This document shows, piece by piece, positions 1 to 64,000 of a stretch of 64,000 nt of DNA (its first letter is position 1; each line of letters starts with the position of its first letter). The notes below the pieces were generated by a model. The model was not told the DNA's origin, ran no database searches, and saw only the letters and a list, made by a program, of their open reading frames with translations. Made by a program: the position numbers and the translations under genes. The stretch comes from Lanius collurio (Eukaryota; Chordata; Aves; Passeriformes; Laniidae): contig JACBWW010000002.1 in the NCBI GenBank assembly GCA_020086605.1, positions 24,663,679 through 24,727,678 on the forward strand, read 5' to 3'.

Positions 1-2780
1 TCCGTTCTTCAAGAAGACAGGCACTGTCTTGCAGGTGCAGGAGGTCATTTATTGCTCTATTAGAAGCAAGTATTCACTCCTCCAAATGGAAAAGGAATAT
101 AAAATCCTACCTAGTGCTTCTGGGGACGTTGCTATAGCTGAATTCCTTCCAATGTCAACACACAAGAGGGTAACACAAGCAAAATGCCAGTTTGTACTGT
201 TTGTATGTGCCTTTCCTTTACAGATGTGACATCTAAACCCTTTAAAATAAAGATGCTAATCCTTATAAAACAATCTTGCATACAGCCACCAAAAGAAAAG
301 CCTCTCTAAAATAAGATCAGTCAGTGCTATGAATTCTTTTTATTGAGTTCCACTCAGATCAGAACTATCCAGCCCAGGATGAACCAGGACATATTCCGTG
401 ATTTTTGCCATCATACATCAGTCCTAGATTAAGTGAACCAGGAGTGGCACACAGAGTAGATCCTTCACTGACTGTTGTGCTTCTCATCTCTCTGGATGTA
501 GATGAGGCCTTGTGTTTGCAGGGCAGATCTCCAAATTCATGCTGAGGGCAGGGGGAAGGGAACTCAATACATCCTTTTTTCCAGAAATTGTGATGATTTT
601 TTTCCCCCTCTTTGTATGCTCATCATTCTCTATAACCTTGGTGACAGAGTGGGTGATCTTTCCTTCCACAAAGTCACCAGAATTGTCACTCACTGCATTT
701 TTCAGAAGGACTTTTCAGGTGAATGTTAGTATTACTGCCAAATTCTCGTCAGCACACTTGGGCTAAGAGCATATGACTTAATGTCTGGCAAAAATCCTAC
801 AGGATCTGCTTCTGAAAATTGATAAGCCCTCACAAGTTGAGGAGAGATCAGGCCAGAGAGGCATAATCAAGTGCCCTCCTGAATAAAAGCATCCTTTCTT
901 AGAAATATGTTTTGGGTCTCTGCTGCTACCTGTATCTTGACAGTGTTCTTAAACTCTCTTGTCCAGACCTTTTTTTTTAACTTAATGAAGCTATGCCTTG
1001 ACTTTTCTTACCCAGGAAATTGATGCTTAGGTTATTTTATTCAAATTTTCCTTTGGAGTTGGCAGTAATTCTAAGGCTGAACTATAGATTCATCATTCCC
1101 ATGCTGGATACTCACATGTCTTTTCAACTTTCAATGCAGATAGTTTTTCCTTTATTGTCAAATAATCCTTTTTAGAATCTATTTATAGATTCTCTTTCAC
1201 ACAGAGCTTTGTTGAAGCGATGAAATATATTTTTCATTTATACATTACATTCTAATGATTAAGTTTTTAAATTGCTGAAATGAAGTATGATGATTTCATT
1301 GAGGAAATTTCCAGTTGATGCATCATCACAGGATCTGTGCTAAGAAACAAATAAATTTAGATTTCTTGACCCTTAGGAACAGGTGTATTTGTTTTGGTTT
1401 GGTGTTTTTCTGTCAATGGATAGAGAGTTAGAGAAACAGACGTTTCTCTTATGTTTCTTAGCTTATTTCTTTCCTGTTAATCAGTAACTCTCAGGTTCTC
1501 TCTGTTTTCTTTGTTACATTTTGATATTTTCTTTATGAAATAGCCTGTGAAAAAAAAAGTTATGATGGTGTTTAGTCAATAAAGAGAAGTCTTAGAGGAA
1601 TTCATTATTACCTTCCCATTTGTAAAAGTTGCTATAAAAAAGACACACAATGTTCAGCACACACTTGGACTTTTGTGCTCTTCTGAAGCTGCAAGCTTTG
1701 CCTAAATGATCTCCAGATGAAGGTTTTTCCTTGTGATTTTGTCTCCTCTGAAGTCTTTCTTTGAGCCATGAATCCCCATGATATGAGATGGCTACATTCA
1801 CGTTTGATGACAATGAAATGTTGCACAGAATCTGCTGGCATAACTTTCATCAGTACAGACCTTTCCTGATCTGCTCCATTGAAGTTGTAGTCAGGAAAAG
1901 GGGAACAAGATCTGTCATGGATAGTTGTGATCTGACAAATAGACTTAAAACTATGTGTCCCATTTGCAGTGCTGCTCAATCATACTGTAAGCCTTTTTAA
2001 TGTTTTTAGAAAAATGATTCAAAGCATTTCACAAAAAAACCCCAACAACAAAAATGAACCTTTCCTCCTCTTCTTCCTCTGCTGTTTTAGCTTGTTATCT
2101 CAGTCTCCTCTCAGCACCCAAGCAGAGTCCTAAAATGAGTAATAAGTCTCATTGTGGGAATGACACCTGCGTGACCTTAGAAAGACCAGGCAGAATTACA
2201 GCTTTGATTGGAAATGGCTGCTGCTTTTTCTCTCTCTCTTTTTTTTTACAGTTATGTATTACTCAGTCTTAATGGTGTTTCAACTACTGAAATAATGCTT
2301 TAATACTTTTCTATAAAATTAGCAACGTAAGCAACCATTGTGTGTTGCTTTCCTTCTTTTCTGTAGATAAATATACTTTTTAGTAGTTGAATTTAGTTTG
2401 CAGAGTCGACATTGAGACTGGCTGGTACAGAGCCAGATTCTGATAGCATCACAGTGTGTTACAGGTCAGGACTTAATTTAGTCTGGCTTCCAGTGTGGAT
2501 GGATTCTCCTCTAATGTCATCTCTCTGTTCCTGACATAGAATAATAGCTAGTTCTATTTACATCTCATTTTCAAGCCACAAAGTTCCTGCTAGTACCAAA
2601 AAGGTGACAAAGGTACAGGATAAAAATAGTGCCCTTGCTGTTGTTCAGTTGTTCCTGGAAGAATGGAGGTGGTGTTGGGGACCACCCAATAATGGTAAGA
2701 TAAGGATTTTTATCTCTAAGTCACCAAGTTAGCGTAGCAATAAGTGTTATGTTGTGAATCCCTCCAGTTTCTAACTTATA
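1..2780. other. gene-free sequence
   Basis: AT-rich, with short chance ORFs only (none over 115 codons) whose translations resemble no family I know. No RNA gene or recognisable repeat seen. Confidence 0.6.
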
Positions 2781-2897
2781 ACAGTTTGGGTTGGAAAGGA
2801 CCTTAAAGATCATTGAGTTTCAACCCCATGACCATAGGCAGGGACATCTTCCACTAGACCAGGTTGCTCAGGACCCCATCCAATCTGGTCTTGAAGA
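2781..2897 (-). mobile_element. CR1 LINE fragment (3' region)
   Basis: The plus strand shows the inverted CR1 3' segment: gtttgggttggaaaggacc, then ccactagaccaggttgctca and ccaatctggtcttga. It is a short diverged copy with sense on the minus strand. Confidence 0.85.
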
Positions 2898-5800
2898 TTT
2901 CTTATTTAATTGCTTGCTAAATTTCTGAACATACAGGAATCTGCTGCAGGTATTTATTATGTGCAACTTGAATTTTGCAGAGCCTATTTGTCCTTGTAAG
3001 AGAAGTTACGTCTAGCATGTATTTGTAGGCAATATTGTCTTTTTTTTAATTGTGTTTTTCCCCTTCTTCTAGTTCCTTACCTTTCCTTGCAATGATTTTT
3101 TTCCTTAAAGTCCTTCTTAACAAAGTAACAAAGTGCATTTTCTCTGTATGTGTCTCTCAGTTAATAAGCCATGCTGTCCTCCATTTCTGGCAGCGAAGTT
3201 TCTGGTGTTTCCAGGTTTATAATCACTTAGTTGGGAGCTCTGCTGCTGGTTTTGTTTTGTAGTATTTGTATTATCTTCTTACTGCTTATTGAGATTTGAG
3301 CTTTGTACGCATGGGATCTTTAATCACCCTTTTTTGGCATCTTAACATCTTGAATTAATTTAAACAGATGAAAGAGATCAATAGGTAAGGTCTTAAATAT
3401 CCTTGATAGCCAGATGCTCCTATATTTCGCATGCCGAAATCTTCCATCTGCTGTCAGGTTGACAAATGAACCGAGTTCTGAATGTGTCCCCTGTTTACTT
3501 TAATGGCTGAGTATTCAGAGATTCCAAACTCTGTGTTCTGTCTCTGCACTGAAATGCAGAGGCCTAAGTGCAGGGAAGCTTCATGTTTATTGTATAGTAC
3601 ATACCTGATTTAGATATGTAAAATAGTTAATTCAAATAGTTAGTTTTGAAACATTTTAAGTAACTTCAGATAAATTCCAATTGCAGAATCTTTTAAACTG
3701 CTCCAGACTTGCACAAGGGGCACTGGGGAGAGGAAGATGAGAAGCTTTTTTCACTAGCTGGCTTTTAAACTCTGGGACTGAAAATGTAATTCTATGTCAC
3801 CTGTAAATGTAATTCTTTTTCCCTAGCATTATTTGTTGAATTTGATACGAAGTTTCTATAAATCAAATCTTTCTTGCCTTGGTGTGTGCAGAGATACTTC
3901 AGTTGGTCTTAGATATTATTGTATTGTTCCAACCTTTGAAAACAAGCTTAAAAAAAATCTATAGGAGGTACTATATTCTCTGATAGTATTTACTGTAGTA
4001 ACTGGGATAAAAACACACACCGTGTCCTGATGCAGGAAGGTCCCACACCCAGACTGTACAGAGGACCTGTTGTCACTATATAAAGCCTGGTGATTGTTGA
4101 TGCATAAATTGGAAGCTAATACAGCATGTGATAGCAAAATTTAAAAGACATTATAAACTAATCTTACCATCATACTACTAGAACAATGGTTGTAAAATCC
4201 AATATATTAGATAGCATAAAGATTTTATTGTTGCTTAATGACTTAGTAATACAAAAAGAAGTAAATCCCACAGGTCTAAGCACAGCCAAAATCTCTGCCA
4301 GCATCCAATTTGGAAAGATGCCATTTAGCCTCCAGGAAAAAGTTCTGCCAGCAGCTTGGACTAAAAATGTTCAGACTCACTGCCTAAATAAACAAGCAGT
4401 AGACTTCAGAGTCTGTTGGATGATGGTGACACATAAAAGTATATTAACCAACCCTAATAATGGGATAATGCCAACATCTTACTCCTACACGTGACTGAAA
4501 ATAAACAGAACACTTTACATAAGGGGGCAAAAAGAAGTTCTCCAACCCCTTCACTACTGTCCTTATTCGCCTGATTTCCTAGGGAAAACCAGTCTGTGCT
4601 GCCTTATCTCAGTGACTGCCCTCAGTTAATACACTCAGAAGGCGCTGGCATCATTCAGCCAAGTGTAAACAGAGGCATAACTTGTCTCTAAGATTATTAA
4701 ATTTTTTCTAGGTTAGTGAAAAAGCTGGATAGATAAGGAGAAGAGAAAGATGTCATAGTTGTGATCGTTCATGAAAACTTTTGTATTATTATGTAAGAGA
4801 GAACTCAGCCTTGGGAGGGTAAGGGGTGTGGGAGAGTGGACCATTAAATGTCCTAAGAGCAGAAAAGGCTTCATTTGTAGTCTGCAGTCAGCTGAGGCAC
4901 CAATTTGCTGGAGGCCCCACCTCACCAAGCCTTCAGCATCCAAAACTCCTTATTTAGTTATGTCACCGTGATCCTTTACATTACTGCTTACAGCACACAA
5001 ACTTGGAAACTGTTTACTTTTCCCAGCAAATTTTTCTGTCTCTTAAATTCTCTTTGCAAAACAGAGGGGTTTTTTTGTCCTTAGACCTATCACTGTTTTT
5101 CCTGTGTCATGGCATCCATGTTACATCTCAGCTAAATTCTGCTGCCAGTGACAGTGCAAGCCGCTGTCATAATTCACTTTTGTCCGGTATTGCAGCTAGT
5201 GATATGACTTTATTTCACAACCAGCTTACATTTAAGTCTACTTTTCATCAATAAAAATGTGCAGCTTAAAATCTCCACATTCCAGTACTAAACCAGAATT
5301 TGTTTCTATAACTCATGCTGATGTTTTCTGGGAAAGAATAGGAAAATGATTCTGGCATTCAGAGAATTTCTTTGTAAAGTTCTCATGTCTTTGTGGTTGT
5401 GGTGTTAATCACTGTCAATATGATCCAAACATTCTAACATGGGGAATGCTTTGCTACAGGTTACTATTACAGTTCTAAAAAAAAAATTCTAAAAAAATAC
5501 TAGCTAGAGTGAAAATATGAGAGGGAGAGATGAAGGATAAAGGCTTGACATTTTATCTCTTGAGTCAGGTATGCCAAAATCCTTGGATTGCAAAGTTGAC
5601 AATTATTTTCTTTTGGCATCTTCTTAATTTCACTTGGGATGCAATATATTCGTACTGAAATACCATTGACTTGCAACAAGCCTTTATAGGGATGTACGAG
5701 TAAGATATGTAGCATCATCTGTGATCTTGCAGTTTATCATTTAAATAAAAAAAAATTGGGAAAAAAGTGAAATAGTCCCATAAAACACCCTTACCACACC

Positions 5801-6970
5801 TGCCTTTGCAAAGGACAGCTGGATGTTGCCATTAAGTTCTCTATATTTCAATGAAATCAAAATTTAGTGCTACCACAGGGGCACCTTCATGGCAGTTCCC
5901 AGCTGCAACAGCACTGGTTTCTTCCCTCTCACATTTAATGCTTTGTTTGGACCCAGAAACACAGCTGTGAAATCCTGGAACAGAGCTTCTTTAAGAAAGG
6001 CATTCCTGTTTCTCACTGTGTAACAAGTTACAATTTTTAAAAAGCTGATGGAGAGAGCAAGGCTTCAGTCTCTAGATGACTGAGGTTAGAATTTGCTTTT
6101 TTGAAGCAATGGTAACAGATTAAAGCCAATCAGAAATAACCAGATTTCAAGGATTTTCCTTCGAACATTTATTTACAAAACTTTTTCTCAGGCATCAGAG
6201 CTATAGTGATAGTGGAAGTCAAGTATAAAATATTTTGTGTTGTTGCTTTTCTGTAAAAAACCGCTAAAGCAAATTATAAAGCAGAAGATGTTACCACTCT
6301 TCAGCTGTGAAACTTGCATGACTCCTAAATCAGTTTGTATCTGGCTTCACATTTTAAGCCACAATTAATGGTAAGAATGATTCTAGGTGACATTCTGTGT
6401 ACTTCTGAAAGAGCCCACCAAGAACTTGGGGCCAGCCAGGCTTTTCTCCTCCTTGTTCTTTGTACAGCAAAAAGCATCAACCATGGCCAAAAATAACTGC
6501 AGAAAAAGATATACTGGGGAAAACTCCAGTCTCTTGAGGTTTCATGGAAAAATCATCTGTTCAAAATATGACTAAAATGTGAGTTGGGTGACTTGGTTTT
6601 CTTTTTTCAAAAAAACCCAAACCCAGATATCCTGCCTTTGTTTTTTTTGTCATCCTAATGAGTTTATCTATACACTAAAAGTAAAAGCAAGATACATTCA
6701 AATACATGGATGAGCAGGGAGTCTAATTCAAGACAGAAGACTAGTCTGAGACACAGAGAAAGGATCAGCTCTTGGAAATAATGATCTCCCAGTACTTCTG
6801 CAGTCTTCAGGCTTTCCCCAGGCTCGAGTGAATTCACTGCTTCTGTAATTTGTAACTTTTTCAAGAAGATGGAGTAAAATGGAACTGCAATTTAAATAAA
6901 GCCAATGTTCAGGCTAATGCAGCAACAGTCTGGAGGGTTTTTTTTTTGGCACTCCAGTGCACTTCATGGA

Positions 6971-6997
6971 GAACTGGAGCACTCCATGCTCCAGTTC
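6971..6997. repeat. perfect 11-bp inverted repeat (hairpin)
   Basis: The arms gaactggagca and tgctccagttc are exact reverse complements separated by a 5-base loop (ctcca). It lies in the gene-free region downstream of BIRC6. Confidence 0.9.
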
Positions 6998-7755
6998 CAT
7001 TGTAGTCAGATACCTGCTCTTGGAACATTCTAAGTATTTCTCAGATAAAATATCTGCTTTTGAATTCTCTTATGGTTTTTGCAAATGAACCTGATCCTTA
7101 CTATAGAAATGGCTAGTTAAGAGGCAAAAGACATGTCTCTGACAAATATTGCCTGATGGTGCAGGACACTGGTTTTATGTCTAATTCTGGGCAGCCAGTA
7201 GATTCAAATGTGAGAAATTTGGCAAGTTCAGCACAGGATAATCTTCAAGCTGTGACCAGCTTGGACAAAGCCACAGGATGAAATAAAACCAAGAATGATT
7301 TATCTTAAATGTGATTCATCTGCATTCAGTCCACGTAAGACGACAGTGACAGTTTTTTCTCTTATGTTGACAGTGCAGTTCAGTGCCACCAGCTTGAGCT
7401 TTGCTTACAGAGTGCTCACATAACAGAGCACTTCCAGTCTTTCTTATTTATAAAATTATTTTTTAACAGAAAACATTTCAGTGGCAGTTTTTAAATCCAT
7501 ATGAATGAAGGTTGAGGTCCTTTTTGATTTTCCAAAGCTGTGTTGTTGTTTGTTCATATTAGGGTTGTGCCTCTCATAGATCCTGCTATTCCACTCAGTG
7601 TGCAAACACAGCATAAGAGGTTTGGCAGTGACAGGGAAAGTCTGATTTCAGCTCTGCAAACTGCTTTGCTAACTCATTGCCTAGGAAGTAATTTCATAAT
7701 TTTTAATAATCCATATTAAAATAGGGACCAGAAATCTTAATCATAACAGAAGATT

Positions 7756-8180
7756 TTGGTAGCAGTCCTTGCTATGAGGCTGGCAGGCAGCAGTGAGTGC
7801 TGGCTGTTCCTTAAGGCTGGTGAGGTGGGAGAGGAGATGCTGGGGACAGAGCTGGCAGGGCCCACTGCCCACAGTGCCAGAGCAAGGCAGACCCACAGAC
7901 AAGTCCAACCAAGTCAAGATAATTTCAAGAACTCACCAGGTCCAAGGTCAAGGCAGCCCAGGGGGGGGGGTCACTTCAACAGAATCCATGGCTGTGGCAC
8001 AGCCAGAAACCAGCACTAGCTCAGCTCAGTTCAAAATTAATAGCCCTGAGCTGCGTTGGCTGGATTTAAATACTGCTTCTGAGCCTGCAGGAAAAGGGGT
8101 GTGTGAAAGCCCCAGGTGAGGCTGTCAGGCTTCTTAAGGCCAAGGCCCATCAGTGCACTGGGGGTCCTGACAGGAATTCT
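7756..8180. other. unidentified GC-rich patch with a G10 run
   Basis: The patch is markedly richer in G+C than its surroundings and contains ten consecutive G at 7961-7970. It is CpG-poor, so it is not a promoter island. Two overlapping plus-strand ORFs of 87 and 108 codons have low-complexity translations unlike any family known to me. It may be an old LTR or an unclassified repeat. Confidence 0.3.
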
Positions 8181-10529
8181 TTAAGTGTTTAAGGTGGGAA
8201 GAGTTGTTACAAGATACACTTGGAGATGCTGTGGGGAGCTGATGTAGTAAAAGGCAGAGAAAACAATCTTTTCATAAGTCAGCTGTGTAAACAGCTGCAT
8301 CTTGTCAGATTTTATCTTTTTAATGAAAAGATCAGAATGCTACATAAATAACGGAAATTGCTACAAACCCTTCATGTATTTACAATCAGGACTTTGCAGG
8401 AGCTGTCATGGTAGATCCTGGAAAAAGATGAAAAGAAGAGTGTGGAGAAGTGGCATTGCAGACAAGCCTGGAAGGCTTTTGTTTTAGTTTGTCCATAATG
8501 TAGTGTGAAAGACAGATGAATGTGTTTGTGGAGGAAAGGGTAAACAGGCAATGGAAATGAATGTTGCAGTACCAGTTTACCTACATGTGTATTAAAAACT
8601 CTAGTGCTTTGTTCAGGAAGTGATGAATAAGGGGAAAAGGTGGGCATATAAAAGATCTGATACACTGCTGTTACTGACAAGGAAAAGAAATATTAAATGT
8701 AGCATTTTGTGCTGAGAGTCATGTTTGGGAAGAACCTCCATGTAAATTGTGGCGGCTCTGCTGGTAGAGGTTAAGCACTGGGACAATGGGTTCAGTGGTT
8801 GACCAAGACTCCTTTGAAGTCTGCTTTATTTCTTTGGAGTGCAATAGAATTTTTCAAGCAAATGAAACCTAGTCCATGTTCCTTCTTCTCTCACAAAATT
8901 TGCATCCTTTTCTGTAAAACACCTCCTATTTTGTCTTGGAATAAAGGGCATTTTAGCCTCATACCTCAAAACCAGGGCAGATGGTGCCCTTGAGGAATTT
9001 AAATAAGATCTCAGCATGCTGACACCTGTAAGTGCAGTGGTTAGAGTAATTCTGCAGTGCAGTCACTGGGATGTCAAAAACAGAGAAAAGAGAAATTTTA
9101 CTTCAGCAAATGCTGCATAGAGCTGTTTTGCAAATTGCTTAACGTTATTCTTTGGCTCACTGCAGTGCACCTGGCAGAAATTATTAGAGAGAGACACATA
9201 TACAAGGATAAAAAAAAAATGTAATTGATTTCTGCATGTAGTAGGTTGAGGGAATTTAATATATCCATAGCTGGCAGGTTTAATTTGTCAGCTTTTAGCA
9301 TGGCTTTAAAGGATAAGAGGCCTCAGCATTACTTTAAAAGACATACTATCTTTATCAACATCAAGGAGTACAAAAGTTTGACTACTCAGTTTTCTTAAAC
9401 TAAACACAAAGTTGACAGCTACAGTCTGTTCCTACACTGAATGCAATATGGAGAATGTGTGCATACATTTTTCTTAATTTATGTTACTGCTGTCATTACC
9501 ATTTAAATGTGACATTAACATATTGCTGAATTGAATCATTGTTTCAATGACTGGACTCCATTTCATATTTTCTTCCTAAAAGGGGCAGAAGGGGGAAGAA
9601 CTTGAAAAATAATGCAGATGGAACACATTTAGGGTGCCATTTTAAGAAAAAATGGTGAAGATTTTACTGTCAGCTTAGGAAATACTGTAGAAGAGAATTG
9701 GGCATCCAAATATAAGTTAGGTCCTAAACACTAATTAAATAGCCTGGAGTGAAGGGCCTCACATTACCAGAAGAGAGCATTTTCTAAAAGACAGAAGTCA
9801 AGCATTGCATGAGCAGGGAGAGTATAGAAGGGAAAGAACAATGTAAACTTTGGGAAAGATGATAGTAGTTTTTGCAGTGAGAGCAAGATAAGTGAATGGG
9901 ATAAATCCATGAGTTGACAAAAGGAGTCATGCAGGGAAACAGCACTTGAGAATACAATGGTTGAGTTTAAAATGTTTTAGTGGGAGGAATTAATAATTAA
10001 GTCAATTTTTTAAAATATCTGATTCTGTTTTGAATCTCTTGAGAGTCAGCAGTATCAATTATACCACCCAGATCCTGACTGATTGCTGCCAAGGATTGTT
10101 CTCATTTAATGTGGCATCCTCCAAGATGCCAGGGAACCAGTATGCAGCTATAGATGAACCCCTGGACACTTCACAGGAATCTGTTTTCTTTCCCCTGTAT
10201 CAGTATTGACAAATTAATGAAGCTCATCAGAAGCACAGAGAACATGTCATACTTGCCAGAACAAGGCAGGGTTATTTCATTTGGTTTTGCTTTCCTGTCA
10301 TGATCAGTGGGCTGGCATGCAAGTACTGCTATGGAAATACAGTCTCCCTTTATGAGGATGAGAATAGAAAGAAAAGGGGAAAATAAGATTTATTGTCCCT
10401 GAGGTGGCTGGTTTTTATTTTGATGTGGGATGTGGGAGGCAGTAAGATTCCTGGACAGCATGCAGCAGTATGGAAAAAGAAAGATTTTTGGTTATTTTCT
10501 GTGTGTATTCAGGAGGCTTTACTGGTGAT

Positions 10530-10605
10530 ATTTGTTTGGTTTGGTGTTTTTTTAGTTTTGTTTTTGGTTGGTTGGTTTTGGTTTGGTTTTGGGTTTTTTT
10601 CCCCC
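10530..10605. repeat. GT-rich low-complexity tract
   Basis: Repeated ggttt/ttggtt units ending in a T and C run. The Trp/Phe-rich or Gln/Lys-rich ORFs on either strand here are products of this composition. Confidence 0.85.
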
Positions 10606-10874
10606 TATACTGTGTACTGAGGTTTTCCTGGTGCAAGGCCATGCTAATGATATGCCTTACCCCAAAAATGTATTTCGGAGCCCATCTAGAGGAATTTAAA
10701 ATTGGTGAGCTAATCAAGCTGAATAAAAATAAATAAACATGACTGGTAAAATAATTTGGTTGAATTCACCAAGAAACTGTCTTTTTGTAATAAATCAAAT
10801 TAATTTAAGGATCTATTAAAATATATACATAGATTTTTAACTTTTTTTCCTTCTTCTTCTTTTTTTTTAAACAG

Positions 10875-10897
10875 AGAAGGAAACTGAAAGTTATGAG
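10875..10897 (+). other. microexon-like unit (23 nt)
   Basis: A long pyrimidine tract ends ttttaaacag. It is followed by 23 nt (agaaggaaactgaaagttat plus gag) and a perfect donor (GAG|gtaagttt). No other plus-strand exon is recognisable nearby, so function is unproven. Confidence 0.25.
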
Positions 10898-12881
10898 GTA
10901 AGTTTGGAAACTGGCCAGGCAGAAGAGCTGAGGCTTCGCTTGAATGAGCAGCTGAGCTGGCCAAACAGGTCACTGCCTCTGAAAATGAGAGGTCTCAACA
11001 CCCTGCCCTCCTGCCTTGCTTCCATCCACACTGCCCTGTGCATTCCTTGGGGGCTGCAGTTCCTGACAGGTGCCTCTTTGTTCAGGCAGCTTCTTCTCAG
11101 GTTGAGGATGACACTGTCACAGTGATGGCAGTGTCAGATGAACAGCAGAGATCAGCTGGCAGCTCAGCTCTGGAGCGCTGGAGACCAGCCCCATTCATGC
11201 TGCAGTGACCCACTAGGTCAAGGCTGTGTGCTCTGCTTCAGGATGAAATGGCTAATTAAAACATTTGTGTTAACCATTGTGCTTAACATCGTACAGAAAT
11301 TTTACATTTTACAGAAATAAACTGCCCCAACAAAATTGCTTCTGCTTTGGAGTCAGGGGTTGAAGTATAATTTGAACATGAAAAGAAACAAATAATAAAC
11401 AAACCCATACTTTTGAGTGTTAATTCTCTTTTGCCCAAAGTAGATGTTGTGCATGATGGTATTTGTTTCTTTGGAGTGTCTGATTTCTGAGTTAAGATAT
11501 AAAAGTCTTATGTACAAGAACCTGGCTTTAAAGTTGCTGACTGGGAAGCTGAAAGAGCCACAGCCCTGTGAAACCCAATTTAAGAACTGGATAAATGCTG
11601 AGGGGAAATCCAGCCTTCCATTTTATCTGTATAGGCAATAGATGTTTTAAAAGGGACTTGCTTTTTCGTTGCAGCTGTTCTGTGTGGACTGTTGGCACAC
11701 CTTGGATTAGATCAGCTGCGTGGAAAGAGAACTGGTCTGCCTCACCCAGCAGGGCTGGGGTTGTATGTACCATGGCTACACCAAGGGGGAGGTATTAAAG
11801 CTGAGTGAAACAGATTTCCAGCTGTTTCTCCAGTTTGTCTTTCATGTTTTCACCAAAGGAATAAAAAAGAGCAAATAGAGAAAAAAAAAAAGAAAGTTTT
11901 GAGTCAAACCAAAATTGGTCATTTCTTCCAAAGCTTAACTTGAAGTTTTACAGAGAGAAATGGGGAGTAAGAGCTTTGACTTCTAGGTTTGGTCCCAATC
12001 CTTCCATTTGCCATGATGCCATATATATATTTGTTCCACCAGGCTGCTGCAGGATATCAGGAAATAGTTGTATTTTGGTTAAGGTATAAGCTGTAATTCA
12101 GACAAGGTTGCTTGCTTTTGGAGAGGAAGAAGTAAAATTCTATTTCTCTCCTGTACTACTGCTTAGTTGTTTGAGGATTCTTATGCACACAGCCAAATAA
12201 GATGCAAAGCTAATTTCAGTTTAAAGAGTTTATGTGTTCAACTCTATGTGCCTGTACTGTGGTGAACATGAAGCCCTGAGTTTCAAAAATCATGCTTAAA
12301 AAGGGAGAAGAAATCAAAACTTGCAATGTTAATTAATATTTTAATAATCTTTTACAAACTATTAGCTGGAGCTTGATTTTTGTTTTATATGGGTTTGGGG
12401 TTCTTACTGCACCATTTTTAAGCCATGGGTATATTTTCATAGTCTGTGAAAGTGTGTCTGTGCCAATACAGTATTTAGGTCTATTTAATGAAAATTAAAA
12501 TCAAATTTTACTCTTTAGCAGCTGACATCAATCATGTCCCCTCTCTCCCCTCCCCCTGGCCCCCATAACCTTTAATGCTAAACAATGTTCCAAAAGGAAA
12601 ATTTATTGCATCACCTATTTCGATTCTCTGACATCATTCTGTCATGGCAATGAAGTGATTTACATGGAAAAATGTATTACCTCTGCTTTTAGACAAAATG
12701 AGTTTATGATGATTAATGGTTTTAGTGCAAGTATGTGGAAATGGCTGGCCTTTTAAAAGTGAAACATGACCTATGCTCAATTTTCCTCATTTTCTTTAGT
12801 TTTTGTAAAATGGTGGTGGTTGTGAGTAAATTAAAATGTAGGAATTATTTCTGGTAACTGAAGTAAGCTATAAATGCTGGG

Positions 12882-12895
12882 GTATCCATGGTAAC
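12882..12895. promoter_or_regulatory. RFX X-box-like near-palindrome
   Basis: GTATCCATGGTAAC fits the RFX-family X-box pattern (two half-sites GTNNCC and GGNAAC around AT). It lies in a stretch (about 12450-12900) that looks like conserved noncoding DNA by texture only. Nearby target genes are not visible. Confidence 0.35.
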
Positions 12896-13039
12896 ATCAC
12901 TACAGAACTAGAGACAAAAGGGAGAAAGCAATCAGCCTGAAGCACAGAGTCTAAACTACAGTGGTGGCAGGGGACTTGGATCACGTATTCCATGAGGAGT
13001 CAAAAGTCTCCTGGGAAGGCACATGTTTAGTTTGGGGAA

Positions 13040-13095
13040 GAGCAGGCTAAAGGGTGATCGCCCCCAGCCGTCCCTCCTGCTCACCATTCCTGTGA
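13040..13095 (+). repeat. possible CR1 3' tail
   Basis: The end 'attcctgtgattctata' resembles the CR1 3' terminus (attctgtgattctatga), after a GC-richer stretch. It is short and diverged, so this is a weak call. Confidence 0.35.
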
Positions 13096-16000
13096 TTCTA
13101 TAACTCAGTTGACTTCAGGCACAGAAGATAGAATACAGAATGGTCATATGAATGGCGAAATATTATTTTAACAGAAAAGCACAGAGCAAATCATCTTTTC
13201 TGATGCATGTCTTAAAATGACACTTGAAACATTTCCTTTAGCTTCATACAGAGCTGTATTTTTCCTTAGATGTCATATAAATAACAAGTAATACACCAAG
13301 GCCTAAACTAAGATGAGAAGATGATGCTGAATAAGAACTCTGAAATATTTTCTTTACATATGTTAACTGAACTAAAACTCAAAGGCCATTAAGGCAAAAG
13401 CTGTTCAACTACAGAAAGACTTAAATTCAGGAAAAATGTAAAGAGTGGCATTTATTTTTCCAGGGGCCATATGGAACAAAATCAGTCTGCTAAAAAGAAG
13501 GCAGAGGTTGAGGTGAACACTGCTGGCAATTTAATCTGCATGGAGACTTTGCATCAGTCACAAGATGTAATATTTGAGAATGAACAGAGAATAACTTCTG
13601 TATGACAGATCAACTACACTTCGCTTTTGGACACTTAATCCCAGGCTGTGATGGATGCTGGGCACTGAGCACTGTTCTGCTGCCTCAGTGGAACCTTGGT
13701 GCCTTTCAGTGTGTTGAAATGTGTAAAATGAACTATCAGGGAAAAATGAAAACTGGATGAATTTACAGTCATGGCTTTTCCTTAGTGACATTGACTGGAC
13801 AACTGTCTTTGACGGCACACTTGGCAATGGAAAATTACGTGCTGTTGGGTCCTGTGCATGGAAATGCATTTGCAAGTAAAGCAAAAATGGATTTAAGGTA
13901 GTGATTAAAAATGCACAAGTCATACTAGCATTTTCAGGAAGACAGCAGTATCACAACAAGCCTTTTAACTGTGTTATTTTTATTCAGACGATTAATCCAA
14001 ATCTTTCATTAGGCATATATTGAATTTAGCATTCTACTGCAGTTCTCTATATGCAATCTAGAAATCGCAGCACTGTCCCTCATTGATTTCTGCTACCAAT
14101 ACAGGCTCTTGAGAGCTCTTCAAGACAGAACTGTCTTTCCTGACTTACACAGTTATTTGTCAGGAGCCATGAACTGCTATTCTCCTGTTCTTTGTTCAAA
14201 TGGCTTGACTTTTCCTCTGATACAAGTTATTGATGTTCAGTTCCCTGCTGTGTGTTGTTTGTGCATCTGGCCATTTGTTTTCTAACATGAATGATTTCCT
14301 TGGAGGGACAGCTAGAAAAGAGTGAAAGGAGGTTTAACACATCAGTAGGCAGTGCAGATACAAAAGGATATTTTGTTCTTTGCTTCAGTCACAGTTTGCT
14401 CTCATCAACAGCAATTGTTTGAGTCTGAGTGTACATAGTGTACATTTGTAGTGTTGGTTTTTTTTAACTAAGTGAAATTTGTATGGAGCTAAATCAATCG
14501 CTGGATGTAATTTCCACCTTGTTTTCCCTGTTCTGTCAGGTGAATCAGGTGGTCTCTACTAGACCCTTCAAGTTGCTGAAGTCTCCCAGGGACCTGTACT
14601 GGAGCAGTGTTTCAGTGTCTGTGTGACAAGCCTGCACTCTGTTGCCTTTAGTGACCCTAAGGCAACTGGGAGATGTGTTGAATTCAATCTGATTTTTTTT
14701 TTCCCTAGTCTAAGGTTCCTGTAATGTTCTGGGACTTATCCAGAATCCCACATGCTATGGCAAAATTCAGCCAGCCAGATGGTCGCATGATTTCTCTTGT
14801 GACTGCTGCTTTGCTGGAGGCCAGCCCCTGTGAATTTTATCTATCACATCAAGTTTCTCTGGTTGAAACTGCCTCAAAATACAGTTGAGATTTGCAGAGT
14901 GACTATTTGGTAGCTGAGAAGATGGGTCTTGTTGGCAAGCATGTAATTTCCTTTCCCACAATCCTGCTGCTGGCTGTTAGGTTTTGATGTGCCATGTCAC
15001 CTCTGTTCCCTCTTGAATCACTGCCACAGTACATTGCCAGCAAACAGCTGCAAGGTTTTCAGGACAGCCTGAACTGCAGCTATAGCCAGGATGGAGGCAG
15101 GAGTTTGCATCCTGCAGACCATCCCCAGCCATTGTGCACAGGGATCTGGCGTCCTGGATTCCCTAATGTGAGAATGCTGGTGCTTGGCTGGGCTGGTTGT
15201 GCATATGTGATGATGGTGGCCTTGTTACAGCCTGAATTAACCCCACTGGTACCCCTCCTGCAGTGTTAAAGAGTTGCTGTTGTAGTGCAGGCTTAGAATT
15301 GTGCTGCACCAGAATCCAGTAAGGTCATCTTATTATGAGCTGCTTAAAATACTTGTAGAAATAAGTTTAGTATTGAAAACTCTGGAATAAACGAAGACAT
15401 TTTGACTGGAAAAGTTCTGGAAGTTTGCACTAATATGCTTATTCCTAATTTAGGTATGGGCGAAGGTTTTCTGTGGCTGAAAACTTACAATTTCAAGATG
15501 AGAGAACAGGACTTCTGGACACACCCAAGCCACTGTTTAGGAGTAGACTGCAAGACATTTTCTGTTGGTATTCTGTTTCTGAATCACATGCTTGTTTAAG
15601 TGGCTTAATGAAAACAGAAGAGATGGAAATTCTCCCCCAAGTTTTGCTTTTCCCATTTGCTTTCCCAGTAAATAAGAAAATCCTTAATGAAGCAACACAG
15701 AGTCCTTCTAGATGGCAAACTGAATTTTTTTATCATGACATTTTTAGTTTGCTTTCATTTTTCCAGTTTGCGGGTCTTACTATTTTTTTTAATATGTTTG
15801 TGTTTTAATATGTGTTCGTATGTTTGTGATCAGGGACCAGGATGTGGTCATTTTCTACTCACAGAGCTTTATGCAAAGAGTTGGTGAACTACTGAAGGCT
15901 TTGTGCATGCCTGTGGACATGGGCTAATAGGTGAGGAAGAGGGCAGTGAATGGAGGTGTAGGACAAAAAAATCTAAAAGAGAATGCAGTAAGTGGTTGAG

Positions 16001-19000
16001 CTGAGCCTGGAGCCCAACAGTGGCAACAGCAAAGCGTCTGCAGGTTTTTAAATGACATGGTATGTTTGAGAAGCGTGCTCCTCGTGTAAAACCACGCCTG
16101 GCTCACTGCTCTAATACCTCAGTAGATCAGCCTGCTTGCTACTTTTGCAAATATACATCCATACTTGGTTTAAGTATAATTTTGGACATTACTCTTGTGG
16201 TTTAACAACTTCTGTTCCTGTGCAAGCCTCACCATAGTTGCCTCATTCCTAAATGTCTTTGAGGGTGGCAATAACATGCCTTTTCTTATTCCCAGATTTT
16301 CTTAGGGCTTTGCTTGCACTGGTTCTCATCAGAAGCAGGGCTGTTAGATGCCCTGCATGGTCTCTGATAAGGAACTTCTTTCTGGACTTTCGATTAAACA
16401 ATCTTAAATACAAAATTTTGCTGTGTGAATTACAGAAATGTTCCCAGCTCTACCATTTGAAGATGATACTGTGTTATTAAATAGTAAGATATTATAGGCA
16501 CTCTTAATGCAAAGTTGCATTAATACACCTGGAGAACTGAGTGGACCAGGTTATTTTTTGGGAGCCAAAACTTCAGCTCTGAGGCAAGAAGACTCCACCT
16601 GCAGAAATGACAGGTCACAATATGCAGAACTCTCTCAATCCAGACAGAGAATTGTGGTTTGGGATTTGTTCTCTGAGCCTTTATTAAACAGAGGCAGTGG
16701 TGAGATTATTTGGGAGCTCTGCTATAGTAACTCAATGGGTAGATAATGTATTTTCTGCATTCATGGTTTAGGAGAATAAAACAATGGCAACAATCAAATT
16801 TCTGGAGAATTAAAATGTTTTTACCTGTGATTCATTTTAGTAATTGTGGAGCTTACTTTTACCCTCACTCAGCCCAGTGTATTTCAGAATGCTCATTGTT
16901 GTGATATAAATGCTCAGTGTTCCTACTAATGCTGTCACTATCTGTGGAGAAGGAGAGGAAAAACAAAGCTCAGGAAACTTTTTCAAGACAAGTAACTGCC
17001 AGACCGGACGCATGTATACGTAGATAGATGTGTATGTGCGTTGGTAAAAAAAACTGAGAAACAGATCTGAAATACCTTCTGCACCTTGTACTTGTTCCTT
17101 ATGGCAAGTCAGATAAAAATCTATCTCCTTTTCTTTGAAAAGTGCTTTTAATTTCTGTTTTCTGTACAGAGAGCAGACATTCCAAGGAGGTGAGTCCACT
17201 TGGTGGTGACTGGCTTCCGAATAAATAAAAAAGGAAACTCTTGTAAATCACACTAACACAAAGGCAGCATGGAGTTATAAAATGAAGACATGCTTGAGGA
17301 ACTCCAACTAAAAGTCTAAGCCTAAATAATTCTCCTTCACAGGGATCAGAATAACACAATATATTCTTGGCTTAAAGGTAGGTCAGCTGGGTTTGTGTTC
17401 AGGTATTTATAGGTATACAAAATAAATGAGTAATATGGCTGTTTGCTTATCAAGTTGTTTGCCTCAGGGTGTAAAACAGAACATTTCTTAAAGTGCCGCC
17501 AGAAACATTTTGAAGAAGTAATGGATGACATAGCTGGAAAAAAAGACCATTTTGTCATAATGTTTTCTTAACAACGGGATCATGCCAGAACCTGAATGCC
17601 CTACTTGATAGAGCTATCAAAAGTAGTATAATACATTTCCTGTATTGTATGGGAGCTTTCTCCTTTTTTTTTTTTCAAGTGAAGAACAGACACTTCACTG
17701 CTGCTAAACAGACCATCCAAGCACAGCACTGGCACACACATTGAAGCTTCCCAGCAGTGATCAGCAGCCCAGTGCCTCACCTGTGTCAGCATGATTTTAC
17801 CTGAGACTGCAGTAGAGGCTCCTCACCTGGCTGGCAGAGGTGCACAGAAACTACCTTAAGCTTATGTAAAAGATTTACAGAAGAAAAACAGTAATAAAGG
17901 CCAACCAACAATGCCACACAGGTCACTGCAGATCCAGTCAGTCTATAGTCACACATATTTTATTCTGCTTTTACCTAAACATTCAACATGTAATTACTGG
18001 AGTGAAACTTCAAAGATGTTTACAGCTTTGTCATGTTTTAAATTTTCTTGTTTTGTTATTTTCCCTTTTTTTCTAGATTGTCATATTTGTTTTTTTTCCT
18101 GTATGGGAGTGATAGAATTACAGAGGAGCATTAATCTGTACATTTATGCACATCTTTTACCCGGAGGAAGTTCCGGAGGAAACCATCAAATCCTGCAGCA
18201 GTACCACCATTCCTGTCTGTATTTGGAGAGTGCTGTGGCTACAGCTGCAGAACAGAACAGCTGTTCATGTGCAGCAATCAGTGGAACAAGGGCTTTGCTC
18301 TCATGGAGCACAAGGTCTCCTCGACTGCTGAGCTGTTTCTTCTTCCGTAGACACTGCAGTTGCACCAGTCAGAAAAGCTTGGCAGTGTTGTCTGTGAAGC
18401 ACCAGGAAACACTCCTGCCTTACTCTGTGGCGCACTCTTCCTCTGGCAGAGTGGCTACAGCAATTCCAATGGCTGGTAACATCCCACATTACACTGCACA
18501 ACTGTAGTGTCAACAGTCACTCCTGGGCCAAAGGCAGCACCAAAAAACATGGAGTAAAATTCCATAATGATCTAACCAGCAGCTTGCTGCCCTCTGCACT
18601 TTTGACAATAACTTCTGTTGATTTAAAAACCATTTTCTACAAAATCAGCTTAACAGTTAAAAACACAGGACTTAAATGGATGGTTAGAAACTGTGATCGA
18701 TCTGTACAGGTTTCTATTCACTTTGATGAAATGGTAAAAGATGAGTCTACCACCTCATAGGATTTACTGTGGTGTTACTGCCAAGTAGCATAGCTACCTT
18801 GTGTATTTAAAAACCTGAAAATGCGTATTTTGTATTTGTTGCCAAGTTCACAGTTTACTTACTAGACTGTAACACAGTTGCAAATTAAGGACTGAATCTC
18901 TGCATTAATTTGGTACAATACCATTCTAGCTCATGTTAGAGCAAAAAAAGGATAATTGGTATGTAATGCAAATTAGAGTTTAATATCCCATGCAGCTGTT

Positions 19001-20225
19001 TACATCTGCTTAATTAAGCAGCAGTGACTTCACATTAGCATTGCTATGAAACCGTAAATACACACCAGAGATAAAGGTACAGTCATGTTAACCACCTTCC
19101 TCATGTCAAATCAATGCAAGATGGGTACTTTTTGTTTCAGTCTTGTGTTTTAATGGCAAAGAAAAAAGTCTTCACACTTAAAGAGGATCTTCGGGTTCAA
19201 TACATTTAGACTTGGTACACGTGCCAAGATTTTATAAAAAGACTGCTCCTGCAGGCAGACAGTTTAAGCAATAAATGTACAGCTCTAATGGAAACTCCTA
19301 ACAAATATAATTGGAAGTCAGTGGGTAATTTTGCTTTTGGAGCCTTTACAGGACTATCACAGTAATTTTGTACAGTAACAGAAGGTAAGTAAATACCTAT
19401 CTGGAAAAATGCAGTGCTGTTTTAACACTGATGAACTTCTAACACTTGGACTATGTGGCATAAGCTCTTTGTTTCATCCAGCAGTGCTGGCACAGGGCTG
19501 CTTGTTTTGCTCTTTGACTAAGGACCCCTGAAGTTACACAGATTTAGCCAAGTTGGTATTTTGAGAGGTATGCACAATCCGAACAGGCCTTGGATTAACA
19601 CAACAGATCAGCAGAACACAAAAACTGTTCTTTTTTCAGGACTACCAGAACTAACTGTTAACCATCAGCATAAGAACACAACCTCAGTTGGTGCCATTTT
19701 TAATGATTAGAAATAATACATTGTAAAACAAAAAGTGAAAAAATTCCAGAGTGATACTTATAAACAAAGAACAAATAGAAAACAAAAAACCTTTCGGTTT
19801 TGCCTGATTTATAGTATTTATCATACAACAGATCATTAGTCTGAGGTAATACCAGTATTAACTTTTTAGTCCTTTAAGGACTGCTCAAAAATTAATAACA
19901 ATGATAGCAATGCATGTTATGTTAAAAGTGAGACTTGATTATTAAAGCAAGCAAACCCCTTACCCTTTTACTTAGGGATCTGTGGCTGCAAGTATAAAAC
20001 TGGAAATGTCTACACAGTTCTATACAGAACATCAGCGTCCTGTGTGGCGTGTCAGTACGTGAGAGCACAGCTGAGTACGTAAAAATCAGACATTTCAATA
20101 CAGTAAAGACTTTGTTCCAGAATAGCCCTTAAGAAATTTAGAATACTGTAAGTTTGCATAAAATAGCCAAAAAAACTCAACTAATTCAGAAGTCCAAATT
20201 TTGGCATGAGGTAAAACCATGTGCA

Positions 20226-20231
20226 TTTATT
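20226..20231 (-). terminator. candidate polyadenylation signal 3 of BIRC6
   Basis: The third canonical AATAAA on the minus strand, in the sequence context ggAATAAAtg. Confidence 0.4.
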
Positions 20232-20334
20232 CCATCTGCATTTTAGATTTAGCAGGCATAAAATTAAGTATGTTGACTGTAATGAATTCAGTCATACAAG
20301 TGCAAGTCTTCAGCTAGAACGTATTTTATGGCAG

Positions 20335-20340
20335 TTTATT
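20335..20340 (-). terminator. candidate polyadenylation signal 2 of BIRC6
   Basis: The second canonical AATAAA on the minus strand, 55 bp beyond the first. It could serve as the main or an alternative cleavage signal. Confidence 0.4.
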
Positions 20341-20389
20341 TAAAAAATGTACCAGTAAATCATAAAAGAGGGATCATGTCCATTTAACG

Positions 20390-20395
20390 TTTATT
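20390..20395 (-). terminator. candidate polyadenylation signal 1 of BIRC6
   Basis: A canonical AATAAA on the minus strand about 485 nt after the BIRC6 stop codon. It is the first such hexamer downstream of the stop. Confidence 0.45.
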
Positions 20396-20879
20396 GAAGT
20401 ATACAGGAGGTTTTCTTTAGAATCAAATATGAGCATGAATATATGGCCAAACGTAAAATCTATCAAATTCAGTGAAAATTTTCTGACTTTAAATAGTAGC
20501 TGTAAGAATGACCAATATATATTCTTTGTTACAACCGCCCTCACTCTACAAGTAAAAAAAAAATAATAAACATTCAGTAAACATTCTTTCCTAAGGTAGT
20601 TTCCCTTATATATCAGTGATTTATCCATTTTTTTGTATACATAACTTTTTAAACATACCAATCAGTGGTTCTCACAATTGAAAAATAAAAGCACAAAAAA
20701 GTTTACACTCTTGTACAGGTAAATAAAAGATCATTTTTAATTAAACTGTATATCCTTAAGGGCATAGTATAGTTTCAATTTCATTACCTATTACATAATT
20801 AACTTCTTACATACAAATATTGACATATTTGGCTTGTGCTTCAAAGCCGTTGTGTCTACAAAGTCCATGTCAATGCAAC

Positions 20880-21056
20880 TCATGACTTGAAATCAGTGGG
20901 GACATCTTTACTGCTGCTGGGTTTAACCTGGTCGTGCAACATGGTCTCTTCTGAGCTTGTGGCACTGCATTTTTCTGTGGAGTCATCAGTGTCTGGATCC
21001 AATCCTTCAGGACAGGGAAGTTTTAGAAGTTCTTCCCGCAACTGAGCTGTATGACG
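20880..21056 (-). CDS. BIRC6: BIRC6 last coding exon with stop codon
   Basis: This is the final coding segment, after acceptor tatatccag. It encodes RHTAQLREELLKLPCPEGLD, then PDTDDSTEKCSATSSEETML, then HDQVKPSSSKDVPTDFKS, and stops at TGA (58 codons plus stop; residues 418-475 here). The first half is invariant. The Ser/Thr-rich tail differs somewhat from mammals but keeps HDQVKPSSSK. The position of the stop matches the family, so the protein is not truncated. The 3'UTR follows toward lower coordinates. Confidence 0.96.
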   Translation of the reverse strand, partial: RHTAQLREELLKLPCPEGLDPDTDDSTEKCSATSSEETMLHDQVKPSSSKDVPTDFKS

Positions 21057-22120
21057 CTGGATATACAAAAACAAGTCAGTGTGAAGGCCACAGTTAAAAC
21101 CATACTTTTCTCAAGGTTAGACACTATAAGGCAAAAAGAGGAGTAAGTAGGAAAGGCTTAAATGTAGTATTTCAATGTCTGGATCAACTTCTCCCCTGTA
21201 TTTAAGGACTGGTACTTTCCTTTTAGTGACAGAATAATTAGCAAGTCCTGCTAGGGACAAATTAAAGGTGGTCAACAGAACTGCAGCCAACAAATACACC
21301 ACTATAAATGCTACACCATTGGCCTTGCAGTTGAGTCATTTCTGTGTTTGGGGGTCACAGCAGAAACTGGCTTGGACTTGGTAGGTCATACAGTCAAACC
21401 AAATTTATAAAGAATTCAGGAAGAGACCTGTCATAGGAACAGATATGCAGAGATTTGTATACTGATCACAGTAACTTCATTTTGAAGACCAGTCACACTG
21501 AAAGAATGGAAGTCTAGTAATAGAAAAAAAAAGCCTATAAAAATTTGGGGGTTGCACCTCAGGGGAAGAAAAAAATACTAAAACCAATATAGACCTGTTG
21601 TCTGTGTGGTCACAAAATACACAAATGACAATACCTGGTTAGGAAGGCAGAAAACATTTATAATGGTTAGAACTTGATTAAAGTTAACACAGGGTAAAAG
21701 TGATTGTAATGGATGACAGTTCATTAATTGCTTGTCTAATCTAAGAGCTTGTTTTCTGGCAAGGAATTGGCTGTAATACAACTTTATCATTAATCCCCAC
21801 CCACCTTAGAGTGAACAAAAAAACCTCTCTGTAATCACAGAATATTCTCAGTAGGAAGGGACCCACAAGGATCATCACATCCAACTCTGAAGTGAGTGGC
21901 CCATAGGGGATCAAACCCACAGCCCTGGCGTTATCAGCACCATGCTCCAACCAAACTCATCTCGGGGTCCCTGTATCCTATACAAATATTCATAGAAAAA
22001 ATAGGCAGGAGAGGTGCTAAAGGAAAATCCAACTTGCAGTACAAATACTGAGGTAGTGGAGTGCACATACACATCATCTCTTGACAACTGGGAAACTTAG
22101 ATTTGTTATAAACGTCTCAC
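21057..22120 (-). other. BIRC6: BIRC6 intron (last)
   Basis: A GT-AG phase-0 intron between AAALK and RHTAQL. It holds the CR1-like fragment at 21834-21962; nothing else seen. Confidence 0.9.
21834..21962 (-). mobile_element. CR1-like repeat fragment
   Basis: The segment from atcacagaatattctcagta through ggaagggacccacaaggatc to agcaccatgctccaacca is a common dispersed avian CR1-type 3' segment, inverted relative to the plus strand. It lies in the last BIRC6 intron. Confidence 0.75.
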
Positions 22121-22255
22121 CTTCAGAGCTGCTGCATGATGGGACATAGTCCTGCCTACCCGTTTGTCACTGCTGTACTGCTGTATGTCTGCTATCCACT
22201 CCTCACACTGAGCCATGATCTCTACTCTTTTCAAGTAGAAGTGTTTGTGGATGAC
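22121..22255 (-). CDS. BIRC6: BIRC6 coding exon, second from the 3' end
   Basis: This 135-bp, 45-codon phase-0 exon has acceptor tcttccag and donor CTGAAG|gtgaga. It encodes VIHKHFYLKRVEIMAQCEEW, then IADIQQYSSDKRVGRTMSHH and AAALK (residues 373-417 here). It is the C-terminal helical extension that follows the UBC fold and is essentially identical to other vertebrate BIRC6 proteins. Confidence 0.96.
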
Positions 22256-25175
22256 CTGGAAGAAAATATTCCCAATGTAACACGGATGGAAGAACTATAT
22301 ACTTCAACAATACCAAATTTTCAAAATCTCTGTGGGTCTAACTGAAGACAAAGAAAAAAAAAAGCAGTATGAAGGTAATTCAGAATTGAACCAGGTTGTA
22401 GATAAAACTGGATTTTCTGTCCTCAGAGGTTTCCAAAATCCAACTGGAAAAAGCCCAGAGGAACCTGCTCTGAATTCAGCTGGTGCTGTTTTGGGAAGTT
22501 TGTTGGTCTGGGTATCTGTTCCAGTCTGTAGGAATGCACTGTTTGCCATTTCAGCAGTCACTTGTGTTACCTGGTTGCAGGGTAAGCGAGTGCCAGGAAC
22601 ACACAGAGCAGAAGCAGAAGGGAGAGCAGAAAGCTGCTCACATTTGCAGTTCAAAGCCGAACATCCTGTGCAGGCACAACGTGTGGATGTTCATGTTCAC
22701 ACAGGGGCAGAGCTATGCAGGTGCAGTGCTGAGGCTTTCATTGCTTCTGTCACTGCCCTGTTTTGCTAGAGAAGCACAGCCTAAGTAGAAGCACCACATC
22801 CTCGCCTGTCACTGACCATGGGCTGAACAGAAAACAGATAAGCAGAAACGCTGTCAGCAGTGTGAGCACAGAAACATTACGTGCCTCTGCAGAGAGAAGG
22901 ATCATAGAAGCTGCTTCAGAAGAGATACAACCACTTTGCGCTAAGCAGAGGCAGCACCTTTGGGAACACTGGAATTCTGAGGCCACAGCAGCTGAACTGC
23001 CCACACTTTGGATGAGGGTAATTTTGGTATTGAAGTACATATTTGAGTTTAAAAAAATCTAACCAGTCAACAATCTGTACACAAAGTTGTAAAACTCTAC
23101 TTGGTGCTGGCTTTGTCTTAGACAGTTTTCTAGAACTCTGAATGGTGAGAGAAACAATAAAACCGAAGAAATTTTATTGAGCACTCTGAGTTCTTGGCCA
23201 TATTGCAACATAATAGGAAAAATAATTTTTCCCTCTGGAGGTCAGAGAAAATAGCTATCTGTCTAAAGAGAAATTGCATTTTGAAAATGTAATTGACTTC
23301 AATTCTGGATTCATTCCTTAAATCCATAATGGAACTTGGAAAAACTCCCAAAGACTGGCAGTTAGGTCTCCTGAGCCTACCTGTCATTTAAGAGAAAAAG
23401 ACAAGACAGCTCAGATTTTTGAAGACAACAGATGTCAGGATCTACATTCTTAGACCTCAGTCTTCAGGATGACTTTGCATCTATGTTACTGAATTGATTG
23501 TCACTGTTAAGGTTTCTAAGATAACCCTACAAAAAACCTAGAGATCTTTATAAAAAGTGAATTTCTCAAAGAAGTGCTCAAATAATCTGAGAGATGAATT
23601 TCCATTTGGATGGGGCTGCAGATGGAATCGCATTGTTCCAAAGCTGCCTTCTTCATACTAGCAGTGTGAAAGCTGCGCTGTAGAGTAAGCACATGATTGC
23701 TGAGACTCTGGAAGGAAAGTGCTGTAACAATAAGCAGCAGTTTAGTTACCAAATGGAGTAATATTGCATAGCCTTCATTTCTGTACATGTGAGAAGAATC
23801 AGGGAGCCCACTGCTTCTTATATTTTCAATTAATTTAATCTTACTGCAATTTGAGAATGCCTTTTGCCAAAGTGAAACCATTACATTAGCTAGAAGAAAA
23901 AGACCTATTAGCAGAGGTTATTGGATTATGTGTCCGGATATTATCTTTATCATGGTCTTCTACTTATTGAGTAGAACATTTAAGAGGTAATTCTGAACTA
24001 TCACCAGGTTTTATTTCATTAATTCAACACCCCTACATAGCTCTTTCACCTGCATGTGGATAAAAATATCTAACACTTGTGCAGGTGACGTGTCAATATC
24101 TCCTTATTCCACAGGACACAGTAATTTCAATGAAAAAAGGTATTCCAAAGGATGTTTTTTATGATATCAAGGAAGGGATGGGAGACCAACATCTCAGATG
24201 CCACACCTAGCAATGTGCATAATCCTAAAACAATTAGGCTTTTTCAACATTTATGATGGAGACAATGGAAAGTATAGGTGATACTGCCAGATGGTTCCAC
24301 ACTTCAACACTGGCAACATCTGTAGTAGTTCAGAACAAAATATGTTTTTCTGGGAATACTCACTGGTAATACTGTGAGATGACTCAGGTTTGACCAAACA
24401 TTTTGCATTAATATTCATACAGATTCTCTTAGTGTTTCTTCAGCTATTTTTATCTTGAACTCTTTGCTGTGTTATGTCCAAGTCCCTGAGATCTAACTCA
24501 TCTGCTTTGGGAAAGGAACTGGACCAGACACTGAGAGAAGTCCCTAATAACTAAATTCTTCTATGATGCTACAGGTGAGTTTTAGTCTGTCTCCAGGAAA
24601 GTAAACAAATTAAGCAATTTGATTTGTTACAATAATATTTTTAAGACAACATGAATGCATGAAGGTTAGCATTGCTTTAGCAGCATCAAGACAGTCATTT
24701 TCAAAGGCACAGGATTCTAGTGCAGATGCTCTGTACATTTTTTTAAGATATTTTTCCAATTTGCATTATCTTGGTGAATCCAAAGTGTTTCTTAGTATTT
24801 GCTTCAAATTCATGATCCTTGGAAAAATACTGCCTGTTATTTATGCAGAGTAGAGAGCACAGAGTGCCCTTTGTAGGGCTGATCAACAGGTGTCACAGGC
24901 AGTGTAGAAGGTACTGCTCAGTAGTAAGAGTGAGCTGAGCTGATTGACCCATGTTTTATCCAGCTGTGCTCCAAGATCCCATTCAGGTCAGTCCCACTTT
25001 GCACTCACTCCTGTTTCCCAGAAAAGAATCTGTGAAGTTTGGTGCGTCCTTATTCACTGCAGTCTCTTCAGTCAGTTGCACCAGGTTAAAACAGACATCT
25101 CATGCACGGTCTTACCAAATATTTGCATTATTCTTAATGCTCAAAAAGACAAATACTGCCTTTAACAAAACCTAC
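22256..25175 (-). other. BIRC6: BIRC6 intron (second from last)
   Basis: A GT-AG phase-0 intron. A GC-richer part at about 22400-22800 supports plus-strand ORFs of 145 and 101 codons without family resemblance; probably an old unclassified repeat. Confidence 0.9.
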
Positions 25176-25364
25176 CTCTTTAAAACACGGTGATGGATTT
25201 CGCATTTGCTCAAGCATTGCCCACTTGACTGTTGCCTGTCGGATATTTCCATCGTATTCTCTGGAGCTCTGGGTACCACTCGGAGTGCCGCGGGATCGTT
25301 CGTAACCTGGTTCATTGAAGTACGGTTCTGCCACCAGTATTAGGGACTGGACAGACACTAACAC
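25176..25364 (-). CDS. BIRC6: BIRC6 coding exon, third from the 3' end (UBC C-terminal helices)
   Basis: This 189-bp, 63-codon phase-0 exon starts after ctaaacag and ends AAAGAG|gtaggt. It encodes [20 protein letters not shown], then [20 protein letters not shown], then [20 protein letters not shown] and FKE (residues 310-372 here). It includes the helix after the active site, the PYFNEPGYE loop and the helix typical of large E2 domains such as BIRC6 and UBE2O. Confidence 0.97.
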
Positions 25365-26217
25365 CTGTTTAGAGAAGAAACCAAGTATCACAATTGTACC
25401 AACCAAGTATTCTTACAAACATACACAGCTCTGCTCACCTTACAAGCCAAACCCACTTCCATAGCAAAGAACTCTCATTTGTGAAACAGGCACAGAACAT
25501 CCACACTTTCCAACCTAAACTGTCACTACACATAAAAACCACCAAGTCCTGTGGCTGCGTATTTAGCTCAAACACTGAGAAAATGACAAATGTAAATTAA
25601 AACCCTGCAAAACAAACATACAGATGTAAGTAAAAGAAGGTATTTAAAGGAAGAAATGTCTGGTTGCACCCTTTTGTGAAAGAAAGTGTATTTGTCAAGT
25701 TCTCAGTCAACAATTTTGATTTTTTCTCTGTGGCAGAGCATACTAATTCTTCTAATTCTGAACTAGATGAAAAAAAACCAAATGAGGTGGAAAACCAGGT
25801 AAACCACTGATATTAATCCTGATCTACATGGTCTCTAATTTTTTCTTTCAAATGAATGTTCTTAGCCCTTTAGTTTCAGATTTTGCAAACAACACTGTGT
25901 CAATAAAACAAAATCTCAGTATTTCTCTTAAGATAAGGGGAAAAAGGTTTTCAGTATTGTATCAACAAAGCACCAACTATTCAGTAATTAGGAAATAACA
26001 ATTTTCCTCCTTTGAATTTTACTATCTAGCACATATAGGAATAGATGCTTATATAAAATCAAGGCATTTAACTATATACTCAGCTATTCCTAATAAAACC
26101 CAAGGAATTAAATAGATACATAAGGCTCTTAAGTATCCAAATGTACATGTACTGCATATTCATGATTTGATGGCTTGCTAGTTTTTCCAGTATTAAAATG
26201 TTTGTCCCTGTCAACTT

Positions 26218-26236
26218 CTTTTTTTTTTTTTTTTAC
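26218..26236. repeat. poly-T tract
   Basis: A run of about 17 T in the intron between the exons at 25364 and 29475. Confidence 0.85.
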
Positions 26237-27929
26237 TAAGTGAAGGGTTTCTTCTTTATGTAAGAAGCTTTTCATATGTACACTTAGGACCAAATGCACC
26301 AGCAAAAATTTTACGGATTACGGTTCTGTTACACAAACTTCCAGAACTATAAAGAATTCAATAAAGGTGATTTGAACACTTATATTTCCTCAATTAGTGA
26401 AAAGCTGATGATACGTTACAGACATAGGAATGGCATTTCCAGCACTGGGCATACTTAGGAGTAAGTTACCCACATGTCAGGGCAGCTGTTTTCTCCTCCC
26501 AGTCTAGGTACAACGTAGAGCTTTAGACCTTTACTACTTTAGCAGCCTAGTTTGTGACTCTGGATATGGAAGACACCTCCTTTTTCTTGGTGGATGCAGA
26601 ATGTAGAGCTTACATCAGATAGATGCCACGTCAGCAGCAATACAAACTCTGACTCTTTCACAGGCAGTGCCCTGACAACCACAGCTGTACTCTGTGCTCA
26701 AGTGTTGGATTCTCCTGGAGTTTCTCCTGCAGCAATGCCAGCACAGAAGTGTTTCAGCTTCCCATATTCTCCATGATGTGTCCCGACAGACACAACACCA
26801 GATCAGTAACTTGTATCAAAGCAGCAGTCCAAGAGCCAGCTGAATGACACAGGTTACCCTCAGTCCCAGCAGCACCTCACAGGAACACCCCCTCGCTCCT
26901 TTAGGTGCTCTGGCATTTTGTCATGTAGTGGCTGTGCTTTCATTACAGCACATTTGGGCAGTCTAGGGCAGCCAAGCCTTTATCCTGATGGATTGGACAC
27001 GTAGCTGTGCAGTGGGAAATGTGAACCAGCATACCTTGTTGGGCTGAGACGGAAAATTAAACAAGGTTTTCTGTTTCTCACGCAGGTGCTCCAGGCAGCT
27101 GCTGGTACTGTGTGCACCATCAGAGTCTCCTGTACCTGCCCTGCACTCAACTAGAAGCAGTCATGTTAATTAGTTATTTAGTGTTAAACCTTAAAATGTA
27201 GGTAAATGCATTAAAATATATGGAATGTGCCTCACAAATGACGTTCCAACAAGCAAATGAACACCTGAATACCAAAAAAGGAAGAATATTAATGCAGATG
27301 GGCTAAGTCACAGTAGAGTGACTTCAGGCCCAAGGCTTTAGGTGTGAAAGGTGTTTTGGTGATCTCTGTGGCTTTTACATGTGTCTGGAAGAATAGGCTT
27401 TCGCTTTTTAAAAATTTTTTATTTTAGGTATTTTTTTTTTTTAAAGTAGCTATGGTAGAGAAACTTGACACTACAGCATTGCACTTCCTGGCCCTGAATA
27501 AGCAGATGATACTTTGAATTACAATTGTAATGAATGTGAAACTGCAAATTGATCTTCTAGTTTTGCTGGGCAATAAAAATTAATTTCTGAAGTATTTTGG
27601 GTGGTCTGACAATAGTTGAATCTGTAAGCCAGAAAAAACATGTAGTGCTTAATTCTTTCCAAGCAATTCATTTAGTCGTACAGCTGATTTCCATTTAACA
27701 GTTGTAAAATGTTTTTTCTCCCAATATGATGCAGACGGGACTTTTTCCAATAGTTTTCTTACTATTCTTAACATGAAACACTAAAAAAAAGTTTTAAATT
27801 ATAAACTTCCACACTGTATGTGATTTCTAACAATCAAATCTAAAATTTTAAGAAACATGTAAGGAAACAGATTTTAGTGAAAATAAGACTTCCTAAATAC
27901 TTGCAACTTTCTACACTGATTTTACAGCT

Positions 27930-28710
27930 GAAGTCCAAAACTGCAGTTCATCTCTTGATTAAGAAGTTGGATCCTGGGAGACTTGCACTCAGTAAGGAAG
28001 TCTTGGATACCTATCCCAACTTGATCCTCTCTCTTGCTGATCTTGAAGCTGAGTGTGAGATTCGCCAGGAAGCTCCCTTGATTCTTCTGCCTTTCAAAGA
28101 TGAGAGCTAATGGCTTTGCAGTGATATCAGCTGGCGCCCTCAGCTTCCCTGGATTCATGGGGTTCTGGTCCCATCAACATGTGGGTCTAAGAAGCTTCAA
28201 TATTGTTTCCTCTACTTTGGGTGATTCCTCATTCTCACAGACCTCAGGGACATGGGAAGGCAAATCTTGCCCTTAAGAGTGAGGAAGAGATGACCTCTGC
28301 CTTTTCCATGCCCTTATCAATAGGTTTCCTGCCCCACTGAGCAGCTGGAAAGCCTAAGGAAAACGTGCTCTCTTGCTGCCAGCATAGTTACGAAAAGCTC
28401 TTCATGTTCATCTTTATAACCCTCAAATATCTTTAATGCCATCTGAGCTTTAGCTTCCCTAATATCTCTCCTGAATGTAGGGTCAATGTCCTTTTATTTC
28501 ACACAAATAGCACATCCCCTCTTTCCACCTTCTCTTGCTTCTTTTTGCAGCTGAGCTTAGGCAAGAGCTCTTGTTTATCTTTGCTGGCCCTCTGCCTCTC
28601 TTGCCTGACTTCCACACACTGGAATAGATAATTTTTGGACTTCTAGGAGACTGATAAATCTGCTCTCCAAGGCCAAATCCCGAACAAGCTGAAATCTGTT
28701 CTGCTGAAGG
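27930..28710 (-). mobile_element. decayed CR1 ORF2 (reverse-transcriptase region) remnant
   Basis: Read on the minus strand, this resembles the middle of CR1 ORF2 in the correct order: a 'aagctcagctgcaaaaagaag' stretch, then 'gaagctaaagctcagatggc', 'aaggcagaggtcatc', 'tgttgatgggaccaga', and 'ccattagctctcatctttga'. Stops and frameshifts interrupt it, so it is a dead copy. The short plus-strand ORF over part of it (27877-28110) is a by-product of the repeat. Confidence 0.75.
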
Positions 28711-29474
28711 AAGTAATTGTATTATGCTGAAGCAGTGCAGTCTTCTAGGATTTGGAACAGAAATTGCACCTTGTGCTACATAATAATTACTCCAAACTCA
28801 GAATAAATTCAGTAACTGCCACAGGAAAGAAGCCATTGCAGGCTTTACTTTTACTTAATGTCTTTGCTTATGAGTCAGTACATGTCTGCAAAATAAAGCT
28901 GAAAATTGTAAGGACTGTATGCCCTAATAAATTCTGCTCTAATGTAACACTAATTGTTATTGAACACAGCATACCTACACTTCCCTTCATCTTTATTCCT
29001 CTATTCAGCTCACTTGTACACTTAGGAGGAGTGCAGACTGTAGCCTTCAATAATATACTTCACTTCCTCATCTCTCACACTGTGGAGCCTCTTTTGTCTT
29101 CACCATAAAAAGCTTGTGATAATTCCATGAGATGATGTCATCTCCCAGACCTCTTTTTTTTCTTTTTAAAAATAAAATAAACTATTTGAAATCATCTGAG
29201 CAGAGTTGGTGCAGGAATGAGCTGCACACATGAACAGCCACTCTTCAACACCAGACCAACAGAAATAATCACTGGAAAGAGCACTTTGAAGAAGCTGTCT
29301 CCTCAGAAGGTTCCTTTTCTAGAGTTCCAAGGACGTTTTCTGGACTTTTGTCTTATTTATGCTTATTTGAAGAAGATAATTCTGGTTTAAATGTTCTAGA
29401 AAAGGAATCCTTACGAGCAAGAGACAACTCACTACTCCTAAATGACATTTGAAGAGAAAGAAGAAATTGCTCAC

Positions 29475-29552
29475 CTGCAAAAAACTTGATGTTTGGGGAT
29501 TCCATTTCTCTTCTGGCCTCCCATGCCATGTGTTAAGTATGCTTAAGCACAC
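29475..29552 (-). CDS. BIRC6: BIRC6 coding exon, fourth from the 3' end (E2 catalytic cysteine)
   Basis: This 78-bp, 26-codon phase-0 exon has acceptor ccttttcag and donor TTGCAG|gtgagc. It encodes [20 protein letters not shown] then TSSFLQ (residues 284-309 here). The Cys in VCLSIL is the ubiquitin thioester-forming residue. Counting back from the stop gives a position 190 residues before the C-terminus, which fits Cys4666 of the human protein as remembered (about 4857 residues). W and P residues after it are typical of E2 enzymes. The catalytic residue is intact. Confidence 0.97.
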
Positions 29553-30839
29553 CTGAAAAGGTGACATTATTAATACCATAGACAAATATGACGACAGAAT
29601 TGTTCTGTTTGGACAGAACAGAATGTTGACATTGCCTTAAATTTTTGACAAACTTTTTTACAGCAGCATTCTAAAAGATGAAGTTGTTTCCTATCACAGA
29701 ACCAATGAAGCTGGAAAAGACCTCAGAGATTGAGTCCAACCTGTGACTGAACACCCCCATGTCACCAGACCATGGCACTGAGTGCCAGGTCTTGTCTTTC
29801 CATTCAACACCTCCAGGGCTTGTCGGTGACTCAACCATCTCCCTGAGGAGCCCACTGCCATGTCTAATCATCCTTTCTGTGGAAAAATTCTTCCTTATGT
29901 CCAACCTAAAACTCTCCTGGCCCAGCTTAAGACCATGAAACTACTTTGAAAGGAAAACAGATAAAAATAATGTGGATAAGTAAGAACAGCATGTTAATAA
30001 ACAAACAAGACAAGGCAGATTACTTTTCCTCATGGGAAACCTATGGATTCTAGCGGCTCCAAAAAAAAAATAATTACCAATATTGTCTGATTCTCTACTT
30101 TCTGTTGTAAATACTGTTATAAAACTTGCAGTTGTGGGTTTTAAAGACAGTCATTCTGCTTAAGCATGTAAAAGGTGGTTTCTGTCACACAGATTATCAT
30201 GAAATTGGAATTAAACTTCTGTGACCGATTTGAACTTTAGGGAAGTTTATGGTGTTCTTGAACCTTATTGTGAAATGGAACAATCCAAGACAGGGAAAAC
30301 AAAGAGACAAAATAAATAGAAGAAACTTCGAGGCAAGTCTTTTCCAAGACTTAAAACTAGACATAGAAAAATGGAGATAAAGTCTTCACTAGGAATTATA
30401 TTCTGCATCCACATTAATAGAAAGGGAATGGAAAAAAGAGACAAGGCACTCAGCAAACCTTCAGCTGCAGGTGATATGAAGAACATACTTTGTCCATGGA
30501 AAGGGTATTTCAGCTATCCAAAACAGACTTCTAACTGGTTCATTTAGCAAAAAATGGTGGAAAAGAACACTTTTCTCAGTCAAAAGTAATTGCTTTTTTG
30601 GTTCAATCCAGCTCATAAAGTCTGGATCTCCAAAAATCTCCATGACTATTTAGAAAGAGGGTAATTCCCACTTGACACTGGCAAATCCCTCTTCATTTCA
30701 GTCTGAAGACAACTATTAACCAAAGAGCTTCCTCCTGGTACGTTGGGAGTGGCTGATCCATAATTCAATCACAAGAGGAAAAAACTTTCATCTGTTTCAC
30801 TTCCTTGTTACATCTAACACAGGATCCCAGCTGACCTAC
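29553..30839 (-). other. BIRC6: BIRC6 intron (fourth from last)
   Basis: A GT-AG phase-0 intron with a CR1 fragment at 29692-29940; nothing else seen. Confidence 0.9.
29692..29940 (-). mobile_element. CR1 LINE fragment (3' region)
   Basis: Diverged CR1: atcacagaaccaatgaagct near the start, gagtccaacctgtgactgaa, aacacctccagggcttg, and attcttccttatgtccaacc toward the other end. Sense is on the minus strand. It lies in the intron just upstream of the catalytic-Cys exon. Confidence 0.85.
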
Positions 30840-31001
30840 CTTGCCATCATTGTAGAGGTTTGGATTAAATCTCACGCTGTGGCCTCCAGTTGTTTCCAGG
30901 TTCACAAGTGGAGGGGAATTAGGATAGTCTTGCGGGAAATATACATCAAATTCAAAGCAACCATTTGCGTACGGGGTGTCTGCAGGACCAGTAATGAGAA
31001 C
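30840..31001 (-). CDS. BIRC6: BIRC6 coding exon, fifth from the 3' end (UBC core)
   Basis: This 162-bp, 54-codon phase-0 exon has acceptor ctggtag and donor GGCAAG|gtaggt. It encodes [20 protein letters not shown], then [20 protein letters not shown] and [14 protein letters not shown] (residues 230-283 here). It carries the E2 core: the GPxxTPYxxG and YPxxPP signatures and the segment just before the active site. Where canonical E2 enzymes have His-Pro-Asn, this protein has Asn-Pro-Asn (FNPNLY), a known feature of the BIRC6 domain rather than a mutation. Confidence 0.97.
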
Positions 31002-31691
31002 CTACCAGTGTTACAAAGAGAAAAAAAAAAAAACAAAAACAACAAAACCATTTAAAATCCCCACCCTTATATATATCACACAGTTGAAATTTTGTAAGTT
31101 GTATGAAGCATTTTATTTCCACATGCCAGGTAGCAGGAATTATTATTAGACATCATAATCATACGCAGGCTGTCAGTCTGTCCATTCTGATACTGTGGGT
31201 AAGCCAAGCCCTCTGTGAACATTCATTTCTCCAGACTACAAATGGAAAGCAAGACAGAAGGAGCTGAAACTTTTTCCTACTGAATGCTATTAATAAGATT
31301 GTTTTTTTCAAAATCCAGGTCCAGAGGCACTCAGTGTACTTCTCCACACCTACTGCCTACAACTTCAATGGTCACATGCAAAGATATGTTTGGACCATAA
31401 TGGAGTCCACTAAACTAAACATTTCCCTTTGGAATAGCTGAAGAAGGAATGAACCTTGTTCTCTGAAGACTCCTGGCCAACAGAGCACACCTGGGGCAGA
31501 TGGATTCTACCTGCCCCTGCCAAATTACTGAGAAATCAGACTCAGACTCAAATTCTACCACTTACATTAATGCCTGGACAGCAGTTAAAGCAGACATGAA
31601 ATATTTCTGGCTTTTCCTAGGATTTCAGGCACCTTCCTGAACACTTCTATGCCAAGCTGAAGAGAGAACTAAAGTGGCTTTGCTTCTTTAC
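31002..31691 (-). other. BIRC6: BIRC6 intron (fifth from last)
   Basis: A short GT-AG phase-0 intron between LDIMK and VLITGP. An A-rich tract occurs at about 31020-31050; nothing else seen. Confidence 0.9.
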
Positions 31692-31909
31692 CTTCATGAT
31701 GTCGAGCCGCTCCTCATCACAGCGTACGAACACGCTGGATGAGGATGAGAGAGGCAGTGAGGTTGAAAGAGTCACGGCTTCCTGAGCCAGACGTCGGGCC
31801 CTGGCAGCGCTGTTGGCGTCACTCGCGTTTTTCACCTGAGACATGTAGTGGTAATTTACTTTAAAAACCAATTTGCCATCATCATCTTCTGAAACCATTT
31901 CAAATGTAT
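31692..31909 (-). CDS. BIRC6: BIRC6 coding exon, sixth from the 3' end (UBC domain, N-terminal part)
   Basis: This 218-bp exon begins after ttctag and ends AAG|gtaaag. It encodes TFEMVSEDDDGKLVFKVNYH, then YMSQVKNASDANSAARARRL, then AQEAVTLSTSLPLSSSSSVF and VRCDEERLDIMK (residues 158-229 here). This is the strongly conserved first half of the BIRC6 E2 domain, including the serine run and the VRCDEERLDIMK strand that enters the core beta sheet. Conservation to mammalian BIRC6 is near complete, which fits a catalytic domain under strong purifying selection. Confidence 0.97.
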
Positions 31910-33104
31910 CTAGAAGAGAAAAAAATTTTAATCTGTCAGGAGAGGAGTGAAGTTTATAATGGATTAGTCTTGGATAAAGATTACGAGCATTAAAATCAGG
32001 AAAGTTTAATTTGCATTACAGTAATGCAAAAAAAATGTGTTTTGTGAGTTAACAGTGATCACAGAAACCAAAGCATTAACAACAGTGCTGGGCTGAAATA
32101 ATTTCTGCAGCTAATTTACAAGCTTTCATATGCAACTTGTCAAATATACACCCCTCCCAACTTGGAAATCTACCAGCTATTCCAGACCAGGAATACCAGG
32201 ATACTTACAAATACCTAATAATGCTCATAGTGGAACCTGTGTGAAGCCAAGTGTGAGCAGTACTTACTCATGTACTGGCTGCCATGTTATTGAAGAACCA
32301 TGAAAAACTCCAGTGGAGCCGGTTTTCTATAATCACTTGCTAGACAAAATCTGCAGCACAGCTGCCAGAGGGAAAAGCTCCCACTTCCTACAAACCTTCC
32401 TAACTCCTGCTCTTGGCATACACTCCACAAACATTTGTGAGGAAAATCTCTTACAAATAAAAGAGCAAAGAAATGTGATTGCAAATGCTGTCACTGCAAC
32501 TCAAAAAATACTCAGTGAACATGCTTAAGCAATAATTTTATAACTCTTTTGGATAAGATGCTATTCGTTCTTTATGAGTTTGTTTTGGTAACACATTCCT
32601 TTTATGGCCAAAGTAAGGACCAATTCCCATCACATTTTCCATGTGCAATATATTGCACTTCATGAAAGGACACAATCAAATTCATTGCAGTTTCATTTAA
32701 AAAATGCATTTTGATTTGAATTCTTTTCTATTTTTTAAAAAAAAAGCTACATTAACACATATGAGCTTTAAAAAAAATCAAATATTTCAATGTAATTTGA
32801 GAACTCAAAGACTCACAAAAAATCATCATTGTAATGAAAACATAAACACCATCACTTCATTGAATTCATCTGGTCCCTTGAATTATTCTAGTGCATGCTC
32901 AAAACATTTCTTATTAGTTCAAAGAGTGCATGCGTTGGTAACCTGAAAACACAATGTATAATTTTCCTTATGTGCAAATTATTAATGGTCATGTATGCAA
33001 GACAGTTGTTAACTTTTAAAATAATAAGAGATTCTGTCCAACAGAACACACATTTCTTCAGTGTCTGCTTTCTACAACACAAACATTCACACTTTTCAAC
33101 CTAC
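31910..33104 (-). other. BIRC6: BIRC6 intron (sixth from last)
   Basis: A GT-AG phase-1 intron splitting the Asp codon of QFDTFE. AT-rich, with no recognisable repeat. Confidence 0.9.
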
Positions 33105-33215
33105 CAAACTGGAGTTTTTTCATGACAGCCACATACTTCTCTTCAAGGGATCGTAAAACAGACAAAGGCTTGGGCTTCACAGCAGCCTTTTTGGAGTATT
33201 CAGCCATCTTCTTTT
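33105..33215 (-). CDS. BIRC6: BIRC6 coding exon, seventh from the 3' end (start of UBC region)
   Basis: This 111-bp exon has acceptor tataacag and donor TTTG|gtaggt. It encodes the end of a split Glu codon, then KKMAEYSKKAAVKPKPLSVL and RSLEEKYVAVMKKLQF, and the first base of a split Asp (residues 120-157 of the part seen here). The SLEEKYVAVMKKLQF segment leads into the N-terminal helix of the E2 domain. An acceptor four bases downstream would break the frame. The one used here restores GAA and KKMAEYS, in agreement with the known protein. Confidence 0.94.
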
Positions 33216-34037
33216 CTGTTATATAAAATGTGATGATTATTTGTAGTTAACTATGTAATTTCAAGAAAAGCACAGCAAGTGTTGACATTCTACGGTTACA
33301 TTCTTTTGCAGAGACATCTCAAAACTGGGTGTAATTCAGCATATACAAATCTCTTTTTCTCACTACTGTATATTTCATTATCTCAACACCTTGGAGTAAA
33401 TAAAGATCATAATCTCAGCTCAGAAATAACTCATGACTGCTGCTGCTTCTTTGAACATTCTTTTATTGTTTCTTTTTTCTTTTTTTTTTAATTTAAAACA
33501 GGAAGTATGACATATGCTTGTGTGGATGGCTATTCCCACATGCATTCCTGGACTCTCCAAAATCAGGAGCTGATTACACACGCCTTTATAAAATGCACTC
33601 CCCTGATTCAGCTACTTAATCATTAGTTTTCTTTACTAGACAACCAGATGGTCTGTCAAACATCTGCAAGTTCAACCCATGTCTCAGATTTTTGTTCTGC
33701 ATTCATCTACTTAATAGTTAATCCAATTAGTAAGATTTAGTTTTAACAGAAAAAGTTTTACTACTAAAGGTCCTGTATGTTGTTTTCTGCCAAGAAAAAT
33801 AATAATTTAAAAAGTGCTACATAATTATGCTGGAAGCAGTGAGGTGTACTCTAACTCGAATTATTCTGTTTCCTGATCAAAACATTTAAATCTACTACAA
33901 GGTTTCAGCCTCCTCTGAAAATGCAGTCAGCGCTGGGGACAGGGGGAAGTGCTTTTAAGCTAATTTAGAAGTTATCTGTAAATGCCTGTATTACAGACAA
34001 ACAGCATACAGTACTTATGGAAGTGTTTCTGTCTTAC
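33216..34037 (-). other. BIRC6: BIRC6 intron (seventh from last)
   Basis: A GT-AG phase-1 intron splitting the Glu codon of NQEKK. It has a T-rich tract at about 33470-33492; nothing else seen. Confidence 0.9.
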
Positions 34038-34183
34038 CTTGGTTTGCTTGGCGCAGACTGGTGGTTGCAGCATAAACAATCTCTGCAGTCTTTTGGATGT
34101 CTGGCACCAGGAGGGTCAGTCCCTCTGGTTCTTGATCAGAAGTATCTGGTTTTACTCCTGCTTTAGCTTTGTCTTTTTTAGAC
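34038..34183 (-). CDS. BIRC6: BIRC6 coding exon, eighth from the 3' end
   Basis: This 146-bp exon starts after a cacacag acceptor and ends CAAG before gtaagac. It encodes SKKDKAKAGVKPD, then SDQEPEGLTLLVPDIQ, then KTAEIVYAATTSLRQANQ (residues 72-119 of the part seen here). The second half matches vertebrate BIRC6 essentially exactly; the lysine-rich first part is more variable. It lies just N-terminal of the UBC fold and looks like a helical linker. Its incoming phase completes the Arg codon of the preceding exon, and its final G opens a Glu codon finished by the next one. Confidence 0.95.
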
Positions 34184-37100
34184 CTGTGTGGGGCAAAGAA
34201 GGAGGATACAACATGAGGGAATATTTTTCAACCAGACATACAGTATCTAGTGCATTTGTCAACAGGGGAAAATACCAAAGACAGAGGATCAAGACAAAAC
34301 CAAGCCTTCTGAAATGGAATCTGTCGCTCTGTACCTTCAGGTTCATCACTGAATGCAGCAATCAGCAGTTCCAGCACTGAACATGCTATGCTGCCTTGGT
34401 TTCACAGACAGATGGACGGCTGGTATGAGCAGTGAAAGTATGAAAACAAAGCCAGCAATTCCAGTAGAGCAGTTTCTGCTTCAACCTTTCAGGCCACCTC
34501 ATTGTCACCCTGCAGGCTGACCTGGTGTCTGCACACCTTGCAAAATCAAGCTAACAAAGATCATGTCATGAATATGCATTTCATCCTTGCAGACCACTGT
34601 GCAAAACTAAGTTGTAAACAGGTGATAAAGTACTCCTTCCTGCTATACAATACTGAAGATATATTAATGGTAGAACTCAAGGAAACCTCCAGTAAAAATT
34701 CACAGCACACAGATGAACATCAACCCAGGCACCACAGGACTGTGGGTCAAACATGAAGTTTTGTCTCTCTTTGCAGTTCTTTTCTGAGCTATACAAATGT
34801 AGACCTTCTATTTCAATAAAGAGTTTAATGTAACAGTGTTAAAAGTCTTAAAATATAAAAAGCATCTAGGTTACACTGGATGTTTATAATTGAAGTATTG
34901 CAAATCAAAATGTCAATTTAAACACTTCAAATTTTTCTTATGGCATTTTTTGAAAATACAGTGCATACTAACACTGCTGTTTGACAGAAACTAGTTGGCT
35001 AGTAATCTAAGACATATTTAAATCTTTAAATTGTGACAATCCAGTCCTTACTAGCATAGATAGTCAACTGCTGAAATGAGGACAAGGGTATTTGACACTA
35101 ATGTAACCTGCATGTGTCTATTTAAAAGCTTCTGTGTTTCAAGAGCTACCATAAATGTACACTGTCATCCTGCAAATCTTAGGAGATTTTAATGCCAACA
35201 GCACCCAAATTATTTTACAATTTCTATGCATTTTTGTTTCAACAGCACTTGTTTCTTTTGAGACCCAAAAAGTTCAACAGCCAAGATGAAGTGGCTTTCT
35301 CTTTCTCACTAGCCTACCTAGAAGCAAGCCAAGAAACTACATGAGTAAAAATAGCTATTTGATGTTTTGATATAGCAAACATATTTTACCAACTATAATC
35401 TTTCTGTGTTTTAATCTAGACTGAAATAGTGCATAATGAATGACTCTCTAAACTCTTCAGTAGAGGCGATTACTGAATATGGTCTCTGAACTGTACCTAA
35501 TCAAATGAGAATATCCCTAGAGAGCATTAATAACAAAATACATTACTGTAGCATGGTCCATTTTCCCTGCTCCAGATTTAATCCAAAAGGATGTTAGCCC
35601 ATTGCAGACTTCAAGCTATTCTGAGCTTTCAGAGCCTCAAAATTAGGAGGAATCAGAGGCATCAGAACCAGCCCCAGGTCGCATTTGAGGAACACTGTAT
35701 GACAAAAAAGCAGCAACTGCATCTCTTGTTCATAATTTCCAATCCTTATTATTGCATTTTCCCTTGTGGAAAGCTATGCCAATATTTTTTGAAGCACCTA
35801 CTAACCACCTTCAAAAATATATATTTAAACCTACCAAACCTCAGTGATAACTGGTTTTAACATCATGCATTTGCCAGCAGCTACCAGTCCCTAGAAAGGT
35901 ACAAGATTTAGATCTGCCTGCTATTGATGCAGAAGCCTTAAGCTATTTGCTACAAAAGCCTTGGAGAAATTCTGGCTGAAGTAAAATGTCAGTGGGCATT
36001 ATGTAAGAGAAAGATGTGTGAAAAGCAATAAAAATGTGCTTAGTGAAGGTACTGAAAATAAAACTAATTCTTACAAATTAATTTTCAAAACACTGTTCTT
36101 GTGGCTCTTTTATCTTCCACTTGTGCTTTTACAATTCAGACTACCTGTTTGGTTTTCTTCCTTCTACTTGGTCTAAGAATCAAAAAAATCAAGATGTTGA
36201 CCTCATTAAGCAGAATGCTTCACCACATGCTTAAAAACTTCTACAGAGTTACTGACAGCAACTACCTCAGTAGACAAGGAATATACACCTAGTTGAAGCA
36301 GTAGGGAAAGGATATATCTACTCAAATGCAAACTTTCAGTACCAATAATATAATTTCCTCTTGTTCTCCCTCTACAACAGTTACACTTCACACTTTTGAC
36401 CTGTCAAAGGAGAATGTTTTCTCCAAACATCTCCGGTGCCACCAAGGAAAGGCGATTCTGTCCACTGCAATCATGAGCACAACAGAAAAGCCCTGCCCCG
36501 CCTCTCCTCAGAACACACTTCTGAAATCACGTGTTTGCAGAACAGCTCTACCCTGACAACTGTAGTTATCTGGGGCTTGTGTGAGGGTCTCCACTATGAA
36601 GCTGCCTAACTTCTGAGTCAGGCCATACCTGTGGAAGAGCAGTTTAGTGTTGCAGTGAGGGGAATCCCACAACAATATATATGACGACTATGGGGTTGGA
36701 AGGACGGATGAAGCAGTATTTTTGTAGATGTTCAAGGATGATTTTATTTCTCCAACCTCATGGCCAGAGTTCCCGAGCAGACTCTCGACCTTCTCCCCAC
36801 CCCCAGCTCCCAGGCACCCAAACCACCCAATCAGCAACAGATATGGGGCACACGTGACCTGGGGACAGGGACAAGGATCCACCTCCACAGATTAGGACGC
36901 AAAATGCAGGAATAAATCTAATGCAGCCACACCTCTGCTCCATCCGAGTCTCATTTTTGACCTTGATTCTGCCTAGTCATGGATTTCAGTCAATTTCTTA
37001 AGGAGGGTAAGATAGCTGGTACACAAATTCCCAAAATTAGACATACTGCCTTATCAACATTTAGCTTCCTCACACAAGTCTTGCTTGTATATTCCAATGG

Positions 37101-37279
37101 TTAGTTAGGCTAAAGGTAACCTTTTTCCCCACTTTTGGGGAACAAACTGATATTGCCATAGCATGCAAGACTCCTATGAATGACGACATCCATTTTTTTC
37201 TTCCCCCCTTTTGTCTTCCTACCTTTATTTGATTCAAAAGAATACCAACTTAGTGTGATCAATCCTGCATAGTTTGTGA

Positions 37280-37585
37280 GATCACAGAATGGTTTGGGTT
37301 GGAAGGGACTTTAAAGAGCATCTCATTCCAACTCCTTGCTGTGAGCAAGGACAGCTTCCACTAGACCAGGTTGTTCCAAGCCCTATCCAGCCTCGCCTTC
37401 AACACTTCCAGGGTTGGAACATCCACAGCTTCTCTGGGCAACCTGTGCCAGTGCCTCACCACCCTCAGAGTAAAGAATTTTTTCCTAATATCTAATCTAA
37501 ACCTACTCTTTCATTTGAAGCCATTCCCCCTTGTTCTGTCACTGCATACCCTTGTAAAAAGTTCCTCTCCAGCTCTCTTGTAGGC
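37280..37585 (-). mobile_element. CR1 LINE fragment (3' region)
   Basis: The best-preserved CR1 copy here: atcacagaatggtttgggtt, ccactagaccaggttgttcc, cagcttctctgggcaacctg and ccccttgttctgtcactgca appear in the expected order. Sense is on the minus strand, inside the large intron between the exons at 34183 and 42289. Confidence 0.92.
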
Positions 37586-40500
37586 ATCTGCCTCACTATT
37601 TTATTCTCTACTTCAGCATTATTCACAAATGTTCGGAGAAATTTACCAGTACTTTACAGTTGCTCAGTTTATTTACAATCAACATATGGAAAACCAAGTA
37701 ATACCCTAGACTCTAGATGGGAAAATCTGTCAAAGGTTCCCCAAGCCATATGTACTCTCACACTGATGATAATTTTTAAAGCTCACAGTTTTACCCTCTG
37801 AGACAGAACTGAACATCATTGCAGACATGAATTATTAGACTTCATTTTAGATTTCTTTTACATTAGAAGACCACAGCAGCCTTTTCTAAAAACATATCCT
37901 AAAAACATGTTTATCATGGCTATTAAGTAATGCAATTTAAAAAGAACAGGTACACTGTAAGATCAAAATCTCACACAAAACAGCTCTGGAATTGAAGACG
38001 GAGATGCAAATCTGGTCTATGTACCCATCTCCCTCATGTAAAAAAACATCCTGGTCTGGAGAACCTAAAAGTCTATTTTGTTCCCTAAACTGTATGGTTA
38101 TAAAAGAGCTGAGACAAAAATGTAATTCAAAGCCCATGAAAAAGTTCAAAGGGTTACACATATAACCAATGCACTGGGGAATCTTAGAATACACAAAGTA
38201 AACAAAGCTCAGAGTCACTGTGAGGGTCCCAGTCACTCAGAAAGGTCAGTAGGCCCCCATGAGCCTGATGCAGCCCTGTGGCTGCTGTATGGACCCTACA
38301 AAGTAACTCCTTGATCAGATTCAATCTTGGAATCCTCCAAGGTCAAAGTTACTGCTTTACTGAAGTTGATTTTTTTTTGTCCATAAACTATTTCTCAGTA
38401 TGACCTGAAACACATTGTTTTGTGTGCACATGAGAAAAGCAACCTGATGACTATGCCATTTGTGAGAACGTATAATGTGGGCAAAGCACACTATTAGCTG
38501 AGAAAGTATCATTCTCCCTTCTTGGTATCATCTGCACTGGACTCATTCTCTCTCCAAGCTGTGTATCACACACAAGTGATCCAGAGGCACCAGTAGGGCT
38601 CCAGCTTGAGAAGAGGAGTTGCTGGGAACTACACGGCACTCTCAACACCATATGAAGGAGGAGATGAAATACCAAAAGTGAAGTCATAAAGCCAGTAAGA
38701 TGCTTCAGCTCCTTCTTTGCACTCTATCAGCCTGCACAGAAATCTGTGTATGCAGAAAACTTACAGTTTTATCAAAGTCCTGAGCTTTAGTGCAGGAAAA
38801 ACCTTTATGTAAATCTTAGATTTTCAGAGTGGAAAAGGAGCCAGATATTTAATTTAGACACAAAAACTTCCCCACACAGTTTTTCAGCCAGTGAAGAATA
38901 AGCAGAGAAAATGTCAACTCAGATTTAAAGGGATGACAGTCACTAATATATTTGCTAGAAGAGACAGCAGTGTACATGCTAATAATTTAAACCATTAATT
39001 TAGCTTGTGCTAGAAGATGACAGCCTTCTCTTTACGCTGTGCTAAATGAATAATGAATTATACACTCCCAAGGCAACTTTAATTTTCAAAGTCAATACTA
39101 ACACTTACTCACCCATGCCTGATACTTGGAGGTAAATGTGATGATACAGAATGATACCCTTTTCAAAACATTCACAGACTAAACCCAAGGAACCATTCAG
39201 CCCCCGTGCACCACAGTGCTTATAGTCCAAAGTTGCTCAGTCTTAGACTGGGGTTCACTGTCTTGGGACAAAACTAGCCTGAGTTTGCAACTGCAGCCTT
39301 CATGGTCTCCACATTTGGTCCTTCCAGTAATTCGCAAATTCTTAAACAAATCTGAAATCAGGCAAAACAAGCAAGGGACTGTCCCTTTGCAAATGACCAC
39401 TGGTGAAAGCTGGTAACCTCCTCCCAGATGGCTCCACCTGCCCCTCCTTGGGGCTTGAAGCACTGTTTATGGACACTAAGCTGAAGCGTTCCAAAACAGA
39501 GGCTGCAGGACTGCTCCCTGCAGACAATGATCAGCTCCAAACTTGAACTTCAGCATGCAGCAATAGGAAATGATAGAAGTCTTTTGAAGAAAAAGAAATT
39601 AAAACAAATTAGGCCTTGATTCTTGGGGCCCAGTTCTCAAGAAAATATTTTTTGTTTGCAAAATGCACTCTTTCACATAGAAGTTCTCCAAAAGAGCAGT
39701 GAAGACAATGAAAAACCATAGCAGAGAAAACACCTCAGGCCTACTTGGCTGTATTCCAGCATCCTCATGAAGCATAGTTAGGAATTTTAGAGGTAAGCTT
39801 GCTAGACAATACATCACATGAATAAGCCACCATCTTATTTTGCCAGAATCAACCACTTGCCATGAGGCTCATCCAGCAGATGGTGGATCCTGCTTTGCCA
39901 CACATCAGCAGCTCTCTGCAGCAAAGGCCTCAGCCATCCCAGCAAGCTGATGTCTCAAACTCAGCCCTTGTGGCAACACACTACACCACCCTGACTGCTC
40001 TCCAATTACTGATGGCTTTTGACTCCCTAGCAGTCAAAACAGTCATGAGAAATCATCTCATAACTGAATTTAGTCTTCTCCATTATCCAGAAATTTCCCA
40101 ATTTTTTAACAGACTACTATGGCCTTTGAAAGTAAATTCAATGCTAACTGGAGTCCAAAACCAAAACTGTTCCCTTTAAATTCTGGATCAAAGTGGACAC
40201 TCCCACTCCAGCATGGAGATGACATTTGGTAGACATGCAAGTCTGCTACTCAGAGGATGTGATGTTTTGCCTTCGAAACTAGAACCTATAATTATGGGTT
40301 GCTGTTCTGGCAATTTGACCTAAAAGGAACAGCAGATTGTCCCATTTAAGAAATTCATGCCAACACTTGCTTATATTTCTGGCACACCTTCAACTAAAGG
40401 ACTGAGAATTCAAACCTTCCACCCCAGTGATTCCAGACTGTTGTTTTCATCCTTGTCTATACACTGCTTTAAAGACAAACAGCACTATGCTTAAACCAAT

Positions 40501-41047
40501 GAGTAAAAGACAAGCTTTCCTTTTGTGTTGTATATGAAAATAAAACAAGAAAATTGTGCAGATAACATATAAAGAACCAACCACAGAATTCTTATCAAAT
40601 CTATCTACTATTAAAATAATACAAATTGTAACTCTAGAATTCTTCTTTATTTCCAGATCCTAAGCTGGCACTGAAGAACTACTCGTACTGTATTTACTTT
40701 ACAAAACTGAAGAGCTTATTAACAGTAGTCACAAGCCATTCTCACAGAGAAACTTTTTAGACTTCATCCTGGGGAAGTGACATGAGAAGACACAGGTTTC
40801 CATGGCCATTAAATCTGAGGCTAATGGGCCTCAGCAAAGGAAAAACAGTCAGCGATTCTGGTGAAGAATCACATATACAGCTATTGGAAACGGATTACAC
40901 AGAAGCCAAATATCTTTCCCATTTTAAGGAGATTACAAATACCATGATATACATAATACTGCCAGCAAGCACAAGCTGACTCCTTTAGGTGGGCAACCAA
41001 CATAAAGAACTGGTTTTTGTCCTTGGCAGCTCTGTTTCTTTTGCACT

Positions 41048-41085
41048 AAGCTAGCAAAAAAAAAAAAAAAAACCAAAACAAAACA
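41048..41085. repeat. poly-A / A-rich tract
   Basis: A run of about 17 A followed by ccaaaacaaaacaacaaacc: simple low-complexity sequence, without a recognisable retroposed body upstream. Confidence 0.85.
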
Positions 41086-41723
41086 ACAAACCCACTAAAG
41101 GTACTTTATATGCTTAATAAGCAAGACGTGCAGTCTCAGTCAGGAAGGATTAGAGAAATTTATGGGTAAAGTCCAGTTCAACAGGAGTTACTAGAAAGAG
41201 TGCCCAACAATGAGGTTCCTACTCAAGAAGTCTCTTGGGTAGTGGTTGGTAAATATTCCAAGTTAATAGTGGGAGAAAGAACATTCTCTCCACACCTTTT
41301 CCTGACACTGTATTTACCTTCTTTTCATGTTTCAGCAGATTCTTAGGGACAGTGCTAAATTTTGTGGAGAAGGACAGGTTATAATTTCATAACAAGCTGT
41401 CTTTAAATTGGAAGCAAGTAAACAGAATCAAGAAACAAATTAATTACTGGAAGCAGAAAAATATTAAAATAAAGAAATGAAAATTTGTATTGCAAAAAAT
41501 TGTATTTATAATTGCCAGCACAATGACAAGAGTATGCAAATCTACCAGCTTCTATCCATCATACCAAAAGCATTCCCTGTAAATAGTACAGTAAACCAGA
41601 CAGATACATACAAATACAAATCTAGATCAAACAGATGGTATATTCTCACTCTGGATGGCAGCATGCATCCAGAGAAACACAAAGAACTCAATTTTCTTTC
41701 ACTTCTATATTCATATATTCACA

Positions 41724-42247
41724 TGTCCTGCTCCAGCCATAACAGGGTTAATTTTTGCAGTATCCAGGAGGGGGCATGGCCAGGACCCAGAGGTTATTCT
41801 ATACCACCTTGGACCATTGCTGGGGCAGGGGAAAGGGACTCTCCTTTGGGAAGAAGGGGTTCCTTCTGGTCAAGTAAGCATTGTGGAGGGAGCAGTTGGG
41901 TGGTGCCAGTTCCACACTGGTGGGAGCAGCTGGATACTGCCTGCTCTGAGCTGGAGGGAGGGGTCAGGGTGGTGTAACTGCAGCTGGGTTGAGCTCTCTG
42001 CTGAGCATTTCTGCATATTTTTGTACACGTTTGTTTATAATATTGTTGCTGTTTGTTCTTATCTCATTGCTGCTTCCAGTAAATTGCTTTTCTCAACCCA
42101 TAATTTTTACCTTTTGTGCCTCTGATTCTCCTCTCCAGCCCACCACAAGTGGAGGGGAAGGTGGGAGCTAGCAATGGGCAACATTGTTTGGAGCATCTCA
42201 GTGGGAACACTAACTTGGGGAGTACCATCCCTAAACCAAACCACACA
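41724..42247 (+). mobile_element. avian ERVL-type solo LTR, degraded
   Basis: The sequence starts TGTCCTG and ends near ccacaca. It contains segments typical of bird ERVL LTRs: a 'cagggttaattttt' region near the 5' end, 'ggccaggacccagaggttatt', and a 3' part with 'ttgcttttctcaaccca' and 'gcctctgattctcctctcc'. No internal retroviral genes flank it, so it is a solo LTR. It is antisense to BIRC6 within the intron between the exons at 34183 and 42289. No clear target-site duplication was seen. Confidence 0.7.
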
Positions 42248-42288
42248 ATACAGTTTAAATGAAGGACAGGGCTGATGAAAGTGCTTAC

Positions 42289-42499
42289 CTCAGCCGGTTG
42301 GTATAGGTATCTACACAGGTCTTCATTTTAGCCAACAAGGTCCCAACAGAAGCCTGTGACTCCAACTGCTCTTCCTCCTCTTCGCTGCTTTCTCCTGACA
42401 GAGGAAGAAGTAACGGCACCATCGATGTGCAGGATGCAATAGCACGGAGCAATTCCAGCAGAGCTCGGTACAGGGGAACGTGTCGAGCCATATCCAAAA
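42289..42499 (-). CDS. BIRC6: BIRC6 coding exon, ninth from the 3' end
   Basis: This is the most upstream BIRC6 exon visible. BIRC6 is a giant membrane-associated inhibitor-of-apoptosis protein that combines a BIR domain with a C-terminal E2/E3 ubiquitin-conjugating domain. The exon begins with two bases of a split codon (G|TT, Val) after a cttag acceptor. It then reads LDMARHVPLYRALLELLRAI, followed by an acidic stretch (SEEEEEQ) and TCVDTYTNRL, and ends AG before gtaagc. The first part matches vertebrate BIRC6 just N-terminal of the UBC region, as remembered. The acidic stretch is the most variable part. The phase-2 junction restores Arg with the next exon. Length is 211 bp, residues 1-71 of the 475-residue part encoded here. 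An LTR ends about 41 bp past its donor. Confidence 0.95.
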
Positions 42500-43894
42500 C
42501 TAAGAGAGACAAACAGTTTACACATATTACTAAAACTGGGGACCCTTTCACTCTTAGTACAGATGTTTTAAAGAGAAAAGTTAGATTTTGGTAATTATTA
42601 AAATACTAATGAAATGAAATTACAAAATACAGTATTTCGTAATAGCGATTTTTAATTTGTGTTGTAATGGACTAGTATATATATAAAGAAATTTACAAGA
42701 TACCTGGAAAACAAAGGTTAACAAAAGACAAGAGGACAAAAGTGCTAACAAGGTATGGAACAGGATTACCACATGCTATATTCATTTCCAGTACTTAATA
42801 TACAATCCTGGCTCACATTGTATGCTGACAGTATCACAAACAAAAATTCATGGCATAAAAATTGCAACCTATGGCATAGCAGAGTAGCATTTGCTGAATC
42901 TAACAGCATAAGCAGTAATAAAGACTTTCACATCATCCACTTTATTTACAGTCTTCTCCTCCTTTGGGAAAATTCGTCTGCATTATTGCAAGAATATTTA
43001 TGGTCCTTAAAGGAAGGAAATTAAGTCATCTACTCAGTAGAAAAGTAGTTTTACTTCTTTTCATGAAGGAAGTATTGTTTTAAAAACCATTATGCATCCT
43101 TCAGAGCATGCAAATTTTACCTGCATACATATGAACCACAAAACAGTAAAGACAAGTAAGAACATATATTAGGCAGGCAAACCTCACTGTCTTAGTGCTT
43201 TTCAGTGTGATGTTACAGAAGTAACTGTGGGTAGAGTACAGGTGTCAGCTCCTCTGATTAGGAAAGACAGGCAGAGATACACAACTCTAATGGATTCTCT
43301 AGCACCACAATGTTTATTTTTCTTCTCCACTTGTTTGGACAAATATGTAATGGATGTCATTTCAGCTGACTTTGTATCATTAATAGAAATCCTGAAAATG
43401 TAGCAATAGGCAGATAGTTTAACACAGCTGCTTCCTCTGTCCCTAGGACATGCTATTTTTAACATAACTACAGAAAATATTTGCTTTAAAGAATTCACAA
43501 ATGACTGAGTTTATGGTAAAATAAATTTATTCTTTTTTCCAGCAAAAAAACCCAGACAACAAAAAGCTCCTGACAACTCACATTAGGACAGAACAAAGCA
43601 CAGAAGAACTCTTTAATGTTTCATTTAGCAAATCTCATCCTCCAAGCTAAAGCAGATCACAAACTTTCAACTCCTGTCACCAAACCTTTAGCTCTAAATA
43701 CAGCATGACAGGACAGTATAAACAGCCAAGCTAAACTCAACAAGCCAGTTTATGCAGGGTTTAAGGCTGGATTTATCTCTGCCAGGAGTTTTTTGATCAA
43801 TACCTTACTATTTGTCTTTTGAATCTATTACAATGGCACAAACCCTTAACTGGGTGAAGTGCTGTTGAACAGGAAGAAAATTTACCAGTACCAA

Positions 43895-43994
43895 NNNNNN
43901 NNNNNNNNNNNNNNNNNNNNNNNNNNNNNNNNNNNNNNNNNNNNNNNNNNNNNNNNNNNNNNNNNNNNNNNNNNNNNNNNNNNNNNNNNNNNNN
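43895..43994. other. assembly gap (100 N)
   Basis: Exactly 100 ambiguous bases, the usual placeholder for a gap of unknown size. It is followed by a short TA repeat (from about 43997) and, at 44075-44130, by A-rich low-complexity sequence. Apparent reading frames across it are artefacts. Confidence 0.99.
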
Positions 43995-44074
43995 AATACA
44001 TATATATATAAACAATGGCTGCCCACAAAAAAATCCTCACAATGTGTAAAAATAGATCTGATGATGTGTGCATT

Positions 44075-44130
44075 TAAAAAAAAAACACACCAAAAAAGAA
44101 AAAAAAAAAAAAGGAAAGAAAGAAAGAAGA
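44075..44130. repeat. A-rich and GAAA low-complexity tract beside the gap
   Basis: A-rich sequence with gaaagaaagaaag units just after the assembly gap, likely part of the reason the assembly broke. Confidence 0.85.
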
Positions 44131-47100
44131 ATAGATAAGGAGGGTGGTGAAAGAAAGGGCAAGCACAAAATATTATCATAGTGTAGTCCTGGCCAGAAAC
44201 CACCTCCCACCTTTAGTGCTGAAGACCAAGTGGCTCCTCAATTTAATCAATAGCTGTTTATTATGAGGATAATGAGTGAGGGAGAGATAAGACCTCTTAG
44301 ATAACCACAGCATTTCACTCTGGAAGGCTTTTATTTATTTATTTAAACTATGAAATTTTCATGAGACCAGAATATATAATTTCAAATCCCTCAATGCTGG
44401 CTTGCCCTCTTTGCTACATGGATAGTTAAGTTCAAAATTACCATTGTGAAGGGAACTGAACTGACATAACTTTAAAGTGGGAATGTTTTCCAGAGAGATG
44501 GAAGAGATTTCTGGTTTTAGCAGATCCAACTCAATTGCACTGCTTTGCAACAGCTCTCCTGTGAAACGAAATGCATTCACTTGGCTTCGATTTAAACAAC
44601 CTTTTAGGGAACAACTACTAATTTCTTTTACCTTAATGCCAGACTCCATGAAACTCAATTTTTGGTACAATTATGTGTCTTATGCTATTTTTCTTCTTTA
44701 TTATACCTACTAAGAATTGTGACTTGTGCAAGTTTATTTTTTCTGTCAAAAATTCCTGAACTCCCTTCCATCCCCAATCTAAATCCTCAAAATGTTCATC
44801 AAGACTGAATACCTAGATAAATATCAGAAAAACTTGCTGTAAATGACTCAAAATTGGCAAATTACTGTTTATTATCTTCACCTGGCAGTTCACCTACTTC
44901 TCGTGCCTACTTTGCTTTCAACTGAAAGAATGCCAAGCTGATTTACAGTGTATGCTTCCTGCAGATACAGCCCTTCTTTCTGAAAGAGGTGAAGAAGACT
45001 TGAGCAGTTTGTTGAGCTCTACGTCATTTTTCAGACACTGTGTTTAAGCTGCTAGGATAACAAGACAATCCTTTGTAAATTAGACCCCTGGCCCATAACC
45101 ACTCTTTGCTAACCTGTCCACCTCCCTCTGGCATGACCAGCTGCACCTACAGATGGCCTAACAGCAATTTTCTGCACTGAGACAGGCTTACAAAGTCCAA
45201 TAGCATTCCAAGTAGAACCTCAGTGTTCAGGCTGTGCCACTCACATTCCATCACCATCCTTACTGCTTTTAGTGTTTGCAGCATATTTAGTTGAGATTTA
45301 GGAAATATGTCTTTCCTTTAGATAGCATTATACACTTATCTGGGGACAGTATTTCAGAAATATAAATGACACAGGTTTGTAATAAAAAAAAGAATTTGAT
45401 CCTGTAAAAAAGTCCTTTAAGGGAATTGAACTGAAATACTACAAACATGAATTAAAACATAAAATACAAAACTGCAAATTAAAAAAAAAACTATTTCCTC
45501 CAAATAGAAGCAATAGAACTTTTGGACAACTATCCTCACATAAAGATAGCTGGCCAACTAAGATACCAACAATTTTGATTTCAAGCAAATATAAACTTCA
45601 GTGAAGAACAAGTGTTAAAAGTAAACCACTGTATTCTTCAAAGTATGCTCTCCCTTGGGAATATATCCAACTTTTTTTGTCTGACTCAACTGAACAATGA
45701 AGGTGTATCATAACACTTTACCTGAATTAAATATGATAGCTCCTCTTGTAAGAAAAAAAATCCAACACACCACAAGACAGAAACAAATACTTCTGCTTAT
45801 ACAAGACCTACAATTTGAATACCATTAGCACATATTTAATAAGCCAGAATATTTTTGTATGGGTACTTCAGTTGTGTAAGAAGGCACCAACAGCCTTTGA
45901 TTTATATGGGCATGCACGTAAGCGCACCAAACTGCAAATACATAGCACTCCTAAGAAAATGAAAATGGGAGATTAAAATTCTTGGCCTTGTAAAAATGAC
46001 AGATGTGTATATTATCCAGGATTCTCTGTTATCCCAAAGACAAAACAGTTACTAGGTAGTGACAGATACCTTTTACAAAGAGCTCAGTTTGGGGCTCTCA
46101 GGCTCCCGCACGGAGTACACTCGGACCACCCTGGCCATCAGGCTCCCACCAGCTGTAGGGTCTGTCACATCTCTCCATTTTTGTGCTGTTGGCGCTCCCT
46201 GATTCTGTGGCTCAGTGAAGTGCTAAAGAATGTCCAGCTCCCAGCATCACAGACCAGTTCAGAAGCTCCCCCTTGTTGGCTCTCAAACAGAACTGCTACC
46301 CCAGAGAGTCCCCCTGAACTTCTGCTGGGTTTCCCGAGCACTTCTTCAAATGATTACTGTATGATACATACGTACATCAAAAGTGGAGATTAAATTATTT
46401 CATTTCTAGACTCAAGGCAGGGATTTGCACTCAGGTTTTATCCTGCTTCCTTGTCTGCCTTAACCAGGGCTGTCAGGATAGGTCTGCCTGGTGACAACAG
46501 TGGTGCTTGAGAGAATGCTCCAAAACCAGAGGTGGGAACCGGCTTCTGCACCACCTGACCACAGCTGCTTCCCCCACAGCCTCCCATGTGTTTCTCCACT
46601 TGCACTGAGTAAATACACATCAAGGTCGCACCTTTTGGCTATACCAGCAGTTAACTACTTAAACCAGCAGAGCATGAAGCAGAGCACAGGTTGAAAACTG
46701 CAGCTGAACCTGGAGCATGAGCAGGCAGCTGCAGGACAACCACCACAGCCCCTCACCAGGCCCGGAGACAGCTGTGACAGCCCAGGGTCACAGGGCAGGG
46801 CAGGAGGTGACAGAACAGCAGGGCAACAGCACCATGGGAGTGAAGGCCAGATGATGGCAGCAGTGCTCTTAAAGGCTGGAATACCAGAGGTACCACACAC
46901 AACTGTTGACAGTAGCATCCTTATTACCACCGTTGTTTTATCAATTAAGCAATTACGAGTAGACATGTCCAAAAACCACATCCATGTCTCACTGTCCCTG
47001 ATGATTAGCAGAGGCAACAGGCAGCATATGTATTTGCTCACAATTCACATCAAAAAAGTATCTCAGGTCTAAATTTATTCTGTTGCAGTTATGGAAAGCA

Positions 47101-50100
47101 GAAATCTCAAGAAGGTCACTGTCATTTGGTAAGATAGGTAAGGGATGGCAAACATCTGGAAAATCTTATCTGGGTATAAGGTCTCACCTTACTTTTCCCA
47201 ATCCTTTTGGTAATAAAGGTCAAGTGTTACTGGAATCACTAAAATTCAGCTAGTCTCTTGCCACAATACTTGCAATTTAGAAAGATGCTGAATGAGGCTC
47301 AATAGGTAAAAAAATAGATTTCATAAAACTAAAATCTTCCTTATATGCTAATAACAATCAGTCTGATTTGGGTGGAAGGAAAAGGAGTATGACTGAAATT
47401 GCATAAAAAAGTCTTAAGTTCCACAAACTGCTGAGCATCCTGTCTTTCGAAAACTGCAGTCCTTCATCTACCTAAATATCATGGGATATTATGTCATTTT
47501 TAGAACTTTTAATCTATGCCTTATTCCTGGGAAGCAATCGATTAACATTTAAAGAGCATGTGTGATTTCAGAACATTTCAATTGCTTTCCACAAATCTAT
47601 TTGTTCATCACTAATATAGATCTATTTCTTACAAATATCTAAGGCTATCCATATGCAATTACAACCTTAATATAATGAAAAAGCACATGAGGGCAAGTAG
47701 TTTCACAGGATCAAGGTATCACCTTTAATTTCACCTATATTTGTAGCTAGATAATGACCCAACTGAGTCTAATATTACTTTGCTTTCTTTTAATATTATA
47801 CAATGCTCAAACAAAGAATAGCCAGGCCTAATGGCCCATTAAATAGACAGTACTGAACAGCAATAAATTTTTTTTGCAATTGATTTAACATCCTCAGTTC
47901 AACTTAACTGGCTATGAATAAGATTATTTCCATTGCCAAGGATATTTAAAACATCACAAAGAATACGCACATTTATTCTAAAATGAAGCAAACTATTAAT
48001 ATAGTATGTCCATTATATCAAAAAATCTTTACACTTTACAGCAAATTAAAGAAAAAATAGAGAAGAGTGATTTGTAAGAAAATGATGAAAAGTTCTGATT
48101 TACTTGCATCTAATGTCAAGGCTTTCCCCACTGTGACTGTACTAGGAATTCCTACCCCAAAGAAGCCTACAAACTTGATGTAAAAAAACTCCAAAACATT
48201 CACTTGAAGAAAAATAAAAAAATCAACACCTTTATCAGTTTTACAACCATGACACTTGCTTCTGTGCTCTGAGAAAAGCTGCCTATATATGCTCTCAATC
48301 TTTCTCCTGTATGTAACTTCACAATTTCTGCACTCATTATTTAAGGATCTAGTGAATTTCAGTTATTTTAAAGGCCCACAGAAGTATGACTATTTTTCTT
48401 CTGCACAATCTTGTTTTACTTCTGACCAATTCACATGACTGATGTTCTGCCTTTGTTGAAGGAAAGAAGGTTGTTCTGGCAGCCACATCAGAAACTGGAA
48501 ACTCTTCCAAAATTCAGTCCTTTCATTGCTTTTCTCAAAGAGATCTGCCACTGCAAATATGAGAGAGATGATCATGAATGATCAATTAAAAGGAAGAAGG
48601 TGAAAAGAAAAACGTGTTCTGGAGAGAACCCATATGTAAATCCAGGAAATGTAAGGGAGGCCTCCTTCTTGCATGGGGTGAAGTTTCCAGTGATGCAAGA
48701 GATGCCTCCAAATCTCATTTCTTGTTTTGTTTTGGATCTATTTCAGAACGATGTTTTATCTTCCTGGAAAGAGGAATGATTGTGTTTTGTAAAAATACTC
48801 ATTCTGAAGTAGCCATCTAATCCTGCTTCTGTTTTAAGCAATGTGAAAGAAAACCACTGACAGTTAATGAAGAGTAACTGCATTATAAAACTGTTCTATT
48901 TGTATCATGTAAAAATGCTCAAAATTTACTACAGGGTATTCAAATCTCCCCTGTAAAAACCCCAAGAAAATACCTATGTATTGCAAGTGACCTATTTTTT
49001 CTTTCATAGTAATTAAGTTTTAAAGATATGGGATCATCGGCTTAAGTAACAAGTAAAATAAGACATTCTCATTACAATGCTACTCCCTAAAGTTTAAGGC
49101 CAATGTTAGGATCACGACTACAGTACCACATTCACCTGGCTCTAAATTTTTCTTTATTATTTTATTTCATTCTTTTTAACTTCCAAATAAATTAAAAGTA
49201 AGATCCTGAAGTACTGCCAATTTTACACCATTCTTAAAACATGCTTAGTAATTACTGAGGACATTTTTTTATGCCTCAGTATGTTATTCACAAACCTAAA
49301 ACCCATAGCTATGATCAAATTAAAGACTTCAGGATCTCATTATCATATTAAAGACTCTCAGCTGCTATGAACACCACTGTTCAAAAAAAATAAAAAAAAC
49401 CCACACAAAGTAAACACTCATTTTGTATTTTTAATTAAAACCTTCAGAAGACACAGTCTTGTGGCCACATATACTGCCAAGTATGAGTAAGGCACTCTGT
49501 CTTTCCAACAGGGCCACGCATCCTTTTACTAAATATTTTAAAACTGGAGCTGTTCTTCAGCCCCCCTTCGCTGCATCTTTGCAAACATATGATGTATGAA
49601 TGCAGTCCCTGCTGCAGGCAATAGTGTCGGTTCCAAATACGTCATGCTCCACTGCCTCTTGATTTTCTGTTTCAGAATCAACCCAGGGCAAGCCTCTTTT
49701 ATAATAGGCCTAATTAACACACTGTGTTCTGCTCTGCTTTGATAGAAAAAGAGATTGCCCACAAAGCAGTTCAAAATCAGATCTCTAAGAAAACATTAGC
49801 CTTTAGGTAAAAATGAAACAAAAGCTTTCCAAATATTGTCATCTTATAATAATTTAATTAGCTTGACTTTTTCTGTCAATTTTTAAAATTGGAGTAACAC
49901 TAGCATTTTCACAGTACTGTTTTCAATATTAGGGAAAATGACATCAGGAGGGACCAGTTCCCTGAATAATGAAGCAGGGAGAATGGGGTTAAGCACTCTT
50001 GCAGGTCATGAGTCACAAAGCCCATGTCAGAGCAGTGAAACAGTACAAGAAGGGTGGGCCTCCGGATTTAATGGGTACAGTGTCATGCTCCAAATTATTA

Positions 50101-51767
50101 CTATTATTGTTCAGATACAGCTTGAAAATTTTGTTCTTCTGATGTCAGCACTGAGCCTATGAGCAGACAAAAAAATCAGATCACACATTAGAAAAGCTGA
50201 AGACAAATTAGAAATTAATTATTGAGGCTGCATTCAGTAATTAGTATCACTTCAACACCATGTGCATTTCCCCCTTTTATCAGATAGATGAGACAGACCT
50301 GGAAAAGAGAGAGAAGGGTGACTAAACAGCGCAAGATACAGAATGAATTGCTGCACTATCTAAAATGAAATAAAGACATTGCAGCCTCAGTGACTAATGA
50401 AGGGTACCATAAAGACACTGCTTTTAAATTATCAGTGCCAAAAAAGTGAGTAGAATTGGACTGATCAATACATTCAAAGGAATGGGCACACCATCAGAAG
50501 AAATAGTGTCATTTGTACAAGAATATACACTACACAATATATCACTTTTAAGGTTTGGAAAAGCGTAGCACTAAATGCCAGGGTAGTAAATATTATCACA
50601 GGTTCAAAAGTAATTGGCTAAATTGATGTAAGAACAGGCCATCAAGGGCTAATAAATGAGGGGACACCACCCTTGGCAACATACTAGCAATACCAAAGCA
50701 GCATCTGCATGCCAGCCTCTGCTATTGTCCACCATTGGTGATAAAGTAGCAGGCTAAGAACCGTGGTTTGTCTTGGCATTAGTATTACTGTGTGTTCTAG
50801 GAAACTTGGAAAAAAAAAACTAACTGCAACAGGAAAGGAAAATTGTGCTCAATTATACAGGCAAAATGCATTGCTCAGGGAAGTTGGTCAGCCATCTGTA
50901 GCGTACTAATGTGGCTCAAAACTACTACTCAACCATTTCTGCTTTGCCTGTTTTTTAAAGAATATTTGATTTTGGTGAAATTGAGTATTTTCAGGAAAGT
51001 TCTGTTTACAAGTCAAGTCAAACAACACTTTTCACTCATGTATCCATGAATCCAGAAAAAACCCTTTGCCAGAAAAAGTGCAAGGCTTTATTTTATTAGG
51101 CCAATGTGTACAGTTGAATAAGCAAGACACAATTTCCTGCATTTGAAAGGCTGGGAGAAAGAAACCCAAACAGTACAAAAGACATGAAAACCAAACTGAG
51201 CTTTTAAAGCTTAAGTGACTACTAAAATCATGCATGATCCCCAGTTTTGAAGATATTACTATTTAATGGCACACTCTGGTCCCTCATAATGGAATCCATA
51301 AGGGATCACTCTTTGCCATGAAACAGAGCTCCAAATAAACCTGAAAAGGAAGTCAGGTAACAGAGAGATTCTTCCTGGAGGCTACAGAGCAGTCTTATAT
51401 GGGGGGTTGGGAATACATCAACAGAAAGAATAATTAATGAAATCTAAAAAGGCAAAATTGTGTATTCATTGGTTTTGTTTGATTGAAAAAATGTCCCAGT
51501 GCAGAAAGGCTGGGAGCAAAGTACTGAAGAGTAAGTACATACTGCCATGGGGTCCAACCTCACTGCAACTTTTAATAATCCCTCCTCTGAAAGAAAGCTG
51601 GATTTACCCATTACCAGTTCTTAAACCCATCAAAATATGAAAGAACTCAAAGCATAAAGCTCTAACCAAAACACACTTGCATCAAAATCTAGAGAACAGG
51701 TGTAAGGAAGCATCAATGCTCTAGGAACATTCTATATTACCAAATATATAAAGAATAATACAGAGAA

Positions 51768-51830
51768 AGGCATAAATAAAATAAAAAATAATTTAAAAAA
51801 TATATAAAAAATGTGAAGAAAGACACATAT
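51768..51830. repeat. AT-rich low-complexity tract
   Basis: Mixed aataaa and tatataaa units; simple sequence inside the large intron. Confidence 0.75.
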
Positions 51831-54800
51831 AAAGAAAGGAATTCAGACACTGCACGAGGATAAGTTGTTTGCCTGGTCAAGGGATGAAAAAAACCTTATT
51901 ATTAATACAACCCTTTAGTATGGCATTTAATAAGATAGAAAGGACCAATGATTTCTATTTCAGGTCAATGTACTGAAATAAATCTAATAATAAAGGTAAG
52001 CTAGAAGTGTCATATTACCTTACACTCAGGAAAATAAGAAAAATTTTTCTGCAGAGAATATTGCAAGGTTTAAACATCCTGCACACCAACCCTTTCTGAA
52101 AAAAGTAAAAATAAATTCAAAATAAATAAGAAGGTGGAAGCTTGCCTATCATCTCATGTTAAGTGTCTTACGCATGCAGCACTACACAGAGATAAAAGGA
52201 AAGGTATCACTACCTTCAGAATGTGGATCAGAATTTTTATAAAAGTTAATCTTTCACCATCCCTGCAATGGAGAAGGGAACAGTGATTTCACTATTTTTG
52301 GCAGAAGAGTGGGCAAGCAGCCACCTTGAAATGGTCTTCAGTCTGAGTGTTACCTCTTCCAGGCCATAAAACAGTCACTAGTATTTTAGAATAAGATGGG
52401 AATCAAAAATAAGATGGGAACCTGCCATTTCATTGCACATGCTGCAGAAATAGATGCAGAAATTCAAAATTAGATAATGAAGTTGTGGAGTGTTTTAAAC
52501 CATTACTTCAGCAGATGGAAAAAGGCCAAGACTCGGGCATTCTGCTCAGTCAGCAGAGGATACCAACACTGTTACTGGAATGGATGTTCGATTCCTGTGC
52601 TTTATTTTTTCTGTATGTGTGAAAACACCTACAAGATCATGTCCTCAGGGGACAGAAATGAGACTATTTAAGCATCTCATTCTGCATTAACTATCTAATT
52701 ATTTCGCTTGGCCAAGACCGGCAGAGTTGCTGTACGTATGCAAAACAGAACTTTCATCACTCCAGTGTATTTTTCAGAGAATAGTTTGTTGTTTAAGTAC
52801 CAAGACGGGCTTTCAGTAAACACACGAAGTGCAGGCTGAAAAGAAAAATTATAGCTGAACAGCTTCCTTGAGTCTGAGTTAAATGAAGGGTAACCCTTTG
52901 TATTGTCTGCATATTCAAAGTGCCTTAGAGTGCAAATAGCTCTTATGCGGTAAATATATCAACCAAATTAATAATATGATTGGAAGCATCATCTCTAAAA
53001 CTTGTAGAATAGGAGAATTTGCTCTTTCCACACAACTTCATGCAAGTTCCTGCACAGCTTATTAAAACAGATCATCACCCATTATGTTACAGCAGAACAA
53101 CAAAAAAATAACTCAAAATAAAATACAATTTTCTTTTTTTAATGAGCTGCATTATCTCCATGTCCTCTAGAGAGGACAAGAAGATACAAATACCATAATA
53201 AAAAACTATTGCATTGCAGTAATTTACCATAGACTACTTCTTTCAACCACAGAGATCCATTTTCTTGGATTTGTAGTCAGGACTAAGAATACCCTCAGAG
53301 GATAGTAAGAAAGGAAGTACTGTGAATGGGAAGTGTCTGCATAACAATATGGGAAGTGCCAGATACATTTACAGTATTTTATTTTCAAAAACGGGAGAGG
53401 AAAAAAAAACCACAAAAGAAATAAATGACAAATGAGGTTGTTATTGCCCAGAAAATGAAAGCCTATCACTTGACTAAATAAATAAGACTTTCAACTGCTG
53501 AAGATGAAACCCAGCCCTCACCTCTGTAAGTTTCTTCAAATGCACATTGAGCTACACACCCCAAAACTCTTCCCTGAAAGTACAGTGAGCTTGCTCTTAG
53601 GAAAAGCAAAGCAAAAATGTCCAAGACAAGCCCTGGCAATCTGCTCTGCATATAAACAGATTGTTAGTTTCTTTAGTCAGGAATTTTCTAGCAGCTTATC
53701 TAATTGTGCTGCCAGTACTTGAGAAAGCCACTAATATAAAGAAACAAAAAACTGATTATGTATTACTTACAGTTCTTCCAGAGGTCTCTTGTGTACTGTA
53801 AAACATTTGTGTCTTGTTAGTGGTTACTGTATCTTAGCAGGAAGGCACAAGAGTTAAAAAAAAAGGAAGAAAGCACACTGGACATTTCTGCTGTATAATA
53901 TGGAACTGTAGGAACATTCTCCTCTGAAGTCATATTCTCTTTTCAAAAAAGACTGAGTGTGTTGGTAATGAGGCATCATTTTTACAATTAATTCTTAATG
54001 CCTCTAGTAAAATCTGTGAGTGTTTGTAGCATGTGGCACTGCAGAGCAATCTATTTCAGGCATCCAGCATGCATATTCCCAACCATAATTACCAAGACTA
54101 AATGAAACCGCTTGAGATGTACTGTCTGACTAAAGCAAAATACGAAAAAATTATAGGACTGGTAATATTTATACTGGAAATTTTGAAAAATGCAGTGTGG
54201 TACCTTTAGGTTTAAAGGGCTGGTTGAATGCCTTTACTGCTCACCCTCAGAGAGGAAGCCAATCTAGTACTTACAGACTCCCAGTCTGGTCCTGTGAGCA
54301 GGGATACAGCTACCAATGTTGGCTTTCAGTTGATGAGGGGAAAAAGGGAACTCCTGGGTGAAAAGCTCGTGGGCCTTAGCAATAAGGTAAATGGTCCAGG
54401 AAAGCCTAAGGATGGGTTCCCTCAACACTAAACTTTACTGCCTCATACCTTGAACAGTCGGGGCAGTGGCTTGCACTGTTTTCTCAAAATTAAACAGCCA
54501 TCACAAGATGGTGACAGTCTATTGGCAGAGGGAATTTCACTGAACACTCATGGCCAAACCCAAACACTTTTGAAGACCATGACCCACACCTTTTATTTCT
54601 GAAGTGAACAGTTAAAAGTAAGCATACAGAAACTAATTTCAGGAATGAAATGAACACCAGCTGCATCTCATATATGATTTGTTAGCTTCTATACATCCTC
54701 ATATCAAGGATCAGCATCTAACTGTATTTCTCCTGAAAGCTTATTAAGAAAGATAACTCATCTGTGGGAGGCAGGAAGGCAAACACCATAGTTTAGTTTC

Positions 54801-56771
54801 CTTTTACATAAGACATATTATGCAGTGAAGTGCAAGGCATAAAGGTCTGTCAAAAAAGTATATCTCTGCTTAGTACCAGAAGTTATGTCTGAGTGGATCC
54901 AAAGGGGAATAATAAAAAAATAACAGGTCCTTGGCAGTCAGATACAGATACATGAGCAGTCTGTTGCTCAAGCTTTCAAGACAGTCATATTATCCTGTAA
55001 CCACGAAGGTCCAGAAATTCATAGTGGTCTCAGATGAGGAAGAAATCTTGTTTACTTAGGTCTTCAGGACTGTCCTGTAAAGCACCTTCAGAAGCTTAGT
55101 CATCAATTGGAAAAACTTCTGTTATTTAAGGCTCATAATAACAAACTGATAGACAAAAAACCCACCTGACTCATGACCCCAGAGTAAAATACTCTATCAT
55201 TTAGGTAGCAGGACGAAGAATACATGGGTGAGAAGCACAAGGAAGAACACCATGAAATGTGAAAAGTCCCACTGAAAGCTCGTCTTTACCCTTCCTATTT
55301 CTCACCTGACATTTCTTGAGTATTTTAACCAGGAAAATCCTTTCCTTCTGGAAAATTTAATAGGCACTTTAATTCACTATGATTAAGTGAGTGGGGCCAG
55401 AGGTCACAAGCTAGTCTGAGGTATGCTCTGTACTCGCAGCTGCAAAATATACCACCAGCTATATAAATCAATGAAGATCCAACAGTTCATGAATTTATGT
55501 TCAAATGCCATATAAAACAACGTGCAGTATAGAAACAGATAAAGACTGAAGCAAAGATCCAGTCTCTCAGTGAACTTTGCTAAATAGCAATTTATTGGAA
55601 AAAAATACCTCCAATTAGCTTCTTGTAGCAAGCTGCAGTCTTGAAAAGACTAAGTGCTTTATATGTCACACAGTCCAGTACCCAATTACAACCCAAATCT
55701 AAGCTGCTTCGTTCCTTGTAACAACTAGGTTTTTAATTTTCAAAGGTTTCAATGACATGATGTTTCAACACATAATTACTCTTTATAAATTACAACAAAT
55801 TTCTGCAACACAGTAGAGCTGAAAGCACAAATTTATACTTTTTCTTTCATAAATCTTTTATCTTATTAACCAGTCACACAGATAATCAGTTTTGACATTT
55901 AAAAAAATTCTGTTATAGTTTTAATCCAAAAGCAGAATCTACTAGAAAATAGTCTGCTACTTTAAATGCTTTGAAAATACAAGCATATATTCATAGGCTT
56001 TTTGCAATAGGAAATAAGAGCTTTTGTAGGCTAATATTTTCATCCTCTTATTCCAAAACTATTTCCAAATAAAGATGACAAAACAGAGGAAAGAAACATA
56101 TAAAAAGATGCTGGGTTCGCAGTAACCTCTAGGTTTGTTTTATTTTTCAAGATCAGTCATCTGAAAACTCAGACAGACAAGATGAGCTCTTTCTCAGATG
56201 GTAAGATGCTTTAAGGACTTTGGAGAAAGAAGAAGTTGGTGTAGTACTGCAGTTCCCCGAGAGCCACCCTCCTGGACTACAGTCACCACTCTGCTTCCCC
56301 TGTGCTTGCCCAGAAAGGACTCACTCACTCTAACACAACAAAATTTATGAAGATGAGAACTCAAAAAACTGATACTTGAAAGCCCTAATACTCCTACAGA
56401 AGAATGAAGCCTACACTCAAACCAGTATGAAAAAATAGACCCCAAAACCAGTTGTCTTTGATTAAAAAAACCCTCTTGAGCTGCAGAGAACAGCACTGAA
56501 TCTGAACTGAAGCATTCTAAAAGCTACTGAACACTTTATATAAAAAGGTACAATATCCCTACAAGAGATTCTTTTTGATATAAGAAGAGAAAAATGAAGA
56601 TTGCCCAGTGTCAGAAGGTAACCACACACAGCTGGGGCTGAAATCCTCACCTCTAACTCAGGAATATTAATCAGTCACCAACCTCTAAATTGCTTCAGTA
56701 CATGAAGACAGTGATTTAAATACTTCTCTCCGAACAAATATGTGACATGTCACGTGACTTCTTCCAAAGGC

Positions 56772-56831
56772 TTTTTCTAAACTTTTACTCAAAGAAAAGT
56801 TTAGAAAAGTTTTTTCTAAACCTTTACTCAA
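56772..56831. repeat. short direct repeat with internal inverted copy
   Basis: The motif tttttctaaacttttactca recurs 39 bp later as tttttctaaacctttactca. Between them lies gtttagaaaa, the inverse of ttttctaaac. It looks like a local duplication able to fold. Confidence 0.8.
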
Positions 56832-58837
56832 TTGTCAAACTTAGCACTTTTCTTGACAAAACAGCAGAGTCCATTCTGACCATGATCACAGGAACTGAAC
56901 TTGAGCAGTACCAAGAGAAGCTGGTGTTGAAAGGGGTGGGGCAGAAGAACCGGTACTATTTCATATCTGTTTAACTGACTTCTTAACACAAAACTACTTC
57001 AGAGCAAGTGGCAGAGAATGGGACAAGAAAATTTTTGCTAAGCGAAAGCTGGGAGGTGGGAACTGACTAGAGAAACTTCTGTAGGTACTTACGAGAGAGT
57101 TCTGAATTTTTCCAAGGATAATTTGGGTCAGCAACTAATTCACAAAATCAGGAAAACCCTCAGACAACAGCCAAAAGACAATGAAGTTCTTCAGACAGAA
57201 GGAAAAAAAGATGAAATGTCAAATCATCAAGTAAGTGCTAAGCTGAAATATATAGAAGAGTCATGAAAGAGAATAGTTAGAAAGCTAAAAATAACTTGTG
57301 TTGCTTCAGATGGAGGATCTGAGACCTTCCTCTTTTTTCACCAGATGAGTAAAAAAATACTTTGAAACCTGGCCATGCCTATCACTGCTGACTCAAGGGC
57401 ATCACACATCAATCTGTATCACAAAAAATAGGCTAACAGCACTCACAAAGAAAACAGTATCAGAAGAGAGAAAAAAAAGAAATAAAAAACTGAAGGAGAA
57501 GGAATGTGGCTATCCACTTCTTGCTTATGCTAAGACAGCCAGTTCATCTTAATTCGTGCATACTATTGCATCTCCCAAGAGACACAGCTTTGCTCTATTG
57601 TTCTGCAATTTAACTGAAAAACCATCAGACCTCATAAAGGGAAGTTTCTGGAGGTTGTTTGAGAAGAAAACTAGAATGCATCACCTACACGATACATGTG
57701 CTACCTCATTTCACACAATTTTCTGCATCTTGGGGGAAATTCAGAACAACTACAAGGGAAAACAGTCTTCATGGACAACTGATCTTTTGGATTTCATGAC
57801 AGCATTTTAACATAAACAGACTTTTAAGTCTAGACACTATCTGACTCAAAACATCTGTTTTAATGAAAAAATACAGCATATAGAATAATTTCAGTGTACA
57901 CAAAAATCAAAATTATATTAATTCATAAAAATACATGAGGAAAGATAAAACATACACTTAAGACAACTTGCTCCTTATGCAGTTTTGATGCTCTGGGTGT
58001 AACACATTACTCGTAGTGGTAGCGTATAGCAGGATAATGATCATCGCAGCACCAGGACTGTAAATTGTTGAATTTATACCACTGAGTTTTTACAAGATAG
58101 CTTGGCAACTTCCCCTGAAGTATGACTATCTTTAAAACATGACATACATTTGTATTGCCTAAGGTCTATTCCCATGCAATAGAAGACTTCAGTGGTAATG
58201 AACAGAGTGACCTCTAATCAACCAAATTTGTCCTGCTCTCAGAATACCACATAAATCAGTTACTGAGGAGTTGCCAAAGTCTTACTAAGTGCTTGAAAGC
58301 TCTTCCTAGATGGAACAGAATTAAATTTAGGATGATTTTGGATACCAGTGTTCAAACTCCAAATACTATATAACCATGTAATCGTCACCCCAAAACAGGT
58401 GGGTTTATTACTGGCATGTATAAAATGTACTCCCAGGTTCTTAACGTTATTTTACACAAAATGTAAAGTATCTCCCCATCTTTCCAAATATCATCAAGTA
58501 TTATGGATACGTCAAGGCCTTTTCAAATCAACCTTTATTATTCACTTCACTCATGTGAGAAATCTTGCAAGAAATTTTCTCTTCACACTGGAGATGCATT
58601 GTAGCTATAAGGAAGTTATTTGTAAATGCCAGATTCCACCCAACACGGATGAATGCCTTGAGTTTCCTATAACTGACAAATGTTAAGTCAGACAACCTAT
58701 GTTTTTTCCAAACAGCAACTCTTTGCACCACTGACAGCTTAAGCAGCTACTTCCCCATCCTTTTTACTGTGTTGTGCTAGAGATTTATTTTTGTCTGGGT
58801 CTGTTTCCCAAACCCATTCATGACATGTCCACACAGA

Positions 58838-59002
58838 CACGCATATCGATGCAATGGCAGGACGTCAGGGAGAAACGCCGTCAGGCCATGGCAAACACTG
58901 CATCTGAATCGCGGTGCGCAGGAGGCATCTCTGCCCCTCACCTGCCTGCAAAGGGAGTACAGACAGATTTGTTTCCTGGGGTTCACCATGGCCACTGACG
59001 TG
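58838..59002. promoter_or_regulatory. CpG-rich patch with CRE-like half-sites
   Basis: Eight CpG dinucleotides fall within about 80 bp (58840-58919) in an otherwise CpG-depleted intron. ACGTCA (58862-58867) and TGACGTG (58996-59002) resemble cAMP-response-element half-sites. It sits about 2.4 kb upstream of the candidate first exon of the TUNAR-like gene, so an enhancer or upstream promoter is conceivable. Confidence 0.3.
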
Positions 59003-61293
59003 CCAGTTGCATCACAATTATAAAAACAGCAGACCACTACACGACCTCAACCACAGCAATAACCAAGCCAAGAAATGTTTTGGGATTTTTTTGCTGCTCT
59101 CTGTGGGTACATCGTAATTAGCTGGTTACTTGCAGTGGAGCTGCAAATGTATCATTAATCTTTAAATAAAATATGCACATTGCACAATTTCCCCCTTTCA
59201 CAAAGGAAAGGGTTTGATTTTGAACATGTGAGAGTTAATACAGTACAGTGGCTTGAAAATTCTATTATTGCTAGGTGCTCTCAGCAATGAGAATGGTCAG
59301 AATACACAGGTGAAAATTCCCCCATCTTTGTATCTCTGAATGCATCTAAATGAATACAGAAATACATTCAAGATACACAGACACAAAACAATTCCAAGAA
59401 CAACTGATGATGCAGCAGCCTGTTCAGAACAAGGGAAGAGCTTGAAAAGAAATACCACATATACATATAAGAATATATATTTAAGGAAGCTATGCTGGAG
59501 ACATTTAACCTAATTAGTTATATCTTCTAGAGTCAAGCAATTTCATTGAGGCAACATAACTTTTGGGATAAAGGGGAAATCATGTACAAGTACCATACAA
59601 CTCACAGTACTTCAAACATGGTATTTACCATTAAAATAATGCACATGCGAAATAGGCAATTTTGTCTATTACTAAGAAACTAACAAATGTACTTAGACAC
59701 TTTGGAAAAATAATGAGAAAAAATGCAATGCAAATTAAGTTGCAAATGGTAGAATTCAAAACAATGATTTTACTGTCTTCTGCTTTCTCTATAAAAGATG
59801 ATTCAACACTAAATTTCAAACAATGCCTTGTAATTCCTAAAATATGATGTTCTGAAAAATGATTAAGGTTTCCACTTGTTTGAACTCAATTTAATTAATT
59901 GCATTTTGATTTTTCATACACATGTACAGAAATACATTTTTGTACATTTGAATTCTGAATTGCTTGACATTGGCAAATATTTTTTACAAGACAAGTTTTC
60001 TGATATTTTTAAAATACAGCTGCATTCATAGCAAGAAGCTATGCTACACCAATGAAAACACATTGCATTGGTAGCCTTCATAGATCAAAGTGACTGAATA
60101 ACATTATTTGAAATACAGCTCCTTCCAGAGGTTATTAAAATTGTGTGCTTTTTTTTTTAATCTGAAGAGACTGGGAGGAGAAGACTTTGCAGAGTTCTCC
60201 CCCCTTTCCAACTGGGCAGGAAAAAATTGCCTCTGATTTAAGCAGGAAAAAAATTGTGTTGATGCTTCCTATGAAATCAGAACAGGATTATTTTTAAGTG
60301 TTTTCATTAATTATATGGTAACCTGCATTCTTTGGGTGGTGAATAAAAGAGGAAAAGCATTTATTTCCCATAGAAACAACTGCCTGTCAAACAAAGCATA
60401 AAAAGACAAAAGGCAGAAACACTGTTTCAGCTTGAATGCCTTAATGCCACCATTTGTCATGCAGCACTTCCTCAGAAAACCCCGAAGTACAGTTAACTCT
60501 GCTCCTCTTTACACTGCACACTTTCTCCGTTGGTACAGGATTAAAATGTGCCCGGCCTGACGATGAAACAGCAGAGCCATCGCACATTGTTATGCAACTC
60601 ACTGTCTGCAAGGGTGGCTCGTAGCTCCTTCTTTATTCAGCAAGTGCCAAGTGCATGTTTAATCAATGTCACAGCTCACCACAGTGTGCAACTAAAGCCA
60701 CTGTCATTCCTCTCTTCAGATTTGCCTGGCTGAGTTATGCAATGCTCTGAAGAATACCTTGGAATTCTTTCCAGAGGGTCTGAATGCAGGTGTGTGACAG
60801 CGTTCACACTACTGCCAGCAAAGCAGACCTCTTTTCTTCCTTTTTCAGGCTGGACTAAAATTACATAGTGTGACTGCACGTAGTTCGCTGCATTTGGAAT
60901 TACAGCATGTCAACGTAAGAAAGCCTCTTCAGACGGCTGCCACAAAGAGTAAATCAAAGGCTGGGTGTTTCTGAAGTCCTAATAAATAAGTATAACTGAA
61001 CAAAACCAGGAGCCGTTTGTATTTTTTTTTTTTAAGACAGAACAGCATGCATCTCGTTGCTCTGCATCATCTAAGGAAAAGAAGCCTCAATTTTAATGAC
61101 AATTAGTCAACAGTGAGGATCATTATGAGAAGGAGCTTTACTGTTTTTTCAACTATACTTGCTTTAGTGGATTACTGAGAAAGAACACCAAGATTCTGCA
61201 ACATCATTATCCTCTCCGATAAACTTCTTCATCAAGAAACTGTTCGTGCTCCTATCTGGTCTGTCTGAGAGAGGAGAGCAGCCCCTTCATGAA

Positions 61294-61303
61294 GATAAAA
61301 GCC
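61294..61303 (+). promoter_or_regulatory. candidate TATA-like element for the TUNAR-like gene
   Basis: GATAAAAGCC lies about 70 bp upstream of a strong donor site (AGG|gtaaga at 61371). The spacing would suit transcription starting near 61325 and a very short first exon. No CpG island is present. This is suggestive only. Confidence 0.3.
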
Positions 61304-61324
61304 TGGCTTGCCACTGAACCGACG

Positions 61325-61370
61325 AGCAAGAAGCATGTCTGATGACATTTTATTCCTGATGCAATGTAGG
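61325..61370 (+). other. candidate first exon of the TUNAR-like gene
   Basis: The segment ends at a strong donor (AGG|gtaagaaata). An ATG at 61335 opens 12 codons (MSDDILFLMQCR) that end exactly at the donor. Joined to the exon at 62499, the frame continues without a stop through 13 more codons to the TUNAR-like Met. This would allow a 75-residue form. The 50-residue form matches the family length better, so this exon may be mainly 5'UTR. Confidence 0.35.
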
Positions 61371-62498
61371 GTAAGAAATACCTTTTTTTTTTAAACCTTT
61401 CTGTAAGATATGCTCTGAGCTGATGATATTAATTAGACTTACAGCAGAAATACGTTAATCTCTAATGATTAAAGCCATTTGCCAGGAGAGAAAGATGCTA
61501 TTGCACTATAAAATGTGACTGTATATCTTCAGTAAATTGGAGTGATCTGAACTAGTAGAAATCCCCATCAAATTTCTGATCAATAAAGCTAAAACAGCAT
61601 AGCAGATCATTCAAGATCAACATACAAGATCAAGATCTCAGTCACTAATGGACATAATTTTACAGGGAATATGTTTCTAGAGGATATTTGACTGTAAATT
61701 AAGAATACAAGAGCAGCTAAGTAATAGAAAACGACCTGTCAACCTCACTTTCGCAACCAAAAAAAGGTAACAAATCATACATACATCTGTAAATGTCTAC
61801 TTGAATTCTTATATTACATAGAATGTTGCTATTAAAAAAGTACTACCATCCTGTGGCATACTGCAATAATCAACATACAGAACAACCACCTTTACATTTG
61901 AAGAGACAGACATTTTCTGTTAAATGTTTACTGTTGCATGGATGTCCAAAAGCTGATCTATTAAACATGAAAAAGGATAAGATCTCACTTGCAATTGCCT
62001 CCTTGGGGCTCACTGGTGAAAAACAACTGCGATACCGTATTTAGGAAGCATATTTCCCATGTTTGAAAACAGCAGGCATCAATATTTTCAACTGTTTTTG
62101 TAGTGTGGCAGTGAAATACTTAAGAAAAGCTGAAAATGCATATAACCTCCCCAGGCATTTCAGAGTATTTGACAATGCTCAAATACCTGCTTTCACCAGG
62201 TTCATCTTTTATAAGGAAACAAATTAGCCCACTAAAGATAAATTTTAAATGTCTTTTGTAATAAAGCATATTAACTGGCTTGAAGCACCAAACTGTTTTT
62301 CACTCCTATCAATCTGTACCTACAGAATGTTTATTTTTAACATGAACATGTTCATACAAATAGAAAACAAAAGATGAATACAACTCAATAAATATAGCAT
62401 TAAGAAATATTGTATGAAGAGCTACAGAACTGTTTTTAAAAAGATCAAGGCTTGCATGTTTGTCAGACCAGATTTACCATTTGCTTTCTTTTTTCTAG

Positions 62499-62741
62499 CT
62501 AGCTGCCAGAATACTGGTGAAGGTATTTGCAGGAAAAATGGGGACCTCTGCCATCACAACACTGGAAGATGTAAAAAGACAAGAGGAGAAAGAAGAAAAA
62601 GAAGAATCTATTTTAGCACTGCTTGGGATTATTGGAACTGTGCTCAATTTATTTGTTATTGTTTTTGTGTACATCTACACTACACTTTGATGACATTTTT
62701 GAGTATCAATTGTACAGAACAAAGTGCAAAGACCTGCAATG
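62499..62741 (+). other. predicted exon carrying the TUNAR-like ORF
   Basis: The exon is bounded by a pyrimidine-rich acceptor (tttgctttcttttttctag, ending 62498) and a consensus-like donor (AATG|gtaaga at 62742). It holds 39 nt before the ATG, the 153-nt ORF, and 51 nt after the stop. The donor after the stop implies at least one further 3'UTR exon. An alternative acceptor four bases downstream (ag at 62501-62502) cannot be excluded. Confidence 0.65.
62538..62690 (+). CDS. TUNAR-like single-pass membrane microprotein (50 aa)
   Basis: An intact 50-codon ORF with a strong start context (A at -3, G at +4). Residues 1-24 are polar and highly charged (MGTSAITTLEDVKRQ, then EEKEEKEES). Residues 25-47 form one hydrophobic helix (ILALLGIIGTVLNLFVIVFV), and the protein ends YIYTTL. 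Human TUNAR/BNLN, as remembered, is 48 residues with the same layout and an almost identical last half (KEES, LGIIGT, LNL, VYIYTTL). The differences here are conservative (Ile/Val, Met/Leu, Ile/Phe). TUNAR is an ER membrane peptide reported to bind SERCA2 and tune calcium in beta cells and neurons; a similar role here is inference. The in-frame TAG at 62496-62498 lies in the presumed splice acceptor, so 62538 is the only start within this exon. It lies antisense within the BIRC6 locus. It may be a TUNAR paralogue or a relocated TUNAR. Confidence 0.85.
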   Translation: MGTSAITTLEDVKRQEEKEEKEESILALLGIIGTVLNLFVIVFVYIYTTL

Positions 62742-64000
62742 GTAAGAACGATTTCTAAATTTAAAGCAAAAAACCCACCACTCTCTGAAAAGAGTATCAG
62801 AAACATTCCAGAGTGAAGTGTCAGGCTAAGGGTGCTGCATCAATGACTGCAAAGTGCATCTATGAGCCTAGCTAGGGTGCTAAATTACATAAATGAAAGC
62901 AGGCACTATACAACTTCTCATTGGTACCAGATGAAATCTGAATAGCAGGATCAGAGATAGCACTGTTTTATTGCCAGCAAACAAGCAAGACAGAAATGTA
63001 GGCAAACACTGAAAATAATCAGAACATAGAAGGAGATGAACTAAATATATAAGTAACTATAAGCAAGTTCCATGCTTCCTATGGTTTTGTGCAGTATATC
63101 TCTTCATAGCTGAGACCAGAAAACAGGCAAAAGGGGTTTTTATTTTTAGGCCACCATAATTTAGGCTTATAATTTACACTAATGTATAATAAGTGTGGAA
63201 ACAGGAACACTTATACTAGAAGTTGTAATATTATAAATAAAATTTTAACTACTGACTATATTCTACAGCATTTTTGTTAGTCTTGTGGAAAGCTGAAAAA
63301 GGTTAATTTTCTTGCCTTTACTAAATCTGTATTTGAAATCATCATGCTATACTGACAATGTGCTTTTCTAATTAAAAATACTTTAAAGTGATGTGAAAAA
63401 ATAAAGAATAATTCAGTACTTCTTATAAGACATATTAATAATTCAATGACACACTAATATATATTCTCTAAATGAAAAAAATCTTAAATTACATTTTCTA
63501 TATCATCATTTTTAGAAGGTGTTTACCAGAAGCCAAATACAATTCTCATGTTTTCATCCTGATGCTTCTTTTTAAGTAAAACATATCATGTAAGGATTCA
63601 CAGTGTACCATGAAAAACAGGTCTAACCTTTGTCCAGAAGACTGTACTCTCCCCTTCTGGACCAGGACCTGAAGATATTTTCCCTTTCTGCACTATGATT
63701 GAGGACCAGAATTGCAACTCCTAAGCATACTTCATGGAACATGCAATTTGGCTACTGAAATTAGTGAAATTATATCCACATTTTAAAACAAATCTACATA
63801 TGCCTTTAAACTAGATCCAAAGCTGCAGACAGTCTGAGACCATACAAGTTTTTGTATACATGAATGTATCTCACATGTACCTCATAAGGAAAATTACTTT
63901 TGAGATCTTAGGATTAAAAACTCATTAAATAAATAACATGAAAAAAGTAAAAAGAAACTGATTTTAATAAATACTTTTCTTACTATTAGATGTGCCACAG
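62742..64000. other. sequence after the TUNAR-like exon
   Basis: AT-rich sequence, presumably both an intron of the TUNAR-like transcript (plus) and of BIRC6 (minus). No further exon or repeat was recognised before the window ends. Confidence 0.5.

Follow-up and report, generated by a model that had tools for sequence, protein, structure and literature searches.

The antisense gene and its host gene BIRC6

The DNA analysed here is a stretch of 64,000 nucleotides from the red-backed shrike Lanius collurio (contig JACBWW010000002.1), hereafter the window. Its minus strand carries exons of BIRC6, for which we use the residue numbering of the 4859-residue chain 8atm_A. Residues 4799-4858, 4539-4613 and 4450-4504 were matched at 20886-21062, 31689-31913 and 34033-34197, respectively, and Pfam places the ubiquitin-conjugating domain within 30768-31001; the exons in 20886..34197 thus reach residue 4858 of 4859. 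Another exon at 42288..42499 (the match stretch runs to 42503) encodes residues 4383-4454, and the next upstream exon, residues 4325-4383, was found just outside the window in DNA fetched beyond it. Because these two exons meet at residue 4383 (donor CTCAG/GTAATG; acceptor CTCTTAG/TTTTGGAT), the gene explained below lies antisense within one intron of 28104 bases, which extends over 42500-70603 in window numbering and occupies 42500..64000 of the window. With BIRC6 exons on the minus strand at either side, the opposite-strand position in a large BIRC6 intron, presumed in an earlier note made from the letters alone, is confirmed. The region from 44 to 64 kb was checked by eye for an extra BIRC6 exon, which is unlikely given the junction at residue 4383. 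The host intron also contains an assembly gap, a run of 100 N at 43895-43994. Three long plus-strand open frames (17860-18504, 39826-40176 and 41595-42122) lie within introns of BIRC6 or next to exons of it; they have no Pfam family over the cut-off and are probably chance frames or repeats.

The core of the antisense gene is the plus-strand frame 62538..62690, whose product is MGTSAITTLEDVKRQEEKEEKEESILALLGIIGTVLNLFVIVFVYIYTTL, 50 residues followed by TGA. The earlier note had claimed an intact 50-codon frame with TUNAR-like architecture at this place, and both claims hold. The Pfam TUNAR profile PF21954 matched the 50-residue protein with E 3.4e-20 and 72.1 bits (cut-off 27), and the layout is that of the TUNAR family: a charged half with KEES (62538..62609, residues 26-49 of the longer form described below, net charge -4), followed by one hydrophobic helix and the C-terminal VYIYTTL (62610..62687, residues 50-75). 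The membrane helix is predicted from hydropathy, with a 19-residue peak of 2.74 at residues 50-68. When about 5.8 billion proteins were searched, 70 of the 71 candidates had E<=1, and all 70 carried a precomputed PF21954 assignment. According to our own sorting by the signature before EES, 60 of these homologues are of the KEE type, as is the window protein, and 10 of the KES type, which is that of TUNAR; seven of the 70 (P0001-P0007) have at least 96% identity over the core. The 153-base ORF had a single match in its own genome in a DNA search, a kind of search that can miss common words. No related PDB chain was found, the only match at E<=1 being cadherin-1 (E 0.24). The antisense gene is real and conserved and very likely protein-coding, and we are nearly certain that it is a paralogue of TUNAR with a protein product; most likely the paralogue is an ancient one, and we use the name TUNAR2 for it here.

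Although the 50 codons claimed by the earlier note are intact, they are only the 3' portion of a split, 75-codon frame, whose first coding exon had been missed. This exon lies at 61335..61370 on the plus strand (MSDDILFLMQCR, then the donor GTAAGA). A degenerate pattern made from relatives matched it with 0 mismatches as its 1 match in the window, with 0 matches in 100 shuffles, and a protein scan gave it a score of 63 versus 26 for the runner-up. A predicted GT...AG intron of 1128 bases follows at 61371..62498 (+), with donor GTAAGAAA and acceptor ATTTGCTTTCTTTTTTCTAG. The second coding exon, 62499..62690 (+), consists of LAARILVKVFAGK, the 50-residue core and TGA, and the thirteen codons from 62499 stand directly 3' of TTTTTTCTAG. 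Joining the twelve codons of 61335-61370 to 62499-62690 gives 75 residues and a stop. The homologue P0007 (75 residues; 9 members on 25 contigs, the longest of 4901 bases) starts with MSDDILFLMQCRLAARILVKVFAGK ahead of the common core, has the same exon junction already joined, and is identical to the joined window frame at 73 of 75 residues (25/25, 22/24 and 26/26 in the three parts). Because the two pieces are 1128 bases apart in the window, P0007 most likely derives from spliced RNA, which is indirect evidence of a plus-strand transcript, and we infer that the two exons are joined in Lanius collurio in the same manner.

Both ATGs have A at -3 and the internal one, at 62538, also has G at +4, so that it may serve as the start of a 50-residue form. 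The 75-residue form has an additional hydrophobic and basic N-terminal stretch, which may change the location or the partner of the protein. The long form has its best support in tetrapods, sturgeon and eels, since among the listed proteins many teleost members show nothing that can be recognised as the first exon. Two members of the TUNAR2 clade, P0186 and P0189, have Thr in place of the internal start Met (EKTGTSVITT), and only the longer form is possible for them.

TUNAR in the same genome and the age of the two clades

When the whole genome (1.097 Gb in 2132 contigs) was searched with the Pfam TUNAR profile, only two loci exceeded the cut-off: the BIRC6-antisense locus, with 70.5 bits, and C4:9279690-9279833(-) on another contig, C4. 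The latter, extended to C4:9279690-9279878(-), is TUNAR proper: over residues 12-74 it shares 97% identity with the TUNAR of the gull Rissa. The TUNAR protein query also had a third match, on contig C20, which was dismissed as chance (E 0.7, 30% identity). An exon of the poly(A)-polymerase family lies on C4 at 0.33 Mb from TUNAR, and PAPOLA is a neighbour of TUNAR in human; TUNAR of this genome is likely to be at its usual place. With a whole-genome duplication in mind as a possible origin of the pair, a PF04926 probe was run; it found matches on C4 near TUNAR, on C40 and on C42 and none on C2, these units being contigs and not chromosomes. The presence of TUNAR itself at a separate locus, which the earlier note had proposed to check, agrees with its view that the antisense gene is a paralogue at a different locus.

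The TUNAR exon on C4 starts after AG with GTT ATC CTG in phase 0, at the same alignment column as the start of exon 2 of TUNAR2, and the upstream part of the same pattern is found in TUNAR proteins of several species (...LLLMHC, ...LLMLCK). The first exon of TUNAR on C4 was not found in 20 kb (about 15 kb of it upstream), where the best score was 34 and no fitting donor was present. Isoforms of Anolis sagrei TUNAR all join at the intron position that corresponds to the start of exon 2 of TUNAR2. In these isoforms, four in number (P0080, P0141, P0144 and P0149), a shared exon follows first parts that differ from one another, so that alternative promoters or splicing may change the N-terminal part of this protein.

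A tree was constructed from the C-terminal 54 residues of 39 rows, i.e., the window protein and 38 of 203 fetched proteins, picked by us so that named taxa of the two types were represented, with 55 columns kept. TUNAR (20 rows) and a TUNAR2 clade (19 rows) came out on opposite sides of a branch with 100/100 support and a length of 1.16 changes per column. Of the 36 inner branches, 16 were open, and the rows of Paramormyrops, Boleophthalmus and Menidia were flagged as long. The TUNAR clade contains a snake, a lizard, a turtle, two birds, three mammals, frogs, sturgeon, gar and teleosts, and the TUNAR2 clade a snake, a newt, frogs, sturgeon, eels, other teleosts and two sharks. TUNAR2 is therefore not the TUNAR orthologue: it falls outside the TUNAR clade and is not the TUNAR gene of its genome. 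Because reptiles, amphibians and ray-finned fish occur in both clades, the duplication is most simply placed before the origin of bony vertebrates, and it is older than jawed vertebrates if the root lies between the two clades. Both types were found in one named species in Pituophis, Menidia menidia and Knipowitschia.

Mammals had the TUNAR type only, among the best 120 of 394 and the best 120 of 382 profile-search hits, and a copy of TUNAR2 that is unannotated or highly divergent is possible in mammals. Named cyprinid entries among the profile-search matches listed were of the TUNAR type. In the most likely history, TUNAR2 arose by duplication before the bony vertebrate split, kept its intron and was retained in many lineages outside mammals. 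We tentatively propose, as a reading that falls somewhat short of probable, that early jawed vertebrates had two TUNAR-type calcium-pump regulators, and that the BIRC6-antisense one has persisted in sharks, fish, amphibians, reptiles and birds but was lost in mammals.

Proposed function and competing readings

The product of TUNAR2 would be a single-pass microprotein of the endoplasmic reticulum, with its charged part toward the cytosol, the helix across the membrane and the C-terminus just past it. Through its helix the protein would contact a SERCA calcium pump and adjust the re-uptake of calcium, and our best guess is that it acts in the same kind of cells as TUNAR. According to excerpts of PMC8758570, TUNAR is located in the endoplasmic reticulum, co-precipitates with SERCA2 and, when overexpressed in neurons, makes calcium removal faster; another group reported TUNAR with SERCA3 and a reduced re-uptake in beta cells (excerpts of PMC8758570 and PMC12733331), and the reported effects thus go both ways. 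Because 21-23 of the 26 helix residues of TUNAR2 are identical to those of four TUNAR proteins, the same kind of action is the best guess, and we think it fairly probable that TUNAR2 works through SERCA.

The same comparison bears on the first alternative, which agrees that the gene is a coding member of the family and supposes that its main membrane partner is not SERCA but, for example, the plasma-membrane calcium pump, with the extra N-terminal stretch perhaps directing the protein to it. The charged half is divergent, only 9-12 of its 24 residues being identical to the four TUNAR proteins, and the helix has clade-specific letters. When 199 of the 203 proteins were sorted by a text pattern into 123 TUNAR and 76 TUNAR2-clade rows (the four outside the pattern, by eye two of each type, were left uncounted), VIVFVY or VVVFVY was found in 69 of 76 TUNAR2-clade rows versus 0 of 123 TUNAR rows, and VIIFVY in 7 of 76 versus 123 of 123. 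Owing to these differences, the partner or the sign of the effect may differ from those of TUNAR, and the plasma-membrane pump was left open by the TUNAR authors (PMC8758570). We nevertheless regard a non-SERCA partner as unlikely, because the helix so closely matches that of a protein whose reported partner is SERCA.

It is much less likely, and in our opinion quite improbable, that the locus works mainly through an RNA antisense to BIRC6, with an incidental or secondary reading frame. Such a reading is suggested by the position inside BIRC6 on the opposite strand and by the first description of the family as lincRNAs, TUNA and megamind, but the frame, its stop and its residues have been kept from sharks to birds, and no Rfam family was detected in 58000-64000. 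The earlier note had named a frame not conserved in other birds as refuting its claim, and in other vertebrates the frame is kept. Conservation differs along the protein. In ten relatives chosen by us, 20-26 of the 26 helix residues were identical versus 9-22 of 24 in the charged half, in line with the earlier note's contrast between a near-identical membrane half and a freer N-terminal half; the N-terminal 25 residues had 5-25 identities. A further point against the RNA reading is that, in three close relatives whose rows read through the TGA, 50/50, 50/50 and 49/50 residues matched before the stop, whereas the part after it was divergent and frame-shifted, with 15/23, 8/26 and 6/59 matches ungapped and 16/23, 19/26 and 23/59 gapped, a contrast drawn from three protein rows, which are few and whose tails are still related. 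Among the rows running past the conserved TGA are P0003, P0005, P0183 and other rows with TTLW, which is present in 22 of the 76 clade rows. The window, when read with table 4 past the TGA, gives the same WWHFW start as the tails of these relatives; we do not accept the longer tails as real protein, as the TGA was read as tryptophan, likely a gene-calling artefact.

That TUNAR2 is a functionless copy of TUNAR, either processed or recent, is the case that the earlier note had named against itself. It has a negligible chance, and a retrocopy is ruled out, because TUNAR2 has an intact frame with its own upstream exon and an intron at the place where TUNAR also has one, and groups in the old, 100/100 clade with fish and sharks.

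Comparison with known systems and naming of the second gene

TUNAR2 shares with TUNAR (pTUNAR, BNLN) the PF21954 domain, the charged half with KEES, the VYIYTTL end, the closely similar helix and the intron position. A longer form using an upstream exon is another common property, that of TUNAR having 65 residues (excerpt of PMC8758570). The two differ in locus and clade, in the charged half, which has KEEKEES and an EDVKRQE-type sequence in TUNAR2 versus QEKESKEES in TUNAR, and in the helix, where most rows of the TUNAR2 clade have VIVFVY instead of VIIFVY. The SERCA regulins (phospholamban, sarcolipin and myoregulin) and DWORF are likewise small single-pass microproteins of the endoplasmic reticulum that act on SERCA, an action that TUNAR2 would share; the mark of regulins is an xLFxxF motif (both according to excerpts of PMC8758570). 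LFxxF was found in 0 of 76 TUNAR2-clade rows and 3 of 123 TUNAR rows, and the wider LFxxxF in 69 of the 76; the missing LFxxF motif rules out membership of TUNAR2 in the regulins.

The zebrafish megamind requires a special comment. This RNA, linc-birc6, is named after birc6, and excerpts of PMC5300904, PMC6439142, PMC8758570 and PMC6347452 treat it and Tunar as one gene; no function was found in a megamind mutant, according to excerpts of PMC6347452 and PMC7155256. If linc-birc6, which we assume to lie antisense in birc6, is the positional twin of TUNAR2, the megamind-Tunar equation may be one between paralogues. However, the one Danio protein that we found (D. aesculapii, P0114) belongs to the TUNAR type and lies outside the TUNAR2 clade, and a review (excerpt of PMC6439142) gives a human-zebrafish similarity of >80% across about 200 bases, which fits TUNAR proper; these two points count against the paralogue reading of megamind.

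TUNAR, first filed as a non-coding RNA, has recently been recognised as regulating how neurons and beta cells handle calcium, and a second copy about as old as TUNAR means that many vertebrates have two. The two copies are a natural test of redundancy, and the orthology of megamind and Tunar becomes checkable; in addition, edits in the host BIRC6 intron could hit TUNAR2. If there were indeed two ancient regulators with a loss in mammals, human-based work would cover half of the system, studies of zebrafish linc-birc6 and mammalian Tunar might compare paralogues, and the absent phenotype of the megamind mutant might reflect cover by the second copy.

In the open-licence PMC literature, among the matches listed and as far as their excerpts go, we found no second TUNAR gene described. 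One paper from the bird literature on lncRNAs antisense to BIRC6 (PMC6123486) lists BIRC6 as a lncRNA target, with no intronic antisense gene described in its excerpt. TUNAR2 is already in databases under automatic names: members of the TUNAR2 clade from Pituophis, Bombina, Lissotriton, Anguilla and Cetorhinus carry the NCBI name "protein TUNAR-like". Because the listings use the label "TUNAR-like" for members of either clade, TUNAR2 needs a proper name.
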